Assembly (NCBI GenBank): GCA_963169045.1
Contig: CAUJDF010000026.1
Coordinates: 1-64,000, forward strand
Direction: 5' to 3'
Length of the DNA stretch: 64,000 bases
From: Myxococcota bacterium
GTDB taxonomy: Bacteria; Myxococcota_A; Bradymonadia; UBA7976; UBA1532
In this document: piece after piece, positions 1 through 64,000 of the stretch
Numbering within the stretch: the stretch's first letter is position 1
Layout: the number at the start of each line of letters is the position of its first letter
Program-made: the position numbers and the translations under genes
The notes under the pieces: generated by a model
Databases searched by the model: none
What the model was told of the DNA's origin: nothing
What the model saw: the letters and a program-made list of their open reading frames with translations, nothing else

Positions 1-159
1 CTGCTCGGAGGGGGGTGCAGGGGGGTCCCCCCTGCTGGGGGTGGAGCGTGAGGCGGGGCCCTCCCCGCCTCACTCTGCGCCGCGCCAGCGGATGAGCGAC
101 CGCGGCGCTCGCGCGCCGCACCCCACGCCCGCCGTGCCCACAGCGCGCCCGACCTGGCG

Positions 160-400
160 ACCCCCGCCACCACCGCCCACCCCGGCACGGCGCCCGACCG
201 CCGCGCCACGGCGACCCCCGCCACCACCGCCCGCCCCGCCACGGCGCCCAACCGCCGCGCCACGGCGCCCAACCGCCCCGCCACGGCACCAACCGCCACC
301 ACCGCCCACCCCGCCACGGCGACGCCCGCCACAGCGCCAACCGCCACAGCGCCAACCGCCGCGCCACAGCGCCAACCGCCACGAGCGCCCGCCGCGCCAA
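160..400. repeat. Degenerate GC-rich short-period repeat in the gene-free left edge
   Basis: The first 407 bases hold no convincing gene. From about 160 to 400 the sequence is built of degenerate copies of a roughly 12-21 base motif, with recurring words such as gccaccaccgcc, ccgccacggcg and gcgccaaccgcc. The + strand frame would read as Pro/Arg-rich and the - strand frame as Gly/Arg/Trp-rich protein, neither of which looks like a folded protein. It lies directly 3' of the glycosyltransferase ending at 408. It could be a decayed repeat or a long GC-rich 3' region; no function is assigned. Confidence 0.5.
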
Positions 401-407
401 GGCGCCC

Positions 408-1628
408 CTACGGGACGGCGGGCCCGGCGACCTCCCGCCAGACCGGCACGAGGTCCGCATCGAGCACGTCGGCCCACGACGGCCACGACGCCTCCACCCA
501 CGCGCGCGCCGCGGCCCCCATCGCCAGGCGGCGCGGCGACGTCAGCAGCGAGGCGATCGTCGCGGCCCACGCGTCGACGTCGTCGCCGGCGGGCAGGACA
601 CGCCCGTCCACGCCGTCGCGCACGAGGACGGCGCCGCCGTCGCGCGCGGACACGACCGGCGCCAGGCCGGAGGCCTTCGCCTCGAGCACGACGTTCGGCA
701 TCACCTCGGTCTCGGACGGGAAGGCGAACAGGTCGGCGCTCGCGTAGACGACCGCCAGGTCGTCCTGCGAGACGGGCCCGATCAGCGTGACGCGATCGCC
801 GAGCAGCGCGCGCACCGCCTCGACCGCGTCGCCGCGGCCCACGCACACGAGATGCGCGCCCGGCACGCGCGCGACGGCCGAGGCGACCGTCAGCACGTTC
901 TTCGAGGCGTCCACCCGCCCCGCGAAGAGCACGACCGGCGCGTCGGCGGGCACCCCGTAGCGCGAGGCCAGCAGGGGCCGGGCGCGCCGCGACGGATGGA
1001 AGCGTGCGCGGTCCACGCCCCGCCGCAGCGGTCGCAGCGCCCCCTCGCCGACCACGGCCCGCAGGCGCTCGCGCTCCGCCGGATGCGACACGAGGACGCG
1101 GGCACACGCCCGCAGCATGCGGTCCACGCGGCGGCGCGACAGATCGGCGACCCGGTCCGCGAACCGCAGGCGCGCCGCCGCCGCCCCCAACCAGCGCGCC
1201 CCGAGCGCGCCGCCGTAGACGCGGCTCAGCGCCGGAAAGTCGGTGTGGATGGAGGCCACGAGCGGGCGCCCCCGGCGCGCGGCCACGCGCAGCGCCGTCC
1301 CGCCGAGCGCGAACGGCGTGGTCACGTGCAGCACGTCGCAGCGCGCGAGGTCCTCGAAGAGCGCCGGGCGGCACGGCGCGAGGTCCGTGTGCTGCACCAT
1401 CCCGGAGAGAAAGGGAAACCGGCGCGTCCCGATCGCGGGCGGCACAAAGACGAGCCGCGCGTTGGGGCCGAAGGCGCGCGCCGCCGAGGGGCCGAGGTAG
1501 TAGACGGTGAGGTCGAGGTCGTCGCGGGCGGCGGCGGCCTCGGCGAAGCGCTCCCAGGACTTGACGTGGCCGCCGGCCCGCTCGGACCACTCGAGGTCGA
1601 CGAGGGCGGCGACGCGCAGCGGACGCAT
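408..1628 (-). CDS. Glycosyltransferase family 4
   Basis: A 406-residue GT4 enzyme, the usual length for the family, predicted to transfer a sugar from a nucleotide donor to a lipid or glycan acceptor. The N-terminal half has the acceptor-side Rossmann features (MRPLRVAALVDLEW start, GGHVKSWERF loop). The C-terminal half has the donor-side GT4 signature: VVLFAGRVDASKN, then ASADLFAFPSETE, where the last Glu belongs to the EX7E-type motif, followed by NVVLEAKASG. The start at 1628 is chosen because homology-like sequence begins there, although the frame stays open further upstream. It follows the auxiliary lipoprotein gene by 8 bases and is the last gene of the Mla-type operon, which suggests a glycolipid or LPS substrate. 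The specific sugar is unknown. Confidence 0.85.
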   Translation of the reverse strand: MRPLRVAALVDLEWSERAGGHVKSWERFAEAAAARDDLDLTVYYLGPSAARAFGPNARLVFVPPAIGTRRFPFLSGMVQHTDLAPCRPALFEDLARCDVLHVTTPFALGGTALRVAARRGRPLVASIHTDFPALSRVYGGALGARWLGAAAARLRFADRVADLSRRRVDRMLRACARVLVSHPAERERLRAVVGEGALRPLRRGVDRARFHPSRRARPLLASRYGVPADAPVVLFAGRVDASKNVLTVASAVARVPGAHLVCVGRGDAVEAVRALLGDRVTLIGPVSQDDLAVVYASADLFAFPSETEVMPNVVLEAKASGLAPVVSARDGGAVLVRDGVDGRVLPAGDDVDAWAATIASLLTSPRRLAMGAAARAWVEASWPSWADVLDADLVPVWREVAGPAVP

Positions 1629-1636
1629 GGGCCACC

Positions 1637-2191
1637 TCACTCCTGAAGCGCCGACTCGGCGGCGTCTCCAATCTGAGACGCCAGCGCGGCGACCGCCGCG
1701 CCCATCGCCCGCGGGAAGGCCGCCTCGACGGGGCTCGACGCGACGACGGTGCGCACGAAGACGGCCGTGCCCTCGGCGTCGATCAGCGCGACGCGCGCCA
1801 CGACGCGCGCCTCGTGGACCGGCGTCAGGACCTCCTCGAAGCGCTCGACGTCCACCTCGAGCTGCGCCGCGTCGAGCGACGTGCCGAGCACGAGGCCGCG
1901 GCGCTCGTAGAGCTCGCGCCACAGGGCGCGCTCCACGAGCGGGCCGGGCAGGTCGAGCCAGCGGCGCCCGTCGTCGAAGCCGGTCTCGTAGGGGCCGCGC
2001 CGCCACACGATGCGGTCGTCGAGCGACGCGGCCGCGCGCACCGGCGCCAGGCGGAGCGGCGCGCGGACGGGCGACCGCGCGCGCGCCTCGATGGGCGCGT
2101 CCTCGAGCGTGAAGTAGGCGATCGGGGCCGTCGGCTGCGGCTTCAGGACGCCGCCGCAGCCCGCCAGGAGCAGCGCGAGGAGCGCTCTCAT
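1637..2191 (-). CDS. ABC-type transport auxiliary lipoprotein (PqiC/MlaC-position protein)
   Basis: A 184-residue lipoprotein with a short signal peptide (MRALLALLLAGCGG; lipobox LAGC). The mature part has an early YFTLED segment followed by SPVRAPLRLAPVRAAAS, the pattern of ABC-type transport auxiliary lipoproteins (PqiC/YmbA type, binding an MCE partner). The later DAAQLEVDVERFEEVL stretch fits the same fold. Its ATG overlaps the stop of the MCE gene (ATGA at 2188-2191), so translation is probably coupled. It is likely anchored in the outer membrane and receives or hands over lipid for the transporter encoded upstream. Assignment rests on context and short motifs; sequence identity in this family is low. 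Confidence 0.7.
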   Translation of the reverse strand: MRALLALLLAGCGGVLKPQPTAPIAYFTLEDAPIEARARSPVRAPLRLAPVRAAASLDDRIVWRRGPYETGFDDGRRWLDLPGPLVERALWRELYERRGLVLGTSLDAAQLEVDVERFEEVLTPVHEARVVARVALIDAEGTAVFVRTVVASSPVEAAFPRAMGAAVAALASQIGDAAESALQE

Positions 2192-3144
2192 CGCCGGCCT
2201 CCGTCGCGGGGCCGCTCGCGGCCGCGCAGCAGCATCGACGGGTTGCGCTCGAGCAGGTCGACGAAGCGGCGGATGGCGTCGAGCGTCGCCCGCAGCCCGG
2301 AGAGCTGGGTCTCGAGCTCGGCGGCGGTGCGCGCGAACCGGGCCGACGCCGCGGCGATGCCGGTGCCGGCCTTCTCGACGGCCTCGGTGGCGCCGGCGAT
2401 GTCGGCGCGCGTCACGGCGCGGTCGATGCGCTCGGCGGCGCCGCGGACGTGCTCGATGGCGCCGCCGAGCGGCCCCTCGGTCGCGGCGAGGCGGCCGGCC
2501 AGCGTCTCGACCCCCTCGGCGGCGCCGCGGAACGACCGCAGCGTCGCCAGCGCCTCCTCGTTCATCGCCGGGGTGTCGATGGCCTGCACGCGCCGGCGGG
2601 CCTCGCGCAGGATCTCGCGCGCGTCGTGGACCGCCGGGCCCACCTCGCCCACCACGTACGACACCGCGTCGCCGAGGTTCGTGAAGCGCGCGGGCAGCGA
2701 CGGGATGTACTGCGGCGGCGCGACGATCGCCGCCGGCAGGGCGGGCGGCGGCGCCTCGGCCGGGTCGACGAACATGAGCTCCATGGAGCCCGCGCCCGTG
2801 ATGCCGGCCATGGCCAGCTTCAGGCGGGCGTCGGCCGGCGGCGGCGCGCCGGGCTGCATGCCGAGCCGCACCATCTGCGCCTCGAACAGGTGCGCCCACA
2901 CCTCGATGTGCCGCCCGTCGGCGCCGATGCGCACGCGCCCGACGCGCCCCACCGGCACGCCGCGGAAGACGATCGGCGCGCCGGCCTCGAGCGCCCCCAC
3001 CGACTGGTCGAAGTACGTCACGAAGCGCTCCGTGTCGCGGGTCGCGTGCTGCACGCCGAGCCACACGAGCAGGCCCACGCCGGCGACGAGGCCCCCGAGC
3101 ACGAAGAGGCCCAGCTTCCAGTGGCCGGGGGCGGCGTGCCTCAT
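2188..3144 (-). CDS. mlaD: MCE/MlaD family lipid transport protein
   Basis: A 318-residue protein with one N-terminal membrane helix (about residues 10-30, KLGLFVLGGLVAGVGLLVWLG). The MCE domain follows (about 38-125: ERFVTYFDQSVGALEAGAPIVFRGVPVGRV is typical, written here only as a description of its start). A long helical C-terminal part (about 150-300), rich in Ala/Arg/Glu, resembles the extended helices of longer MCE proteins. It should form the periplasmic substrate-binding ring of an Mla-type transporter for phospholipids or other hydrophobic molecules. The gene overlaps the ATPase gene upstream and the lipoprotein gene downstream, each by 4 bases, so the three are cotranslated. It is longer than E. 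coli MlaD (183 residues), because of the helical tail. Confidence 0.88.
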   Translation of the reverse strand: MRHAAPGHWKLGLFVLGGLVAGVGLLVWLGVQHATRDTERFVTYFDQSVGALEAGAPIVFRGVPVGRVGRVRIGADGRHIEVWAHLFEAQMVRLGMQPGAPPPADARLKLAMAGITGAGSMELMFVDPAEAPPPALPAAIVAPPQYIPSLPARFTNLGDAVSYVVGEVGPAVHDAREILREARRRVQAIDTPAMNEEALATLRSFRGAAEGVETLAGRLAATEGPLGGAIEHVRGAAERIDRAVTRADIAGATEAVEKAGTGIAAASARFARTAAELETQLSGLRATLDAIRRFVDLLERNPSMLLRGRERPRDGGRR

Positions 3145-3890
3145 GGGACGCGCCCCGCGAGGCGATGGAAGAAGTCGTGCACGCGCGGGTCGGTCGAGGC
3201 CACGCGCAGCCGCCGCGGATCGCCCTCGGCGACGATGCTGCGCGTCTCGTCGTCGAGCAGGATGCAGCGCGTGACCGTGCGCAGGATGCTCGCGAGGTCG
3301 TGGGTCACGATGACGAGGGTCGTGCCCAGGTTGCGGTTCAGCGTGAGGATCAGCTCGTCGATCTCCTCCGCGGTGACCGGGTCGAGGCCCGCCGTGGGCT
3401 CGTCGAGGAACATGAGCGTCGGCTCGAGCATCTGGGCGCGCGCGATGCTGGCGCGCTTGCGCATCCCGCTGGACAGCTCGCCGGGCAGGCGATCCTCGTC
3501 GCCGGCGAGGCCGATCATCCGCAGCTTGGCGGTGACGAGCGCGTCGATGGCGGCCTCGTCGAGCGCCGTCCAGGTCCGCAGCGGCAGCGCCAGGTTCTCG
3601 CGCAGCGTGAGCGAGCCGAGCAGCGCGCCGCCCTCGAAGAGCACCCCGAAGCGCGGACGCTCGTCGACGCGCAGCCGCGGCTCGCCGAGGCCCTCGATCC
3701 AGACGTGGCCCGTCCAGGGCGGCTCGAGGCCGATGAGGTGGCGGAGGAGCGCGGACTTGCCGGCGCCGCTGCGCCCGAGGATGCCGAAGACCTCGCCGCG
3801 CCGGACCTCGAACGACACGTGCTCGAGCAGAATGCGGTCGTAGCCGATCGTCAGTTCCTGCACCCGGATGACGACGTCGTCCGCGCTCAC
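3141..3890 (-). CDS. mlaF: Mla-type ABC transporter ATP-binding protein
   Basis: A 249-residue ABC ATPase of normal length. Walker A is GRSGAGKSALL, the signature motif is LSSGMRKRASIARA (the LSGGM-like form typical of MlaF), Walker B is LMFLDEPTAGLDP, and the H-loop is VTHDLASI. It couples ATP hydrolysis to lipid movement through the MlaE permease. It lies 13 bases after mlaE and overlaps mlaD by 4 bases. The C-terminal tail (HDFFHRLAGRVP) is also typical of MlaF, where it contacts partners. The order permease, ATPase, MCE protein, lipoprotein supports the assignment strongly. Confidence 0.92.
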   Translation of the reverse strand: MSADDVVIRVQELTIGYDRILLEHVSFEVRRGEVFGILGRSGAGKSALLRHLIGLEPPWTGHVWIEGLGEPRLRVDERPRFGVLFEGGALLGSLTLRENLALPLRTWTALDEAAIDALVTAKLRMIGLAGDEDRLPGELSSGMRKRASIARAQMLEPTLMFLDEPTAGLDPVTAEEIDELILTLNRNLGTTLVIVTHDLASILRTVTRCILLDDETRSIVAEGDPRRLRVASTDPRVHDFFHRLAGRVP

Positions 3891-3903
3891 AGGCCGCCCG
3901 CCG

Positions 3904-5031
3904 TCACAGGCCGAAGAACGAGCCCACGGCGGCGAAGAGCGCCTCGAGGGCCACGATCGAGAAGAGGATGGCCACGACCGCCGTCGTCGCCGCCGTGCCG
4001 ACGTCCTGCGGGCCGCCGCGCGTGTCGAGGCCGCGCTGGCAGGCGACGAGGCCGATGGTCAGGCCGAAGATGAGCGCCTTGAGCAGCCCGCGCACGACGT
4101 CCTCGAGGTCGAGCGAGGCGCGCAGCTCGCGCACGAACTCCACGGTGGGCACGTCGAGCTGGACGACGCCGACGACGTAGCCGCCGAAGATGCCGGTGAT
4201 GTTCGCGTAGGCGGTGAGCACCGGAACGATGAGCGCCAGCGACAGGACGCGCGGGAAGACGAGGTAGCGCACGGGGTCGAGGCCCATCACGCGCAGGCCG
4301 TCGACCTCGTGGGTGACCTGCATGGTGCCGAGCTCGGCGGCGATGGCCGATCCCGAGCGGCCGGCCACCATGAGCGCGGTCATGAAGGGTGCCAGGTGGC
4401 GCGTCACGGCCACGCCGGTGATGTCGGCGACGACCGAGCCGAGGCCGAGGCTCGTCAGGCGGCTCGAGAGCTGAAACGCGAGCATCAGGCCGGCGAGGAA
4501 GCTGGCGGCGCCGACCACGACCGCCGCCTGGACGCCGGCGCGCTCGCACAGCATCGGGACGTCGCGCCAGCGGACCGACGACGGATGGCGGAGGGCGCGG
4601 CCGGCGGCGACGACGAGCTCGCCCGCGAAGGCGGCGACGCGCTGCGCCTGCACGAGGAAGCGCCAGAGGGCGTCGCCGAGGCGCGCGACGAGCGGGGCCG
4701 GGCGGGGACGCTCCGCGACCTTCTCCGGGAACCGCCGCACGAGGCGCAGGACGCGCGCCACCTCCTCGCGGGCGCCGAAGAGGCGGTCGTCGCCGGGCGC
4801 CCGGGCGCCGAGGCGCTCGACGAGCAGCGCGAGGGCGCCGGGCTGGGCGGTGCGCACGCCGGACAGATCGCAGCGTGCGTTTGCGGCGCCGCCCAGCGCG
4901 CGCCACAGGGCCGGCGCCGTCTCCAGCGTCAGATCGCCGGACAGCCGGACGAGCGGGCGCCCGGCGTCGTCCTCGCCGCGCTCCACGGTCAGAAGCGGGG
5001 CGCCCGCGCGTTCGTCGACCTCGCGCGCCAT
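3904..5031 (-). CDS. mlaE: MlaE family ABC permease with N-terminal STAS domain
   Basis: A 375-residue protein. Residues about 10-85 look like a STAS domain (LVRLSGDLTLETAPALWRAL, then CDLSGVRTAQPGALALLVERL). Residues about 115-375 are the MlaE permease with several membrane helices, including VVVGAASFLAGLMLAFQLSS and the conserved GRSGSAIAAELGTMQVTHEVD(G)LRVMGLDP region. The fused STAS form is known in this family and replaces the separate MlaB subunit, which agrees with no mlaB gene being present. It is the first transporter gene of the block and starts 72 bases after the stop of the membrane repeat protein, so the protease cassette upstream may be cotranscribed. Confidence 0.9.
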   Translation of the reverse strand: MAREVDERAGAPLLTVERGEDDAGRPLVRLSGDLTLETAPALWRALGGAANARCDLSGVRTAQPGALALLVERLGARAPGDDRLFGAREEVARVLRLVRRFPEKVAERPRPAPLVARLGDALWRFLVQAQRVAAFAGELVVAAGRALRHPSSVRWRDVPMLCERAGVQAAVVVGAASFLAGLMLAFQLSSRLTSLGLGSVVADITGVAVTRHLAPFMTALMVAGRSGSAIAAELGTMQVTHEVDGLRVMGLDPVRYLVFPRVLSLALIVPVLTAYANITGIFGGYVVGVVQLDVPTVEFVRELRASLDLEDVVRGLLKALIFGLTIGLVACQRGLDTRGGPQDVGTAATTAVVAILFSIVALEALFAAVGSFFGL

Positions 5032-5103
5032 GTCGGGAATGACGCCGGGGCGCCGCCCGGCGCTTCGGTCGGCGCGCGTCGTCCTCGAGCGGGACGAACC
5101 GGC

Positions 5104-5874
5104 TCAGGGCGCGACGCGAACCGGCTGTACGAAGAGCTGCCAGGGGGCGCCGGCGGGGACGGCGCCGCCGGCGACGGCGTCGCGCACGGCGTCGGCGCCG
5201 GGGAGGTCGGCGGCGCGGGCGACGACGAAGGCGAGGCGCAGCTCGCCGGGCTCGAGGCGCAGGCCGTCGCCGAACGTGCCGGCCACGCGCATGCTGCCGT
5301 TGGCGACGCGCTCGACGGGGATCGTCCAGGGGGCGGCGCCGCCGTCGCGGACGACGAAGGCGGCGAGCGCGGCGTCGGGCGCGGCGTCGGCCGGACGCAG
5401 CACGAACTCGAAGGGCGCGCCGGGGGCCAGCGTGATCGCGGGGGCGGTGGGGACGGCCCCGCGCCACTCCTGGCTGCCCGTGCCGCGCGCCTCGAAGGTG
5501 TAGGCCGGCAGCGGATCGGCGCCCGGCCGCAGCAGGACGAACGCCAGGGCCGCAGCGAGGGCGAGCGGCACGGCGTACAGGGCGACGCGCGGGAACGTGA
5601 GCACCTTGCCGCGGGAGGCCGCGTCCCGCGGGCCGCCGACCGGCCCGTCCGTGGCTTGCGACGCCGCGTCCCGCGGACCGCCCACCGGCGCCGAGGCGGC
5701 CTGCGACGCCGCATCCCGCGGACCGCCCACCGGCGTCGAGGCGGCCTGCGACGCCGCATCCCGCGGACCGCCCACCGGCGTGGAGGACGACTGCGAGGCC
5801 GCGTCGCGCGGGCCGGGCGCGGACGGCGTCGCCGCCGCCTCCGCCTCTGCCCGTCGTCGCTCCTCCTCGTTCAC
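5104..5874 (-). CDS. Single-span membrane protein with 15-residue tandem repeats and a DUF4384-like outer domain
   Basis: A 256-residue protein not recognised as a named family. Residues 1-15 are charged. Residues 20-88 carry five copies of a 15-residue unit (GGPRDAASQAASTPV and variants), the last partial. One membrane helix follows at about 97-115. The rest (about 120-256) starts YTFEARG, contains LAPGAPFEFVLRPAD and ends LFVQPV. With the positive-inside rule the repeats would be cytoplasmic and the C-terminal domain periplasmic. By eye the outer domain resembles that of the anti-sigma factor at 23488-24228 (see findings). It is 21 bases downstream of the subtilase gene, in the same cassette. 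It may be an anti-sigma-like sensor that has lost its zinc finger; that is inference. Confidence 0.7.
   Translation of the reverse strand: MNEEERRRAEAEAAATPSAPGPRDAASQSSSTPVGGPRDAASQAASTPVGGPRDAASQAASAPVGGPRDAASQATDGPVGGPRDAASRGKVLTFPRVALYAVPLALAAALAFVLLRPGADPLPAYTFEARGTGSQEWRGAVPTAPAITLAPGAPFEFVLRPADAAPDAALAAFVVRDGGAAPWTIPVERVANGSMRVAGTFGDGLRLEPGELRLAFVVARAADLPGADAVRDAVAGGAVPAGAPWQLFVQPVRVAP
5611..5817 (-). repeat. 45-base in-frame tandem repeat (about 4.6 copies)
   Basis: The unit is 45 bases and encodes 15 residues ending in the conserved core GGPRDAASQ. Copies 2 and 3 differ at one residue (T to A), while the outer copies differ at four or five positions. The nearly identical middle copies point to recent duplication, so copy number may vary between strains. 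Confidence 0.85.
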
Positions 5875-5895
5875 GGCCGCCCTCCCCTCACCGGC

Positions 5896-7902
5896 TCAGT
5901 TGGCGCCGAACAGCGCGCACCCGGTCACTGCGGTGCGGTCGCCCGTCCAGGTGAAGAGGTCCATCGTCCCGTTCGTGATCACCTGCGTGCCCGGGCTGAA
6001 GTTGGGCACCTTGATGGAGAAGGCCTTGCCGGCCAGCATGTCCGGGCCGCCGAGCGTCTGCTGCGTGATGGTGAACGCGATCTGGAACGTCCCGCCGACG
6101 TTGTGCTTCCCGTTCAGCACGACGTTGGCCTTGATCCAGGTGTAGCCCGGCTTCAGCGCGATCTTGCCCTTGAAGTTGCCCTGGGAGTCGACGCCGCACT
6201 CGGGGCACGTCGTGGTGCCCGGCTGGGGAATGGCATAGGGCTGCACGCACTCATCGGCGAGGTTCGCTTCGGGCTGGAAGGGCTCGGTCTCGACGGTGGT
6301 GATCGGATCGCCGGCCGGGTAGACGAGGTCGAGCACGACGTCCCAGTCGGGCCCGGGGTCGTTGCCGGCGGGGCGCTCGGGGCACGGCACCAGCGCGTCG
6401 ATCGACGGCGGGCAGAGCGCTTCGCCCTTGGCGCAGGCGGCGCGCACGGCGCCGCAGACCGAAAGGCGCCGCTGCACGAGCGGCGGATCGACCAGGCCGA
6501 ACGCCGCGTTGCGCTCCAGCTCCGTGCCGCTCGAGTACACGAGCTCCATGACGTCGGCGGGCGCGAGGTCGGGCCGCAAGCCCCAGACGAGGGCCGCCGT
6601 GCCGCTCGCCGCCGCCGCGGCCATCGAGGTGCCGGTCAGCGCGTGCGTGCGGTGCTTGTCGTTGCCGTTCTCGAGGGCGTAGACCGCTGCCTGCATGGCG
6701 GGCGCCTGGAGGCGCGGCGCCGCGCCGGGGCGGGCGGTGCCGAGGATGCGGTCCGCGCCGTCGACGCCGCCCGCGGCGTGCACGAGCGGCCGGTACGTCG
6801 TGACGCTGGCGGGGCCGCACTCGGCGGGCTCCCGCTCCCAGGCCGCCGGGAACATGGGGCCGTCGAAGTCCGGGGCGTTGCGGTTGCCGGCGGCGGCGAC
6901 GAGCAGGGCGCCGTGGCAGGCGGCGTACCGGGCCACCTCGTGCACGAGGCGCGCGGGCAGACGCGTGGTCGTCGGGAGGCGGCCACCCCACTGCTCGTCC
7001 CAGCCGAAGCTCATGTTCATGACGAGCCGTTCGTCGGTGCCCTCGTCGAGGAACCGATCGATCGCGTCGTACATGGCGAGGCCGGCCTCGAGCAGCGAGC
7101 CGTAGTAGCCGCCGCGGACCTCGTCGAGCTCGTAGCGCGTGACCCGCGGGAGCGCGAGGTGGTTCGTGAGGCGCGCGGCGCATCCCGGGCCCGGGCCCTT
7201 GCGGCACGCGATGCTCTGGACGACGGCGCCGGTCGTCTGGGCGTGGTTGCTGCGGTCGCCCGCGGGCCCGTCCTGGTGGTTCTCGACGCCGGAGTCGATG
7301 ATCGCCACGCGGACATTCGCGAGGTCGTCGGGGATCATCCAGTTGTCGCCGAGGCCGAGCTGGGCCGCGTAACCGGCGGCCTTCTCCGCGTGCGCCGCCT
7401 CGGGATCGCCGGCGAGCGGCGCGACGACGTCGCAGTCGCGCTCGAGGCGCATCCAGCGCACGTTGGGCAGGGCGCTGACGTCCGCGCGGGCCGGCGACAC
7501 GCCCGGGGCCGGCACGAAGTCGTAGACGCAGTAGCGGACGAGCTCCCGGTCGGCGCTGTCGGCGAACGGACGGCTGAGCACCCAGCGGCCGCCGCGGGCG
7601 GGGCCCGGCGCCGCGCACGTGGCCCGCGGCGTGAGCACGTAGCCGACCCACTTGTTCGGCGGGCAGGCCTCGCGCATGTGAGCGGGCAGCTGCTCGAGCG
7701 TCTCGCGGCCGCCGGCGGCGGTGGTCCGCGGCAGCTCCTCCCAGCCGGCGTGCGCGGCCGCCGGCCCCCGGCGCTCACGCTCGGCCCGCTCATCCGACGG
7801 CTGCGCGAACGCGGCCGCGGGCGCCACCATCCCGGCCACCGCGGCCGCAAGCCGAACCACACCGATGCGTCCGAGGACGCCCCCCACGAGCCCTCTGCTC
7901 AT
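5896..7902 (-). CDS. Secreted subtilase (S8 family serine peptidase)
   Basis: A 668-residue protein with a signal peptide (to about residue 33, AAAFAQP). It has a long N-terminal region and then an S8 catalytic domain. The triad is visible: Asp203 in VAIIDSGV, His220 in SNHAQTTG, and Ser426 in GTSMAAAAASG, with oxyanion Asn340 in AAAGN. All residues needed for activity are present, though the His motif is unusual (typical: HGTHVAG). The last 120 residues form a separate domain starting near a CPEC motif, probably a beta-sandwich. The gene starts one base after the stop of the CHAT gene and ends 21 bases before the repeat membrane protein, so the three look like one functional unit. The substrate is unknown. 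Confidence 0.9.
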   Translation of the reverse strand: MSRGLVGGVLGRIGVVRLAAAVAGMVAPAAAFAQPSDERAERERRGPAAAHAGWEELPRTTAAGGRETLEQLPAHMREACPPNKWVGYVLTPRATCAAPGPARGGRWVLSRPFADSADRELVRYCVYDFVPAPGVSPARADVSALPNVRWMRLERDCDVVAPLAGDPEAAHAEKAAGYAAQLGLGDNWMIPDDLANVRVAIIDSGVENHQDGPAGDRSNHAQTTGAVVQSIACRKGPGPGCAARLTNHLALPRVTRYELDEVRGGYYGSLLEAGLAMYDAIDRFLDEGTDERLVMNMSFGWDEQWGGRLPTTTRLPARLVHEVARYAACHGALLVAAAGNRNAPDFDGPMFPAAWEREPAECGPASVTTYRPLVHAAGGVDGADRILGTARPGAAPRLQAPAMQAAVYALENGNDKHRTHALTGTSMAAAAASGTAALVWGLRPDLAPADVMELVYSSGTELERNAAFGLVDPPLVQRRLSVCGAVRAACAKGEALCPPSIDALVPCPERPAGNDPGPDWDVVLDLVYPAGDPITTVETEPFQPEANLADECVQPYAIPQPGTTTCPECGVDSQGNFKGKIALKPGYTWIKANVVLNGKHNVGGTFQIAFTITQQTLGGPDMLAGKAFSIKVPNFSPGTQVITNGTMDLFTWTGDRTAVTGCALFGAN

Positions 7903-7903
7903 C

Positions 7904-10723
7904 TCATCGCTCCAGGAAACGGAACGCGCGCCAGTCGGAGGCGGGCTCGGCCGCGGCGAGGGCGAGCTGCGCGCGCGCCAACGCCGCCGCCGGGTCCCAC
8001 GGACCGGGGCGTCGTTCGTCGTAGAGGTGCTGGCTCATCTTGCGAGCCAGCGAGTTCGTGACCGGACGCACGGCGGCGACCACCCCGCGCGCGCCGGCGA
8101 TCAGAAATGCCTGTGCCAGGCCGACGCTCTCGGCGGGGGCCACGGTGCCCGCTTCGCTGCGGGCCGTCTCGCACGCCGAGAGGACGACCCACGCCGGGCT
8201 CACCCCCAGCGTCAGGATGTCGCTCACCGTCAGCGAGCTGCCCTCGGCGAGCGGCAGCGCGCTGTCCCAGCCCTCGCGGCCGGCGAACACGCCGTGACCG
8301 GCGTAGTGCAGCAGACCGGCCTTCGGCAGCGCCTCGAGGAGGGCCTGGCGCGTCGCCTCGCGCGTGGTGAGCTGCGAGATCTCGGCGTAACGAGTACCGG
8401 TGAGCGCGCGGCGCACGTCGTTCGCCTCGTCACGCGCCGGCAGCAGGTCGCCCTTCGGATCGGCGACGAGCAGCGCGCGATCCGCGTCGATGGCGGTGCC
8501 CGACTCGCCCACGTCCAGCGACCAGGCGACCACGAAGTGCTCGACCAGCGGGCGTCCCTGCCACGGCATCGTGTGCAGGTCGACGTCCCGCAGTCGCCCG
8601 TAGGCCAACAGGCGCAGTCGGCGCGCACCGGCGAGGACATCAGCCAGCGGTTCGAAGAGCCACGCCGAAGCGGTCGCGTCCGGATCGGGCACGCCTGCGC
8701 ACGCCTTCGGGATGGTCCGGGCCGCGAGCGCCACCGGCGCCTCGGTCGCCTCGCGCACGCCGCGCGTCACGGCCGCGTCGGCAACGAGCGTCGCGGGCGC
8801 GGCGTGGCGCGTCGTCCCCGCCAACACGAACGCGTCGAGCGTACACGCCGGTGGCGCGCCAATGCGCTTCGCGACGACACCGCGGGTCGTCGCCCCGAAG
8901 ACGATCCAACCCGAATCCCCGGGGAACCAGATCAGGATCGCCTCGCCTTCGGCGGGCGGCCGCAGCGGGGCGTCCACCTCGCCGGCTCCGCCGAGGACCG
9001 CCACCGCCCGATCGAGGGCAGCGCGCATCCGGCGCAGCCGCTCTGCGCGCTCGGTGGCGGCCGCCTCGCGCTCGCGGCCTGTCAGGGCCCAGGCGGTGGC
9101 CCCCTCCGCCTCCACCGCGTCTCGCTCGCGACGGTACTCGGCGTATGCCGTCTCCCATGCCTGCCGCCGCGCGGCCGAGAGGCGGGCGACGCGGTCGGCC
9201 CCGCCGCCCGGGAGCGCGCGACGGCGCGCGCGACGCGCCACGGCCATCGCCTCTTCGGCGCGGCCGACATCGACGAGCAGGTCGACGAGGCGGCGGGCAC
9301 TCGCCTCGCGGTCGGCGAGGAAGTGGACGCGTCCTTCGTCCACGGGCACGAGCATGCTCTCGTCCGAGAGCTGCGCCTCGGCGGTCCGATACGCGGCGAG
9401 GGCCCCTTCCCGATCCCCGAGCGCCTCGAGCGCGCGGCCGCGGCCCACCTCGGCGCGCCAGCGCAGCTCGGCCGCGGCGGTCGCCTCGGCGAGCCTGCCG
9501 AGATCTTCGTAGCGGGCGCGCGCCTCTTCGAACTTCCCCGCGGCGAACGACAGGCGGGCCTCGATCGCCAGTCGCCACGCCAGGATCTCGGGGGCGTCCG
9601 GCAGCGCCGCCGCCTCGGCCAGCCGCCGCTGGGCATCGTCGAACCGGCCCGCCTGCACTGCGTCCAGCGCGAGGTTCACGAGCGCGTTCGCCACACGAAG
9701 CGGCCGCCCGGGGCACTGGCCGCGGTAGAGGCCGAGGGACTCGGCCAGCCACTCGCCCGGGCGCGCCTCTGCCAGCGCGTCGAACGTCCGCTCTCGCTCG
9801 AGCAGCGCGATCCAGGCTCGGTTGTCGAGGATGGCCGCCTGGTCACATTTCGAACGCTCGGCCATGCCTGCGTGAAGCGCCGCGAACGCCCGTTCGGCTT
9901 CGCGGGCCTGCCCCATGCGCAGCCGCGTCGTCGCCATCTCGACGTCGACGTTCCAGGCCAGCGGCATCTCGAGGCGCTCGGCACTGCTCCGTGCGCGCTC
10001 GAAGAACTCCAGCGCCGCCCGGAAGTCGCCGGCGTCGCGTGCGAGAACAGCCTCGTGGAAGATGCGGCGCGCTTCCGCCTCGTGCCAGGTGGTGTCGTAC
10101 GCATCGAGCCCGGCGAGGGCCGCGTGCGCCTCGGCGAAGTCACGCCGCTCGATTGCCGTGAAGGCCTGCATGAGAGCGCTGCGCACGCCGCCCGACACGT
10201 GCCCGGCGCGGAACTGCGCCGCCGACGCCTCGCGGAACAACCCGACCGCCTTCGCCAGCTCGCCCGCCTTGCGCGCCTCGCGCGCCAGCTTGTCGAGCGC
10301 CGGACCGCGGGTCGCCGCCTCCCCGGTCGCCTTCTGGAGCGCCGCCGCGTCCATCGCGGCGACCGGGTCGGGCCGGGGCGGCGCCACCGCGATGCGCCAC
10401 GTCCCGCGCGCGCCGTTGCCGCGCGCCGTCAGCCGCACCTCGGTCGCGCCCGCCTCGACGCGGACGCCGAGCAGCCGGCCGCCGCCCACGTCGCGCGCGG
10501 GCCCCGCGGTTCCGCCGGCGACGCTCAGCGTGTCGGCCCAGGGGGCGTCGACCCAGAGGCGCATCAGCGCGTCCTCCCCGAGCACGCACACGGGCCCGGC
10601 GTCGACCGCGGCGCAGCCGGCGAAGCGGACGACGGGCGCCCGCTCGACCTCGGGCGGGGGTGGGGCGCCGCAGCCACCGAGCGCGAGGAGCACGGCCGCG
10701 ACGCGCACGAAGAGGCGAGACAT
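7904..10723 (-). CDS. Lipoprotein with TPR repeats and C-terminal CHAT protease domain
   Basis: A 939-residue protein. The signal peptide with lipobox (LLALGGC, Cys18) predicts an exported, lipid-anchored protein. Residues about 110-450 are Ala-rich helical repeats of TPR type (for example AGDFRAALEFFERAR, AGKFEEARARYEDL). A helical linker leads to the CHAT domain (about 620-939), a clan CD cysteine peptidase related to caspases. The catalytic dyad is present: His about 810 in HYAGHGVF and Cys about 851 in LSACET, followed by the conserved AQAFLIAGARGVVA. The start at 10723 gives the signal peptide; an upstream in-frame ATG would put 12 charged residues before it. It is the first gene of the CHAT/subtilase/repeat-protein cassette and diverges from miaE. 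Confidence 0.9.
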   Translation of the reverse strand: MSRLFVRVAAVLLALGGCGAPPPPEVERAPVVRFAGCAAVDAGPVCVLGEDALMRLWVDAPWADTLSVAGGTAGPARDVGGGRLLGVRVEAGATEVRLTARGNGARGTWRIAVAPPRPDPVAAMDAAALQKATGEAATRGPALDKLAREARKAGELAKAVGLFREASAAQFRAGHVSGGVRSALMQAFTAIERRDFAEAHAALAGLDAYDTTWHEAEARRIFHEAVLARDAGDFRAALEFFERARSSAERLEMPLAWNVDVEMATTRLRMGQAREAERAFAALHAGMAERSKCDQAAILDNRAWIALLERERTFDALAEARPGEWLAESLGLYRGQCPGRPLRVANALVNLALDAVQAGRFDDAQRRLAEAAALPDAPEILAWRLAIEARLSFAAGKFEEARARYEDLGRLAEATAAAELRWRAEVGRGRALEALGDREGALAAYRTAEAQLSDESMLVPVDEGRVHFLADREASARRLVDLLVDVGRAEEAMAVARRARRRALPGGGADRVARLSAARRQAWETAYAEYRRERDAVEAEGATAWALTGREREAAATERAERLRRMRAALDRAVAVLGGAGEVDAPLRPPAEGEAILIWFPGDSGWIVFGATTRGVVAKRIGAPPACTLDAFVLAGTTRHAAPATLVADAAVTRGVREATEAPVALAARTIPKACAGVPDPDATASAWLFEPLADVLAGARRLRLLAYGRLRDVDLHTMPWQGRPLVEHFVVAWSLDVGESGTAIDADRALLVADPKGDLLPARDEANDVRRALTGTRYAEISQLTTREATRQALLEALPKAGLLHYAGHGVFAGREGWDSALPLAEGSSLTVSDILTLGVSPAWVVLSACETARSEAGTVAPAESVGLAQAFLIAGARGVVAAVRPVTNSLARKMSQHLYDERRPGPWDPAAALARAQLALAAAEPASDWRAFRFLER

Positions 10724-10854
10724 GCGCGCATGATGCGTCGCGCGGTCGCCCGCCGGCAAACGCCGCGCGGATTCATGTGCTCTTGGGCGGATGCGGTCAC
10801 GGGGTGTCTCGTCGCCTCCGTGTCCGAGGAGACGACATCGGCGCGCCCTTTGCC

Positions 10855-10882
10855 CTTAAATGGGCCGGCCCAAGACTTAAAT
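10855..10882. promoter_or_regulatory. Operator-like palindrome flanked by direct repeats, in the CHAT-miaE divergent region
   Basis: A perfect 12-base palindrome, TGGGCCGGCCCA (10861-10872), sits between two copies of CTTAAAT (10855-10861 and 10876-10882) spaced 21 bases apart, two helical turns. This is an AT-containing island in very GC-rich DNA and is within the 194-base gap between the divergent CHAT lipoprotein and miaE genes. The layout fits a dimeric regulator site controlling one or both genes; no regulator is identified. Confidence 0.4.
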
Positions 10883-10917
10883 CGCGCAATTCCATGTGCT
10901 AGAAGCGTCGGACCGCC

Positions 10918-11493
10918 ATGCTCCGTCTTCGTTACGCCACACCGCCGGCCTGGACGACGATCGCCACGGGTGACCTCGACGCCTTCCTGCGCGACCACGC
11001 CGCCAACGAGCGCAAGGTGTCTCACAGCGCGCTGACGCTGGCCGTGCAGCACTACGCGCGATCCGAGCTCGTGGCCGCGCTGATCGAGGTCGCGCAGGAG
11101 GAGCTCGAGCACTTCCGCCAGGTCTTCGAGGCGCTGCGGGCGCGCGGGGGGCACCTCGGCCCCGACATGCCCGATCCGTACACGGGCGCGCTGCACCGGC
11201 AGGTGAAGCACCCGGAGGTCGACACGTACCTCCTGCGCCGCCTCGTGCTGTTCGCGGTGATCGAGGCGCGGGGCCACGAGCGGTTCGCGATGCTGACCGA
11301 GGCGCTCGATCCCGGACCGCTGAAGCAGCTGTACGCCGAGCTGACGCGCTCTGAGGCGCGCCACCACGCGCTCTACCTGCGCCTCGCCCGGCAGACGTTC
11401 GGCGAGGCGGCGGCGCGCGCGTGCCTCGACTGGCTGCTCGACGTCGAGGCCGAGGTGATCCGCGGCCTGCCGCTGCGGGCCGCGCTGCATTGA
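10918..11493 (+). CDS. miaE: tRNA-(ms2io6A)-hydroxylase
   Basis: A 191-residue diiron enzyme of normal MiaE length. It hydroxylates the isopentenyl side chain of ms2i6A at tRNA position 37. The ferritin-like four-helix metal site is visible: Glu in HYARSELVAALIE, the EELEHFRQVF helix, the IEARGHERF helix and the SEARHHALYL helix. The segment GPDMPDPYTGALHRQVKHP between helices is also typical. The stop overlaps the start of the PIG-L gene (TTGA at 11490-11493), so it heads a three-gene overlapping operon with two sugar-related genes. That association is unusual for a tRNA modification gene. Confidence 0.9.
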   Translation: MLRLRYATPPAWTTIATGDLDAFLRDHAANERKVSHSALTLAVQHYARSELVAALIEVAQEELEHFRQVFEALRARGGHLGPDMPDPYTGALHRQVKHPEVDTYLLRRLVLFAVIEARGHERFAMLTEALDPGPLKQLYAELTRSEARHHALYLRLARQTFGEAAARACLDWLLDVEAEVIRGLPLRAALH

Positions 11494-12116
11494 TCGTCCT
11501 CGGCTTCTTCCCCCACCCCGACGACGAGAGCTGGGCCGCCGGCGGCCTGCTGGCGCTCGCCGCGGACCGCGGCCACGACGTGCGCGTGCTGTGCGCGACA
11601 CGCGGCGAGGCCGGCGGCGACCCGGCGGTCCGCAGCGCCGAGCTCGCGGCCGCTTGCGCGGTGCTCGGGTGCGCGCCGCCCCGCTTCCTCGAGCTGCCCG
11701 ACGGCGGCATGGCGACGGCGGCGCCCGACGCCTTCCGCGCCGCGCTCGACAGGCTGGCGCCCGACGTCGTCGTCTCGTTCGGCGAGGACGGCGCCTACGG
11801 CCACCACGACCACGTCGCCTGCGCGCGCTGGGCGGCGACCCACGCCGGCGACCGCCTGCTCCGGTGCGCCTTCCCGCCGGGCCTCTTCGACCCGGTGCGC
11901 CGCGCGCTGCGCCGGACGGGCCTCGTCGACCGGACCGTCCCGCTCGGCGTCGCCGCGCCGGACCACGTCGTCGACCTGGCGACCGTGCGCGAGCGCAAGC
12001 GCGCCGCCATCGCCGCGCACCGCTCGCAGCACCGCGGCGGTGTCTTCCTGCGGCCGGGCCTCGTCGAGGCGCTGCTCGACCGCGAGGCCTACGTGGGATG
12101 CGCGTCCTTCATCTGA
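11490..12116 (+). CDS. PIG-L family deacetylase (LmbE-like)
   Basis: A 208-residue zinc-dependent N-deacetylase of the PIG-L/LmbE/MshB fold. The metal site is visible: PHPDDE near the N-terminus (residues 9-14) and HHDH in the YGHHDHVACARW segment. GEDGAYGHHDH matches the family. Known relatives remove acetyl groups from GlcNAc-linked lipids or thiol precursors. The start is taken as TTG at 11490, which overlaps the miaE stop and gives the family's usual short N-terminus (LIVLGFF). It overlaps the following glycosyltransferase gene by 19 bases. The pair recalls glycosyltransferase/deacetylase pairs of mycothiol and bacillithiol synthesis, but no ligase gene is nearby. Confidence 0.85.
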   Translation: MIVLGFFPHPDDESWAAGGLLALAADRGHDVRVLCATRGEAGGDPAVRSAELAAACAVLGCAPPRFLELPDGGMATAAPDAFRAALDRLAPDVVVSFGEDGAYGHHDHVACARWAATHAGDRLLRCAFPPGLFDPVRRALRRTGLVDRTVPLGVAAPDHVVDLATVRERKRAAIAAHRSQHRGGVFLRPGLVEALLDREAYVGCASFI

Positions 12117-13162
12117 CGCGCGACCTCGCGCCGCGCGCCCGCGGCGGCGTCTCGACCGCCGTCGCGGGGATGGTGCGCGCGCTGACGGCCGCCGGCGTCG
12201 AGTGCGCCGTGATCTCGTTCGACGACTGGCGCCCGACGCGGCGGGGCGGCGCCGCCGTCGAGGACGCCGGGCGCGTGCTGCGCCTGTCGGGGCCGGACGC
12301 CCTGCCCGCCGCCGAATTCTTCGCGCGCGATTTCCGCCCGGAGATCGCGCACGTGCACGCGGACCTGCTCTGGCCGTTCGCGGCGGGGCTCGGCGTCCCG
12401 ACCGCGCTGTCGGTGCACGTGCTGCACGCGGAGCAGAACCGCGTCCTCGGCATCGCCGAGCGCACGCTGAGCCTCGCCGCCCAGGAGCGCGCGCTCGCCG
12501 CGGCGGAGGTGGTGCTCGCGCCGTCGCGCGCCGTGGCCGCGCTCGTCCCCGGCGCGCGCCTCGCGCCGCTCGGCGTCGACGACGCGCCGCCCGGCGTCGC
12601 GGACGCCCTCCTCGCCGACGCACCTGCGACACCGCACGCCGGCGTCGCGCGCGCCGGCGTGCTCTACGCGGGCCGCTTCGCCGACATCAAGGGCACCGAC
12701 GTGTTCTTCGCCGCCGCGGCGCGCCTCGACGCCCGGTGCATCGCGGCCGGCGGCGTCCCCGGCAATCCGCGCGCCGAGAACCGGTGGCGACGCCGCGCCG
12801 GCGCCGTCGAGTGCCTCGGCTGGCTCGACGACCTCGCGCCGCTGTACACGCGCGCCGCCGTCGTCGCGGTCCCGAGCCGCTTCGAGACGTTCGGGCAGTC
12901 GGCGCTCGAGGCGATGCGGCACGGCGCACCCGTCGTCGCCAGCCGCGCCGGCGCCCTGCCGGAGCTCGTCGAGCACGGCGTCACCGGCCTGCTCGTCCCG
13001 CCCGGCGATCCGGACGCGCTCGCCGCAGCCGTCGCGTCCCTGCTCGCCGACCCCGCGCGCGCCGCCGCCCTCGGCGCCGCGGCCGCCGCGCGCGTCCGCG
13101 AGCGCCATTTGTGGCGCCACGCGCTGCCCGCGCTGCTCGACGCCTACGCCCGTCTGCGCTGA
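12098..13162 (+). CDS. Glycosyltransferase family 4
   Basis: A 354-residue GT4 enzyme. The N-terminal domain begins MRVLHLTRDLAPRARGGVSTAV, a glycine-rich acceptor loop. The donor half has VLYAGRFADIKGTDVF, then VVAVPSRFETFGQSALEAMRHG, containing the EX7E motif, then PVVASRAGALPELV and TGLLVPPGD. It is complete and somewhat shorter than many GT4 enzymes. It starts inside the 3' end of the PIG-L gene, so the two proteins are probably made together and act in consecutive steps (sugar transfer, then deacetylation or the reverse). The acceptor is unknown. Confidence 0.87.
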   Translation: MRVLHLTRDLAPRARGGVSTAVAGMVRALTAAGVECAVISFDDWRPTRRGGAAVEDAGRVLRLSGPDALPAAEFFARDFRPEIAHVHADLLWPFAAGLGVPTALSVHVLHAEQNRVLGIAERTLSLAAQERALAAAEVVLAPSRAVAALVPGARLAPLGVDDAPPGVADALLADAPATPHAGVARAGVLYAGRFADIKGTDVFFAAAARLDARCIAAGGVPGNPRAENRWRRRAGAVECLGWLDDLAPLYTRAAVVAVPSRFETFGQSALEAMRHGAPVVASRAGALPELVEHGVTGLLVPPGDPDALAAAVASLLADPARAAALGAAAAARVRERHLWRHALPALLDAYARLR

Positions 13163-13342
13163 CCGCCCCGTCGCGCAGATCCCGGCCGGCCCGCTGCCGC
13201 TTGTCGTCATCCACCATTCCGGCGGGCGGCTTGACGCCGGGAGCGCCGCGATGCCGTCGGGGACGAGGCTGCTCGTGCGCGTTGCGCGTGACCGCGTCCC
13301 ACGGCCGCCGTCCGTGTCGTCGCTGGCGCTCCGTCGACCGTC

Positions 13343-13501
13343 GTGGACACCAGGGCGCTGCCAGATCGACTCCGGCTCCTGGGTCTCTGTCTGTACGGTC
13401 GCTTCGGCGCCGGTTCTCGGGGCTTCTCTTCGAGCCGGACCCAGGCGGTCTTCCGCGAGATCTGGCGAGCTCGCAATCGAGACATCAAGCGCAAGAAGTG
13501 A
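13343..13501 (+). CDS. Possible small basic protein or gene remnant
   Basis: A 52-residue frame from a GTG at 13343, preceded in frame by a TGA near 13287. The protein would have the middle segment LGLCLYGRFGAGSRG and a basic tail (AVFREIWRARNRDIKRKK). The tail looks like real protein and the codon use is less GC-rich than the neighbours. No Shine-Dalgarno sequence is clear. It could be a genuine small DNA- or RNA-binding-like peptide, or the 3' remnant of a larger lost gene. Confidence 0.25.
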   Translation: MDTRALPDRLRLLGLCLYGRFGAGSRGFSSSRTQAVFREIWRARNRDIKRKK

Positions 13502-13919
13502 ACCGCTCCCCGCGACTTCCGCCGCCACGCGCGCGCCCGCGCCGCGGACCGGGCGCCGCCCCCGCCTCGACGGCGGCAGGCCGGGGCCGAACACGCGCCC
13601 ATCGAGGTCCGCGCGCATGCCCGGATCCAGCGCCTGCTCGTCCGCCAGGGCGGCGCGCGCGCCCGATCAGCCCCAGCGCCGAGCTGCGCAGCGCGAACGC
13701 CTCCTCCCGCGCGCGGGGTGTCGCCCGCCGGTCGGTGCGCGCGCTGAGCAGCGCCTCAATGCCGCGGCTCTCGGCGATCAGCGCCTCGAGCTTCGGGCGC
13801 AGCGGCGCGCGGACGAACGGATCGAGGCGATCGAGCTCGGCGCCCAGCGTCGACGGCGGCGCGCCAGTCGGACCGGTCAGCCGCCGACGGAGCGTGTCGG
13901 CGGACCTGGATGGGTGCAT
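13485..13919 (-). pseudogene. Hypothetical protein, possibly frameshifted
   Basis: From an ATG at 13919 the frame gives about 85 residues that look like a soluble helical protein (ELDRLDPFVRAPLRPKLEAL, then ESRGIEALLSARTDRRA, then REEAFALRSSALGLIGRAR). After GLIGRAR the reading becomes Arg/Pro/Gly-rich and unlike protein. Shifting one base gives ALADEQALDPGMRADLDG, which continues naturally. This suggests a frameshift near 13660, either real decay or a sequencing error. The start lies 56 bases from the stop of the toroid protein gene on the same strand. No family is recognised. Confidence 0.35.
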
Positions 13920-13974
13920 CTCGTGCGTTTCCGTGGTCGTCGTCGTGGGCTGGCGGCGGCCGGTCCGTCCGGCG

Positions 13975-15816
13975 TCAGCGACGGCGCCGCCGCCAGGGCA
14001 GGCCGAGGGCAAGCAGCAGCAGGCACCCGGACTGCGGGGCGTCGCCGGCATGGCAGCCGCAGCCGGTGGCCGCCGGTGTGTATTCGCCCGCCGACACCGC
14101 GTCCGGCGCCGTCGCGTCGGGGTCCGCCGCGTCCGGCGCCGTCGCGTCGGCGACGGCCCCGGCGTCGGCCATGGCGCACGCCGCCGTCCCCGCCACGACG
14201 ACGCAGCGCTCGTGCGCCGGGCACTCGAGATCGGCGCAGTCCTCCGCCGGCACCGGTCCCCGCGTCCCCTCGTCGATCGTGCCGTCGCAGTCGTCGTCGG
14301 CGAGGTTGCGCACCTCGGCGACGGGGCTCGCCGAGGGCCGGCACACCACGCGCCCGCCGAAGCACGCGCGCGTCCCCTCGGCGCACGCGCCGGGCCACCC
14401 GGTGGCGCAGACGTCGGGCGCCACCACCGGCGCGCCGTCGGTGAGCCGGTCGACGAACCCGTCGCAGTCGTTGTCGACGCCGTCGCACCGCTCGGGTCCG
14501 CCGTCGGGGACGCACAGCAAGCGGTCGCACGCGTCCCCGGCGCCGTCGAGGTCCGTGTCGTCCTGACCGCGGTTGGCGACCTTCGGGCAATTGTCGCAGA
14601 CGTCGCCGACGCCGTCGCCGTCCTCGTCGGCCTGGTCCGGGTTCGCGACGTCGGGGCAGTTGTCGTCGAGACCGCAGCGCGCGTCGTCGTCGCGGTCGAG
14701 GCAGCTGCCGGCGAGCGATCGCTCGAGGGTCAGGAGCGCGAACGCGTGGCTCGAGTCCGCCGTCCGGCCCTCGGGGCTGCCGGCGAAGCCCGTGCCCCAG
14801 GCGCCGCTCGCCGGGTCCTGCCACTGCAGCAGCGTGTAGGCGAAGTCGAAAGAGTGGCTCGGCGGCTCCTCCGGGAAGCCCAGGGCGCCCGGATCGCGCG
14901 CGCCGAATGCCCCGGCGTAGACCGCGCCGCCCAGGCCGTCGTCCGCAGAGACCGCCAGCGCCTTTTCGGCGGACCAGAAGTGGTAGTAGGTCACGCCCGG
15001 GCCGTCCCGCAGCGCCTCGTGCTCCCACTCGCGGCGGAGCCAGTCGAGCGCCCGCTGCGGCCCCGGCGCCCCGGCGGGCACGCCCGCGAGGCGGTAGCAC
15101 CAGAGCAGCGCGGCGGTCATCGACTTCCGCGGGGGCGAGCCGGGGTGGTACGACCCCGAGCCGTCCGCGTTCTGGTCGGCGACGAGGTAGTCGATCACGC
15201 CCGGCAGCGCCGCCCCGGCGCCGTCCACCACCTGCGACGCGGCGGCGAGGCCGCCCACGGCGAACTGCGTCACCGAGAGGTCGCCCGACGGCCCCGGGTC
15301 GAAGTAGTTCCAGCCGCCGTCGTTGCGCGGCGGCTGCCGGCCCTGCGTGCGCTCGAGCGCCGCCACGCCGTGGGCGATCGCGCGGCGCACGTCGACCTGC
15401 GCGCCGACCTCGTCGGGACCGCCGGTGCCGAGCAGGACGGAGAGCGCCATCAGGTTGCCGCCCGTCAAGTACACGTACGGCCGCGGGCCGACGTTGAGGA
15501 GGGCCGGGTCGGTCTGGATCGCGTGGGCGGCGAGACGCCGAGCGAGCGCCCGATCGTCCGCTTCCAGGCCCTCGAACCCGCGCGGGCGGCCCTGCCAGCC
15601 GACGCCGTCGCGCTTCTCGAGCAACGCCAGCAGCGCGAGGAAGTCGTGGTCGCGCTCGCCGTACGCCCCGGTGCCCGCCTCGACGTTGCGGATGTGCTGC
15701 AGGCCGCGGTCGATGGCCCGGTCGACGGCGCAGGCGAACGGCGTCGCCGGGCACGCCTGCGCCGCGACGGTTGCCGGCGCCAGGACGAGACAGGCACATG
15801 GCAGGATGCGCTTCAT
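13975..15816 (-). CDS. Secreted alpha/alpha-toroid protein with TSP3 repeats and MYXO-CTERM tail
   Basis: A 613-residue secreted protein. The signal peptide ends near VAAQACP. Residues about 30-340 look like an alpha/alpha toroid of the prenyltransferase/squalene-cyclase type (repeated [30 protein letters not shown] turns). Next come two thrombospondin type 3 Ca-binding repeats ([17 protein letters not shown]-like and [15 protein letters not shown]). Then come MopE-like metal-binding motifs ([24 protein letters not shown]). The tail has PDA-type linkers, GCGCHAG, a hydrophobic stretch and RRRRR, a MYXO-CTERM-like sorting signal. The start at 15816 is set by the signal peptide. Probably surface-exposed; enzymatic activity is not certain. 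Confidence 0.85.
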
Positions 15817-15848
15817 CGGTCCCCAAGAGGCGCGGCGAGGCGCGCTTG

Positions 15849-16553
15849 TCACACGTCGGGGAGCGACCAGTCGATCGGCGTCTCGCCGCGCGCGACGAGG
15901 TGCTGGTTGATGCGCGCGAAGTGCCCGCACCCGAAGAAGCCGCGGTCCGCCGACAGCGGCGACGGGTGCGGCGCGCGCAGCACGAGGTGCCGGCGCGCGT
16001 CGATCATCGCCGCCTTCTTCCCGGCCGGCGCACCCCACAGCACGAACACCAGACCCTCGCGCTGGGCGTTCAGCACCTGGATCACGCGGTCGGTGAAGCG
16101 CTCCCACCCCTTGCCGGCGTGGGACTGCGGCTGCCCGGCGCGCACGGTCAGCACCGTGTTGAGCAGCAGCACGCCCTGGCGCGCCCAGTGCGTCAGCTCG
16201 CCGTGGGCCGGCCGCGGGACGCCGAGCTCCCGCTCGAGCTCCTTGAAGATGTTCACGAGCGAGGGCGGCGGCGGCACCCCGCGGCGCACCGAGAAGCACA
16301 GGCCGTGGGCCTGGCCGGGGCCGTGGTACGGGTCCTGGCCGAGCACGACGACGCGCACCGCCGGCAGCGGCGTGTACTTGAAGGCGTTGAAGATGTCCCC
16401 GTTCGGCGGAAAGACCGAGTGTCGCCGCTTCTCCTCGGCGAGGAAGGCGCGGAGGGCGTCGACATACGGCTGCGCGAGCTCGTCCTCGAGGGCGGCGAGC
16501 CACGTCGGCTCGAGGTCGGGACGGCGGCGTTCGGCGACGATTTCCTGAGACAT
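15849..16553 (-). CDS. ung: Uracil-DNA glycosylase
   Basis: A 234-residue family 1 UDG, normal length. It removes uracil from DNA as the first step of base excision repair. The active-site motif [18 protein letters not shown] carries the catalytic Asp, the [12 protein letters not shown] motif provides the uracil-binding Asn, and [14 protein letters not shown] holds the catalytic His and leucine loop. The start at 16553 (MSQEIV) gives the typical N-terminus. It lies 32 bases from the toroid protein gene on the same strand and diverges from the dehydrogenase gene. Confidence 0.96.
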
Positions 16554-16710
16554 GACGCGTGCGTAGCAGTCGGGGCCGCCCCGGTCAACGCGTCTCGCGG
16601 CCCGCGGCCTGGCGCGACCTCTCCGCGACGCGGCGCGTCGTACTTCGTCCCGGAGCGACGGCCCCGGGTGGATGCGCGCCATGACGCGGTGCGTCGTCGC
16701 GGGCGGGGCG

Positions 16711-16739
16711 TTGCCTGACCCTCCCCACCGCGGCATAGT
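16711..16739 (+). promoter_or_regulatory. Candidate sigma-70-type promoter for the dehydrogenase gene
   Basis: TTGCCT (16711-16716) and CATAGT (16734-16739) are separated by 17 bases and match the -35 and -10 consensus at 4 of 6 positions each. The start codon follows at 16774, with GGGGGAG about 8 bases before it as ribosome binding site. This is one of the few promoter-like pairs visible in such GC-rich DNA. Confidence 0.4.
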
Positions 16740-16773
16740 GCACCCGAATCTTGACCGGGGGAGTTGATACGAA

Positions 16774-17883
16774 ATGACGACCGTCTTCGACGAGGTAGCC
16801 CGTCGCAATCACGAGCAGGTCGTGTTCGCCTACGACGAGGTGACCGGCCTTCGGGCCATCATCGCGATCCACGACACGACGCTCGGGCCGGCCCTCGGCG
16901 GCTGCCGCATGTGGAGCTACACCGACGAGGCCGCCGCGCTCCGCGACGTGCTGCGCCTCTCCCGCGGCATGACCTACAAGTCGGCCGCGGCCGGCCTGAA
17001 CCTGGGCGGCGGCAAGGCCGTCATCATCGGCGACTCGAAGACCCACAAGAACGAGATGCTCTTCCGCGCCTACGGGCGCTTCGTGCAGGGCCTCGGCGGC
17101 CGCTACATCACCGCCGAGGACGTGGGCACCTCCGTGCAGGACATGGAGTGGGTCCGCATGGAGAGCGACTTCGTCGTCGGCATCAGCCGCGCGCTCGGCG
17201 GCTCGGGCGACCCCAGCCCGCTGACGGCCTACGGCTGCTTCGAGGCCATGAAGGCCTCGCTCAAGTGGCAGACGGGCAACGAGTCGCTCGAGGGCCGCAC
17301 CGTGGCCATCCAGGGCGTCGGCCACGTCGGCTACCACCTCGTGAAGCTGGTGGTGCAGGGCGGCGGGCGCGTCGTCGTCTGCGACATCGACCACGACAGC
17401 CTCAAGCGCGTCAGCGAGGAGTTCGCCGGCGTCGAGGTCGTCGCCCCCGAGCGCATCTACTCGGTGCCCTGCGACGTCTTCGCCCCCTGCGCGCTCGGCG
17501 CGGTCATCAACGACGAGACCATCCCGCAGCTCAAGACGAACATCGTGTGCGGCTCGGCGAACAACATCCTCGCCGACGAGGACAAGCACGCGAAGGCGCT
17601 CGAGGTGGCCGACATCCTCTACGCGCCCGACTACGTGGTGAACGCCGGCGGCCTCATCAACGTCGCCAACGAGCTCGAGGGCTACAACGACGAGCGCGCG
17701 CGCAAGCAGGTCGGCGGCATCTACGACGTGACGACGCAGATCTTCCGCATCGCGCGCGAAGAGAACACGACGACGCACATGGCGGCGAACACGCTCGCCG
17801 AGCGCCGCATCGCCTCCATCCGCCGCGTGAAGGACACCTTCGTCCGCCAGCCGCCCCGCCGCGTCATGCGCCACGTGCCTTGA
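16774..17883 (+). CDS. Leucine dehydrogenase-like Glu/Leu/Phe/Val dehydrogenase
   Basis: A 369-residue NAD-dependent amino acid dehydrogenase that deaminates branched-chain amino acids to oxo acids, close to leucine dehydrogenase length (about 365). The catalytic part has [29 protein letters not shown] with the substrate- and proton-handling lysines, and [11 protein letters not shown]. The Rossmann part has [30 protein letters not shown] is also typical. A strong Shine-Dalgarno sequence and a candidate promoter precede it. Its stop overlaps the start of the next gene by one base. Leucine is the likeliest substrate, but valine or phenylalanine use cannot be excluded from sequence alone. Confidence 0.9.
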
Positions 17884-18749
17884 TGCTGCCCCTGCTGGCC
17901 GCGGCGCTGTTCGCCGCGGCCCCTCCGCACTTCTGGAACCACTGGAGCGACGGCAAGGCCGAGCTGAACGGCTACGACCTCGTGCAGCCGCGTTATGGCG
18001 AGCTGCGCCACGGCCGCGCCGTCCTGATCTACGTCACCGAGCCGTTCTCGCGGACGCAGCGCGTCAAGGCCGAGCGGCCCGGCACCGACACGTTCAACGC
18101 GCTGAAGCTGAACGTCGTGCGCCGCTTCCAGACCGGCGTCTACGACTACGGCCTGATGACCAGCGTGTTCGTGGAGCCGGACGCCGGCTTCGCGCCGGTG
18201 AAGATCTCGTTCAGCGCCCAGGAGTGGTGCGGGCAGGTCTACGAGGAGATGCGCTTCGATCCGGGCCGGGCCCGGCTCGAGCTGCGCAGCTACTTCGAAG
18301 GCGAGACCGGCGCCGGCTCGGTGGCGACCGCGGACGACGTCGTCGCCGAGGACGCCCTCTTCATCCAGCTGCGCCAGCTCGGCCGCGAGAAGCTCGAGGG
18401 GGGCACGACCGAACGCCGCCTCATCCCGAGCGCGACGTACCGCCGCCTGCAGCACAAGCCGTTCGCGCTCGCCGCGACGACGATCGCGTGGTCCGGGCCG
18501 GCGACGGTGACGGTCCCCGCGGGCAGCTTCGACGCGATGGAGGCGACGTACACGCGCGCCGACGGCGTCGCCTGCACCTTCCAGGTCGAGCGCCCCTACC
18601 CCCATCGCATCGTCGGCTGGCGGTGCGCCGACGGCGAGCACGCGCAGCTCACGGGATCCACGCGCCTCGCCTACTGGCAGACCCAGCGCCTGGGCGACGA
18701 GAAGCTTCTGAAGCAGCTGGGTCTCGATGCCCCCGACCTCGCGCCCTGA
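17883..18749 (+). CDS. Secreted protein of unknown function
   Basis: A 288-residue protein with a short signal peptide ([15 protein letters not shown]). The mature part has WNHWSDGKAELNGYDLVQPRYGELR and then RAVLIYVTEPFSRTQRVKA. No catalytic motif is recognised. The ATG overlaps the dehydrogenase stop codon (TGATG), so it is translated from the same message. The next gene converges on it with only 3 bases between the stop codons. Likely periplasmic or outer-surface. Confidence 0.8.
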   Translation: MLPLLAAALFAAAPPHFWNHWSDGKAELNGYDLVQPRYGELRHGRAVLIYVTEPFSRTQRVKAERPGTDTFNALKLNVVRRFQTGVYDYGLMTSVFVEPDAGFAPVKISFSAQEWCGQVYEEMRFDPGRARLELRSYFEGETGAGSVATADDVVAEDALFIQLRQLGREKLEGGTTERRLIPSATYRRLQHKPFALAATTIAWSGPATVTVPAGSFDAMEATYTRADGVACTFQVERPYPHRIVGWRCADGEHAQLTGSTRLAYWQTQRLGDEKLLKQLGLDAPDLAP

Positions 18750-18752
18750 GGG

Positions 18753-19928
18753 CTACCGCGCGCAGCCGAACAGCTGGACGGTCTCGAGGTGCTGCCAGTC
18801 GTCGAGGATGAGCTCGATCCCGTCGGAGCTGCAGCCGAGATCGGGGCGGTCGAAGGTCACGATCAGATCGCGGGACTCGCCGGGGCCGAGCTCGATCGGC
18901 GACTCCTCCGTCTGGAACAGCGTCGCGTCGAAGAGCCTGACGTTGATGGGCCCGGGGAACGGGTCGCTGCCGACGTTGGTCACGGTGACGACGTCGGTGA
19001 CGCGCTCGCCCCCCGGACCGCTCCAGTCGAGCGGCGCGCGGACGCGGAGGCGCGGCTGGCGCCAACGCTCCTGGTCGGGCAGGAACCAGACGCGGAACGC
19101 GATCTCGGCGCGGTACGAGGCGCCCTCCTCGGCGGAGTCGCGGTTGTCGAAGTCGAGCCGTACGTCGGCGGGGCCGTCGAACCGGAAGGTGGCGCTGCCC
19201 GGCGCCGACACCGGCTCGCCGGCCTGCAGCTGCGCGTCCGGCATGACCGCCGGCAGCGTGTGCGCGTCGATCTGCTGCGGCGAGGGCTGCGGCGACTGCA
19301 GGTCGCCATTCACGTCGACGAGCGTCGCGAACAGGCGGCTGACCACCGGGCGGCCGGCGTCGCCGCACTCCACGCAGAAGAAGTAGCGGCCGACGCCGTA
19401 GTCGACGTGGACGAGCCCCGGGCCGGGGATGCGCAGGCGCGGTCCGTGGGTGGGCCGCGGCGCGGGCGTGCGGAACTCGCCGGAGACGACGCCCCAACGC
19501 ACGAGCTCGCCCGAGCCGGCGGGCCCCGCCGGTCCCGACGGTCCCGGTGGGCCCGGCGGCCCGCTCTCGCCGCGCGCCCCGGACAGGCCGGGCGCGCCGT
19601 TGCAGGCGGAGAACACCTCGTCGCCGACGAAGAAGAGCGCGCCGCCGAACGGACACGCCGGATCGCCCTCGGGCAGGGCCCGGCCGGCGACCGACTCGCC
19701 CGGCGGGCCCTCGGGCCCTTCGGCGCCCCACGCGACGGCGATCTCGCTCTCGCGGCACGCCTCCGCCGACCGGACGAGCCGCACCTCGCCCTTGTTGTCG
19801 CCGCGCTTGCGGTGTCGCTCGTAGCAGGCGTGGAACACGCCGTCGTCATCCGGGATCTGCGCGCCCGCCGTCGCGGGCAGCGCCGCGGCGACCAGCAGCG
19901 CCCAGGCCGCCTTCCTCCACTCGCTCAT
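18753..19928 (-). CDS. Secreted collagen-like protein
   Basis: A 391-residue secreted protein (signal peptide MSEWRKAAWALLVAAALPATAGAQ). A short domain with paired Cys (HACYERHRKRG ... EACRESE) precedes two Gly-X-Y stretches: AEGPEGPPGES and, after a spacer, a longer run around GESGPPGPPGPSGPAGPAGSG. The remaining 230 residues are beta-rich, with VDYGVGRYFFCVECGD, the type of globular domain that follows bacterial collagen-like stalks. It has GGGGAGGA upstream as ribosome binding site. Probably exported and exposed, perhaps trimeric through the collagen-like part. It is first read after a 99-base gap following the FG-GAP gene on the same strand. Confidence 0.8.
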   Translation of the reverse strand: MSEWRKAAWALLVAAALPATAGAQIPDDDGVFHACYERHRKRGDNKGEVRLVRSAEACRESEIAVAWGAEGPEGPPGESVAGRALPEGDPACPFGGALFFVGDEVFSACNGAPGLSGARGESGPPGPPGPSGPAGPAGSGELVRWGVVSGEFRTPAPRPTHGPRLRIPGPGLVHVDYGVGRYFFCVECGDAGRPVVSRLFATLVDVNGDLQSPQPSPQQIDAHTLPAVMPDAQLQAGEPVSAPGSATFRFDGPADVRLDFDNRDSAEEGASYRAEIAFRVWFLPDQERWRQPRLRVRAPLDWSGPGGERVTDVVTVTNVGSDPFPGPINVRLFDATLFQTEESPIELGPGESRDLIVTFDRPDLGCSSDGIELILDDWQHLETVQLFGCAR

Positions 19929-20027
19929 CTCGTCCTCCCCGGCGCCCGATGCGCCGCTCGGTCCCGGCCTTACGCGGGTGTCTGCCTCCTCCTTTTCCGA
20001 CCGGGGAGAAAATGCGCGGGGAATTCG

Positions 20028-22073
20028 TCAGGGGCAGCGCGGACGCCCGCAGTCGCGCAACACGAGCGTGGTGCCCGGCCCTTCGGCGCGGGTCACCGTG
20101 ACCGATCCGTCGGGGAAGCGCGCGCGGGCCCAGAACGGCCCGGAGCGCGCGCCGAGGCCGAAGTGCGCCGGGAGCGCGCCGTGGGCCATGCTCCCGGCCG
20201 GTCCGAGCGCGCGCGTCGCGAGACGGCCGGCGCCCGGCGCGAAGTCCGGCGCGTCGGCGGGGCCGTCGAGGTCGAGATCGACGCGGACGCCGGGCGCGTC
20301 GCGCTCGTCGCTGGCGTCCCCGTCGTCGGTGTCGCCGTCGGGATCGGTCACGGCGCGCACGCGCAGCCAGCCGCCGCGCGGCCCGGCGCTCGTCCCTTCG
20401 TTCTCGGCGAGGTTGTTGCGGAAGAGGCGGTTGGGGCTGCCGATGTTCCACACGTGCGCCACCACGTCGAGGTCGCCGTCGCCGTCGAGATCGCCGGCGG
20501 CCACCCCCGTCTGCCCCGCCACCTGGTCCGCCTGCGGGAGCACGCGGACGCGGAAACCGGGGGCGGCATCCGCGGCCTCGCTCTCGTAGAGCGCGGGCGC
20601 GGTGGGGCACCCGGTGAACGGATACGGCAGGAAGAGGTCCTCGTCGCCGTCGTGGTCCGCGTCGAAGAAGGCGCCGCCGATGAAGCCGCCCGCGAGCGTG
20701 GCGTCCGGCGCGCGCCCCAGGGCGCAGGCCGCGTCGCCCCGGTCCGCGTCCTCCCAACGCATGAAGCGGCCGTCGCCGTACCGGTAGATCGTCACCCCCG
20801 ACGGCGCGCGCTCGCGGTCCGCGGGCGCGCCGTAGGGGAAGAGCGCGAGGTCGAGGTCGCCGTCGGCGTCGGCGTCGGCCCAGGCGAGCGACTGGCAGAC
20901 GACCGCGGGCACCGTGGGCAGACCGAGCGCCGTCGTGCGGTCGACGAGGCGCCCGCCCTCGTTGCGCAGCAGCGTGAGCGTCGTCCCGCACAGCGCCAGA
21001 TCGGTGGCGCCGTCGCCGTCGAAGTCGGCGGCGCGCGCGCCGAGGCAGCCGGCGCCGTCGCCCACGCGGTCGGGGTCGACGCCGCCCGCGTCGCGCGCCT
21101 CCGCGAAGCGCCCGCCCTCGTTGCGCAGCACGACGGCGAGGTCCCCGACGGCGGCGGGCGGGTCCATCTGGCGGCAACCGGCGAGGTCGAGGTCGCCGTC
21201 GCCGTCGACGTCGAACGCGTCGAGCGCCAGCCACTCGGTGCCGCGGCGCACGACCTCCGTGACGGCCACGGGTTGCGGCGCCCCGCCCGGCGCGCCCTCG
21301 GCCAGCGCGAGCAGCGGCGCCCCGATCGCGGACGACGTGCTGCCGACGATCGCGAGGTCGACGAGGCCGTCGCCGGTGAAGTCGCCGGGCACCACGGCCG
21401 ACGTCAGCGGCAACAGCGACTGGAGCCAGGCTTCGCCGGTCGCGTCGGCGAACCGCAGCCCGCCCTCGTTACGCATGAAGAACGCCTGCCAGCTCTCGAA
21501 GCGGGCCAGCGCCAGCTCCGGGAGCTCGTCGCCGTCGGCGTCCCACAGCGTCACGCCGTGGCCCAGGCCCGCGCCCAGCCCCGAGGTGGCCGTGCGGTCG
21601 ATGAACGGCGCGAGCGCGTAGCGGAAGCCCGCCGGCAGCGCCGCGGCGCCGGACGCCGTCTCGACGACGACGTCGGCCGCGCTCCAGTCGTCGGGGCCGG
21701 CGGGCGTGACGCACGTCAGGCGGTCGTCGCCCTCGACGACGAGGGCCGTGGCCGGGCGGCCGCCGAAGCGCACGGCGATCGCGTCGCCGAGGCCCGCCCC
21801 GGTGAGGGTGACCGTGGTGCCGCCGGCCACGGGCCCCTCGGAAGGCGCGACGGCGTCGAGGCGGAGCACCGGCGCCGCGTCGGGCCGGAGCGCCGCGTCG
21901 GGCTGGTGCGCGGGCGCCGCGTCGGGATCCGGGCACGCCTCCGGGCGCGCGCACCGCTGCGTGGCGGCGCAGCACACGTAGCCGTCGAGGCACGGACACG
22001 GCGCGTCCTCGAGCGGCGTCGGGTCCTGCGCGCAGCCGGCGACGGAGAGCAGCGCGAGCCAGCGCCGCATCAT
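20028..22073 (-). CDS. FG-GAP/VCBS repeat lipoprotein with IPT/TIG domain
   Basis: A 681-residue lipoprotein (MMRRWLALLSVAGC, lipobox SVAGC). A Cys-rich segment (CPCLDGYVCCAATQRC) and a PDAA linker lead to an IPT/TIG domain (about 80-165, GGTTVTLTGAGLGDAIAVRFGG). FG-GAP/VCBS repeats with Ca-binding DxDxDG cores follow (for example DADGDELPEL, DFTGDGLVDLA, DVDGDGDLDLAG, DLDGDGDLDVV), the set expected for a beta-propeller. The ASPIC/UnbV-like C-terminal end has FGLGARSGPFWARARFPDGS. It begins within the caspase stop codon (TGATG), so it is the last gene of the sigma/anti-sigma/caspase operon, and may be a surface adhesin or sensor of that system. Confidence 0.85.
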   Translation of the reverse strand: MMRRWLALLSVAGCAQDPTPLEDAPCPCLDGYVCCAATQRCARPEACPDPDAAPAHQPDAALRPDAAPVLRLDAVAPSEGPVAGGTTVTLTGAGLGDAIAVRFGGRPATALVVEGDDRLTCVTPAGPDDWSAADVVVETASGAAALPAGFRYALAPFIDRTATSGLGAGLGHGVTLWDADGDELPELALARFESWQAFFMRNEGGLRFADATGEAWLQSLLPLTSAVVPGDFTGDGLVDLAIVGSTSSAIGAPLLALAEGAPGGAPQPVAVTEVVRRGTEWLALDAFDVDGDGDLDLAGCRQMDPPAAVGDLAVVLRNEGGRFAEARDAGGVDPDRVGDGAGCLGARAADFDGDGATDLALCGTTLTLLRNEGGRLVDRTTALGLPTVPAVVCQSLAWADADADGDLDLALFPYGAPADRERAPSGVTIYRYGDGRFMRWEDADRGDAACALGRAPDATLAGGFIGGAFFDADHDGDEDLFLPYPFTGCPTAPALYESEAADAAPGFRVRVLPQADQVAGQTGVAAGDLDGDGDLDVVAHVWNIGSPNRLFRNNLAENEGTSAGPRGGWLRVRAVTDPDGDTDDGDASDERDAPGVRVDLDLDGPADAPDFAPGAGRLATRALGPAGSMAHGALPAHFGLGARSGPFWARARFPDGSVTVTRAEGPGTTLVLRDCGRPRCP

Positions 22074-23491
22074 CACCAGACCGTCAGCAGGGCCCCGGCC
22101 GCGAGCGCGCCGAGGCCGACGGTGAATGCGCCCGCGGCGCCCCAGCCGAACGCAGCGGCGCGGTCGTCGTGACCCGGGCGGTCGGCCTGCGCGGCGCGCG
22201 CCGCCGACGCGCGCTCGTCGGCGAACTCGAGCCCGAGCACCACCCCGCCGGCGAGGGCCGCGACGCCCGCGGCGAGGAGGACCGGGCCGGCGATGCCGCG
22301 CGCCTCGTCGGGCGGCGGCTCGACCTCGGCGGCGGCGCCGAGCCGGAACCCGCGCAGCACGTCGGCGTCGAACGGCGCCTCGAAGAGCCGCTCGAACGCG
22401 CGGTGCGCCTCGCCCCGCGCCGCGATGGCCAGCCCTTCGTCGGGCGTGAGCGCGCCGAGGTCGACCGCTCCGCCGCCGGCCTGCACGGTGTACGCCGCCT
22501 GGCCCACGCGGACCTCGTAGCGCCGCGGCGCCAGCAGCGAGAGCACGAGCGGCGCACCGGCGCCCTTGTGCCCGTCGGCGTAGCGCATCCCTCGCTCGTC
22601 GGTGATCGTGACGCGGCCGGCGACGCCGGGCCCGAGCGCGAGGCGCGTGGCGCCCGGCAGGCTCGCTGGCGCGAACACCGGGCCGCGCCGGTCGCGGGGC
22701 GGCGGGCGGAGGTAGACCTGCGGCCGGTAGCGCGGGGCGACGACGCGCTCGTTGGCGACGGCGATGAAGCCGGAGAGCTCGTCGTAGTCGACGACGCCGT
22801 CCCCGTCGACGTCCGCGGCGCCCACGAGCGCCGAGCGGACCTCGTGCGAGAAGATGCCGCCCGAGACGGCGGCCCACTCGTGCGACTCGGCGTCGTTCGA
22901 CGTCGAGAGCACGTAGCCGACGGTGGGCGCCTCGTCGCGCCGGACGAACGGCCGCTCGTAGCGCTCGCGCCGCCCGCCGGGGCCGCGCCCCGCCACCAGG
23001 AAGTACGACTTGCACGCGTCGATGAAGACGTGCGTCGCGTCGGCGTTGAACGCGCCCACCACACCCTGGAAGTCGCCGTGCGTCAGGCGGCCGCCGGCGA
23101 GCGTGACGTAGCCCTCGCCGCCCTCGACGTCGCCGTGGCCGGCGTAGAAGAAGTAGAGCGTCGTGCGCCGGCCCGCCGCGGCGTCGGCCGCGATGGCGGC
23201 GCGCACGCGGGCCAGCGCGTCGCGGAGGCGGTCCGGCGTCGGCTCGCCGGCGACCGGCACGAGCGGGCCGAACACGGCCTGGGAGTCGGCATCGAACGAG
23301 GTGAGCAGCACCGCGTCGGCGGCGCCCGGCGCCAGCAGCTCGTAGAAGCGCGCCGCGTCGTCGTCGGCGAAGCGCAGCGCCGGCCGCGCCTCGTCGGGGG
23401 CGCCGTTGTGCCCCACGGCCACGACGTAGCGGCGCTCCGCGGGCCCGGGCGGCAGCGCGGCGAACAGCAGCAGGGCGAGCAGCGCGTTCAT
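22073..23491 (-). CDS. Caspase family (clan CD, C14-like) protease with an EF-hand loop and C-terminal membrane helices
   Basis: A 472-residue protein. The N-terminal signal peptide (MNALLALLLFAALPPG) leads to a caspase-like domain (about 20-260). The catalytic His119 (YFFYAGHGDVEGGEGY) and Cys160 (VFIDACKSYF) are both present. Inside the domain is a canonical 12-residue EF-hand calcium loop, residues 227-238 (DVDGDGVVDYDE). The middle part is beta-rich, and two hydrophobic segments near 410-430 and 450-472 should anchor it in the membrane. The ATG overlaps the anti-sigma stop by 4 bases, and its own stop overlaps the FG-GAP gene start. Membrane-bound extracytoplasmic protease is the simplest reading. 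Confidence 0.87.
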   Translation of the reverse strand: MNALLALLLFAALPPGPAERRYVVAVGHNGAPDEARPALRFADDDAARFYELLAPGAADAVLLTSFDADSQAVFGPLVPVAGEPTPDRLRDALARVRAAIAADAAAGRRTTLYFFYAGHGDVEGGEGYVTLAGGRLTHGDFQGVVGAFNADATHVFIDACKSYFLVAGRGPGGRRERYERPFVRRDEAPTVGYVLSTSNDAESHEWAAVSGGIFSHEVRSALVGAADVDGDGVVDYDELSGFIAVANERVVAPRYRPQVYLRPPPRDRRGPVFAPASLPGATRLALGPGVAGRVTITDERGMRYADGHKGAGAPLVLSLLAPRRYEVRVGQAAYTVQAGGGAVDLGALTPDEGLAIAARGEAHRAFERLFEAPFDADVLRGFRLGAAAEVEPPPDEARGIAGPVLLAAGVAALAGGVVLGLEFADERASAARAAQADRPGHDDRAAAFGWGAAGAFTVGLGALAAGALLTVW

Positions 23492-24228
23492 GGCGACACG
23501 GTGAGCATCTTGCAGACGCGCGCCCCCGGCGGCCAGCTTCCGTCGCGCTCGAGGGCGAGATCGGCGTCCCGCACGCGCAGCGGCGACGCGGTGAACACCG
23601 CGCAGACCTGCATCGGCCCCGGCGCGGCGTCGACGTACACCGCCTCGGGCAGCTCCCGGTCCGCGACGCCCGCCTCCACGGGCACGCTGCGCGGGTCGTC
23701 GTCCGGCGAGGCGAACGCCGGGTGGAACCAGTGGGCCCGTCCCGCGGCGTCGCGGCCGGCGATGATGACGAAGCGGTGCGCGCTCCCCGTCGGGTTCGTG
23801 TAGGCGAAGAGCAGGCCCTCGCCGCGGCGCACCGTCTCCGTCCGGCGCGGCTCGCCATCGCGGAGCGCGAATACCGCGAACGACGCCGCGACCCCGCCGC
23901 CGCCGCCCCGCGCCTGGAATTCGGGCGGCTCGTCGCGCAGCGCCACGAAGGTCACCGCGGCGGCCGCGGCCACCGCGAGCCCGATCGGGACGACCGGCAG
24001 TCGGCGTCGCGCCGGCGGGGGCGGACCGAGCGCGACGAGGCGCTCGACCTGCGCCTCGGGGACGTCCCGCCCCTCGAGCAGCGCCTCGAGGTCGACGGCG
24101 CGGTCGTAGTACCGGCGGCACGCGTCGCACCCGCGCAGGTGCGCGCGCAGCACCTGCGCCTCGAGCGGCGGCAGCGGTCCCTCGGCCACCTGGCGATCGA
24201 CGCGGGCGCGGGCCTCAGCGCAGATCAT
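23488..24228 (-). CDS. Membrane anti-sigma factor (zinc-finger type) with DUF4384-like outer domain
   Basis: A 246-residue protein. The N-terminal anti-sigma zinc finger is visible as Cys3, His30, Cys34 and Cys37 (the HLRGCDAC motif). One membrane helix is at about 77-97. The C-terminal 145 residues form an outer domain beginning FQARG, with RRGEGLLFAYTNPTG, GRAHWFHPAF and CAVFTASPL, resembling DUF4384-type domains that are often linked to caspase-like proteases. It overlaps the sigma factor gene by 14 bases and the caspase gene by 4 bases. It should hold the ECF sigma factor until an envelope signal or cleavage releases it. Confidence 0.83.
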   Translation of the reverse strand: MICAEARARVDRQVAEGPLPPLEAQVLRAHLRGCDACRRYYDRAVDLEALLEGRDVPEAQVERLVALGPPPPARRRLPVVPIGLAVAAAAAVTFVALRDEPPEFQARGGGGGVAASFAVFALRDGEPRRTETVRRGEGLLFAYTNPTGSAHRFVIIAGRDAAGRAHWFHPAFASPDDDPRSVPVEAGVADRELPEAVYVDAAPGPMQVCAVFTASPLRVRDADLALERDGSWPPGARVCKMLTVSP

Positions 24229-24790
24229 CGAACCACCCCCTCGCGCCGAAAAAGCGCAGTGCAGACGCGCGGATGCGCGCGATCGCCCGGCACACCTGGT
24301 CGCGCGACAGCCCCAGCGACTCGCCGACCGCCGCCTGCGAGACGTCGTCGTCGAACCACCCGGTGAGCACGTCGCGGTCGAGCGGCGAGAGCGCCGCCCG
24401 GAACTCGGCAAGCAGGCGAGCGCGCTCCGCGTCCTCGGGGGCGCGGGCGGGCGCCGCCGGCTCGGGCGGATCCACCATCGGCACCTCCCGCCCGCCGCGC
24501 CCCAGCCTCTTGAGCGCGAGGTTGGCGGCGATGCGCAGGAGGTAGGGTCGCGCGGGCCGGCTCGCGTCGAACCGGCCGTCGCGGACCTGCGCGAAGAAGG
24601 CGGCGAAGGCCTCCTGACAGATCTCCTCGGCGTCGAACGCGCTGTCGATCCGCGCGACGCGCGTCTCCGCTCCGACCCGGTAGGCGAAGCCCCGGCGCAG
24701 GCAGCGCAGGACGTCGCCGGCGTGCGCGCGATACACCTCGGCCATCGCCGCCGGGCCCATCGCGCTCGGATCGGTGCGGCCGCCGGTCAT
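24215..24790 (-). CDS. ECF-type RNA polymerase sigma factor
   Basis: A 191-residue sigma factor. Region 2 runs over about residues 18-100 (AMAEVYRAHAGDVLRCL, then DAEEICQEAFAAFFAQVRDG and RPYLLRIAANLALKRLGR). Region 4 is about 130-180 (LSPLDRDVLTGWFDDDVSQAAVGESLGLSRDQVCRAIARI, described only by its ends). A linker rich in Pro/Ala separates them. The first of several in-frame ATG codons is used as start; MGPAAMAEVYRAH could begin it 10 residues later. It leads the operon sigma, anti-sigma, caspase, FG-GAP protein, and probably activates that operon. Confidence 0.9.
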   Translation of the reverse strand: MTGGRTDPSAMGPAAMAEVYRAHAGDVLRCLRRGFAYRVGAETRVARIDSAFDAEEICQEAFAAFFAQVRDGRFDASRPARPYLLRIAANLALKRLGRGGREVPMVDPPEPAAPARAPEDAERARLLAEFRAALSPLDRDVLTGWFDDDVSQAAVGESLGLSRDQVCRAIARIRASALRFFGARGWFDDLR

Positions 24791-24814
24791 GGCGGCGGCG
24801 ACGGAGGTCGCGGT

Positions 24815-26221
24815 TCAAGGCTCTCGCAGCGCAGCGTCCACGTCCGTCAGTCGAAGGAAGACGCCCTCGGCGTCCTCGGTCTCGCAGGCGACCCCTTCGG
24901 CGCCCGCGGTACAGCGCGCGGCGAACAGCCGGTCGGCCAGGGGCAACCGCGGCACGACCGACGTCTTGCCGCCCTGGACGATGATCCCGGCCGCCAGCCG
25001 GCCCCGCAAGCCGTCGTCCTGGATCATCACCTCGCCGGTCCCCGTGTCCACGACGCGGATGCCCTGCGCGCCCTCGCCGAGCTGCACGTCCACCGCATCG
25101 GCATCCAGCGCCGCCAGCAACAGCAGGAAGCCCGAATCACCCTGGTCGATCGCGCCGACGCCCACCACCGGGACCAGCTCGGGGCCGATGATCCCGCCGT
25201 TCGGCAGCTGGACCGCGGGCACGCGCGCGAGGTAGGTGTGCGCCTTGCCGGCGGCCGGCGCCGCGGGATCGGCCCCGACGGCGGCGTAGACACGGACGCC
25301 GAGCGCCGGCACGGGCCCATCGTTGGGGCCGGCGCCGGGGACGATCGCCCAGGCGTTGACGACCGCGCCGGACACGTTCGCGTCGAAGCCGAGATCGCGG
25401 AACGAAACCACGCTGCTGCCGAGGAAGGTGGTGTCGCGGCCGGCGGCGGCGTCGACGTCGAAGCCGACCACGATCGCGTTGGGGTCGAAGCGCCGCTGGC
25501 CCTGCGTCGCCGAGAACGTGCCGGCCTCGTCGTGGAACGCGGCGCCGGGGCAGGCGTAGTGCGCCGTGCCGATCTCGCGCGGCCGGTTCTCGAGGAACGG
25601 ATCGTCGACGCCGGCCTCCGTCGCCTCGAGCTGGCAGTTCGACTCGCCGACGATGCGCATCACATCGGGGAAGTTCCCGTCCGGACCGGCGCCGACCGCG
25701 ATGGTCGAGCTCACCGCGAGACCGTCGCCGTCGGGCGCCGCCGAGAGCGAGGCCTCGACGTCGCGCTCGTCGATGCCCACCCGGACGTCGGCCACCCCGG
25801 CGCGGCCGCCGCCGAGCACCTGCAGGTCGAGCCGCACGGGCGTCGTGCGGCGCGCGAAGCAGAGGAAAGCCTGCGTCCCGTGGGCCTCGGCGACCGCGAC
25901 GCCGCCGGCGTCGAGCACCGTGGCGCGCGCGGTCAGCCGGTGCGCGCGCCCGTCGGGGCTGCCCGCGCACAGCAGCGAGGTGGCGAGCCCGTGCTCGCCG
26001 CGGTTCGACGCGAGCCCCTCCCGCTTCGCGATCGGCTCGTACCGGCTCGCGTCGTCCGCGCGCACCCGCGCCAGCGTCAGGTCGTACACGACGCGCACGC
26101 CCTCGTCCGCCAGCAGCGCCTGCACGACGACCTGCGCCTCGCCCTGCGCCTCGTCCTCAGCCCCCTGGCAGCCCATCGCCGCGCAGACGAGCGCCACCGC
26201 ACCCCACCCCTTCGAAGCCAT
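24815..26221 (-). CDS. Large secreted lipoprotein of unknown function
   Basis: A 468-residue lipoprotein (MASKGWGAVALVCAAMGCQG, lipobox AAMGC). The mature part is beta-rich and contains four or more Cys; no known domain is recognised. The start at 26221 is supported by AAGGAGAGG 4 bases upstream; this Shine-Dalgarno sits in a small hairpin (see 26224-26241). It ends 24 bases before the sigma factor start on the same strand, so it may be transcribed ahead of the sigma operon. It faces the nitroreductase gene across a 174-base divergent gap. Confidence 0.75.
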   Translation of the reverse strand: MASKGWGAVALVCAAMGCQGAEDEAQGEAQVVVQALLADEGVRVVYDLTLARVRADDASRYEPIAKREGLASNRGEHGLATSLLCAGSPDGRAHRLTARATVLDAGGVAVAEAHGTQAFLCFARRTTPVRLDLQVLGGGRAGVADVRVGIDERDVEASLSAAPDGDGLAVSSTIAVGAGPDGNFPDVMRIVGESNCQLEATEAGVDDPFLENRPREIGTAHYACPGAAFHDEAGTFSATQGQRRFDPNAIVVGFDVDAAAGRDTTFLGSSVVSFRDLGFDANVSGAVVNAWAIVPGAGPNDGPVPALGVRVYAAVGADPAAPAAGKAHTYLARVPAVQLPNGGIIGPELVPVVGVGAIDQGDSGFLLLLAALDADAVDVQLGEGAQGIRVVDTGTGEVMIQDDGLRGRLAAGIIVQGGKTSVVPRLPLADRLFAARCTAGAEGVACETEDAEGVFLRLTDVDAALREP

Positions 26222-26223
26222 GA

Positions 26224-26241
26224 CCTCTCCTTTCCGAGAGG
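26224..26241 (-). promoter_or_regulatory. Hairpin carrying the ribosome binding site of the lipoprotein gene
   Basis: On the - strand the sequence reads CCTCTC, loop GGAAAG, GAGAGG: a perfect 6-base stem with a 6-base loop, 2 bases before the ATG at 26221. The 3' arm is the Shine-Dalgarno sequence (AAAGGAGAGG). If it forms in the mRNA it would hide the ribosome binding site, so translation could be controlled by melting or by a bound factor. Confidence 0.35.
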
Positions 26242-26395
26242 CCATTTCCCGGAGGCGCGATTCTGCGCGGGAAAAAACGTGGAGCCGCGCGCGCCGTAGA
26301 CCGGGCGGCCGATTCGGCCGCGACCCGCCGGTCGAGCCGCCCGTGCCCGGCGACGAAGCGGAAGGTGCGGCGCGCACGCGCCGGAGGAGCTCCCG

Positions 26396-27541
26396 ATGCA
26401 ACGCAACCCCGATCTCGCGCTCGACGCCCGTCCGTCCTCGGCCGGCATGCCCCCGGCGAGCGCCGCGCCCGGCCCAGAGGCGCTGCGCGCCGTGATCGCC
26501 GCCGGCGTGCGCGCGCCGAGCGCCCACAATGCCCAGCCGTGGCGCTTCACGCTGCGCGGCGACGACGCCATCGAGTGCCGCCGCGTCCCGGAGCGGTGCC
26601 TGCCGCACCTCGACTTCGAGGACGGCGCCACGCACGTCGGCTTCGGCGCGCTCATCGAGAACATGGACCTGCAGGCGCGCGCGCTGGATCTGCGGCTCGA
26701 CGTGCGCCTCTTCCCCGACGAGACCGACGACACGCTCGTCGCCACGGTCCGCGTCGCGCGGCAGCCCGGCATCGCCGCCGAGCCCGACCTGCTGGTGCAG
26801 ATCCCGCACCGCGCCACCAACCGGCGCAACGGCCCGCGGCAGCCGCTGGCGGACGGCGACGCCGACGCCCTCCGCGCGGCGATCGCGCCCGCGGGTGCCG
26901 GCCTGTCGCTCGTCGACGCGCCCGACGCGCTCGTGGAGATGGGCCGCCTCGTCGGCGAGGGTGACCGCGTCATGCTCACCGAGCGCGGCATGCACCACGA
27001 CGTGTTCGAGGGCATGCGCTGGACGCGCGCCGACATGGAGCGGCTGCGCTACGGAATGGACGCCGCGACGCTCGAGCTGAAGAAGCCGGAGCTGGCGTTC
27101 ATGAAGCTGCTGGGCCGCTGGCCGGTCGTGCGCGCCCTGCGCGGCCTCGGCGCCGGCGGCCTGCTCGCCGCCCCCGGCCGTCAGTCGATCGCCGCGGCGT
27201 CCGCCGTCGCGCTCGTCACCTTCCCCGGGCTGGGCCGCGACAGCTACGTCCGCGGCGGCCGGGCGCTGCAGCGCCTGTGGCTGCGTGCCAGCGAGCGCGG
27301 CGTGGCCGTCCAGCCGATGGCGACGCTGCCGTTCCTGTTCGCGCGTCTCGAGCGCGGCTGCGGCGAGGGCCTGTCGACCGACGCCGTCCACCGCCTGCGC
27401 GCGCTGCGGCCCCGCTACCGCGCGCTCCTGTCGCCGCCGGCCGGCCACGCCGAGGTGATGCTGCTGCGCCTGGCGCGCCTCGAGCCGCCCTCCGCCCGCG
27501 CGCCGCGCTTCGACGTCGCGGACCTCGTCGACGAGGGATGA
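26396..27541 (+). CDS. Acg/Rv3131-type nitroreductase-fold protein
   Basis: A 381-residue protein of the Acg branch of the nitroreductase family, which holds flavin in a fold made of two halves and often lacks classical nitroreductase activity. Typical motifs are VRAPSAHNAQPWRF near residue 45, GALIENMDLQARALDL, and the second-half GLGRDSYVRGGRALQRLWL followed by RGVAVQPMATLP. Actinobacterial relatives are dormancy genes. A strong Shine-Dalgarno (GGAGGAG) precedes the ATG. The gene ends one base from the stop of the convergent E1-like/nitroreductase fusion, to whose C-terminal half it is clearly related. Confidence 0.85.
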   Translation: MQRNPDLALDARPSSAGMPPASAAPGPEALRAVIAAGVRAPSAHNAQPWRFTLRGDDAIECRRVPERCLPHLDFEDGATHVGFGALIENMDLQARALDLRLDVRLFPDETDDTLVATVRVARQPGIAAEPDLLVQIPHRATNRRNGPRQPLADGDADALRAAIAPAGAGLSLVDAPDALVEMGRLVGEGDRVMLTERGMHHDVFEGMRWTRADMERLRYGMDAATLELKKPELAFMKLLGRWPVVRALRGLGAGGLLAAPGRQSIAAASAVALVTFPGLGRDSYVRGGRALQRLWLRASERGVAVQPMATLPFLFARLERGCGEGLSTDAVHRLRALRPRYRALLSPPAGHAEVMLLRLARLEPPSARAPRFDVADLVDEG

Positions 27542-29809
27542 TCAGGCGAACGTGAGGACGTCGTCGACCGGGCGCCGCAGCGAGCGCGCGCTCGGCGCGT
27601 CGGCGTACATGAGCCGGAACAGCAGGATCTGCGCGTCGCCCTCGGTCGCGGGAAAGAGCCGGCGGTAGCGCTCGCCGAGCGCCGCCATCTGCGGCCGCTG
27701 GGCAGGCGTGAACCACGCCGGCTCCTGCGCGAACCGGGCGAGCGCGTAGGTCAGGCCGGTCATCGGCTGGATCGCGACGTCGCGGGCGGTGGCCGTGAGC
27801 CAGACGCGCTGCAGGGCGCGGCCGCCGTCGAAGAAGCGCCGCCGGCCCTCGCCGCCCATCGTCAGCAGCGCCACCGCGCCCGAGGCCAGCGTCCACTTGC
27901 GCGTCATCGCGCCGAAGGCGCCGCCGCCGCCGAGGGCGGCCACGAGCTGGACCGTCTCCGGGTTGCTCACGACGCGCAGCCCGGCGCGGTCCGTCGCCGA
28001 CAGCTCGAGCGTCTCGACGTCGAGGCCGTCGCGCAGGCGCTCGACCTGGGCCCGGCCCCAGCGAAGCTCGGCGATGAACTCGCCGTGCAGCCGGCGGTCG
28101 AGCATCGTCACGCGGTCCATGTCCGCCAGCAGCGCCGCCGCCTCGCGCACGCCCGCCTCGGAGGGCACGATCAGCAGCCGGGCGCCGGCCTCGGCGGCCG
28201 CGGCCGACAGCGCGTCGAGATCGGCGTCGGCGATGGGCCGGCGCGGCGGCACGCGGCGGTTCGTCACGCGGCGCGCCACTTGGTCCAGCAGCGGCGAGCG
28301 CGCGCCGCCGGGCCGCAGCGCGACGTCGCAGGCGACGAGCGGGTCGGCGGCGTCCGGCAGCACGTCGACCTCGGCCCGCAGGCCGACGCTGCCAGCGGCG
28401 AGGTCGATGTTCTCGACGGCGGCGCCCAGCGCGGCCAGCGACGCGGTGAAGTCCAGGTCGAAGGACGTCCAGGAGCGCGCGGGATCGACGCGGCACCGCA
28501 GCCGGTCGTCGCCCGCCACGAACCGCCAGCCCTGCGCGTTGCTCGGCGACGGCGCGAGGATGGCGTGGCCCACGAGCGCCCGCCACAGCGCCCTGCCGGT
28601 GCCTTCGACCGGCGGCGCCGTGCGCTCGGCGAGGGCCTCGGGCGCGACCGGCTCGACGAGCGGCGGCGGCGCCCTCATCGGTGGCGCCGTCTCGTCGCAC
28701 ACGAGCCGCTCGAGGTCGACGTAGAACCGGCCGGAGCGGGACATCTGTCCCAGCAGCACGCGGCGCGCGACGTCGGTGACGAGCGCGCTGCCGAGCGCGA
28801 TGGCCGAGGCGAGCTGGGCCCACGTGGACACCGACTCCTCGATCTCCACGAGCGTGGCGCGCATGCGCGGCGACAAGGCCTCGTCGTCCAGGATCCTCAA
28901 GACGTACGGAACCTTGTCGCGCGTCGACAGGCCGCGCAGCGACTCGGCGCGCACGTCGCCGATCAGGCCGTGGAAGACCGGCCGCGACGGCTCGAGATCG
29001 AAGCGCTCGACGTCGATCAGGCCGCGATCGCTCGTCTCCATCACGACGGGGATGCCGAGGGCGCGCGCCCGCTCGCGCACGCGGACCTTGATGAAGAGGT
29101 CGTCGCACTCCTCGACGAGCAGGTCGAGCTTGCGGCCGTCCGCATCCACGAGGAAGGCGTCGACGTTGTCCGGATCGAGGCCTTGCGAGAAGAGCTCGAC
29201 CGAGAGGTACGGGTCCATCTCGTACATCTCGCGCGCGGCGAGCACCGTCTTGCGCAGGCCGAGGTCGTGCACGCCGCCGCGCAGCCGGTTCATGTTGCTC
29301 ACGGCGAGCGTGTCGAAGTCGGCGAGCGCGAAGTGGCCGCCGACGCCCTCCTGGGCCAGCGTCAGCGCCGCGGCGCGCCCCACCGAGAGGCCCACGACCC
29401 CGACGCGGCGCGCGCGCAGGGCCTCCTGCTCGGCGGGCGTGATCTTGTACCGGTTGCGATCGCTGCGCAGGAAGCGCAGCTCGTCCCGCGGGAGGACGCG
29501 CACGAGCCGCCGCGTCCACGGATAGAACACCCACGTGCCGTAGTCCTCGATCGGGGTGTCGCCGAGGTGCGCGGCGACGGCGTCCTCGAGCGCGGCGCCG
29601 ACCAGCTTGCGGTCGGGGCGCCGCGACGCGACGAGCTCGCGTAGCTGGTCGTGCAGCGTGTCGTGGACGCGGTCGACGCGGGGCAGGAGCGCTTCGGTGG
29701 CGGCGGCGTCGGCGGCGGGGATCAGGATCGGGCGCCAGGCCTCGGCCTCGTCGGCGGGCGCCCGGCGGGCGTTCAGCGCGGCGGTGAGGCCGTCACGGGT
29801 GGAGCTCAT
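27542..29809 (-). CDS. Rv1355c-type protein: E1/ThiF-like domain fused to an Acg-type nitroreductase domain
   Basis: A 755-residue fusion. Residues about 130-330 form an E1/ThiF-like adenylating domain (VGVVGLSVGRAAALTLAQEG, then DFDTLAVSNMNR and IPVVMETSDRGLID). The nucleotide loop is GLSVG rather than GxGxxG, so ATP use needs proof. Residues about 400-755 are the nitroreductase-like part (ILAPSPSNAQGWRF, AAVENIDLAAGSVGL, GGRALQRVWLTATARDVAIQPMTGL), matching the convergent gene. The same two-domain arrangement is known as the Rv1355c family. The ATG lies inside the 3' end of the hybrid kinase gene (17-base overlap), so its production is tied to the signalling operon. Confidence 0.88.
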   Translation of the reverse strand: MSSTRDGLTAALNARRAPADEAEAWRPILIPAADAAATEALLPRVDRVHDTLHDQLRELVASRRPDRKLVGAALEDAVAAHLGDTPIEDYGTWVFYPWTRRLVRVLPRDELRFLRSDRNRYKITPAEQEALRARRVGVVGLSVGRAAALTLAQEGVGGHFALADFDTLAVSNMNRLRGGVHDLGLRKTVLAAREMYEMDPYLSVELFSQGLDPDNVDAFLVDADGRKLDLLVEECDDLFIKVRVRERARALGIPVVMETSDRGLIDVERFDLEPSRPVFHGLIGDVRAESLRGLSTRDKVPYVLRILDDEALSPRMRATLVEIEESVSTWAQLASAIALGSALVTDVARRVLLGQMSRSGRFYVDLERLVCDETAPPMRAPPPLVEPVAPEALAERTAPPVEGTGRALWRALVGHAILAPSPSNAQGWRFVAGDDRLRCRVDPARSWTSFDLDFTASLAALGAAVENIDLAAGSVGLRAEVDVLPDAADPLVACDVALRPGGARSPLLDQVARRVTNRRVPPRRPIADADLDALSAAAAEAGARLLIVPSEAGVREAAALLADMDRVTMLDRRLHGEFIAELRWGRAQVERLRDGLDVETLELSATDRAGLRVVSNPETVQLVAALGGGGAFGAMTRKWTLASGAVALLTMGGEGRRRFFDGGRALQRVWLTATARDVAIQPMTGLTYALARFAQEPAWFTPAQRPQMAALGERYRRLFPATEGDAQILLFRLMYADAPSARSLRRPVDDVLTFA

Positions 29810-32800
29810 GCTCGGGAGATTCCTCCGCGGTCAGGTCGAGGACGGGCCGCCCGGCGGCCGGTCCGACGTAGGGTACGGTCAGCACGAACTCCGCGCCTCC
29901 GCCGTCGGGAGTGAAGAGCTCGAGCCGACCGCCGTGCAGGCCGGCGATCTCGCGACCGATGGCCAGGCCGAGGCCCGTCCCCTTGCCCGGCGCCTTCGTC
30001 GTGAAGAACGGCGCGAAGATGCGCTCACGCATCTCGGGCGACACGCCCGGTCCGTCGTCGCGCACGCGGATGCGGATCTCGTCGCCGGCGCGCTCCGTGG
30101 TGATGTGCACCGTGCCGCCCCGCTCCTCGACCGCGTCGATGGCGTTGCCCACGAGGTTCATCACCACCTGGAACAGGAGCTCCGGGTAGCACTGCATCGG
30201 CTCGTCCCAGGCGATGTCGGACTCGATCGCCACGTCCCCGGCGACCTTGTGCCCGAGCACCGTCAGCACCGAGCGGATGCCGTCGGAGAGCTTCGTCTCG
30301 CGCAGCACGAGCTCCTCGCCGTCGCGCCGCGCCAGGCTCAGCATCGCGCGCACCACGTCGCGGATGCGCCCGCCGGACTCCTCGACCGCGTCGAGCAGCA
30401 TCTCGCACATCTCGCGGTCGCGGCTCTCCGGCAGCTTCGCGAAGCGCTGGCGCAGCGGCGACATCGCCGTGAGCACGGCGTTGACCGGGTTGAGCACCTC
30501 GTGGGCGATGCCGGCGGCCATCACGCCGAGCGTCGTCTCCTTCTCCATGCGCATGACCGCGCGCTGCAGCGCCCGCAGGCGGAGCTGCGCCTCGATGCGC
30601 GCCAGGAGCTCCGGCGGCGAGAACGGCTTGACCACGAAGTCGTCGGCGCCCGCGGCGAAGCCCTGCACCGACGCCTCGGTGCCGTGCATCGCCGAGACCA
30701 GCACCACCGGCACGTTGCGCGTGACCGGGTCCGCCTTGAGGCGGCGGCACAGCTCGTAGCCGTCCATGCGCGGCATCATCACGTCGGAGACGACGAGGTC
30801 GGGCACCTGGCGCGCGGCGAGCTCGAGGCCCTCCACGCCGTCCTCGGCCTGCAGCAGCACGTAGCGGTGCCGCAAGAGGCGCCGCAGGAAGGCGCGCATC
30901 TCGGCGTTGTCCTCGACGAGCAGCACCTTCGGCAGATCCGAGGAGATCTCGGTGCTCTGCGCGAGCGTCTCGCTCCCCTCCTCACCCTGGGCATCGTCGG
31001 GCACCCCGGTGAAGACCTGGTCGAGCGGCAGGTGGTCGCGCTCCTCGCTCGACGGCGTGGCGCTGCCGAACACCGACAGCGCGGAGACCGCCGACACGAA
31101 CGGCACGCGGCACCGGAACACCGCGCCGCCCGTAGGCGGACAGTCCAGCTCGATCGAGCCGCGGTGCAGCTGCAGGATCTCCTTGACCATCGCCAGGCCG
31201 ATGCCGCTGCCCTCGACCACGTAACCGCGGTTGTCCTGCACACGCTGGAAGCGCTCGAACACGCGCTCGCGCTGGTCCTCGGGGATGCCCGGCCCGTTGT
31301 CGGCAACCTCGACGAGCACGTCGTCGTCGTCCACGTCGACCCGCACGCGCACCGCGTCGCCGTCGTCCACGTACTTGATCGCGTTGGAGACCAGGTTCAC
31401 CACCGCGCGCCGCAGCAGCTTCGGGTCGGCCTCGACGTCGATCACCATCGGCGGCTTGTCGAACGACAGCGCGATGCGCTTGCGGTCCGCCAGCGGGCGC
31501 AGCCACTCGACGATGTCCTCGACGAACGGGATGACGTCGAAGCGCTCGGGGTGCATCGGCATCTGCTGCGCGTCGAGCTTGGCGAAGTCGAGGATCTCGT
31601 TGATCAGGCGCAGCAGCGACTGGGCGTTGCGCGAGATGTTCTCGACGCCGGCGATCGCGTCACCGAGGCCGGCCTGGCGAAGGTGCACCGCCAGCTCGTC
31701 CAGCGGCGCGAGGATGAGCGTGAGCGGCGTGCGGAACTCGTGGCTGACGTTGGTGAAGAAGTCCCGCATGGCGCGATCGGAGCGCTCGAGGTGGTGCACG
31801 GTCGCCTCGAGGGCCTCGCGCGCCGCCTCGAGCTCGATGGTGCGCTCCTGCACGCGCACCTCGAGGTTGTCGCGCAGGTCGGTGACGAGCTGGTAGGACG
31901 TCGCGTTGTCGATGGCGACGGCGAGCTGCCCCGCGACCGCCTCGAGCAGGGCCGCGTCGCCCGGCGCGTCGCCCGACAGCGCCAGCACGCCGAGCAGCTG
32001 CTCGCGACAGACCAGCGGCAGGAGGCGCCACGGGGCGCCCTCGAAGCTGGCGGTCAGCGGCGCGCGGCGCTCGACGAGCGAACGGACGTGGGCCGACGTC
32101 GGCCGCGCCAGCTCCGAGAACAGGTGCAGCCGATCGTGGGAGAGCCCCGCCGAGGCCGCGCGCACGAGCGACGGCGGCTCGCCTTGCGTCATCAGCAGCG
32201 CCGTCGGCACGCGCCCGAGCTGCTCGTGCACCACCTGCGCGATCGTCTGCAGCAGGCGCGACAGCTCGAGCTCGGAGGCCGCAGCCCGCGAGATCTCGTT
32301 GAGGATCGTCAGCTGCCGGACCTTCTCGTCCAGCGCCGACTTCGCCTCGGTCAGCGCGGTGACCTTCTCCTCGAGGAGCTTGTTCGTCTCCTCGAGCAGG
32401 CCCATCGCGTCGCGGATGCTGCCGAGGCGCATGCGCAGCGTGTCGACGACCCGCCGCGCCGCGCGGCGGAGGTAGTCGACCGGGCCGAGCCACTGGGTGC
32501 TGAGCTCGACGTCGAAGTGCACCTCGAGCGCCGTGACCCGCCGCGCGGTGACCCGCGCCGCCGCCACGCCCATTTTCATGGGGACGCTGGCGAAAATGCC
32601 GCGGGCCGTCTCGATCCAGGCGTCGCTCGGCGGGAAGCCGTCGTGGAAGACGTACCGGCCGCGCAGCGTCGAGCGGGAGGTGCGCTCGAAGCTCGCCGAG
32701 ACGCGCGTGAACAGGAAGCGCGACACGAGCTGCGGGATGACCGCGTACACCTGGAACGGCGACAGCATCGACCGCATCCAGACGCGCACGATGGCCAGCG

Positions 32801-33053
32801 CCTTGTTGGTGTCGGTGAGGCCGAAGCCCACGTCGTAATAGACGTTCGGCTCGTCGGGGACGACCTCGGCGAGGCGGCGCTCGATGATCTGGAACGTCGC
32901 GAAGTCGATCCAGTTGGAGCGGTCCTCGAGGTACGGCCGCGCGTACGGCAGCCCCTCGAGGAGAGGCCCGCGCGACAGACCGCGGGACTCGAGGTAGTCG
33001 AAGAAGAGCGTCAGCGCGAGGCAGCTGACGTCACGTCCCGCCGGTGCCGCCAT
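29793..33053 (-). CDS. Tandem hybrid histidine kinase (sensor, GAF, HK, receiver, HK)
   Basis: A 1086-residue cytoplasmic signalling protein with no obvious membrane helix. Residues about 1-210 form a sensor domain I do not recognise, remotely like AraC-type arabinose-binding regions. A coiled linker is followed by a GAF domain (about 250-405). Then HisKA with His438 (NVSHEFRTPL) and a HATPase (NLVSNAIKY, DNGPGIP). A receiver domain has Asp756 in VVSDVMMPRMDG. A second kinase core follows with His851 (GIAHEVLNPVNAV) and its own HATPase (DDGPGVSP, GTGLGLAIG). The gene starts 3 bases after the PilZ gene and overlaps the Rv1355c-type gene. Phosphoryl flow between two kinases and one receiver in a single chain is expected. 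Confidence 0.9.
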   Translation of the reverse strand: MAAPAGRDVSCLALTLFFDYLESRGLSRGPLLEGLPYARPYLEDRSNWIDFATFQIIERRLAEVVPDEPNVYYDVGFGLTDTNKALAIVRVWMRSMLSPFQVYAVIPQLVSRFLFTRVSASFERTSRSTLRGRYVFHDGFPPSDAWIETARGIFASVPMKMGVAAARVTARRVTALEVHFDVELSTQWLGPVDYLRRAARRVVDTLRMRLGSIRDAMGLLEETNKLLEEKVTALTEAKSALDEKVRQLTILNEISRAAASELELSRLLQTIAQVVHEQLGRVPTALLMTQGEPPSLVRAASAGLSHDRLHLFSELARPTSAHVRSLVERRAPLTASFEGAPWRLLPLVCREQLLGVLALSGDAPGDAALLEAVAGQLAVAIDNATSYQLVTDLRDNLEVRVQERTIELEAAREALEATVHHLERSDRAMRDFFTNVSHEFRTPLTLILAPLDELAVHLRQAGLGDAIAGVENISRNAQSLLRLINEILDFAKLDAQQMPMHPERFDVIPFVEDIVEWLRPLADRKRIALSFDKPPMVIDVEADPKLLRRAVVNLVSNAIKYVDDGDAVRVRVDVDDDDVLVEVADNGPGIPEDQRERVFERFQRVQDNRGYVVEGSGIGLAMVKEILQLHRGSIELDCPPTGGAVFRCRVPFVSAVSALSVFGSATPSSEERDHLPLDQVFTGVPDDAQGEEGSETLAQSTEISSDLPKVLLVEDNAEMRAFLRRLLRHRYVLLQAEDGVEGLELAARQVPDLVVSDVMMPRMDGYELCRRLKADPVTRNVPVVLVSAMHGTEASVQGFAAGADDFVVKPFSPPELLARIEAQLRLRALQRAVMRMEKETTLGVMAAGIAHEVLNPVNAVLTAMSPLRQRFAKLPESRDREMCEMLLDAVEESGGRIRDVVRAMLSLARRDGEELVLRETKLSDGIRSVLTVLGHKVAGDVAIESDIAWDEPMQCYPELLFQVVMNLVGNAIDAVEERGGTVHITTERAGDEIRIRVRDDGPGVSPEMRERIFAPFFTTKAPGKGTGLGLAIGREIAGLHGGRLELFTPDGGGAEFVLTVPYVGPAAGRPVLDLTAEESPEHELHP

Positions 33054-33056
33054 GGT

Positions 33057-35126
33057 TCACGTCCCGCTGTTGCCCGAAGTGACTTCCCAGACGTACTCGA
33101 GGAAGTCGGGGACGAGCCGCGACGAGAACACCGTCAGGTCCGCCGCCCCCATGTCGGTGACGCCGGCGCGGGCGCGCTCGCCGACGTCCTCGTGCTCCTG
33201 GATGTAGACGTAGAAGCCCTTGCCCCAGGCGCGGAACTGCGTGCGCCCATCCTCGAGGAGCGCGGCGAAGGCATCGGCGTCGGGCGCCGCCTCGCCGAGC
33301 GGGAAGATGCGCATCGCGTCGAACAGACCGTACAGATGCGCGGCGTCGCTGGCCTTCTCGAGCACCGCCATCGCCACCGGCAGGCCATCGCGGCGCGCCA
33401 CGCGCAGCTTGCGCTCGCGGTCGAGCCCCGCGTCGCGCCACGTCGCCTGCAGGCGCGTCATGCCGATGCGGTCGGGCGTGAAGTCCAGCGATTCCGCATA
33501 CATGACGGGCCGTGTCTCGGCGACGCGCCGCACGAGCGCGTCCACCTCGACGGGCGTCGGCGCGGCCACCTCGACGCCGGGCACCACGCCGCGCAGCGTG
33601 GGATCCGTGCCCACCTGCAGCGGCTGGAAGCGCAACACACACGCCTCCCCGCTGTCGACGAAGCGCTGCGGGAAGGCGAAGTACGGCAGGCGCGGCCAGC
33701 GCTGGTGCACCTGCACGTAGGCGAGCACCCAGCGCACCGACGGATCGAGCTGCGTCAGCTCGCCGGTGTGCAGGTGCACGTCGCGCAGCAGCGCGCGGCC
33801 CTGCGGCGCCTCGGCCGCCTCGGTCTTGCGGCGCGCCAGGTGCGCGATGAACCAGGTGTGCTCCCAGGCGCGCAGCGCCGTCAGCGCGGCCTCGATCCCC
33901 GTCGGCGACGGCCAGACGACCTGGCAGCCGAGCGCCGGCGACAGCTCGAGGCGGCTGACGATGTTCGCGTACGATCGGCGCAGGTGCGCGAAGTGGGCCT
34001 TCGACTTGCCGGCGAGCGCGAAGTATCCGGCGTCGGTGAACAGATCCCACAGATGGCCGATCCAGGTGCCGCGGCTGCGCGTGCGCGGATACAGACGCCG
34101 GTCGAGCTCCTCGGTCCAGCGCTCCTCGTCCTCGCCGCCGGCGGCGACGCGCAGCCCGGCGCTGCCCTCCTCGCGCAGGCCGACGTGCCGCACCTGCCCG
34201 CGCAGCCGCAGGCCGGCGAGGCGGCCCTCGACCACCTCGAGCGAGGGCAGATCGAGCCCGGGGTACAACAGATCGCGGCGCGGCGCCGCGCGCAGGCCGA
34301 GGCCCTCGCGCGACAGATCCTGCATCGGGATGCGCACCGTGAGCTCGGGCCAGCGCGGATGGCGGAACGCGACGACGAGCGGGGCGTCGCTGCCGACGCG
34401 GCGCCACCAGCGGCGGCGCGTGCGCACGATGCGATCCGGCGCCGACGTGGCGAGCGCGCCGGCCTGCGGCTCGACGCGGTCCACCGTCATCTCGAACACC
34501 GACAACAGACCGCCGACGACGAAGGTGACGGGCGCCGCCGGCACCGCCCCGTCGTAGGACCAGAGCAGCGGGAGCGCCGCGCCGGGCGACGGCGCGAGGC
34601 CGCGCACCGCGGTCACCGTCCCGTCGGCCCCGCGGGCGAAGCCCTCGCACTCGTACGCGCAGAGCGTGCGCGCCAGCGACAGGACGCGGCCGGGCTCGGA
34701 CACCACCTCGGTGACCGCCGCCCGGCCCGACGCGCGCGACAGCTGTCCCTCGGCGGCGAGGTCGACGACGACGTCGAGGATGCGCCGCGCCTGGTCGGGC
34801 GACACTTCGGGCAGGCGCACGCGGGTCACACCGGCCGCGTCGAACGGCGACGGCGGCTCGAAGTGCCCCAGCAGCGACGTGACGCGCTGCGCGCCGGCGT
34901 CCAGCGTGAGCGGGACGGCGCCGATGGGGCCGCCGCCACGGACCGGCGGCGCCACCCACAGACCGGCGGGACCCACGCGCAGCACGCGCAGCCGCATGGG
35001 CGACGGTGTGTCGAGGCGCACCGCGACTCGCGAGGCCGCGTCGTCGAGCGCGTAGCCGGCGTCGACCGGGTCGATGTCGTCGGCCTCCGGCGGAGGCGTC
35101 ATCGATGGCGGCAGGAAGCTGATCAC
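33057..35126 (-). CDS. PilZ-domain protein with C-terminal GNAT-like region
   Basis: A 689-residue protein. The middle part (about 205-300) resembles PilZ, a c-di-GMP-binding beta-barrel (RRRWWRRVGSDAPL at the binding-arm position, then IPMQDLSREGLGLR matching the D/NxSxxG motif). The rest has helical regions and a last third that resembles an acetyltransferase fold (RRDGLPVAMAVLEKASDAAHLYGL), without certain catalytic residues. The start is GTG at 35126, which overlaps the upstream kinase stop (GTGA) and has a G-rich Shine-Dalgarno; an ATG at 35102 is the alternative. Its place between two kinases suggests it answers to second-messenger or phosphorelay signals. Confidence 0.7.
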   Translation of the reverse strand: MISFLPPSMTPPPEADDIDPVDAGYALDDAASRVAVRLDTPSPMRLRVLRVGPAGLWVAPPVRGGGPIGAVPLTLDAGAQRVTSLLGHFEPPSPFDAAGVTRVRLPEVSPDQARRILDVVVDLAAEGQLSRASGRAAVTEVVSEPGRVLSLARTLCAYECEGFARGADGTVTAVRGLAPSPGAALPLLWSYDGAVPAAPVTFVVGGLLSVFEMTVDRVEPQAGALATSAPDRIVRTRRRWWRRVGSDAPLVVAFRHPRWPELTVRIPMQDLSREGLGLRAAPRRDLLYPGLDLPSLEVVEGRLAGLRLRGQVRHVGLREEGSAGLRVAAGGEDEERWTEELDRRLYPRTRSRGTWIGHLWDLFTDAGYFALAGKSKAHFAHLRRSYANIVSRLELSPALGCQVVWPSPTGIEAALTALRAWEHTWFIAHLARRKTEAAEAPQGRALLRDVHLHTGELTQLDPSVRWVLAYVQVHQRWPRLPYFAFPQRFVDSGEACVLRFQPLQVGTDPTLRGVVPGVEVAAPTPVEVDALVRRVAETRPVMYAESLDFTPDRIGMTRLQATWRDAGLDRERKLRVARRDGLPVAMAVLEKASDAAHLYGLFDAMRIFPLGEAAPDADAFAALLEDGRTQFRAWGKGFYVYIQEHEDVGERARAGVTDMGAADLTVFSSRLVPDFLEYVWEVTSGNSGT

Positions 35127-36292
35127 GGCGCCCCCCCCTCGGCCCGCCGGGCCGGCACCGCCACGGCGGGCGGATCGGCAGGCATCGTCACCAGGAAGGC
35201 CGCGCCCCGCGGCTGCCCCGCCTCGAACAGCTCGATCGTGCCGCCGTTCGCGGCGGCCAGCTCGCGACAGATGGACAGGCCGAGCCCGTTGCCACCGCTC
35301 GCGCGACGCGTCGTGAACGTCGGCTCGAAGATGCGTGCGCGATCTTCGGGCCGTATCCCGGGTCCGTTGTCTGCGACCAGGAACGCTACCTCGCCCGCCT
35401 GACGTTGCGCCAGAATCCGCACCTCTCCGTCCGTCACACCCGCCTCTTCGATCGCCTGCACCGCGTTTCCGACCAGATTCACCAGGACCCGCGACAGATC
35501 GATACGGTCGGCGAAGACACACATCCCGGGCGGCACTTCGGCGACGAAACGCACACGGCTCTTGTGGCTGCGCACGAGCCGCACGACGGCGGCGACCACG
35601 TCGGCGGCGTCGAGCGTCTGCGCCTCGCGCTCGCCGGTCAGCCCGAGACGGCGGGTGCGCCCGTGCAGCAGCGACATGAAGTAGTCGACCGCGGCGCGCA
35701 GGTCGTCGACCTCTTCCCGCACCGCCTGGGACACGGGCGTCGGCACCGCCTGGATGAGATGCTCGAGGTTGTCGCAGCACGCTGCGATGGCGGCGTTCAC
35801 GTTCGCCAGATCGTGGAGGATCGAGGCGCGCGCGGCCGCGAGGCCCGCCAGTCGCTCCCGATCGACCATCGCCTCGCGGAGCTGTCGCACCATGAGATCG
35901 ACGTGGACGCCATGAATCACCTCGCGCAGCGTGCGGCGCACTTCCTTCGTGTCCATCGGCTTCGAGAGGAAGCCGAGCACTCCGGCCCGATTGATCGCGT
36001 CGATTGCGGTCTTCTGGTCTGAATACGCGGTGACGATCAATCGCCTGACATCGGGGAATTCCCGAGCGACGCGCTCGCACAGCTCCACACCGGTGATGCC
36101 GGGCATCTTGTGGTCGGCGAGCAGCACCGCGATGGGCCGCTTCGCCAGGATCTCGAGGGCCTCACTCCCCGAGCTCGCGCACAGAACGTCGAACTCCTCT
36201 CCGAACGCGGCGCGGAAGACGACCTGGTTGGGCCGCTCGTCGTCGACGTAGAGGACCGGGTGTTCCCGGACGAATTCGGGCGCAAGAACCAT
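35123..36292 (-). CDS. Receiver domain-histidine kinase (two-component hybrid)
   Basis: A protein of 389 residues from the ATG at 36292 (416 if an upstream in-frame ATG at 36373 is used). The N-terminal receiver domain has Asp60 in LLADHKMPG and the usual acidic pair in LYVDDERPN. A kinase domain has His160 in SILHDLANVNAAI and a HATPase with NLVGNAVQAIEEA, DNGPGIRPED and GGNGLGLSIC. The receiver-first order with an atypical dimerisation region is common in Myxococcota. It is the promoter-proximal gene of a four-gene overlapping operon. The start at 36292 is preferred because the protein-like sequence begins there; the Shine-Dalgarno is weak for both. Confidence 0.88.
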   Translation of the reverse strand: MVLAPEFVREHPVLYVDDERPNQVVFRAAFGEEFDVLCASSGSEALEILAKRPIAVLLADHKMPGITGVELCERVAREFPDVRRLIVTAYSDQKTAIDAINRAGVLGFLSKPMDTKEVRRTLREVIHGVHVDLMVRQLREAMVDRERLAGLAAARASILHDLANVNAAIAACCDNLEHLIQAVPTPVSQAVREEVDDLRAAVDYFMSLLHGRTRRLGLTGEREAQTLDAADVVAAVVRLVRSHKSRVRFVAEVPPGMCVFADRIDLSRVLVNLVGNAVQAIEEAGVTDGEVRILAQRQAGEVAFLVADNGPGIRPEDRARIFEPTFTTRRASGGNGLGLSICRELAAANGGTIELFEAGQPRGAAFLVTMPADPPAVAVPARRAEGGAP

Positions 36293-36427
36293 GGATTGCC
36301 GATTCCGCCCCGACCCGGGGCTCGCTCGACTCCAGTCATCGGCAGTGGCGGCGCGGACGCTGAGGGCGTTCACGCGACGACCCGGGCCGTGGGGCGGAGG
36401 CCCGCGCCACGGCCCGCTCGCGATGGG

Positions 36428-37849
36428 TCAGGGCGACCCCACCACGATGGCGTCGCGCAGGGCGGCGACCTCGGACGCGGGGTCGAGCGCGAGGCGGTCG
36501 TCGCGCGCCCAGAGCCCGAGGGCGCGGTACACCGGCGAGACGTCGGGGAAGTCGACGCGCTCGAGCGCCCGGGCTGCCCGCGGCGCGAAGAAGGGGCGAC
36601 CGAGGATCGCGTCCATGCGCGCCAGCGTCTCCTCGGCGCTGCGCACGCGCTCGTCGCGGGCGCAGCAGCGCGCGAGGCCGGCGAGCACGCGGTCGAGCGA
36701 CCACGCGCCGCCGGTCTCGCGGCGCAGCGCGACGTCGGCCTCGAGCGCGAACGCGGCGCCGGCCCAGTACACGCGCCAGTAGGCGTGCGTGGCGCGCATC
36801 GCGGCGCTCTCCTCGCGCAGCGTACGGCCCGTGCCGACGCTGCGGCCGCGTCCGAAGCCCGCGTGCAGCTCCTCCCAGACCCGCCCTGGCGGGATCATGC
36901 CCGCGCGCGCCTGCAGCACGTACGTGTAGTAGGTCGCGAGCCCCTCGAAGAGCCAGGCATCGCTCTGTTTCATGACGGGAACACCCAGATGGGTCATCTC
37001 GTGCGGCCCGATCCAGTGGCCGGCGATGGCCCCGGGCGGGGAGGCGGCGCCGACCAGCAGCAGCACGCCCGCGCCGCCGCCGCGGTTCGCCATGCCGAAG
37101 CGCACGCCCTCGCCCGGCGTGGGGACGAGCAGCACCTGCACCCGCGGGAACGGCAGCCCGCCGAAGAGCGCGGCCATCGCGCGCGCCGACCCCTCGACCC
37201 AGCGCTCGGGCGCGTCGCCGGGCATCGAGCGCACGTCGCCGAGGCGGATGACGTCGACGACGCCGCCGGGCACCGCCAGCGTCGTCGGCGCGAACGTCCC
37301 GAACGCGGCGTGCGCCGTCAGCGTGAAGGCGCCCCACGTGAGGCGCCACGCGGGCGCCGGCGCGTCGCCCGTCCGCGGCCAGGGCACGGCGACGGCCAGC
37401 CCCTCGGGCAGGCGGAAGCGCACCGTCGCGTCGAGGTCCCGCGGCACCTTCTCCGGCCGTAGCAGCCAGAGATCGGGGGCCGCGAGCAGATCGGGGCCGA
37501 GGCGCGCGGCGTCCTGCCAGCGCCCCGCGGCGGCGGCGGCCGCGACGTCCACGCGGTACTCGACGCAGTCGCCCGGCCGCCCGCCGTCGAGGCGCACCCC
37601 GTGGGCCCCCGGCGTCAACGGGCGCCGCTCGGCGCCGCGTACGAGCGTGGCCCGCGAGACGAACTGCGCGAGGCGGCGCGTGCCGGTCGTCAGCCGGGGC
37701 GGCGGACGGCTCCGGAAGCAGACCGTCGCGTCGATGGCGGCGAGGTCCGGCGCCGGCGCGACGACATAGTCCCAGGCGTCGGGCGGGCGCACCGCCGGCG
37801 CGCCGCCGCAGGCGGCCAGCGAGAGCGCGAGTGCGAGGGCCGTGCGCAC
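36428..37849 (-). CDS. Lipoprotein with gluzincin metallopeptidase motif
   Basis: A 473-residue lipoprotein (signal peptide RTALALALSLAACGG). The GTG start at 37849 gives the clean signal sequence; no ATG fits. Residues about 55-250 are a beta-rich N-terminal region. The zinc site is HEMTH followed after 15 residues by the third ligand in WLFEGLATYYTY, the HExxH-E pattern of gluzincins (M1/M61-like). The remaining part is helical (about 310-470). Likely an outer-membrane or periplasmic peptidase. It is divergent from the copper-monooxygenase-like gene across 88 bases. Confidence 0.75.
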   Translation of the reverse strand: MRTALALALSLAACGGAPAVRPPDAWDYVVAPAPDLAAIDATVCFRSRPPPRLTTGTRRLAQFVSRATLVRGAERRPLTPGAHGVRLDGGRPGDCVEYRVDVAAAAAAGRWQDAARLGPDLLAAPDLWLLRPEKVPRDLDATVRFRLPEGLAVAVPWPRTGDAPAPAWRLTWGAFTLTAHAAFGTFAPTTLAVPGGVVDVIRLGDVRSMPGDAPERWVEGSARAMAALFGGLPFPRVQVLLVPTPGEGVRFGMANRGGGAGVLLLVGAASPPGAIAGHWIGPHEMTHLGVPVMKQSDAWLFEGLATYYTYVLQARAGMIPPGRVWEELHAGFGRGRSVGTGRTLREESAAMRATHAYWRVYWAGAAFALEADVALRRETGGAWSLDRVLAGLARCCARDERVRSAEETLARMDAILGRPFFAPRAARALERVDFPDVSPVYRALGLWARDDRLALDPASEVAALRDAIVVGSP

Positions 37850-37937
37850 GCGACATTGGTACCACGAAGCGCGGCGACCGCCGGGGAATGCTGTTAGTCT
37901 CACCGGTTCGAGGGGGGACACCGACGGAGGGACGGCT

Positions 37938-39920
37938 GTGAGCCGAGGCGCGCGCGCAAGCTGGTGGGTGGTGTCGCTCTGCGCGGGGTTTGCAGGGTGC
38001 GGTGCGGCGGACGACGACCCGGCGCTCGATGGTCCGCCGCCGGCGCAAGAGGGCGGGACGCCCGATGCCTCGGTCCAGGGCGCCGCCGACGCCACAGCGC
38101 CCGACCCCGACGGCGGGCCCATTGCGCGCCGCGACGGCGGGGCGACCGGGCCCGACGGCGCGCCGACCCCGCCCCGCGTCGACGGCGCCGTCGCGCCCGA
38201 CGGGTCGGCGCCCGGCCCCGACGGCGCCCCGCCCGACGGGACGTGCCGCCCCGACCGCGACGCCTGGGCGGCGAGCATCCGCCCGCTGCTCGCCGACCGC
38301 TGCGGCCTGTGCCACGGCGAGTCGCCGTCCTTCGGCGCGCCGTTCACCCTGCTCGACTACGACGGGCTGCTCGCCGGCGAGCCGGGCGCGCGCCGGGCCG
38401 ACCGTGTCGCCGTCCGCGTCGGCGAGGGCACCATGCCGCCGGCGGGCCAGCCGCGCCTCACCAACGACGAGGCGCAGCGCCTCCTCGAGTGGGCCACGTG
38501 CGGCGAGGCGCAGGGTGGTCCCCTCCCCGGCGGCTTCGAGGTCGACGTGCCCGTGCTCGGCGCCCCCGCCGAGCCGCCCGCCGACGCCGAGTTCTTCGAC
38601 GTGCTGGCGCCCGGGTACGCGGTGCCGCTCGCCGACGACCACTACGAGTGCTTCGTCATCGAGGCGCCGATCCGGGGCGACCGCTTCATCCGCCGCATCG
38701 AGGCGATCATCGACGAGTCCGCCGTCGTGCACCACGCGGTGCTCATGCGCGGCGACCAGGGTCGCGCCCCCGGCCAGTCGTTCAGCTGCAACGCGCTGGT
38801 CGACCCGGTGTACGCCTGGGCGCCCGGCACCGGACCCCTGCAGTTCCCCGAGGGCGGCATCCGCGTGCGGCCCGGGCAGCGCTTCACGCTGCAGATCCAC
38901 TACAACAACCGCCTGCGAACGCCCGGCCTGCGCGACGAGAGCGGCCTGCGCGTCTATCACGCGCCGCCGGCGGGCGCCGAGGTGGGCATGACGCCGCTCG
39001 GGCCCACCGACATCCGCATCCCGGCCCGGCAGCAGGCCCGCAGCGAGGGCGTGTGCGACATCCGCGAACCGACGCGGATCATCGCCAGCTGGCCGCACAT
39101 GCACGAGCTCGGCTACGCCTTCGAGACGTGGGTGGAGCACCCCGACGGCTCGACCACGCCGCTCATGACCCTGCGCGGCTGGGACTTCCACAGCCAGTTC
39201 CTGTACGACACCCCGCTCGATCTGCGGCCCGGAGACCGCGTCCACACGCGCTGCACGTGGCGCAACATGAGCGACCGCACGGTGCGCTTCGGCGAGGACA
39301 CCGGCGACGAGATGTGCTTCAACTTCCTCTATCACTCGCCGCCGATGGCCTCGTCGTACTGCAACCGCGACCCGGACGAGCCGCCGCCCGAAGAGCCCCC
39401 GCCGCCGCCGCCCGTCCCCGAGTACGGCCCCGGCGCCTGCGCGCCGCCGCTCGACCCGGCCGACGTCCCGGCGCTGGCGATCGGCGTCGCCGAGGGCGAG
39501 CCGCCGGCCCCGATGGGCGACGTGCCGGACGACGGCCTCTGGGTGTTCGACGGCGGCGCCCTGCACGTGCCGACGTTCCGCCTGCCCATCGGCGCCATCG
39601 ATCCCGAGGCCACCGTCGTGGCCGGCCACGGCGTCCTGTCGCTCGAGGGCGGCGCGTTCGCGCTCGACCTCGACGCCCTCGCCCACATCGTGCTGAGCGA
39701 CGGCCGGGTCTTCGACGTGCGCCTGCCGATGAGCCTCGCCGGCGCCCGCCGGCCCGGCGCCGCGCCCGGCGAGCTCGTCGTGACGCCCGACTGCGGCGAC
39801 GTCGGCGGCGAGATGTCGATCCGCCTCGGCCTCGAGGGCGACCGCCTCCACGCCGTCTATGCCGACCGTCGCATCGGCTTCCCCATCTGGCTCGCCCTCG
39901 ACCTGCGCCGCATCCGTTAA
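37938..39920 (+). CDS. Copper type II monooxygenase-like lipoprotein with c-heme motif
   Basis: A 660-residue lipoprotein. The GTG start at 37938 has GGAGGG 7 bases upstream and gives a signal peptide with lipobox GFAGC. A long PDA-type linker follows. Residues about 105-190 carry CGLCHG, a single CxxCH heme c motif, with later GTMPPAGQPRLT holding a possible Met ligand. The main domain (about 205-475) matches the two-domain copper monooxygenase fold (HHAVLM, HYNNRL, WPHMHELG, TRCTWRNMS with Met/His copper-site candidates). A last beta-rich domain follows a Pro-rich linker (EEPPPPPPVP). Probably an extracytoplasmic redox enzyme with an internal electron donor. Confidence 0.83.
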   Translation: MSRGARASWWVVSLCAGFAGCGAADDDPALDGPPPAQEGGTPDASVQGAADATAPDPDGGPIARRDGGATGPDGAPTPPRVDGAVAPDGSAPGPDGAPPDGTCRPDRDAWAASIRPLLADRCGLCHGESPSFGAPFTLLDYDGLLAGEPGARRADRVAVRVGEGTMPPAGQPRLTNDEAQRLLEWATCGEAQGGPLPGGFEVDVPVLGAPAEPPADAEFFDVLAPGYAVPLADDHYECFVIEAPIRGDRFIRRIEAIIDESAVVHHAVLMRGDQGRAPGQSFSCNALVDPVYAWAPGTGPLQFPEGGIRVRPGQRFTLQIHYNNRLRTPGLRDESGLRVYHAPPAGAEVGMTPLGPTDIRIPARQQARSEGVCDIREPTRIIASWPHMHELGYAFETWVEHPDGSTTPLMTLRGWDFHSQFLYDTPLDLRPGDRVHTRCTWRNMSDRTVRFGEDTGDEMCFNFLYHSPPMASSYCNRDPDEPPPEEPPPPPPVPEYGPGACAPPLDPADVPALAIGVAEGEPPAPMGDVPDDGLWVFDGGALHVPTFRLPIGAIDPEATVVAGHGVLSLEGGAFALDLDALAHIVLSDGRVFDVRLPMSLAGARRPGAAPGELVVTPDCGDVGGEMSIRLGLEGDRLHAVYADRRIGFPIWLALDLRRIR

Positions 39921-39991
39921 GCATTGACTTCGGGCGCGCGCTCGTCCCAACGTCTAGCCGTCCGTCCACCCCCTGCCTCGGAGCGCACACC

Positions 39992-40681
39992 ATGTCCCTC
40001 GACCGCGGCCGCGAGAAGGACCACGAGGTCTCCCAGAAGGGCCTCGACAAGCAGGACGAGCACGCCGAGCACGATCCGAACAAGGCGAACGCGCAGCAGA
40101 ACTACCTGCAGCAGGCCCAGAAGGGCGCCCGCGACGCCAAGGCCAAGGAGGTCGAGGAGGCCAAGAAGGCCCTCGCCCGCTCCGAGGCGAAGGTCGGCGA
40201 GCTCGAGAAGCGGTACGAGAAGCTCGGCGGCAAGATCGGCACGAAGGAAGAAGAGAAGCAGGCCCCGGACGCGAAGAAGGCCGCGCTCGACCGCGACCGC
40301 GACGCCGTCAAGGACCAGGCCGACGCCGACAAAAAGAAGGCCGAGAAGGACGAGGTCGCGGCGGCGCACCAGGTGGAGGTGGCCCGCCAGGCCGGCGACC
40401 AGGCCGCCGTCGAGCAGAAGCAGCAGGCCGAGGCCCAGGCCCGCGAGGCGCAGGAGGCCGCCGAGGCCCAGAAGGCCGCGCAGCGCGAGGCCGTCGCCCG
40501 CGACCTCAAGAAGGAGTACGACCAGCAGCAGCAGCAGGTGGAGCGGCTGCAGGTGCTGATGCAGGAGCTGGTCAAGCTCGAGCTGGACCAGCGCCAGCGC
40601 CGCAAGATCAAGCAGGAGATCGAAGAGCTGCTGCAGCCGAAGCTCGAGGAGCTCGCGCAGAAGCAGCAAGCGTTCGGTTGA
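39992..40681 (+). CDS. Charged coiled-coil protein
   Basis: A 229-residue protein without signal peptide or membrane helix. Nearly all of it is predicted helix rich in Lys, Glu, Gln and Ala, with long heptad-like runs (KEVEEAKKALARSEAKVGEL, then QQQQQVERLQVLMQELVKLEL). The N-terminal 35 residues are hydrophilic and unlike the rest. No family is recognised. A TTGACT sequence at 39924 in the 71-base gap upstream may be a -35 element. It may be a structural or scaffold protein. Confidence 0.75.
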   Translation: MSLDRGREKDHEVSQKGLDKQDEHAEHDPNKANAQQNYLQQAQKGARDAKAKEVEEAKKALARSEAKVGELEKRYEKLGGKIGTKEEEKQAPDAKKAALDRDRDAVKDQADADKKKAEKDEVAAAHQVEVARQAGDQAAVEQKQQAEAQAREAQEAAEAQKAAQREAVARDLKKEYDQQQQQVERLQVLMQELVKLELDQRQRRKIKQEIEELLQPKLEELAQKQQAFG

Positions 40682-40740
40682 CACCCGCCGGCTGTTGGCC
40701 GGCGATCGGGCCTGCTGGCCCAGGAGCAACGAGGCTGCCG

Positions 40741-41937
40741 GTGAGGTGGGCGACGGGGCTGAGCACGGAGGCGGCGCTCGAGCGGGCGGTGGACGAGGCG
40801 CTCGAGGGCGTGCAGTCGCGCCTCGGCGGTGAGCCGCCCGACCTGCTGCTCGCCTTCGCCTCGGCGGCCCACGCCGGCGACTACGACCGCTTGCCGGGGA
40901 TGCTGCGCGCGCGGCTGCGCCACACGCAGGTGCTCGGCTGCTCCGCGGGCGGCGTGATCGCCGAGGGCCGGGAGCTCGAGGGCAACGTCGCCCTGTCGCT
41001 GGTCGGCGCGACGCTGCCCGGCGTCGACGTCCACCCCTTTCACGTGTCCCAGGCCGACCTGCCGCCGCCCGCCGCCGACGGCGCCGCGTGGCGGGCGCGG
41101 CTCGGCCTGCAGGCCCCACCCGACGCCCACGCCATCGTGCTGCCCGACCCGTTCTCGTGCGACGCCCAGCGCCTCGTGCGCGGCCTCGATCGGGCGTTCC
41201 CCGGCGGCACGCGCATCGGCGGTCAGGCCAGCGGCGGCGCGGCGCCCGGCCAGAACGCGCTCTTCCTCGACGACGGCGTGCACCGCGCCGGCGCCGTGGG
41301 CGTGCTGCTGTCGGGCAACGTGGACGTCGACACCATCGTCGCGCAGGGCTGCCGCCCCATCGGCCAGCCGATGTTCGTCACGCGCGGCGTGCGCAACGTC
41401 GTGTTCGAGCTCGACGGCGCGCCGGCGATCGAGGCGCTCGAGGCGCTGTACGAGAGCCTCGACACCGGCGACCAGGCGCTCTTCCGCGAGGCGCTCTTCA
41501 TCGGCGTCGTGATGGACCGCGAGCGCGAGGTCTACCGGCAGGGCGACTTCCTCGTCCGCAACCTGCTCGGGCTCGACGCGAAGACGGGCGGCCTCGCCAT
41601 CGGCACGCTGCTCGAGCCCAACCAGGTCGTGCAGTTCCACGTGCGGGACGCGCGCACGTCGGCCGAGGACGTCGAGACGATGCTCGACACGCACCGCGGC
41701 GCGGGCCCGCTCGAGCGCCCGCGCGGCGCGCTGCTGTTCTCGTGCCTCGGCCGCGGCGCCGGCCTGTACGGCGCGCCCGACCACGACACGCGCGCTTTCC
41801 TCTCCCGCGTCGGCCCCGTGCCGGTCGGCGGCTTCTTCTGCAACGGCGAGATCGGGCCGGTGCGCGGGCGCACCTTCGTGCACGGCTACACCAGCGCGTT
41901 CGCGCTCTTCCGGCCGCGGGCGGGCTACGAGGGATGA
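40741..41937 (+). CDS. FIST domain sensory protein
   Basis: A 398-residue protein with FIST_N (about 25-215; LGCSAGGVIAEGRELEG and IGGQASGGAAPGQNALF) and FIST_C (about 220-390; VVFELDGAPAIEALEALY, then GALLFSCLGRG and GGFFCNGEIGPV) domains. FIST domains are thought to bind small ligands, perhaps amino acids, in signalling. The GTG start at 40741 gives a plausible VRWATG N-terminus with GAGG 6 bases upstream. It overlaps the molybdopterin/pentapeptide gene by 4 bases. No output domain is fused, so a partner protein is needed. Confidence 0.87.
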   Translation: MRWATGLSTEAALERAVDEALEGVQSRLGGEPPDLLLAFASAAHAGDYDRLPGMLRARLRHTQVLGCSAGGVIAEGRELEGNVALSLVGATLPGVDVHPFHVSQADLPPPAADGAAWRARLGLQAPPDAHAIVLPDPFSCDAQRLVRGLDRAFPGGTRIGGQASGGAAPGQNALFLDDGVHRAGAVGVLLSGNVDVDTIVAQGCRPIGQPMFVTRGVRNVVFELDGAPAIEALEALYESLDTGDQALFREALFIGVVMDREREVYRQGDFLVRNLLGLDAKTGGLAIGTLLEPNQVVQFHVRDARTSAEDVETMLDTHRGAGPLERPRGALLFSCLGRGAGLYGAPDHDTRAFLSRVGPVPVGGFFCNGEIGPVRGRTFVHGYTSAFALFRPRAGYEG

Positions 41938-42914
41938 CCGCGCGGGTCCCGCCCGACCAGATCGTCACCGCGAAGTTCCCCATCGTCGGCGAGCGCGCCC
42001 CCACCCCGGAGGCGCTCGACCTCGCGGCGTGGCGGCTGACGATCGACGGCCTCGTCGAACGGCCGCTTCAGCTGGGTTGGGGCGACTTCCTCGCGCTGCC
42101 GCACGAGGCGCTGCGCACGGACGTCCACTGCGTCACGCGCTGGACGCGCTTCGACACCGTGTTCGAGGGCGTCCCGCTGGCGCGCCTGCTGCGCCCCCGG
42201 CCCGCGGCGCGCTTCGTGCGCTTCGAGGCGTACTCGGCGCGCGGCCACGACACGTCGCTGCCGCTCGACGTGGCGCTCGCGCACACCTGGCTCGTGCACC
42301 GCGTCGACGGCGCGCCCCTCACGGTCGAGCACGGCTTCCCGCTGCGGACGGTGACGACCGGTCGCTATTTCTATAAGAGTCTCAAGTGGTTGCGGCGCGT
42401 CGAGGTCCTGGCGGACGACCGCCTCGGCTACTGGGAGCGCGAAGACGGCTACCACAACGGCGCGGATCCCTGGCCCGGCGACCAGCGCTACGTCGGCGGC
42501 AACCTCGACGACAAGGCCCTCGAGCGCCTGCGCGCCGCCGGCGACTTCAGCTCGTGGCGCGGCCGCACCGTGCGCAGCGCGGACCTGCGCGGCTGGCGCC
42601 CACGCGCCCTCGACCTCCGGGGCGTGCAGCTCAAGAACTGCGATCTGCGCGGCGCCCGGCTCGAGGGCGCCGATCTCGCCGGCGCCAACCTGACGCTCTG
42701 CGACCTGCGCGGCGCCTCCCTGGCCGGCGCGAACCTGCGCGGCGCCGACCTCGAGGGCGCCCGGCTCACCGGCGCCGACCTCAGCGGCGCCGATCTGCGC
42801 GACACGTTCCTCACCGCCGCCGAGCTCGCCCGCGACGGCGAGCCGCCCGCGCGCCTCGACGGCGCCCGTTTCGAGGGCGCGACCGGCCTGCTGGACGACA
42901 CCCTGCTGCGATGA
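41934..42914 (+). CDS. Sulfite oxidase-like molybdopterin protein fused to pentapeptide repeats
   Basis: A 326-residue fusion. Residues about 1-185 are a molybdopterin-binding oxidoreductase domain of the sulfite oxidase/YedY type: Cys66 in DVHCVTRW is the expected Mo ligand, and HGFPLRTV, YKSLKWL and GYWEREDGYHNGADPW complete the fold signature. Residues about 216-290 are A(D/N)LxG pentapeptide repeats (DLRGARLEGADLAGANL). No signal peptide or Tat motif is seen, unlike secreted YedY. It overlaps the FIST gene and the PAP2 gene by 4 bases each. Confidence 0.88.
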   Translation: MTARVPPDQIVTAKFPIVGERAPTPEALDLAAWRLTIDGLVERPLQLGWGDFLALPHEALRTDVHCVTRWTRFDTVFEGVPLARLLRPRPAARFVRFEAYSARGHDTSLPLDVALAHTWLVHRVDGAPLTVEHGFPLRTVTTGRYFYKSLKWLRRVEVLADDRLGYWEREDGYHNGADPWPGDQRYVGGNLDDKALERLRAAGDFSSWRGRTVRSADLRGWRPRALDLRGVQLKNCDLRGARLEGADLAGANLTLCDLRGASLAGANLRGADLEGARLTGADLSGADLRDTFLTAAELARDGEPPARLDGARFEGATGLLDDTLLR

Positions 42915-43642
42915 CCCGTCAGCCCCCGCGCGTGGCGACGCGCCCCTGGTGGGACCACGCGGGCATCGCGCTCCTCTGGCGATATGCCTGTCATTCCGCG
43001 ATGTTGGGGCTCGCCGTGCTCAACGAGGCGCGCCCCGCCCCGAGCCTGCCCGACACGATCCTCGCCCTGGTGCCTCGCAGCGAGTGGGTCCTGCGCTGGA
43101 ACTACCACCTCTGGCTGCTCTGCTATCTGCCGCCGGCGCTCTGGCTCTGGCGCCGCGACCGCGCCGCGTTCGTGCACTTCCTCTACGTCGGCGGTCTGTC
43201 GAGCCTGCTGCGCGGCGTGTGCATCCCGCTCACCGGCCTCGGGCCGCCGCACGGCGCCGACGTCAACGCCGGCCTGCCGCCGGCGGCGATGTTCGACGCC
43301 TGGGTGGCGCTCGTGAACCCCTTCCCGACGCTGTTCGGCGAGGCGGCCCACGTCCACCTCACGAAGGACCTGTTCTTCTCGGGACACACCGCGACGACCT
43401 TCCTGCTCTGGCTCTATTGCCGCGGCCGCGGCGCGCTGGCCACCGTCGCGCTCGCCGGGCACGTGCTCGTCGTCGCCAGCGTCTTCTTCGCCCACCTGCA
43501 CTACACCATCGACGTCGTCGGCGCCTGGGCCCTGACCTGGGCGCTCTTCGTCGCCTGCCGGACCCGATGGCCCATCGGGGCCGCGGGGCAGAGCGCGTCG
43601 GCGCGTCCCGAAATGCCCCGCCGGGACGACGCGAGGTCTTGA
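42911..43642 (+). CDS. PAP2-like (sphingomyelin synthase-related) membrane phosphatase or transferase
   Basis: A 243-residue membrane protein with about six helices. The lipid-phosphatase motifs of the PAP2_C/sphingomyelin synthase type are visible: FSGHTATTF and HLHYTIDVVGAW, which give the His/His/Asp active site. A long loop with LTGLGPPHGADVN precedes them. It should act on lipid phosphate or phospholipid head groups at the membrane. It overlaps the molybdopterin fusion gene by 4 bases, so FIST, molybdopterin fusion and PAP2 are made together. Confidence 0.82.
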   Translation: MTRQPPRVATRPWWDHAGIALLWRYACHSAMLGLAVLNEARPAPSLPDTILALVPRSEWVLRWNYHLWLLCYLPPALWLWRRDRAAFVHFLYVGGLSSLLRGVCIPLTGLGPPHGADVNAGLPPAAMFDAWVALVNPFPTLFGEAAHVHLTKDLFFSGHTATTFLLWLYCRGRGALATVALAGHVLVVASVFFAHLHYTIDVVGAWALTWALFVACRTRWPIGAAGQSASARPEMPRRDDARS

Positions 43643-43646
43643 CCTC
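43633..43646. promoter_or_regulatory. Inverted repeat upstream of the GlgE pathway genes
   Basis: GAGGTC-TT-GACCTC (6-base arms, 2-base gap) spans the PAP2 stop codon, about 80 bases before the glgE start. A second palindrome, CCGCGATCGCGG, lies at 43674-43685. They could be an operator for the glucan operon, though short palindromes arise readily at this base composition. Confidence 0.3.
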
Positions 43647-43726
43647 TCCGCGGCATGCAGCCTGCACCGCACGCCGCGATCGCGGGGCGGCGCGCCTCGC
43701 CCGGGCACTCGCGGACGGCGGAGACC

Positions 43727-46700
43727 ATGACCGGAGCGCGCATCTACAACCTCTTCCCGTTGCTGGCCGGCGACGTGGCGTCGTGGCACGCCCACCTGCC
43801 GCGCATCGCGGCGATGGCCTTCGACTGGATCTATGTCAACCCGTTCCACTTCCCGGGGTTCTCGGGGAGCCTCTACGCGGTGAAGGACCCGCGGCGCCTG
43901 CATCCGCTCCTCGACGACGGATCCGGGCGGACCACCGACGAGCAGCTCGCGGCGCTCACCGAGGCGGCGAAGGCCCACGGGCTGCGCGTCATGATGGACC
44001 TGGTCGTCAACCACACGTCCAAGGACTCGCCGCTCGTCGAGCGCCACCCCGAGTGGTTCGTGCGCGGCCCGGACGGCGCCGTGCAGTCGCCGCACGCCAT
44101 CGATCCCGCCGACGCGCGCAGGATCACCGTCTGGGGCGACCTGGCCGAGCTCGACTACCGCGAGCGTCTCGAGCGCGTGCCGCTCGTGGCCCACTGGCGC
44201 GAGCTCGTGCGGCACTTCGCGTCGCTGGGTTTCGCCGGCTTCCGCTGCGACGCCGCCTACAAGGTGCCCGGCCCCGTCTGGGCGGACCTGATCGCCGCCG
44301 CCCGCGAAATCCGCCCCGACGCCGTCTTCGCCGCGGAGACGCTCGGCTGCCGCATCGAAGAGGTCACCGGCCTGCAGGTCGCCGGCTTCGACTATCTGTT
44401 CAACAGCTCGAAGTGGTGGGACTTCCAGGCGCCGTGGCTCCTCGAGCAGTACAACACCTTCCGGCACATCGCGCCGTCGATCGCCTTCCCGGAGAGTCAT
44501 GACACGCCGCGCCTCGTCGCGGAGCTCGCCGAGCGCGGCATCACCGATCCCGACGAGGTGGCCCGGATCTATCGCCAGCGCTATCTGTTCGCGGCGACCT
44601 TCTCGACGGCGGTCATGATGCCCATGGGCTTCGAGTTCGGCTTCGCCCACAAGCTGGACGTCGTCCGCACGCGGCCCGAGGACTGGGAGGAGCCGCGCTT
44701 CGATCTGTCGTCGTTCATCGCCGAGGTCAACCGCACGCGCGCCGCGCTGCCCGCCCTCAACGAAGAGGGACCCATGCGCCGCCTCGACAGCGGCGGCGCG
44801 ATCGGTCTGTTGCGGACGACACACAGCGGAGACACCTGGGCGCTCACGCTGGTCAACCCCTGCCGCGAGGCGGTCAAGGCGCGCCTCGACGGCCTCCCCG
44901 GCGATGCCATCGAGGTGACGCCGGACCGCGGCGGCCGCGCGCGCCTCGGGTCCGGCCGCGCCGCTGAGCTCGGCCCCGGCGACGTCCGCCTGTTCGTGCC
45001 CGCGGAGACGGCGCGCATGGCCGACGGCGGCACCCGCGGCGGCGGCGCCTCGCTCGTCGACACCGTGCGCAGCCGACCCATCGTCATCGAGCGGGTCACG
45101 CCCGAGATCGACGGCGGCCGCTACCCGGTCAAGCGCGTCGTCGGCGACCAGCTCACCGTCGAGGCCACCCTCTTCAAGGAAGGCCACGACAAGCTCGCCG
45201 CCGTCGTGCGCTACCGGCGCGTCGACGAGTCGGTGTGGCACGAGCGCGCGATGGAGAAGACCAACGCCGGCCTCGACCGCTGGCGCGCGCACATCCCACT
45301 GGAAGCGAACACGCGCTATCAGTACACGATCGAGGTGTGGCGGGACGTCTGGGGCACGTGGTGCGACGCCACCCAGAAGAAGCTGACCGCCGGGCAGGAC
45401 GTGCGCCTCGAGCTCGCCGAGGGCCGCGCGCTCCTCGCGGAGACCGCCGATCGCGCGCGCGGCGACGACCGGGCGCTCCTGCAGGACGTGCTGCGCAAGT
45501 ACGACGCCATCGCCGGCGCCGAGCAGCGCGCCACGCTGCTGCTCGCCTCGCGCGTCGCCCATGCCATGCAGCGCCACGCCGACCGCAGCGACGCCGTGCA
45601 CCACGACCGCGATCTCGAGGTGGTCGTCGACCGCGAGCGCGCCGTCTTCGGCGCCTGGTACGAGCTCTTCCCGCGCTCGCAGGGCACCGTGCCCGGTCGC
45701 AGCGCCACCTTCCGCGAGTGCGAGCGGCGACTGCCCGAGATCCGCCAGATGGGCTTCGACGTGGTGTATCTGCCACCCATCCATCCCATCGGCCGCACCC
45801 ATCGCAAGGGACCGGACAACACGCTCGAGGCCGGGCCGGACGACCCGGGCAGCCCGTATGCCATCGGCGCCCGCGAGGGCGGCCACGATGCCGTCCACCC
45901 CGAGCTCGGCACGCTCGACGACTTCCGCCGCTTCGTCGCCGCCGTGCGCGAGCACGGGATGGAGGTGGCGCTCGACTTCGCCATCCAGTGCTCGCCGGAC
46001 CACCCGTGGATCCAGCAGCATCCGGAGTGGTTCAGGTTCCGCCCCGACGGCTCGATCAAGTACGCCGAGAACCCGCCGAAGAAGTACCAGGACATCGTCA
46101 ATGTGGAGTTCTACGGCCCGCACCAGGACGCGCTGTGGCGCGAGCTGCTGCGGGTCGTGCGCTTCTGGGTGGACGAGGGGGTGCGCATCTTCCGCGTCGA
46201 CAACCCCCACACCAAGCCCGTGCCGTTCTGGGAGTGGCTGATCGGCAGCGTCCAGCGCACGCATCCCGACGTGATCTTCCTGTCGGAGGCGTTCACGCGG
46301 CCGCCGATGCTACAGATGCTGGCGAAGGTGGGCTTCACCCAGTCGTACACGTACTTCACGTGGCGCAACTTCAAGCAGGAGCTGACCGAGTACCTGACGG
46401 AGCTCACGCAGGGCGAGTCCCGCGAGTACCTGCGGCCGAACTTCTTCGCCAATACGCCCGACATCCTGCCGCGGTACCTGCAGGAGGGCGGACGGCCCGC
46501 CTTCCGGGTGCGTCTGGTGCTCGCCGGCACGCTGTCGAGCGTCTATGGCATCTACAGCGGCTTCGAGCTGTGCGAGAACCGGGCGGTGCCGAACAGCGAG
46601 GAGTACCTGCACTCCGAGAAGTACGAGTACAAGGTGTGGGACTGGGACCGCCCGGGACACATCAAGGCCGACGTGGCACGCCTGAACCGCATCCGCTTCG

Positions 46701-47041
46701 ACAACCCGGCGCTGCAGCGACTCGACACGCTGCATTTCCTGCCCGCGAGCGACGACGACGTGCTGTTCTACGGCAAGTGGACGGAGGACGCCTCGAACGT
46801 CGTCCTGTGCGCGGTGAACCTGAACCCGTACGACGTGGCCGAGGCCGTCATCGAGCTGCCGCTGGATGTGCTCGGCATCGCCGAGAACGAGACGTTCGAG
46901 GTCGAGGAGCTCATGGGCGGAACGCGGCACCTGTGGCACGGCCGCAAGCAGCGTCTGCGCCTCGATCCCCGGCAGCAGCCCGCCATGATCTTCCGCGTGA
47001 ACCGTTGGGTGCGCGTGCACCATCGGGAGCCCTGTGATTGA
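43727..47041 (+). CDS. glgE: GlgE maltosyltransferase with an extra N-terminal GH13 domain
   Basis: A 1104-residue fusion from ATG 43727 (24 residues longer from 43655). GlgE transfers maltose from alpha-maltose-1-phosphate onto glucan. Residues about 1-430 are a full GH13 alpha-amylase-like domain, with nucleophile Asp175 (FRCDAAYKV), acid/base Glu204 (FAAETLGC) and Asp259 (ESHDTPRL). Residues about 450-1104 are GlgE, with nucleophile Asp825 (FRVDNPHTKP), Glu854 (FLSEAFTRPP) and its N-terminal domain. Plain GlgE is about 660-700 residues; longer forms with such an N-terminal domain exist in other proteobacteria. It ends on the start codon of treS (TGATG). Confidence 0.93.
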   Translation: MTGARIYNLFPLLAGDVASWHAHLPRIAAMAFDWIYVNPFHFPGFSGSLYAVKDPRRLHPLLDDGSGRTTDEQLAALTEAAKAHGLRVMMDLVVNHTSKDSPLVERHPEWFVRGPDGAVQSPHAIDPADARRITVWGDLAELDYRERLERVPLVAHWRELVRHFASLGFAGFRCDAAYKVPGPVWADLIAAAREIRPDAVFAAETLGCRIEEVTGLQVAGFDYLFNSSKWWDFQAPWLLEQYNTFRHIAPSIAFPESHDTPRLVAELAERGITDPDEVARIYRQRYLFAATFSTAVMMPMGFEFGFAHKLDVVRTRPEDWEEPRFDLSSFIAEVNRTRAALPALNEEGPMRRLDSGGAIGLLRTTHSGDTWALTLVNPCREAVKARLDGLPGDAIEVTPDRGGRARLGSGRAAELGPGDVRLFVPAETARMADGGTRGGGASLVDTVRSRPIVIERVTPEIDGGRYPVKRVVGDQLTVEATLFKEGHDKLAAVVRYRRVDESVWHERAMEKTNAGLDRWRAHIPLEANTRYQYTIEVWRDVWGTWCDATQKKLTAGQDVRLELAEGRALLAETADRARGDDRALLQDVLRKYDAIAGAEQRATLLLASRVAHAMQRHADRSDAVHHDRDLEVVVDRERAVFGAWYELFPRSQGTVPGRSATFRECERRLPEIRQMGFDVVYLPPIHPIGRTHRKGPDNTLEAGPDDPGSPYAIGAREGGHDAVHPELGTLDDFRRFVAAVREHGMEVALDFAIQCSPDHPWIQQHPEWFRFRPDGSIKYAENPPKKYQDIVNVEFYGPHQDALWRELLRVVRFWVDEGVRIFRVDNPHTKPVPFWEWLIGSVQRTHPDVIFLSEAFTRPPMLQMLAKVGFTQSYTYFTWRNFKQELTEYLTELTQGESREYLRPNFFANTPDILPRYLQEGGRPAFRVRLVLAGTLSSVYGIYSGFELCENRAVPNSEEYLHSEKYEYKVWDWDRPGHIKADVARLNRIRFDNPALQRLDTLHFLPASDDDVLFYGKWTEDASNVVLCAVNLNPYDVAEAVIELPLDVLGIAENETFEVEELMGGTRHLWHGRKQRLRLDPRQQPAMIFRVNRWVRVHHREPCD

Positions 47042-50000
47042 TGAGCGATCGGCTCTGGTACAAGGACGCGATCATCTATCAGCTCCACGTGAAGTCGTTC
47101 TACGACGCGAACGACGACGGAGACGGCGACTTCGCGGGGCTGCTGCAGAAGCTGGACTACGTCGAGTCGCTCGGCGTCACCGCCCTGTGGCTGCTGCCGT
47201 TCTACCCGTCGCCGCTGCGGGACGACGGCTACGACATCGCCGACTACCGCAACATCAACCCGAAGTTCGGCACCCTGCGCGACTTCCGGGCCTTCATCAA
47301 GGAGGCGCACCGGCGCGGGCTGAAGGTCATCACCGAGCTGGTGATCAACCACACGTCGGACCAGCACCCATGGTTCCAGAAGGCGCGGCGGGCGCGCCCG
47401 GGGTCGGCCGCCCGTGAGTTCTACGTGTGGAGCGACACGGACCAGCGGTACCTCGAGACGCGCATCATCTTCTGCGACACGGAGAAATCGAACTGGGCGT
47501 GGGACCCGGAGGCGCAGGCCTACTACTGGCACCGCTTCTACTCCCACCAGCCGGATCTGAACTGGGACAACCCGCGCGTCTTCGACGAAGTCACGAGGGT
47601 GATGCAGTTCTGGCTCGACATGGGCGTCGACGGAATGCGGCTCGATGCCATCCCCTACCTCGTGGAGCGCGAGGGCACGAACAACGAGAACCTGCCCGAG
47701 ACGCACGAGGTGATCCGGCGCATCCGCGCGTGGCTCGACGACCGCTACCCCGACCGCATGCTGCTCGGCGAGGCGAATCAGTGGCCCGAGGACGTGCGCC
47801 CGTACTTCGGCGAGGGCGACGAGTGCCACATGTCGTTCCACTTCCCGCTCATGCCCCGCCTGTACATGGCGGTGGCGCGGGAGGACCGGCATCCGATCAC
47901 CGACATCCTGCGGCAGACGCCGGAGATCCCCGACAACTGCCAGTGGGCGATCTTCCTGCGCAACCACGACGAGCTGACGCTCGAGATGGTCACGGACCGC
48001 GAGCGCGACTACCTGTGGAACTTCTACGCCGCCGAGACCCGGGCGCGCATCAACCTGGGCATCCGCCGGCGCCTGGCGCCGCTGCTCGAGAACGACCGGC
48101 GCAAGATCGAGCTCCTCAACAGCGTGCTGATGTCCATGCCCGGCACGCCCGTCGTCTACTACGGCGACGAGATCGGGATGGGCGACAACATCTTCCTGGG
48201 CGATCGCGACGGCGTGCGCACGCCGATGCAGTGGTCCCCGGACCGAAACGCGGGGTTCTCGCGGGCCGATCCGCAGCGTCTGTTCCTGCCGCCGATCATG
48301 GATCCGGTCTACGGCTACACGTCGGTGAACGTCGAGGCGGAGAGCCGGGATGCGTCGTCGCTGCTGCAATGGATGCGGCGCCTGATCGCCATCCGCCGCG
48401 CGCACCATGTGTTCGGGCGCGGCGCGCTCAAGATCCTGCTGCCCGGAAACCGCAAGGTCCTCGCGTACTTGCGCGAGCTCTCCGCCGGCGACGGCGACGG
48501 CGACGAGATCGTGCTGTGCGTGGCGAACCTGTCGCGCGTCCCGCAGCCCGTGGAGCTGGATCTGTCCCGCTACAAGGGGCGCGTCCCCGTGGAGCTGTTC
48601 GGGCCGAGCCCGTTCCCGCCGATCGGCGATCTGCCGTACTTCATCACGCTGCCGGGATACGGCTACTACTGGTTCCGTCTCAGCGACGCCGCCGCCGCCC
48701 CGTCCTGGCACCAGGCCCATCAGGCACCCATGCCCGAGCTTCTCACACTGGTCCTGCCCCATGGCTGGCGCAGCCTGCTCGAGGGCCGCGAGCTGAAGAC
48801 GCTGACGGCCGAGATCCTGCCGTCGTTCCTCGAGAATCGGCGCTGGTACGCCGCCAGGGGCGTCGAGGGCGAGGTGGCGCTCGGCGACCACGCCGCGCTC
48901 GACGACTGGATGCTGGCGACGGTCCAGATCGCGGGCCAGCGGTACGCGCTGCCGCTCGGCGTCGCCTACGAGAGCCGCACCGACGATCCATTCGAGCGCC
49001 TGCACGCGTGCACGCTGGCGCGGGTGCGCAGCGGGCCGCGCGTCGGCGTGCTCTACGACGCCACCGCCGAGGACGCCTTCGCGCGGCGCCTCTTGCGCAT
49101 CATGGCCGACGGCGAGTCGGTGCCGACGGCGGGCGGCGGCCGCATGGACGGCGTCGCCGTCGAGCCCCTGCCCGTCGAGCCCGAAGCGCGCGTCCAGCGC
49201 CTGGGCGCCGAGCAGAGCAACACCTCGCTGCTCGTCGGCGACCGCGTCCTGCTCAAGGTGTACCGGCGCCTCGCCGGCGGCCTGCACCCCGAGATCGAGG
49301 TGGGCCGATACCTGAGCGTGCACGCGGCCTTCCCGCACACGCCGCGCTTCCTCGGCGCCATCGAGCGGACGGAGGCCGACGGCACCCGCACCGCCGTCGC
49401 CATCGCCCACGCGCACGTGCAGAACCAGGGCGACGGCTGGCAGTTCACGCTCGACCACCTCGACCGCTTCCTCGACCGCGTCGAGGACGCCGGCGTGCCC
49501 GCGGCCCCGGAGCCGGTGGACCACGACTTCTACTCGGCGCTCGCGAGGCGCCTCGGCGAGCGCGTCGCCGAGCTGCACCACGCCTTCTGCCTCGGCGGCG
49601 ACCCGGCCTTCGATCCGGTGCCCACGACGCGCGGCGACCTCGACGCGTGGCGGGCAGCGGCGCGCGACCAGGCCGAGCAGGCGCGGCAGGCGCTCGAGCG
49701 CGCGCGGGCCGACCTGGCCGACGACGCGCGCGTCCCCGCCGAGGACCTGCTGTCGCGCTGGCCGCAGCTGCTCGACCGCATCGACGCGCTCGCGCCCGGC
49801 GGCGTCGACGCGCACAAGACGCGCCTGCACGGCGACCTGCACCTCGGGCAGGTGCTGTACGTGAAGGACGACTGGCAGATCATCGACTTCGAGGGCGAGC
49901 CGGCGAAGCCCATCGAGCAGCGACGCGGCAAGCACTCGCCGCTGCGCGACGTCGCCGGCATGTTGCGGTCCTTCGACTACGCGGCCTGGTCGGCGGGGCT

Positions 50001-50273
50001 GACCCGAACCGCGGAGCGCGCCGAGCCGCTCGACTGGCTGGCGCCGCGGCTCGAGGCGTGGAAGCGCAGGGCGGTCGGGGCGTTCATGGCCGGCTACCGC
50101 GCGCGCATCGAGGGCGCCGTCTCGTGGCCGGCCGACGAAAAGACGGCCGAGCGTCTGATCGCGCTGTTCTCGCTCGAGAAGGCTCTGTACGAAGTCGTGT
50201 ACGAAGCGACCCAGCGTCCGCGGTGGCTGTTGATCCCGGTGCTGGGCGTCCGGCGTCTGATGGAGAGCGAGAC

Positions 50274-50277
<4 letters not shown>
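47041..50277 (+). CDS. treS: Trehalose synthase-maltokinase fusion (TreS-Mak)
   Basis: A 1078-residue fusion. Residues about 1-550 are TreS, which interconverts trehalose and maltose: Asp202 (MRLDAIPYL), Glu244 (LLGEANQWP) and Asp310 (FLRNHDEL) form the GH13 triad, and [20 protein letters not shown] is the TreS signature. Residues about 565-1078 are maltokinase (Pep2/Mak), which makes maltose-1-phosphate; the kinase motifs are [12 protein letters not shown] and [11 protein letters not shown]. The ATG at 47041 overlaps the glgE stop by one base; an in-frame TTG lies just before it. The gene overlaps glgB by 4 bases. Confidence 0.95.
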
Positions 50278-52463
<2,186 letters not shown>

Positions 52464-52467
52464 GCGT

Positions 52468-52791
52468 TCAGCCCGCCTCGGTGATCACGCCCGCGCAGTC
52501 GGTGGTGCAGGCCGTGCTGCACTCGTCGGCCGCCGCGGCGTCGAGGCAGTCCGAGCAACTCTCCACCGCAGCCTCGGTGATGTCGCCCCGGTCCCGCCGG
52601 TCCTCGCACTCGTCGGTGCAGTCCGACACGTCGAAGTCGTTGCCGACGCACTCCTGCCAGTCCGAGCAGGCCTCCCGGCAGTCCAGACGATCCTCGACCT
52701 CGGAGATGGGGTTGTCGTCCTCGCTGCACGCGCCCATGAAGGCGCCCACGCCGACGACCGTTCCGAAGGCCAAGAGGGTGAGCTTGCGCAT
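52468..52791 (-). CDS. Small Cys-rich lipoprotein
   Basis: A 107-residue lipoprotein (MRKLTLLAFG start; lipobox FMGAC). The mature 80 residues hold 11 Cys in pairs such as CREACSDWQEC, CTDECED and CSDCLDAAAADEC, spaced like the B half of the repeated module at 61516-62931. GGAAGGAGGA precedes the ATG at 52791, which fixes the start. It probably forms several disulfides at the cell surface. Function unknown. Confidence 0.8.
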   Translation of the reverse strand: MRKLTLLAFGTVVGVGAFMGACSEDDNPISEVEDRLDCREACSDWQECVGNDFDVSDCTDECEDRRDRGDITEAAVESCSDCLDAAAADECSTACTTDCAGVITEAG

Positions 52792-52961
52792 CCGGTCCTC
52801 CTTCCGATGACGAGGAGGGTCCGAGAGCACGGGCAATGCCAACCCCGCAGCCACGTGGGACGGGGCTTCCACGGGGCGATCGGCCCCGGAGAACCCCTCC
52901 CCGCGAGGCGGGTTGCGCCACGTCCGCTATCATCCGCCACCACCCGCGGCGCGGAGGCGTC

Positions 52962-54158
52962 TTGATCCATTCCCCTGTGCGGCTCGTCGACGAATGCGAG
53001 CGGCGGGCGCTCGCCCTCTTGCGGCAGAACCTCGGACCCGACGGCGTGCTCGCCTGCACGCCCGGTCCGGCGGCCCTGGCGCGCCACTACACCAGCGTCT
53101 TCGGGCGCGACGCGGCCATGTGCGCGCTCGGCATGGTCGCCTCGGGCGAGGCCGACCTGGTCTCGGGCGCATGCGCCGGCCTCGTGACCCTCGCCCGGCA
53201 TCAGGCGCCGAGCGGCGAGATCCCCAAGTTCGTCGATCCGGCGACGGGCGAGGCCGACTTCTGGTACGTGGGCTGCGCCGACGCCACCGCGTGGTGGCTG
53301 CTGGCGGTGCACTTCTTCGACCGCCACGCGCCGGGCTCCTCCCTCGGCGAGTCATTGGGCGCCGAGATCCGGCGTGCGATCGCGTGGTTGCAGGCGCAGC
53401 AGCACCCGCGCTGGGGGCTCGTGCGCCAGAACGAGGCCAGCGACTGGGCCGACATCATGCCCCGCTCCGGTTTCGTGCTGTACACGAACGCCCTCTGGTA
53501 CGCGGTGAAGGCGCGCTACGCCCTGCCGGGCCTCGAGGCGACCGCGGCCCACGCCGCGCTGCTCTTCGATCCGTACGCCGACGACGCCGCCGCCCACCGG
53601 CGCATCCGCCTGCTCCGCGACTACGCCCGCGGGGACGAGGCCCGGCCCTGGCGCTCGTTCGTCGACTTCGCGGCCCGCGGCGACGAGGGCGACGTGCTCG
53701 GCAACGTGCTGGCGGGCCTCTTCGGCCTGATGCCGGCGCCGGTGGCCCGCGAGGTGGTCGACGCGCTGCGCGCCGCCGGGGTCGCCGCGCCCGGGCCGGT
53801 GCGCGTCGTCCTCTCGCCCCTCGACGAAGGGCACCCGCGCTGGCGCGCCTACATGGACCGGCACGGTCAGAACCGGCCGCACCAGTATCACAACGGCGGC
53901 GTGTGGCCCTTCGCCGGCGCGCTGTGGGCGCTGCTCCTCGACCGCGTCGGCCTGCCGGGTCCGGCCCGCGAGGCGCTCGCCGGCGTGGCCGCGCTCTGCG
54001 CGCGCGAGGACTGGGGCTTCTGCGAGTGGTTCCACGGCGAGACGGGCGCCGCGGCCGGCATGCGCGGCCAGTCGTGGAACGCCGCGCTCTACGTGCTCGC
54101 CCGGCGTGTCCTCGACGGCGGCCTGCGCCTCGGCGTCAGCGACGGTACCAGCGGCTGA
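52962..54158 (+). CDS. Six-hairpin glycosidase (amylo-alpha-1,6-glucosidase or GH100-like)
   Basis: A 398-residue alpha/alpha-toroid glycosidase. Family-like features are HYTSVFGRDAAMCALG near the N-terminus, NEASDWADIMPRSGFVLYTNALWYAV with candidate acid residues, QYHNGGVWPF, and WFHGETGAAAGMRGQSWNAA with a Glu and the usual C-terminal Trp/Asn. It resembles both GH100 invertases and glycogen-debranching-type enzymes, so the substrate is open. The TTG start at 52962 has GGAGG 4 bases upstream. It lies 500 bases past glgB on the same strand, suggesting a role in turning over the glucan or trehalose. The last 23 bases overlap the convergent gene. Confidence 0.75.
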   Translation: MIHSPVRLVDECERRALALLRQNLGPDGVLACTPGPAALARHYTSVFGRDAAMCALGMVASGEADLVSGACAGLVTLARHQAPSGEIPKFVDPATGEADFWYVGCADATAWWLLAVHFFDRHAPGSSLGESLGAEIRRAIAWLQAQQHPRWGLVRQNEASDWADIMPRSGFVLYTNALWYAVKARYALPGLEATAAHAALLFDPYADDAAAHRRIRLLRDYARGDEARPWRSFVDFAARGDEGDVLGNVLAGLFGLMPAPVAREVVDALRAAGVAAPGPVRVVLSPLDEGHPRWRAYMDRHGQNRPHQYHNGGVWPFAGALWALLLDRVGLPGPAREALAGVAALCAREDWGFCEWFHGETGAAAGMRGQSWNAALYVLARRVLDGGLRLGVSDGTSG

Positions 54159-54642
54159 ACTTGATGGGGCGCGGCAGGCGCTCGCTGCGGATGGTCACGT
54201 CCATGCGCACCGCGTCGCCTTCGGGGGTGAACACGAACGCGTTCTCGCGCGCGCCGTTCTCGGTCTCGAAGACCTGCACCAGCCGCTGGCCGTCGAGCTG
54301 GTGGCGCAGCGTGACCTCGTCGCCGCTGTCGTTCTTCCACCGCACGGGGCGTCCATCGAGCGGCGCGACCACCTCGCGCTTGTCGTCGCACTGGAAGAGG
54401 ACCGCCTCGCCATCCTGCGCGAAGCGGATGCGGCCGCACGGCTCCGTGGCCTTGCGCAGGCGCTTGCGCGCGAACGGCCGGGCCAGGAAGTTCATGGAGT
54501 CGATCGCCTCGTCGATGGCGGTGTGCGCGACGCGCCGCGCCTGATCGCGCGCCTCGGCCGCGCGGAACGTCCCCGAGGGCACGGCGGCCGCCTGCGCGCC
54601 GCCACTGACGAGGAGCCCCACCCACACGAAGAATCCCTGCAC
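54136..54642 (-). CDS. Secreted hypothetical protein
   Basis: A 168-residue protein with a signal peptide (MQGFFVWVGLLVSGGAQAAA). The mature part is a small, mixed domain with one Cys pair (EPCGRIRFAQD, LFQCDDKREV) and a basic tail ending KFSRWYRR. No family is recognised. It overlaps the convergent glycosidase gene by 23 bases at its 3' end and follows the RNA methyltransferase gene by 58 bases. Confidence 0.75.
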   Translation of the reverse strand: MQGFFVWVGLLVSGGAQAAAVPSGTFRAAEARDQARRVAHTAIDEAIDSMNFLARPFARKRLRKATEPCGRIRFAQDGEAVLFQCDDKREVVAPLDGRPVRWKNDSGDEVTLRHQLDGQRLVQVFETENGARENAFVFTPEGDAVRMDVTIRSERLPRPIKFSRWYRR

Positions 54643-54700
54643 TCGATGCCTCCGCCCTTCTCGGCTGATGACGTCCGGCCGGGCCCGTCCGTCGCTGGGG

Positions 54701-55285
54701 TCATCGTGCCGACCGGGCGGGCGAAGTCAAAGGCGGGGCTGGGAGGGGCGCGAGGAGGCGGTCGACGATGATCGCCATCGCGCTGCGCACCGAGAGGTGG
54801 TTGAAGCCGGTGCCGCCCTCGACGGGCTCGAGGCGCGCGTCGGCGGCCTCGATGACGCGCTCCGCCAGACCCCACGCCTTCCCGAAGAGCACGAGGACCG
54901 GATCGCCGGCGGCGATGCGCGCGCGCAGGGCGGCGTGCGTCCACGCGCCGGGCGTGGGTCGCGCGGTGGTGGCCACGACGAGCGGCGGACGCCCCGCCTC
55001 GGCGGCGACCGCCGCGACGGCGGCTTCGATCGAGTCGACGAGCGCCGCGCGGTCGAACACGCCCTGCTGCTCGACGTCGCGGTCAGGCGCCAGCCCGTGC
55101 GCGATGAGCCGACGCGCCACGGCCTGCTGCGCCGCCACCGGCTGCACGAGGAAGAGGCGCCGCACCGGGTAGCTCAGCGCGAGCCGCGACGCGTCGAACC
55201 AGTCGTATTCATTGACGGAGGCGGCGATCTCCTCGCCCGCCCGGTTGCGCACCGGCGCGTGGACGAGCGCCAGCCAGACGTTCAA
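54701..55285 (-). CDS. SPOUT-type SAM-dependent RNA methyltransferase
   Basis: A 194-residue protein of the small RNA methyltransferase family typified by TM0844-like proteins (SPOUT/TrmD superfamily). The conserved features are the N-terminal VWLALVHAPVRNRAGEEI with VNEYDWFDASR, the middle VVATTARP loop, and the C-terminal knot LVLFGKAWGL with GTGFNHLSVRSAMAII. It is expected to methylate RNA, substrate unknown. The ATG overlaps the stop of the M23 gene by 4 bases. Confidence 0.85.
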   Translation of the reverse strand: MNVWLALVHAPVRNRAGEEIAASVNEYDWFDASRLALSYPVRRLFLVQPVAAQQAVARRLIAHGLAPDRDVEQQGVFDRAALVDSIEAAVAAVAAEAGRPPLVVATTARPTPGAWTHAALRARIAAGDPVLVLFGKAWGLAERVIEAADARLEPVEGGTGFNHLSVRSAMAIIVDRLLAPLPAPPLTSPARSAR

Positions 55286-56709
55286 CGGCGGCGCCGCCGG
55301 GCGAACGGCAGCAGCGCGAGCAGGCCGAGGAGGCCGCCGCCGGGCAGCTGCCGGCAGCCGCCGTCGTGCTTCGCCCGGTGCGTCTCGATCGGCACGCCGC
55401 CGGGGCCGCCGTCCGGTTCGGGGGCCGGCGCGGAGGCGTCCGGATCACCGTGGGGCGCGGGCGCCGCGTCCGGCCCGGGCGTGGGCGCGGCATCCGGTTC
55501 GGGCGCGGGCGTCGCATCGGGCGCCGTCGCGGCGTCCGGCTCGAGGACGGGGCCCGCGTCGGCCTCCACGCCCGCGTCCGGCAGAGGCGCCGGGCGCAGC
55601 CGCTCCAGTCGCACCGCGTCGGCCGGGATGCGGCGCTCGAGCGCGCGGTCCTCGCCCGAGTTGTCGTAGACCGCGACCCACTGGTCGCCGCCCGCCGCGA
55701 AGTCGAACTCGCCGACCGCGGCCCACGGGCCGGGCCCGGAGAGGTCGACGCGCAGCGACTGCTCGCCGCCGTCGTGCCGCACCGCGTACGGCGCCTCCTC
55801 GGAGCCGGCGAACTCCGGCACGATGCGCACCGAGACGCGATAGCGCCCGGCCTCGGCGAGGTGCACGCGCCAGCGCGCCCAGTTGCCGGGCGTGTCGTGG
55901 ACCCAGGCGTACGTCCACCACAGGCCGGCGCCCTCGCCCACCCCGTCGGCGCGCCGCCACGTGTTCGGCGGCCCGTACTTCTCGAAGCAGGCGCCGGCGT
56001 CGTCGAGCACGCCGCCGTCGCCGGGCAGCACCTCGCACGGCACCGCCGGCTGGCCCAACAGCGCTTCGTACGAGCGCACGAGCGACATGTACGGCGGCAC
56101 GTACACGTTCCCGAAGCCCTCGACGTTCTGCACCAGGTCGTAGTGCAGGTGGATCGTCGTCGAGCTGTCGCCGAACGCGTCGGAGATGAGGCCGAGGCGC
56201 GCGCCGCGCTGGACGCGCTGCCCCTCGCGGACGGCGACGCTGGCGGGGTCCATGTGCAGGTAGCGGTGCCGCGTGCCGTCGGCGGTCACGAGGGTCACCG
56301 AGTACGTGCCGATGGAGGTGATGGTGCCGGCGTCGGCGGCGACCGCCCACCAACGGCGGTCTTCGCACGTCGAGGGCCGGATGTCCTGCCCCTGGTGCCC
56401 CGTGCCGGACGGACACAGGGGCATCTCCCACTCGCGGCTCTCGCAGTAGTCGTCGCGCCACGGGTAGCTGTAGTTGACGGCGTCACACTGCCTGCCGCCC
56501 CCGCCGCGCGAGCCGCCGCGCCCCCATACCTGCGAGTTGGCGAAGGCGGGCGCCGCCTCGATGGGGAAGCGCATGTCGGGCACGTAGACGCGCTCGTCGG
56601 CGCGACCGCGGCCGCTGCCGGGGACGAGGTCGCCGGGCGGGGCGTAGCGGAACTCCTGGGCGTGGGCCGCGCCCGCGCCGAGCGCGACCAGGCAGAGCGC
56701 GCGCCTCAC
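55282..56709 (-). CDS. Secreted M23 (LytM) peptidase-like protein with MYXO-CTERM tail
   Basis: A 475-residue secreted protein. The GTG start at 56709 overlaps the upstream stop (GTGA) and gives a signal peptide (RRALCLVALGAGAAHAQ). The M23 metal site is complete: GHQGQDI supplies His and Asp, and HLHYDL the second motif, with the RYLHMDPASV strand between. Residues about 245-365 form a beta-rich domain (golvesin-like, RYRVSVRIVPEF). A PDA-type linker leads to CRQLPGGGLLGLLALLPFARRRRR, a MYXO-CTERM-like tail. Likely a cell-wall or surface glycyl-type endopeptidase. Confidence 0.88.
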   Translation of the reverse strand: MRRALCLVALGAGAAHAQEFRYAPPGDLVPGSGRGRADERVYVPDMRFPIEAAPAFANSQVWGRGGSRGGGGRQCDAVNYSYPWRDDYCESREWEMPLCPSGTGHQGQDIRPSTCEDRRWWAVAADAGTITSIGTYSVTLVTADGTRHRYLHMDPASVAVREGQRVQRGARLGLISDAFGDSSTTIHLHYDLVQNVEGFGNVYVPPYMSLVRSYEALLGQPAVPCEVLPGDGGVLDDAGACFEKYGPPNTWRRADGVGEGAGLWWTYAWVHDTPGNWARWRVHLAEAGRYRVSVRIVPEFAGSEEAPYAVRHDGGEQSLRVDLSGPGPWAAVGEFDFAAGGDQWVAVYDNSGEDRALERRIPADAVRLERLRPAPLPDAGVEADAGPVLEPDAATAPDATPAPEPDAAPTPGPDAAPAPHGDPDASAPAPEPDGGPGGVPIETHRAKHDGGCRQLPGGGLLGLLALLPFARRRRR

Positions 56710-57233
56710 GGGGCACCGCCGGCGACGACGAGGTCGCCGAAGAGGTCGAGCGCCAGCGCGGCGTCCGCGCACCGCGCCACCTGCACGCACTCGACGTCGA
56801 GCGTGTACCCGACGCCGTAGCGCTCGAAGGAGACGCTGACGATGCCGTCGACGATCTCGACCCGCGGAGAGCCGGCGGTCCGCAGCTCCTTGAGCAGCTC
56901 GGGGCGGGCGTGCGCGCGCGCAAACCCGTGGATCGACACGTGAATGCCGTCGCCGCGCATGCTGGCCGCATACCAGCCGGGCCCCGAGGTCACGACGACG
57001 CCGGCGAGCAGGTCGGGTCGCCGCGGCAGCAGCGCCGGCATCTTCACCGCGGCGATCCGCGCGCGCGCCTCGTCGGGCAGCGGCAGCGTCACCGCCGGCG
57101 CCGCCTCCACCCGCAGCTCGACGATCCGCGCCGGCGCCTCGAGCGCCTTGCGCGCCACTTCGTCGGCCGGCCCCTCCGCCGCGCCGGCGGGCGCGACCCC
57201 CATCACCGCCAGCAGCATCCCCGCTCGCCGCAT
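56706..57233 (-). CDS. Secreted hypothetical protein
   Basis: A 175-residue protein with a signal peptide (MRRAGMLLAVMGVAPAGAAE). The start at 57233 is preferred to 57257 because GGGGGAG lies at the right distance before it. The mature part has LPLPDEARARIAAVKMPAL and a last third with two Cys (VECVQVARCADAAL). No family is recognised. It overlaps the M23 gene start by 4 bases, which suggests the two work together. Confidence 0.75.
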   Translation of the reverse strand: MRRAGMLLAVMGVAPAGAAEGPADEVARKALEAPARIVELRVEAAPAVTLPLPDEARARIAAVKMPALLPRRPDLLAGVVVTSGPGWYAASMRGDGIHVSIHGFARAHARPELLKELRTAGSPRVEIVDGIVSVSFERYGVGYTLDVECVQVARCADAALALDLFGDLVVAGGAP

Positions 57234-57290
57234 CGTCTCCCCCGTCCGGAACGCCACGAGACTAAGGAACCGGAGGAGGGAGCGCCACGA

Positions 57291-58238
57291 TCACTCGCCG
57301 GGGCAGGCGCCGACGCGGCGGGCGACCGGCGCGGGGCGGTACGCGCGGCCGTCGGAGACGACGACCGCCTCGATGGGCTGGCCGGTCCACGCCAGGTCGT
57401 CGGCGACGCGCAGGACGCAGCAGCCGTCGCCCGGCTCGACGCGCAGGCGCAGGACGGGCGCGCCGCCCGCGGGCAGGGCGAGGTCGTCGAGGAAGGACAG
57501 GACGACGTAGCCGAACGCGCCCCCCTCGACCGCCTGGTTCGCGGCGTAGCCCAGGTGGCGGAGGCCCGGCGGGTCGTCCCAGACCTCGGCGGCCACCGTG
57601 CCGGCGGTCGTCGCCTCGGCGATGACGCAGCCCTCGGCGCGCACCGAGAGCGACCAGGCCTCGACCGGGAGCGACGGGCTCTCGATCGCCACGAGCGCCT
57701 CGAAGGGGCCGTCGGCGGACGCCGGCGCGTCGATCGTCCAGCGCAGGGGCGCGCACTCGCCGGCGGGCCAGGGCGCGGCGTCGTCGCAGGCGCCCGGCGC
57801 GAGCGGCGGCGGCGGCGTCTGCGCGCCCGTGACGAGCCAGGTCGTCAGTCGGTGGCCGTCCTCGGCGTCGAGGCGGCCGTCGCGGCCGTGATCCGCGGCG
57901 TCGGGGCACACCGGCGCCGGGCCGGCGCGGAACAGGTGGTCGAGGACGGCGACGGGATCGGCGACGTCGACGCGGCCGTCTCCGTTGACGTCGCCCGCGA
58001 CGACGGGGCGGTCCGCGGCGGGGCAGACATCGGCGGCCGGCAGGGCGGCGTCGGCGGGCGCGGCGTCGGCGGGCGCGGCGTCGGCGGGTGCGGCGTCGGC
58101 CGCCGCAGCGTCGGCGGGTGCGGCGTCGGCCGCCGCCGCGTCCGGGCCATCCGCGGACGCCGTCTCCCCGCCGTCACAGCCGGCGAGCGCGAGGAGCGAG
58201 ACCGCCGTGTGACAGATGGCGTACCTTCGTCGGGACAA
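57291..58238 (-). CDS. Dockerin-like lipoprotein with Ala/Asp/Pro repeats
   Basis: A 315-residue lipoprotein. The lipobox is LLALAGC; the start is taken as TTG at 58238, with GAGG 6 bases upstream (no ATG fits). A long A-A-(A/P)-A-D linker (encoded by a 15-base tandem repeat) precedes a dockerin-type I-like pair of calcium loops (GDVNGDGRVDVADP and DHGRDGRLDAEDG). A beta-sandwich resembling a cohesin or carbohydrate-binding domain follows, with several Cys. Divergent from the next gene across a 32-base gap. Likely surface-anchored; no partner identified. Confidence 0.75.
   Translation of the reverse strand: MSRRRYAICHTAVSLLALAGCDGGETASADGPDAAAADAAPADAAAADAAPADAAPADAAPADAALPAADVCPAADRPVVAGDVNGDGRVDVADPVAVLDHLFRAGPAPVCPDAADHGRDGRLDAEDGHRLTTWLVTGAQTPPPPLAPGACDDAAPWPAGECAPLRWTIDAPASADGPFEALVAIESPSLPVEAWSLSVRAEGCVIAEATTAGTVAAEVWDDPPGLRHLGYAANQAVEGGAFGYVVLSFLDDLALPAGGAPVLRLRVEPGDGCCVLRVADDLAWTGQPIEAVVVSDGRAYRPAPVARRVGACPGE
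58045..58134 (-). repeat. 15-base tandem repeat (6 copies) in the dockerin-like lipoprotein gene
   Basis: The unit is gcggcgtcggcgggc on the + strand, with the fourth and sixth copies ending gcc. It encodes five-residue A/D/P units in the linker. Neighbouring copies are near-identical, so length may vary by slippage without breaking the frame. Confidence 0.85.
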
Positions 58239-58270
58239 TGCACACCTCGCCGCGCCATGGGAGATCGTGG

Positions 58271-59983
58271 ATGTACCGCCGCCGCCTCCGCCGGGGCAAC
58301 GATTGTGGACGCGCGCTGCTGCTGTGTCTCGCCGGCCTTGCCGCGTGTGACGGCCCGGCGCCCGAGGCGCCACCGACGAGGGCCGAAGCGGGCCGGTCCG
58401 TCGCGAACCTGCACCTCGGCCCGACGGAGCGGCCGGCGCGGTTCGGCGCGCCCGAAGTCGCGGCGCTCACCGTCGCGTCGCCGACGGTGCGCGTGTCGCG
58501 CCTCGTCGAGCCGAGCCCCGCCGCGCGGCTCGCCGCCCCGCTGTCCGGGCGGCTCGACCCGGCGCGCGGCGCCGCGCTCGTCGCGGCCCTCGAGGCGCTG
58601 CCGCCGGACCGCCGCGCCCTCGGGCTCAGCGGCCTGACCATCGAGGCGCTCGACGGCGAGCTGTGCGAGGCGCCCCACGTGCTGTTCGAGACCGAGGCGG
58701 AGGGCCGGACGTACGAGCACCGCTATGAGATCCCGCCGCGCCTCTGGATGAGCGACCTGCGCCTCGCGACGTACGCGCTGCCCGACGCGTGCGTCCAGGC
58801 GCTGCTGGCCGCGGGCGGCGACGTGCCCTCGACTTTCGACCGGGGCTGCGCGCGTGACGACGTGGCGGCGCACCTGCCGCCGGGCTCGAGCTGCCGCGCC
58901 TGCGTCGACGAGGACGGCGACCACGCGCGCTGCGTCGCCGAGGGGGCCTGCCCCGCCGAGGCCGGGCGCCAGGTCACGGGCAACGGCAACGTCCGCTACG
59001 ACGTGGCCGAAGCGACGACGCTCGCGTGCGCGCCGGACCTGACACAGAAGGTCGTCTTCCTGCTGCGGCGGGGCGACGCGCCGAGCCTCCCCGGCCTCTT
59101 CGAGCACGGGCGCATCGCCTTCCTCTGCTCCGCGCACTGGGCCGCCGACATCGGCGCCCCCGACCTGTTCTGCAATCAGAACCGGGGCGTCGGCATCGGC
59201 CTCGCCGACGTGCTGGCGGCGCGCGTGCAACACATCCGGCCCGCCGGCGACCCGCGCCCGCTCTACGAGCACCGCCTCGCGCTGACGGCGATGCCCGTCG
59301 TCGACGGCGCCACTTACGACTTCATGCCGGTCTTCCCCGGCCAGCTCGCCGAGCTCTCGGTGCCGATCCCGCGCGGCGGCTGGGGGCTCGACCCGCGCGC
59401 GCTGCGGCCGGGCGGCGCCGATCCCGCCGACCCGTTCGACACCTTCGCCGCCGACTGGCTCGCCGCGGTGGCCGTCAAGACCGCCACCCGCACGGACCAG
59501 GTGCCGATCGGCGTCTACAACCGCAATGTCTGTCGCGACCAGGACTGGGAGGGGCCCGACGCGCACGGCCGCTACCACTGCGCGACGCCGGTCGAGTACT
59601 TCGACGCGCCGCCCGACGACATCGGCACGTGGATGTTCGACTGGACGATCTTCCCGTCGGCGGACGGCCGTCGCGTCGACATCCTGCCGCTCGTGACGCT
59701 CGGCGCCACCGGCGCGATGGACGCGAGCATCCCCGGCGGCTTCGTGCCGCGCGTGCTCGGCACGCCGAGCCTCGCCGATCCCGAGTGGGAGGCGTGCGCC
59801 TGGCCCGAGACGTTCATGCCCGACGAGATCACGAGCGGCGACAACGCGACCGTGCCGGCCTACACCTACACCGGCCAGACGTGGCGCTTCGGCGCCCACC
59901 CCGGCCTCGACCTGCGCGTCGTGCTCTCGACGAACTGGCGGCGGGGCTTCTGCTTCGAGGCGCTGCCGCCCGGCACCCGCTGA
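58271..59983 (+). CDS. Lipoprotein of unknown function
   Basis: A 570-residue lipoprotein (signal peptide with lipobox LAGLAAC). It has about a dozen Cys spread over the mature part, including a CRACVDEDGDHARC segment. No domain is recognised. The ATG at 58271 follows a weak Shine-Dalgarno (GAGATCGTGG). It is one of the few genes in this region on the + strand and has only 32 bases between its start and that of the divergent lipoprotein. Confidence 0.75.
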   Translation: MYRRRLRRGNDCGRALLLCLAGLAACDGPAPEAPPTRAEAGRSVANLHLGPTERPARFGAPEVAALTVASPTVRVSRLVEPSPAARLAAPLSGRLDPARGAALVAALEALPPDRRALGLSGLTIEALDGELCEAPHVLFETEAEGRTYEHRYEIPPRLWMSDLRLATYALPDACVQALLAAGGDVPSTFDRGCARDDVAAHLPPGSSCRACVDEDGDHARCVAEGACPAEAGRQVTGNGNVRYDVAEATTLACAPDLTQKVVFLLRRGDAPSLPGLFEHGRIAFLCSAHWAADIGAPDLFCNQNRGVGIGLADVLAARVQHIRPAGDPRPLYEHRLALTAMPVVDGATYDFMPVFPGQLAELSVPIPRGGWGLDPRALRPGGADPADPFDTFAADWLAAVAVKTATRTDQVPIGVYNRNVCRDQDWEGPDAHGRYHCATPVEYFDAPPDDIGTWMFDWTIFPSADGRRVDILPLVTLGATGAMDASIPGGFVPRVLGTPSLADPEWEACAWPETFMPDEITSGDNATVPAYTYTGQTWRFGAHPGLDLRVVLSTNWRRGFCFEALPPGTR

Positions 59984-60029
59984 CGACCGCCTCCGCGGAC
60001 GGCGCGGCGCGGTGGGCCACCCGCGCGGC

Positions 60030-61247
60030 TCACTCGCACTCGGGCACGTCCGGCAGCCGCGCGGCGGGGTCGTCGATGTAGATGTTGCTGAGCCAGCCGC
60101 CCTGGTCCCGGAGCAGCGACCACCAATCGTTGGTGTACCCCTCGGCGTCGACGACCTGCCCGCGGCGCTGACAGACCACGAGGATCGGCGTCGGCCCGCG
60201 CAGCGTCACGAGCACGCGCGCGTCGAGCGACGGCGCCTCGTGGACGGGCCGGTCGGCGCCCCAGGTCATGTACGGACGCGGCCCGTCGCAGGCGTTGCGG
60301 CTGACGAGATCGCGCTCGAAGTACCGGCCCGGGTACGGCGCCAGCGAGTCGCCGTCGATCGCGACGACCTGTCCGGCGCCATGGCGCAGCTGCTCGTAGT
60401 GCAGGTGCGGCCCGGACGAGGCGCCGGTGCTGCCGACGAGGCCGACGGGCTGCCCCTGCGCCACCCACGCGCCGTCGGGCACGAGGAAGTCCGACAGATG
60501 AAAGTGGTAGGTCTGCCAGCCGTCGCCGTGGTCGATGACGATGTAGTTGCCCGCGCCGCCGGGCTCCTGGCGCCGCCGCGCGACGCCGGCGGCCGAGGCC
60601 AGCGTGGGCTCGTCGTCGGTGGGTCCGCCGTCGGCGCGCACGAAGTCGAGGGCGCGGCGCACCTCGGCGGCGTGGTGGCTGTAGGTCCACCGCTGGCCGC
60701 AGGCGTAGGGCGCCTGGAAGTCCGGCGCCCCTGCGCCTGCGGGCTGGCAGCGGCCGCCGACGCACAGCAGGTCGCCGCAGCAGTCCTCGCCGTTCGGCGT
60801 CGCGCACGAGGCGCCGTCGCCGCCGCAGCACACGCGGCCCAGCGTCGTGCGCCCGCACATCAGGTCGCCGCAACAGCGCGTGTCGTCGTCGCAGGCCTGC
60901 CGCGAGGGAACGCAGGCGGGCGGCGGTCCCGCGTCGGGCACCGCGGCGTCCGGCGGGGCGGCGTCCGGCGGGGCGGCGTCCGGCGGGGCGGCGTCCGGCG
61001 TGGCGGCGTCCGGCGCGACGTGGGCAGCGTCGGGCGCGGCACCGTCGGCGTCGGGCGCCTCGCCGGCGTCCGGCTCGGCGCCGTCGCCCGCCGCCAACGC
61101 GTCCGTCGGGGGCGCCGCGGCGTCGTCTACGGCCTCGCCGCCGTCGGGGGCCGCGGCCTCGTCGACGGACAGCTCGCCGGATCCCGCGCACCCGGCCAGC
61201 GCGACGGCGAGCGTCAGCGCACACAACGAGACGTGTGGTCGGTCCAT
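60030..61247 (-). CDS. M23-like lipoprotein with possible defective zinc site and SH3-like C-terminus
   Basis: A 405-residue lipoprotein (lipobox VALAGC). A PDAAP linker and a Cys-rich segment (CCGDLMCGRTTLGRVCC) precede an M23-like domain (about 185-305) with HFHLSDFLVPDG and GPHLHYEQL. The first zinc motif, normally HxxxD, reads RRALDF, so the usual His is Arg here; a more distant SHH could replace it. Activity is therefore uncertain. The last 80 residues resemble an SH3-type wall-binding domain (VLVTLRGPTPILVV, WWSLLRDQGGWLSNIYI). The start at 61247 is the ATG nearest the signal sequence. Confidence 0.8.
   Translation of the reverse strand: MDRPHVSLCALTLAVALAGCAGSGELSVDEAAAPDGGEAVDDAAAPPTDALAAGDGAEPDAGEAPDADGAAPDAAHVAPDAATPDAAPPDAAPPDAAPPDAAVPDAGPPPACVPSRQACDDDTRCCGDLMCGRTTLGRVCCGGDGASCATPNGEDCCGDLLCVGGRCQPAGAGAPDFQAPYACGQRWTYSHHAAEVRRALDFVRADGGPTDDEPTLASAAGVARRRQEPGGAGNYIVIDHGDGWQTYHFHLSDFLVPDGAWVAQGQPVGLVGSTGASSGPHLHYEQLRHGAGQVVAIDGDSLAPYPGRYFERDLVSRNACDGPRPYMTWGADRPVHEAPSLDARVLVTLRGPTPILVVCQRRGQVVDAEGYTNDWWSLLRDQGGWLSNIYIDDPAARLPDVPECE
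60943..61017 (-). repeat. 15-base tandem repeat (5 copies) in the M23-like lipoprotein linker
   Basis: Unit gcggcgtccggcggg on the + strand; three identical copies and two with one change. It encodes a PPDAA-type linker on the - strand. In-frame length variation is possible. Confidence 0.85.
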
Positions 61248-61515
61248 GAGGCGACGCGGGCCAAGCAATCATCGCGCCGCCCCGCACGGTCGCCCGCCGC
61301 CATCACCCGTGTGACGTCGTGGTCTCACCCCCGGCGGGCCGGCTCGCCGCCCCTCGGCACGTCGCCGCGAGCGGACCGATGACCGAGCGTGCCCGTGGCG
61401 CGACCGAGGCCGACCGCAGGCGCGCCCGGAGACATGTCGAGCACCGGGATCGAGGCGACGCGGGCGCCGCCGGCCGGCGGTTCACGCCGCGGCCATCTTT
61501 CGTCGGGACACCCTC
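61248..61515. other. Intergenic gap, no feature seen
   Basis: These 268 bases separate two lipoprotein genes on the same strand. I find no gene, promoter-like hexamers or clear inverted repeat in it. Confidence 0.5.
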
Positions 61516-62931
61516 TCAGGGCGCCGGCTCGAGGCAGCCGGCGATGGCGCCGCAGTCGCCCTGGGCGGCGAGCGCGCACCCGTACTGGTCGCGCGTCAGG
61601 CTGGCGCAGCCGGCGAGGCAGAAGTTGCGGCCGCCGACGCCGAGGCACTCGCCGAGCGCCTCGTCGCAGAAGGCGGCGCACTCCTCGGGCGTCGGCCGGA
61701 AGTCGCCGCCGCCCTCGCACACCGGCCGGAGCTGCGGGTTCTCGCGGTACACGAAGCCGCGCACCTCGGCGCAGGTGGCGGCCCCCCACCGCTCGACGTC
61801 CTCGGCGGACGGCGGCGCGTCGAGGCACCCCGCCGTGCACTGGACCGACAGTTCCGGCGGCACGATGCGCGGGGGGCATGCCTCCTCGAGGCAGCCCTGC
61901 AGCCGTGTACAGAGGCGGTCGCAGCGCGCCTGGCCCTCGGGATCGCCCACGCAGGCCCGGGCGGCGTCGCAGTCGCGGGCGATCTCGAGGCACCGCAGGT
62001 TGGCCGGCGCCCAGTCCGCGCAGGCCGCCGCGCAGTCGCCGCCGGGGTCGATGCCGCAGGGGCCGAAGACCTCCTCGCAGAGCACGGCGCACGCCGCCTC
62101 CGGCGTGTTGTCGCAGCGCGCGTCGATGGCCGGCTCCTCAGCCCGGACGATGGCCACGACCCCCTCGCAGGAGGCCCCGGTCTCGGTCTCCACCTCTTGG
62201 ACGGTGGGCACGTGCGCGAGGCAGTCCTGGCGGCACCGCTCGGCGTAACCGTCGGGCAGCGTCCCCGGCGCACACTCGGTGACGACGCACCGCGCGCGCC
62301 GCAGGCAGCTGTCGCGGCAGTAGCGCTCGACGGCGTTCTCCGGCTCGCCGCCCGCGCACCGGGCGAGGTCCTGGCAGCTCTCCGCCGCGCTCAGGCAGCG
62401 CCGCTGCTCGTCGCCGAGCGTCCGGCAGGCGCCGACGCAGCCCTCGCGCCCACCGGGGACGCCGCACGCCGCCGCGCGCTCGCAGATCGCCGCGCACTCG
62501 GGCGGCGGCGGCGCGTCGCTGCAGAACGTCGCCAGCATCGGGAAGTCCTCGAACAGGCCGGCCACGAAGGCCTCGCAGGGCGCGTCGATCGCGGCGCGCA
62601 GCGCGCCCTCGGGTTGCCGGCAACCGGCTCGGCAGAGCTCGCGGCCACCGCCCTCGAGCGCCGGGCAGACCGGCACGAGGCAAGCCTGGACCTTGCCGCA
62701 GTACGCCGCGCAAAGGTCCTCGGGTGCCGCGGCGGCGTCGCTGGCGAGCGCGGCGTCCGCCACGAAGCCGGCGTCGGATGCCGGCGCCGCGTCCGCCCGA
62801 ACGGTGGCGTCGTGCCCGCCGTCGGCGGCGGCGCGGGCAGCGTCGGCGCCGTCACCCTCGGTCGACGGCGAGCCGCCCGTGTCTTCGATGCACCCCGCCA
62901 ACAACAGGCACAGGAGCCAACCGCGTCGCAT
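61516..62931 (-). CDS. Lipoprotein with three tandem Cys-rich modules
   Basis: A 471-residue lipoprotein (MRRGWLLCLLLAGC). After an Ala/Asp-rich linker, residues about 73-471 consist of three copies of a module of about 131 residues (about 73-203, 204-335 and 336-471). Each has an A part (C..YC..VQAC..VC, then C..GC, then a Glu-rich helix and a last Cys, about 70 residues) and a B part (C...C....CG...GG..C...C, then C.......C....C, about 50-60 residues). The spacing of more than 40 Cys is kept between copies. The domain is not recognised. The start at 62931 gives the lipobox. Extracellular, disulfide-rich. Confidence 0.85.
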   Translation of the reverse strand: MRRGWLLCLLLAGCIEDTGGSPSTEGDGADAARAAADGGHDATVRADAAPASDAGFVADAALASDAAAAPEDLCAAYCGKVQACLVPVCPALEGGGRELCRAGCRQPEGALRAAIDAPCEAFVAGLFEDFPMLATFCSDAPPPPECAAICERAAACGVPGGREGCVGACRTLGDEQRRCLSAAESCQDLARCAGGEPENAVERYCRDSCLRRARCVVTECAPGTLPDGYAERCRQDCLAHVPTVQEVETETGASCEGVVAIVRAEEPAIDARCDNTPEAACAVLCEEVFGPCGIDPGGDCAAACADWAPANLRCLEIARDCDAARACVGDPEGQARCDRLCTRLQGCLEEACPPRIVPPELSVQCTAGCLDAPPSAEDVERWGAATCAEVRGFVYRENPQLRPVCEGGGDFRPTPEECAAFCDEALGECLGVGGRNFCLAGCASLTRDQYGCALAAQGDCGAIAGCLEPAP

Positions 62932-63028
62932 CGCCACCCCCCACGCTCCGGCCCACGTTAGAACGCGCGAGCCCCGGCGCACAACAAGCGTCCGGGGGCG
63001 TCCGTCCGCAGGGCGGCGCCGCGGCAGG

Positions 63029-63589
63029 TCAGCTCGGGGCGCGCCACTTGATGTTGCAGCCGAGCGACGGCGTCTGTTCCGGCGAGGGCGCCTCGCCGCG
63101 CAGCACGGCGTCGCACGCGGCGCGCAGGTCGGCGCCCGTGACCGGGACGGCATTGCCGGGGCGGCTCGCGTCGAACTGGCCGCGGTAGACGAGGCGGCGC
63201 GCGCCGTCGAACAGGAAGAAGTCGGGCGTGCACGCCGCGTCGTAGGCGCGCGCCACCACCTGTGTCGCGTCGTACAGATACGGGAACACATAGCCGGCGA
63301 GCTCGGCCTCGCGCTTCATCGCGGGCGGGGCGTCGTCGGGATAGGCGTCGGCGTCGTTGGCGTTGATGGCGACGACGGCGAGGCCGCGCTCCACGTACTC
63401 GCGGGCGAACGCCGACAGGCCGTCGCGCAGGTGCTTCACGAACGGGCAGTGGTTGCAGATGAACATCACGAGCAGGCCCGGCGCGGCGCGGAAGTCGTCG
63501 CGCCGGTGCACGCGGCCGTCGGGATCGGGCAGCGCGAAGTCGGGCGCGGGGGTGCCGAGCGGGACCATCGTCGAGGGGGTGCGGGCCAT
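63029..63589 (-). CDS. Thioredoxin-family (AhpC/TSA-like) protein
   Basis: A 186-residue thioredoxin-fold protein of the small thiol-disulfide/peroxiredoxin-like group. Residues about 28-75 hold RDDFRAAPGLLVMFICNHCPFVKHL, whose CNHC pair is the redox centre. Further typical features are DAACTPDFFLF and the C-terminal SLGCNIKW, which recurs in this family. No signal peptide, so cytoplasmic. The start at 63589 (MARTPS) is set by the family-like N-terminus. It begins 2 bases after the stop of the truncated M14-like gene on the same strand. Confidence 0.88.
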   Translation of the reverse strand: MARTPSTMVPLGTPAPDFALPDPDGRVHRRDDFRAAPGLLVMFICNHCPFVKHLRDGLSAFAREYVERGLAVVAINANDADAYPDDAPPAMKREAELAGYVFPYLYDATQVVARAYDAACTPDFFLFDGARRLVYRGQFDASRPGNAVPVTGADLRAACDAVLRGEAPSPEQTPSLGCNIKWRAPS

Positions 63590-63591
63590 GT

Positions 63592-64000
63592 TCACACCAG
63601 TCCGAAGTCGGTGAGCAGGAAGTCGACGACGGCCTTCTGCATCTCGACGCGGCGCGGCTCGTCGAAGCCCATCCACGTCTCGATGCACAGACCGACGCAG
63701 CCGATGGCATCGACGATCACCTCCGTCGAGGACGTCGGCACGGGGAAGAACAGCGGCGCCCAGCGCTCCTCGGGCGCGGCCGTGCGGTTCATGTGTTCGA
63801 CGAGACGGTCGACGACGGCGGGGCGGGGCTCGACGCCGTAGACCACCGTCTGGCCGAACGACGGCACCACCGCCGGGTCGTAGCGCCTTCTGCTCTCGTG
63901 CAGGGTCACGACGAGGGCCGGCCGCTCGTCGAGCACGAGGTCCATGAAGCGGCGCGCGAGGCGGCGCTCGGCCTCGGGCGCCGTGGCTTCGCCGGGGAAG
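63592..64000 (-). CDS. Partial M14/AstE-like zinc hydrolase, cut by the window edge
   Basis: The last 136 codons of a gene that continues past 64000. The visible part has FPGEATAPEAERRLARRFMDLVLDE, then VVTLHESRRRYDP and CIETWMGFDE, matching the C-terminal part of succinylglutamate desuccinylase/aspartoacylase or M14 carboxypeptidase-like enzymes; the His and Glu belong to the metal and catalytic sites. An ATG at 63945 is internal, not the start. The zinc-binding N-terminal half is not in the window, so the exact activity is open. Confidence 0.6.
   Translation of the reverse strand, partial: FPGEATAPEAERRLARRFMDLVLDERPALVVTLHESRRRYDPAVVPSFGQTVVYGVEPRPAVVDRLVEHMNRTAAPEERWAPLFFPVPTSSTEVIVDAIGCVGLCIETWMGFDEPRRVEMQKAVVDFLLTDFGLV

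Follow-up and report, generated by a model that had tools for sequence, protein, structure and literature searches.

A conserved gene set encoding a CHAT protease, a subtilase and an anti-sigma-like membrane protein resembles an extracytoplasmic signalling system

Introduction

What is the function of a locus that encodes two predicted exported proteases, one with a CHAT domain and one of the subtilase type, next to a membrane protein carrying tandem repeats? Such a locus was found in a stretch of 64,000 nucleotides from a Myxococcota genome, which is referred to here as the window. A sequence-only reading had proposed that the three proteins form a protease cascade. To our knowledge, CHAT proteases of known role are mainly cytoplasmic defence effectors. 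The genes and their relatives were analyzed for domains, active sites, predicted topology and conservation of their neighborhood.

Results

The minus strand of the window carries three intact open reading frames, P0001, P0002 and P0003, and the ORF coordinates gave intergenic gaps of 1 and 21 bases, exactly as the sequence-only reading had described. P0001 (939 aa, positions 7904..10723, minus strand) encodes a TPR-CHAT protease and predicted lipoprotein. A Pfam profile search assigned residues 687-926 (7946..8665, minus strand) to the CHAT family PF12770 with 108.6 bits at a cut-off of 24; no SAVED domain was found in P0001 by the same search. The catalytic dyad consists of His810 within the motif 'LHYAGHG' and Cys851 within 'LSACET', and both residues were invariant in 62 of 62 aligned CHAT sequences. 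The lipobox of P0001 (LGGC18) had counterparts in 48 of these 62 sequences. TPR matches of P0001 alone were weak; the profile built from P0001 and its relatives matched solved TPR proteins.

P0002 (668 aa, 5896..7902, minus strand) is a subtilase with a Sec-type signal peptide, which matched Peptidase_S8 (PF00082) with 46.4 bits at a cut-off of 21.8. It contains the catalytic residues Asp203, His220 and Ser426 together with Asn340, and the triad was kept in every relative whose sequence covers it. Both active sites were present as previously reported, and the lipobox and the signal peptide agree with the export that had been predicted for both proteases. The structural model of the whole subtilase was poor, with a mean pLDDT of 53, but an N-terminal domain of its own, comprising approximately residues 60-160, was modelled at a pLDDT near 90. 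The C-terminal PQPxxxxCxxC domain (5899..6246, minus strand) marks the subfamily: P559, Q560, P561, C566 and C569 were invariant in 15 of 15 sequences and the domain was present in nearly all members. Standalone copies of this domain were not found at normal thresholds, and an unfiltered search of small neighbors gave two weak matches. The best NCBIfam match of P0002 was the mycosin family TIGR03921 with 62.7 bits, far under the cut-off of 278.75, and in the PDB the subtilase profile matched solved mycosins best. P0002 differs from these type VII secretion subtilases by its score below the family cut-off and by its gene context.

P0003, designated protein X (256 aa, 5104..5874, minus strand), matched no Pfam family and, at E 0.01, no NCBIfam family. 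It contains one hydrophobic span at residues 97-115 (5530..5586, minus strand) with a mean KD of 2.5. Tandem Repeats Finder identified an array of 4.4 copies of a 45-bp unit with 88% match at 5618..5815 (minus strand); this minisatellite encodes 15-residue repeats GGPRDAASQAASTPV predicted to lie on the cytoplasmic side of the span.

The conservation of this neighborhood was analyzed with seed subtilases that had been picked by similarity to P0002 only, ignoring their neighbors. A CHAT gene adjoined the subtilase gene in 51 of 60 loci of the subtilase subfamily from Myxococcota and Acidobacteriota. At 39 of these 60 loci, CHAT, X and a gene for an ECF sigma factor occurred together, most commonly as a single operon in the order ECF>X>CHAT>S8. 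The models for ECF and X were seeded with loci from the family of the window; the remaining loci from Myxococcota and those from Acidobacteriota do not depend on these seeds. Among the Myxococcota, CHAT was adjacent at 39 of 48 loci, and CHAT, X and ECF were all detected at 28 of 48, plus one (L233) added by eye. In the Myxococcaceae, including the cultured Pyxidicoccus caerfyrddinensis CA032A (L089), 5 of 5 loci showed the operon ECF>X>CHAT>S8; in the Acidobacteriota, CHAT was found in 7 of 7 loci and all four genes in five. The condition named beforehand as refuting the cascade idea, that the genes are rarely neighbors elsewhere, did not hold over these two phyla. The four genes are not strictly inseparable, because the S8 gene was sometimes missing beside ECF-X-CHAT (L043 and L046) and CHAT was unseen beside 9 of 48 subfamily subtilases, several of them at contig ends. 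Furthermore, 11 loci contained a CHAT-S8 pair without detected ECF and X.

Neighborhood was also analyzed across the genome of the window, where the zone within 6 kb of CHAT genes comprises 2.1% of the sequence. Nine of 12 family ECF genes (binomial p 1.7e-13) and 7 of 14 subtilases (binomial p 5.6e-9) were located in this zone. Additionally, X and CHAT were fused as one open reading frame of 1051-1111 aa in three genomes, with CHAT at the C-terminus. L044, a candidate fusion in the genome of the window, was rejected; the ORF had been called too long at its N-terminus, and the added part is not X. Distances between paralogues were correlated for CHAT-S8 (r 0.86), X-CHAT (0.71) and ECF-X (0.61), all with p<=4e-4. 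The survey over two phyla supports the earlier view of the three genes as one functional unit, and the fusion and the co-divergence support a link between CHAT and X. ECF, X, CHAT and S8 very probably constitute the gene set of this module. That the genes are chance neighbors with no shared function is ruled out for practical purposes by the adjacency of CHAT at 51 of 60 loci, the genome-wide binomial tests and the X-CHAT fusion.

The fourth gene of the relatives was identified as an ECF sigma factor by Sigma70_r2 in 12 of 13 and by region 4 in 7 of 13 sequences, and it usually overlaps the X gene via ATGA. X of the relatives has the features of a class I (ASD) anti-sigma factor, namely a helical N-terminal domain before one span, the motif Hx3Cx2C in part of the members (L038, L042, L043, L045 and L230) and an adjacent ECF gene; L233 carries HADACSIC. 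Matches to zf-HC2 were obtained in the X family, and only a few members showed a match of the N-terminal domain to an anti-sigma Pfam family. In the predicted structure, N-terminal helices are followed by the transmembrane segment and an Ig-like domain, which is the predicted periplasmic part of X. Foldseek with this model returned Ig-like matches only, at E about 0.001 or worse, and none to anti-sigma structures. From gene context and domain layout, X of the relatives is anti-sigma-like and membrane-bound, and it is usually partnered with an ECF sigma factor, which it probably restrains.

The window deviates from this pattern. The N-terminus of its X scored -0.7 bits against the N-domain model of the family, and relatives scored 0.1-67 bits in a leave-one-out analysis; it lacks the sigma-binding domain of class I anti-sigma factors and has the repeats instead. 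An ECF sigma gene was not detected on the contig of the window at E 1e-5, and the loss of the sigma arm is judged from an assembly in 109 contigs. By sequence, the window copy is a module without sigma gene, and its membrane protein is an eroded anti-sigma factor in which the minisatellite has replaced the sigma-binding domain. The description as a membrane protein with repeats was correct as to the single span and the repeats on the cytoplasmic side; the repeats do not define X, because relatives have an anti-sigma-type domain at that place.

A shared ECF-type promoter dyad was not found upstream of 30 transcription units; the best dyad occurred in 5, and shuffled sequences reached 4-5. Autoregulation by the ECF factor therefore stays a prediction.

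Discussion

The gene set looks like a proteolytic signalling system outside the cytoplasm, and the window seems to hold a copy minus its switch. We give about even weight to the reading that the window contains a diverged copy of an envelope signalling module that comprises four genes and is conserved elsewhere. This module would follow the logic of an ECF sigma factor controlled through an anti-sigma factor and a protease, and the copy has shed the sigma arm here. In the full module, X would hold the ECF sigma factor at the membrane and the TPR-CHAT protease would sense an envelope or extracellular signal. CHAT would then cut X on its periplasmic face as the site-1 step, and further proteolysis would free the sigma factor. 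The role of the subtilase would be that of an accompanying protease, which CHAT activates or which is itself the secreted output. The fusion with X places CHAT outside the cytoplasm and ties it to X, and it points to a link of CHAT rather than the subtilase with X; that CHAT cuts X is nevertheless tentative. With the sigma gene absent and the sigma-binding domain of X lost, the window module is limited to a periplasmic CHAT-subtilase pair, with X as its substrate or its partner in the membrane, unless it is served by a paralogous sigma factor encoded elsewhere. A proteolytic link among the three proteins, as proposed by the sequence-only reading, is plausible. The cascade as such has to be revised: X is an anti-sigma-like regulator with an ECF sigma factor as its usual partner, and therefore the expected output is transcription and not a protease cascade alone.

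The output of an ECF factor is often encoded in its own operon. The same arrangement could thus reflect an ordinary ECF/X switch controlling expression of CHAT and subtilase, both being secreted effectors for predation, competition or defence and neither acting on X. The lipoprotein or Sec signals on both proteases and the most frequent gene order, in which CHAT and S8 follow ECF and X, agree with this reading. However, X and CHAT on a single chain suggest that CHAT belongs to the switch and not to the output alone, and no shared promoter was found at split arrangements; we regard this explanation as unlikely.

Less probable still is a cascade of two proteases, in which the subtilase zymogen, once activated by CHAT, goes on to cut X or other targets. 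CHAT-S8 showed the strongest correlation of paralogue distances and is paired without detected ECF and X, as in the window, at the 11 loci mentioned above; the well-modelled extra N-terminal domain of the subtilase could be a propeptide. Its removal could equally be autocatalytic, however, and L043 and L046 combine ECF, X and CHAT without a subtilase.

The missing sigma gene and the minisatellite in place of the N-terminus of X might indicate a decaying relic, the remaining genes of which drift after loss of the sigma factor. This is improbable, since none of the three frames is interrupted, the active sites of both proteases are intact, the gaps are still 1 and 21 bases, and other loci also retain CHAT-S8 without detected ECF.

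The envelope signalling module can be compared with several known systems. In Craspase (DiCASP) of type III-E CRISPR, the TPR-CHAT protease Csx29 cuts Csx30 and thereby lifts the inhibition of CASP-sigma by Csx30 (PMC10028731). The logic of TPR-CHAT protease, inhibitor and sigma factor is alike, but CHAT is predicted to be exported or membrane-tethered here, a second protease is present, and X, which spans the membrane once, showed no relation to Csx30 in a family search. Membership in type III-E was rejected, because P0001 reached 20.6 bits against the NCBIfam Csx29 family at a cut-off of 300 and X gave no Csx30-like match. Regulated intramembrane proteolysis of the DegS-RseA-RpoE and RsiW type is summarised in the same paper (PMC10028731). 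There, as proposed here, a membrane anti-sigma factor restrains an ECF sigma factor and an extracytoplasmic protease cuts first. DegS is a trypsin-fold serine protease, whereas the first protease would here be a clan CD CHAT protein encoded in the same operon as the anti-sigma factor and even fused to it.

SAVED-CHAT proteases feed a second protease in a prokaryotic caspase cascade. Our gene set likewise combines CHAT with a second protease, but it has no SAVED domain, its proteases are predicted to be exported and the second one is a subtilase. SAVED-CHAT is named in PMC11417357, which also describes CalpL-CalpT-CalpS of type III CRISPR; there a cytoplasmic Lon-SAVED protease, triggered by cyclic oligoadenylate, similarly forms one unit with an anti-sigma factor and an ECF sigma factor. 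EACC2/caspase systems, based on EACC2/TRADD-N proteins, also bring ECF sigma and TPR genes together with a peptidase of the caspase superfamily (PMC8195603); EACC2/TRADD-N proteins were not found here, and that paper mentions neither CHAT nor subtilisin. PADLOC anti-phage defence models gave weak matches only (BovA, E 0.002; subtilase, E 7e-5).

A description of CHAT combined with ECF/anti-sigma and subtilase was not encountered in the literature searched, in which CRISPR-related papers alone were relevant; CHAT neighbors may be listed in the ECF group classification. With an operon spread over two phyla that places TPR-CHAT outside the cytoplasm, next to a membrane anti-sigma-like protein or joined to it in one chain, Craspase would have a counterpart outside CRISPR, and envelope signalling would gain CHAT as a novel type of initiating protease. 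A bolder version, to which we assign a rather low probability, holds that periplasmic CHAT is the first cutter of the anti-sigma factor and the envelope counterpart, possibly the evolutionary relative, of the Craspase switch. A single cell would then run many paralogous sets side by side, and certain copies, that of the window among them, would have shed the sigma arm to become a pure CHAT-subtilase system. The conserved operon also offers a hypothesis of function for the many CHAT genes of myxobacteria, of which the genome of the window holds 15.

Organization and conservation of the gene set

The window (G000:C26:1-64000) derives from a genome of 9.0 Mb in 109 contigs, and its sequence relatives belong to Myxococcota. 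Gene starts were assigned mechanically. Open reading frames were confirmed for three minus-strand genes encoding a TPR-CHAT predicted lipoprotein (P0001, 10723-7904; Pfam CHAT, 108.6 bits), an exported subtilase (P0002, 7902-5896; Pfam S8, 46.4 bits), and the membrane protein X (P0003, 5874-5104), which matched no family in a Pfam search. The gaps of 1 (CHAT/subtilase) and 21 bases (subtilase/X) are those described in the sequence-only reading of these genes as one cassette. A 45-bp tandem array at 5618-5815 gives rise to the repeats of X. A divergent MiaE gene (10918-11493) is located upstream; downstream, an MlaE gene (5031-3904, minus) starts 72 bases past X and is followed by an ABC ATPase gene (3890-3141). 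The MlaE permease carries a STAS-like domain ahead of the permease in a single protein (STAS_2, E 1e-5, slightly below the family cut-off).

Subtilase relatives were gathered on similarity to P0002 alone and neighborhoods were read afterwards. Most neighborhoods included CHAT together with a P0003-like gene, the latter immediately preceded by a gene for a sigma factor of about 210 aa with regions 2 and 4 (ECF). A subtilase-profile scan of the genome collection revealed Pyxidicoccus caerfyrddinensis (L089) and two Acidobacteriota assemblies (L092, L093), all three with the gene order ECF>X>CHAT>S8. The subtilase subfamily was present in 29 of 379 Myxococcota genomes surveyed. All four genes were found at 28 of the 48 Myxococcota loci examined; at 11, CHAT was present with ECF and X not both detected, and at nine, several of them at contig ends, CHAT was missing. 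Fragmented assemblies are common among the relatives and sensitivity of the ECF and X models is limited: they missed L233, one of the 11, where inspection by eye showed a divergent sigma factor along with an X that bears the zinc motif. The Pyxidicoccus family harbored the subfamily in 5/96 genomes, each with the full operon (5/5), and Acidobacteriota in 4/396 genomes at six loci, all with CHAT and four with the complete set, one being truncated by a contig end. In the pooled loci (48 + 5 + 6 + L093), the full set occurred at 39/60 and CHAT adjoined the subtilase at 51/60; the distribution of the system is sparse yet recurrent.

At L250-L253 and L255 (family genomes G012 and G008), CHAT genes accompanied by more distant subtilases again had ECF and mostly X nearby; several parallel module copies thus occur within one genome. 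At L230:7539-11529, several consecutive subtilase-like stretches come after the ECF and X genes; CHAT was not detected there. Upstream of ECF in L031 and L032, TTTACA and TAGGGT- or TACCGT-like hexamers, seen by eye only, resemble housekeeping rather than ECF promoters.

CHAT His and Cys were kept in 62/62 sequences and the subtilase triad was complete in every sequence covering those positions; lipobox-like motifs occurred in 48/62 CHAT and 32/63 subtilase proteins. The zone within 6 kb of CHAT genes comprises 2.1% of the window's own genome and contains 9 of its 12 ECF genes of the module's family (p 1.7e-13) and 7 of its 14 subtilases (p 5.6e-9). Paralogue distance matrices of the four genes were correlated in every pairwise comparison (Mantel r 0.46 to 0.86, p ≤4e-4), most highly for CHAT-S8.

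X as a putative anti-sigma protein

Five X proteins contain Hx3Cx2C and a sixth, that of L233, HADACSIC. This zinc signature marks class I anti-sigma domains, in which zinc and non-zinc members are mixed within groups (PMC7406223). Many other X proteins retain W..L..G.L...E and PLD, with zinc ligands absent. At most loci the X ATG overlaps the sigma stop as ATGA. In the predicted model of Pyxidicoccus X, five N-terminal helices (confidence low to moderate) are followed by a span at 114-130 and by an Ig-like domain that is modelled confidently; Foldseek matches with this model were Ig-like only. Because of context, motif, and layout, X is classed as anti-sigma-like, with putative sigma binding.

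Proposed mechanism

Beyond gene content and topology, our preferred inference is that X would tether the sigma factor and that TPR-CHAT would sense a signal outside the cytoplasm and then cut X, freeing the sigma factor; the subtilase would be a companion protease or the output. The CHAT-to-subtilase cascade of the sequence-only reading is a rival kept alive by other CHAT-S8 pairs with no sigma gene detected and by the window copy. Contig C26 yielded no ECF of the module's family; a paralogous ECF elsewhere (for example that at C8:65931) may serve this copy. When matched to the N-domain model of the family, the N-terminus of the window X scored -0.7 bits, as compared to 0.1 to 67 bits in leave-one-out for relatives (>4 bits in 35/36). 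The sigma gene and its presumed binding domain are missing jointly, the pattern that shedding of the sigma arm would produce; since both proteases are intact, the remainder is probably still in use.

A plain sigma-controlled protease arsenal is the other rival. The best single evidence that X and CHAT act together comes from three large Myxococcota genomes, in which the two are fused and share a single open frame of 1051-1111 aa (L206:1459-4617, +; L207:13197-16532, -; L208:1539-4694, +). An N-terminal domain, basic residues, one span, and the X periplasmic domain precede TPR-CHAT, which the positive-inside rule places outside the cytoplasm. An assembly error is unlikely, since the assembly of one of the three genomes (G340) consists of two contigs. 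Between fusion and subtilase, L208:4854-7781 (+) and L207:10109-13036 (-) encode an exported protein of 975 aa that may be a substrate of the proteases; its C-terminus combines a hydrophobic stretch with an Arg-rich tail, similar to a MYXO-CTERM sorting signal.

Comparison with known systems

The closest known system is Craspase/DiCASP, where TPR-CHAT Csx29 cleaves Csx30 and CASP-sigma is relieved (PMC10028731). The module described here may work alike; however, the families differ, P0001 scoring far below the Csx29 cut-off and X not being Csx30-like. CalpL/T/S follows the same protease/anti-sigma/sigma logic as proposed here, but with a Lon protease instead of CHAT (PMC11417357). ECF genes near caspase-TPR systems were recorded earlier, with CHAT and subtilisin absent (PMC8195603). 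No description of the four-gene ECF/X/CHAT/S8 operon was found in the literature searched, which did not cover the ECF reclassification.

Beside subtilase-less ECF-X-CHAT sets, small exported CxxC proteins are encoded at L043:7640-8254 (-) and near 6938 (-) in L046. They are weakly similar to the subtilase C-terminal domain (E 0.006-0.007 in a small set), as if this domain travelled alone.

Follow-up and report, generated by a model that had tools for sequence, protein, structure and literature searches.

Gene content of the two loci

The DNA analyzed here, referred to as the window, consists of positions 1–64,000 of the forward strand of contig CAUJDF010000026.1 (GCA_963169045.1) from a Myxococcota bacterium (Bradymonadia; UBA7976; UBA1532). 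Two loci in the window carry a gene for a membrane protein with a single transmembrane helix next to protease genes (Table 1).

Table 1. Features of the caspase and CHAT loci, and fused open reading frames found in Polyangium
Feature	Position	Strand	Evidence
P0003, ECF sigma factor of the caspase locus	24215–24790	-	Sigma70_r2 E = 1.6e-6; NCBIfam sigma70-ECF above cut-off
P0002, membrane anti-sigma factor	23488–24228	-	zf-HC2 26.3 bits (cut-off 22.2); sequence
Transmembrane helix of P0002	23938–23994	-	Hydropathy
Outer domain of P0002, DUF4384 superfamily	23491–23937	-	Family profile vs DUF4384, P = 1.3e-10 and 3.9e-13
P0004, caspase-family protease with N-terminal signal peptide	22073–23491	-	Peptidase_C14 E = 9e-4, slightly below cut-off
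P0007, TIG + FG-GAP lipoprotein, last gene of the caspase locus	20028–22073	-	FG-GAP_3 and TIG; order conserved in loci L019 and L020
P0001, membrane protein of the CHAT locus, sigma-less member of an anti-sigma family	5104–5874	-	Relatives adjoin sigma genes
45-bp tandem repeat (4.4 copies of a 15-residue unit) replacing the anti-sigma N-terminal domain	5618–5815	-	TRF; alignment with relatives
Outer domain of P0001, predicted Ig-like beta-sandwich	5107–5514	-	AlphaFold2 pLDDT 90, 27 sequences; model 5107–5607
P0006, S8 subtilase, catalytic residues intact	5896–7902	-	Peptidase_S8 E = 4e-12
P0005, TPR-CHAT protease, lipoprotein signal, His/Cys dyad intact	7904–10723	-	CHAT E = 5e-31
Fused P0001-type/TPR-CHAT open reading frame, Polyangium fumosum	L192:3818–6973		
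Fused P0001-type/TPR-CHAT open reading frame, Polyangium sp. 6x1	L195:7047–10205		

In the caspase locus (20028–24790) the sigma and anti-sigma genes overlap at 24215–24228, and the P0002 gene is followed on its 3′ side by the caspase-family protease gene and then by that of the TIG/FG-GAP lipoprotein. P0002 shows the three marks of a zinc-finger ECF anti-sigma factor, i.e. a zf-HC2 domain, one transmembrane helix and an adjoining ECF sigma gene. The outer part, approximately 149 residues after the helix, displays in order FQARG, RRGEGLLFAYTNPTG, a Trp and AAPGPMQVCAVFTASPLRVRDADL. The His/Cys dyad of the P0004 caspase is intact and is kept in all 21 caspases compared.

In the CHAT locus (5104–10723) the P0001 gene lies after the genes for the TPR-CHAT protease and the S8 subtilase. 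Here the outer part is approximately 136 residues long, and the helix is followed in order by FEARG, APGAPFEFVLRPAD, a Trp and EPGELRLAFVVARAADL. Inspection of the sequence thus confirms the coordinates, the single helix and the series of short elements that a sequence-only reading had listed for both membrane proteins, and both do adjoin genes for clan CD proteases, CHAT (with the subtilase) in one locus and caspase in the other. The P0001 frame is open and its GTG start is preceded by a purine-rich stretch. No anti-sigma N-terminal domain is matched by Pfam in P0001, the repeats being found in its place. A six-frame search of window positions 1–16000 shows no sigma gene near P0001, although most of its relatives have one. 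Gene content, TRF and the six-frame search support the proposed difference in output: the caspase locus retains its sigma gene, and the CHAT locus lacks one and carries a tandem repeat at the position of the anti-sigma N-terminus. An orphan sigma partner for P0001 was also sought in the same genome, but the other sigma genes of this type are already partnered; they adjoin membrane/zinc-finger genes of their own or CHAT/subtilase genes. P0001 is thus a member of an anti-sigma family that has lost both its sigma gene and its sigma-binding part. Since the transmembrane helix, outer domain, CHAT protease and subtilase are intact, the outer domain is suggested to serve the proteases and not only a sigma factor.

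Catalytic residues are conserved beyond the window. The CHAT His/Cys dyad is found in 54 of 54 proteins (alignment columns), and the subtilase Asp/His/Asn/Ser residues are present in every relative that covers these positions. Signal peptides or lipoprotein signals are seen by eye at many protease N-termini, and a strict automatic count gives lipobox-like signals in 20 of 55 CHAT proteins.

Gene neighborhoods of the P0001 and P0002 families

A search of 57 genomes of the class with the P0001 outer-domain profile gave 48 places, with a maximum of 14 in any one genome; the genomes with such places all belong to the same family as the window. Expansion of the P0001 family is strong: two genomes (G005 and G006) carry 10 and 14 copies, and that of the window carries seven.

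Thirty-four of 43 P0001-family genes directly adjoin a sigma gene, and further sigma genes missed in gene calling were later recovered in addition to this count. A CHAT protease is found within four genes of the family member in 29 of the 43, while a caspase of the type found with P0002 is near none of the 43 examined. The NCBIfam sigma70-ECF model is matched by all 52 sigma proteins scanned. By motif search the zinc-finger motif is retained in nine of 43 family members; the Pfam zf-HC2 domain is present in five of 60 relatives and the remaining 55 have no anti-sigma domain recognizable by Pfam. Other relatives show what appears by eye to be a Cys-less remnant at the place of the zinc finger.

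A scan of named genomes with the CHAT protease as query showed the order sigma, transmembrane protein, TPR-CHAT, often with a subtilase in addition, in Polyangium, Sorangium, Pyxidicoccus, Labilithrix, Paraliomyxa and Acidobacteriota. In Polyangium fumosum and Polyangium sp. 6x1 a single open reading frame, immediately following the sigma gene, encodes the transmembrane protein together with TPR-CHAT (Table 1). Such a fusion places the CHAT protease outside the membrane, beside the outer domain.

Relatives of P0002 are membrane proteins of the DUF4384 type. Most of them are zinc-finger anti-sigma factors, and the gene order sigma, anti-sigma, caspase, FG-GAP recurs in the closest ones. In a first sample of 22, a caspase gene lies beside 18 and a sigma gene beside 16. 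Across the phylum the P0002-type domain is present in 92 of 282 genomes. Forty further Myxococcota loci taken from these hits show a caspase in 39 and a sigma gene in 35 of the neighborhoods; L293 (below), a manual addition, is not counted. The outer domain was the sole basis of selection, and the link to the caspase therefore does not depend on the choice of loci. One P0002 match (G000:C58) is to a seemingly unrelated transport-type protein and was taken as a chance hit.

Two loci combine parts of both types. L293 (4289–8469), from the genome of the window, carries together a sigma gene, a DUF4384-type transmembrane protein (PF14326 E = 0.003) and TPR-CHAT. In L122 (6509–11283), from a relative, a caspase matching Peptidase_C14 at E = 5e-15 is encoded together with a P0001-type protein, a sigma factor and a CHAT-family protein, of which only the N-terminal piece is seen as the contig ends there. 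From these bridging loci the two types of module seem to exchange parts. By eye, the part of the L293 transmembrane protein before the helix is nucleotide cyclase-like and has no zinc-finger motif, and the C-terminal part of the L122 caspase is DUF4384-like.

The neighborhood counts strongly support the conclusion that both membrane proteins belong to modules of a protease and a membrane regulator. This part of the module proposed in the sequence-only reading stands; for one fold shared by the two outer domains the profile match (below) is only suggestive.

Relationship of the two outer domains

The P0002 outer domain is assigned by profile comparison to a branch of the DUF4384 superfamily. 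The family profile compared with a DUF4384 profile made from PF14326 matches gives P values of 1.3e-10 and 3.9e-13, and none of 200 permutations reaches the score. PF14326 itself weakly matches three of 17 P0002-family members; with P0002 there is no match over the curated cut-off and none listed at E-values up to 1. The P0001 family compared with the DUF4384 profile gives a weak P = 0.02–0.05, a score reached by 18 of 200 block permutations. DUF4384 as a family name fits the P0002 domain (P = 3.9e-13); for the P0001 domain it would be tentative.

Similarity between the two families themselves is weak, although repeatable with larger profiles of the outer domains. BLASTP of P0001 against P0002 shows none, and small profiles of ten and five relatives gave a negative result (Prob 0.3). 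Larger profiles of 42 and 22 relatives gave an hhalign Prob of 91.8 (P = 7.5e-7), but many of the sequences still carried the transmembrane helix, which we consider to have inflated the score, and this value was set aside. Profiles restricted to the outer domains (64 and 34 relatives) give P = 0.0077, and outer-only values overall range from 0.001 to 0.02. The real score is reached by two of 200 block-wise column permutations and by none of 200 single-column permutations. When the P0001 family is compared with a profile that combines the P0002 family and DUF4384, P is 0.0017; splitting the P0001 family into two halves gives P = 0.0056 and 0.00097 in the same register. This register sets PGSRIELVLRP in one family against PDDALLVAYTN in the other and also pairs the two late Gly-strands. 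A subset of 22 relatives from outside the window's own family gives P = 0.021, which is not significant alone.

The idea that the two proteins carry the same outer domain is thus partly upheld: the profiles align, weakly, in the register originally proposed, with scores that exceed random expectation at about the 1% level and fall short of a significant HHsearch-type match. Common descent of the two outer domains appears likely from these alignments, and the two likely form one DUF4384-like superfamily.

Structure prediction gives a high-confidence Ig-like beta-sandwich for the P0001 outer domain (AlphaFold2, pLDDT 90); the P0002 outer domain alone gives a model with pLDDT 39. A fold search with the P0001 model found only generic beta-sandwiches and names no family; look-alikes are NPC2 (Z = 9.3), RhoGDI (Z about 8) and, by Foldseek, sulfite oxidase (E = 1e-4). 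Sequence searches of the PDB with the profiles found no convincing relative.

Comparison with known systems

Membrane anti-sigma factors of the RseA/DegS type are subject to regulated proteolysis. The modules described here are similar in having an anti-sigma factor with one transmembrane helix and a proposed first cut on the outer side, but this cut would be made by a caspase or CHAT protein from the same operon.

In the type III-E CRISPR system Craspase, which includes CASP-sigma, the TPR-CHAT protease Csx29 cleaves the sigma inhibitor Csx30 (PMC10028731). Here also a TPR-CHAT protease is encoded with an ECF sigma factor and an inhibitor, and P0005 is a TPR-CHAT protein with the His/Cys dyad. 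Craspase differs in its activation by an RNA-guided Cas7-11 complex, whereas the proteases here have export or lipoprotein signals and are accompanied by a membrane-spanning regulator and often a subtilase. Among the proteins scanned here, no match to a Cas7-11 effector was seen. ECF54 sigma factors have CHAT and subtilase genes in their context, as do the sigma genes of P0001-family loci, but their anti-sigma factor is described as lacking (PMC8999054); most P0001-family loci have a membrane anti-sigma-type gene beside the sigma gene, some with zf-HC2. DUF4384 is an accessory domain of orthocaspases (PMC8283722, PMC7475262). The association of a DUF4384-type domain with a caspase is thus similar, but here the domain is on a membrane anti-sigma factor and not on the caspase. 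Neighborhoods of EACC2-caspases include an ECF sigma (PMC8195603), so that caspase and ECF sigma occur together there too; they differ in having EACC2 and TRADD-N domains, and no DUF4384-type membrane anti-sigma factor was seen in their description. No published description of either module was found in a literature search that reached few subscription papers.

Proposed mechanism and alternatives

We lean toward viewing the modules as two parallel extracytoplasmic switches, each with an ECF sigma factor, an anti-sigma factor with one transmembrane helix and an exported clan CD protease: the caspase in one (20028–24790), TPR-CHAT with the subtilase in the other (5104–10723). The sigma factor would be held by the anti-sigma factor, with the outer domain in the periplasm beside the exported and intact protease. 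Anti-sigma factors with one transmembrane helix usually have an extracytoplasmic outer domain, and with this topology protease and outer domain would share a compartment. On a signal, the CHAT protein or caspase may cut or unlatch the outer domain, after which intramembrane proteolysis would free the sigma factor; we infer both the outer-domain cleavage and the direction of signaling, the cleavage of Csx30 by Csx29 being a precedent. P0001 keeps the transmembrane helix and outer domain and thus should still serve the CHAT/subtilase pair, as a membrane anchor, adaptor or substrate.

A possible but less probable account is that the outer domains are unrelated: DUF4384 in P0002 and another kind of Ig-like sandwich in P0001, similar only in common patterns of strands and turns. 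In this account, sigma/anti-sigma pairs were recruited separately by the CHAT and the caspase systems. The weak profile scores, the lack of a pairwise match, the block permutations that reach the score of the P0001 family against DUF4384 alone (18 of 200) and the resemblance of the P0001 model to generic sandwiches all fit this account. Common descent is favored over it by the same register appearing in independent subsets of the P0001 family and by the bridging loci L293 and L122.

The proteases may instead be outputs, the sigma factor turning on exported CHAT, subtilase and caspase effectors while the outer domain senses something else. Sigma-factor operons often encode their own targets, and the proteases are co-encoded with sigma and bear secretion signals; still, we consider this somewhat unlikely, as the fusion of membrane protein and protease in Polyangium is more in keeping with a sensor or transducer than with an effector that is released. 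That P0001 is a decaying remnant, functionless after sigma loss, is very improbable. The sigma gene and the N-terminal domain are indeed gone, but several features argue against decay: the frame is open and its GTG start has a purine-rich stretch ahead of it, the outer domain gives a confident model with relatives (pLDDT 90), and the neighboring CHAT protein and subtilase keep their catalytic residues.

To our knowledge, few bacterial caspase-family and TPR-CHAT proteases have an assigned natural role. An anti-sigma factor adjoins an intact caspase in nearly every P0002-family locus sampled across the phylum, and a TPR-CHAT protein in most P0001-family loci; this pairing points to a candidate substrate for each protease and offers transcription as a readout. 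For CHAT-linked ECF sigma factors, which in the case of ECF54 are described as having no anti-sigma factor, related operons may encode one that is membrane-bound. A broader reading, which we regard as speculative and unlikely, is that the DUF4384-like outer domain serves clan CD proteases specifically, as the site where they dock or as their substrate, and that caspases and TPR-CHAT proteins generally gate sigma factors from the periplasm in Myxococcota, as an extracytoplasmic counterpart of Craspase without CRISPR. If so, the P0001 copy in the window would show that the pair of protease and outer domain can work without sigma.

Elsewhere in the window, positions 27542–29809 encode a long protein that appears by eye to join ThiF/E1-like and nitroreductase-like parts. 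The convergent open reading frame at 26447–27541 encodes a protein resembling the nitroreductase-like part.
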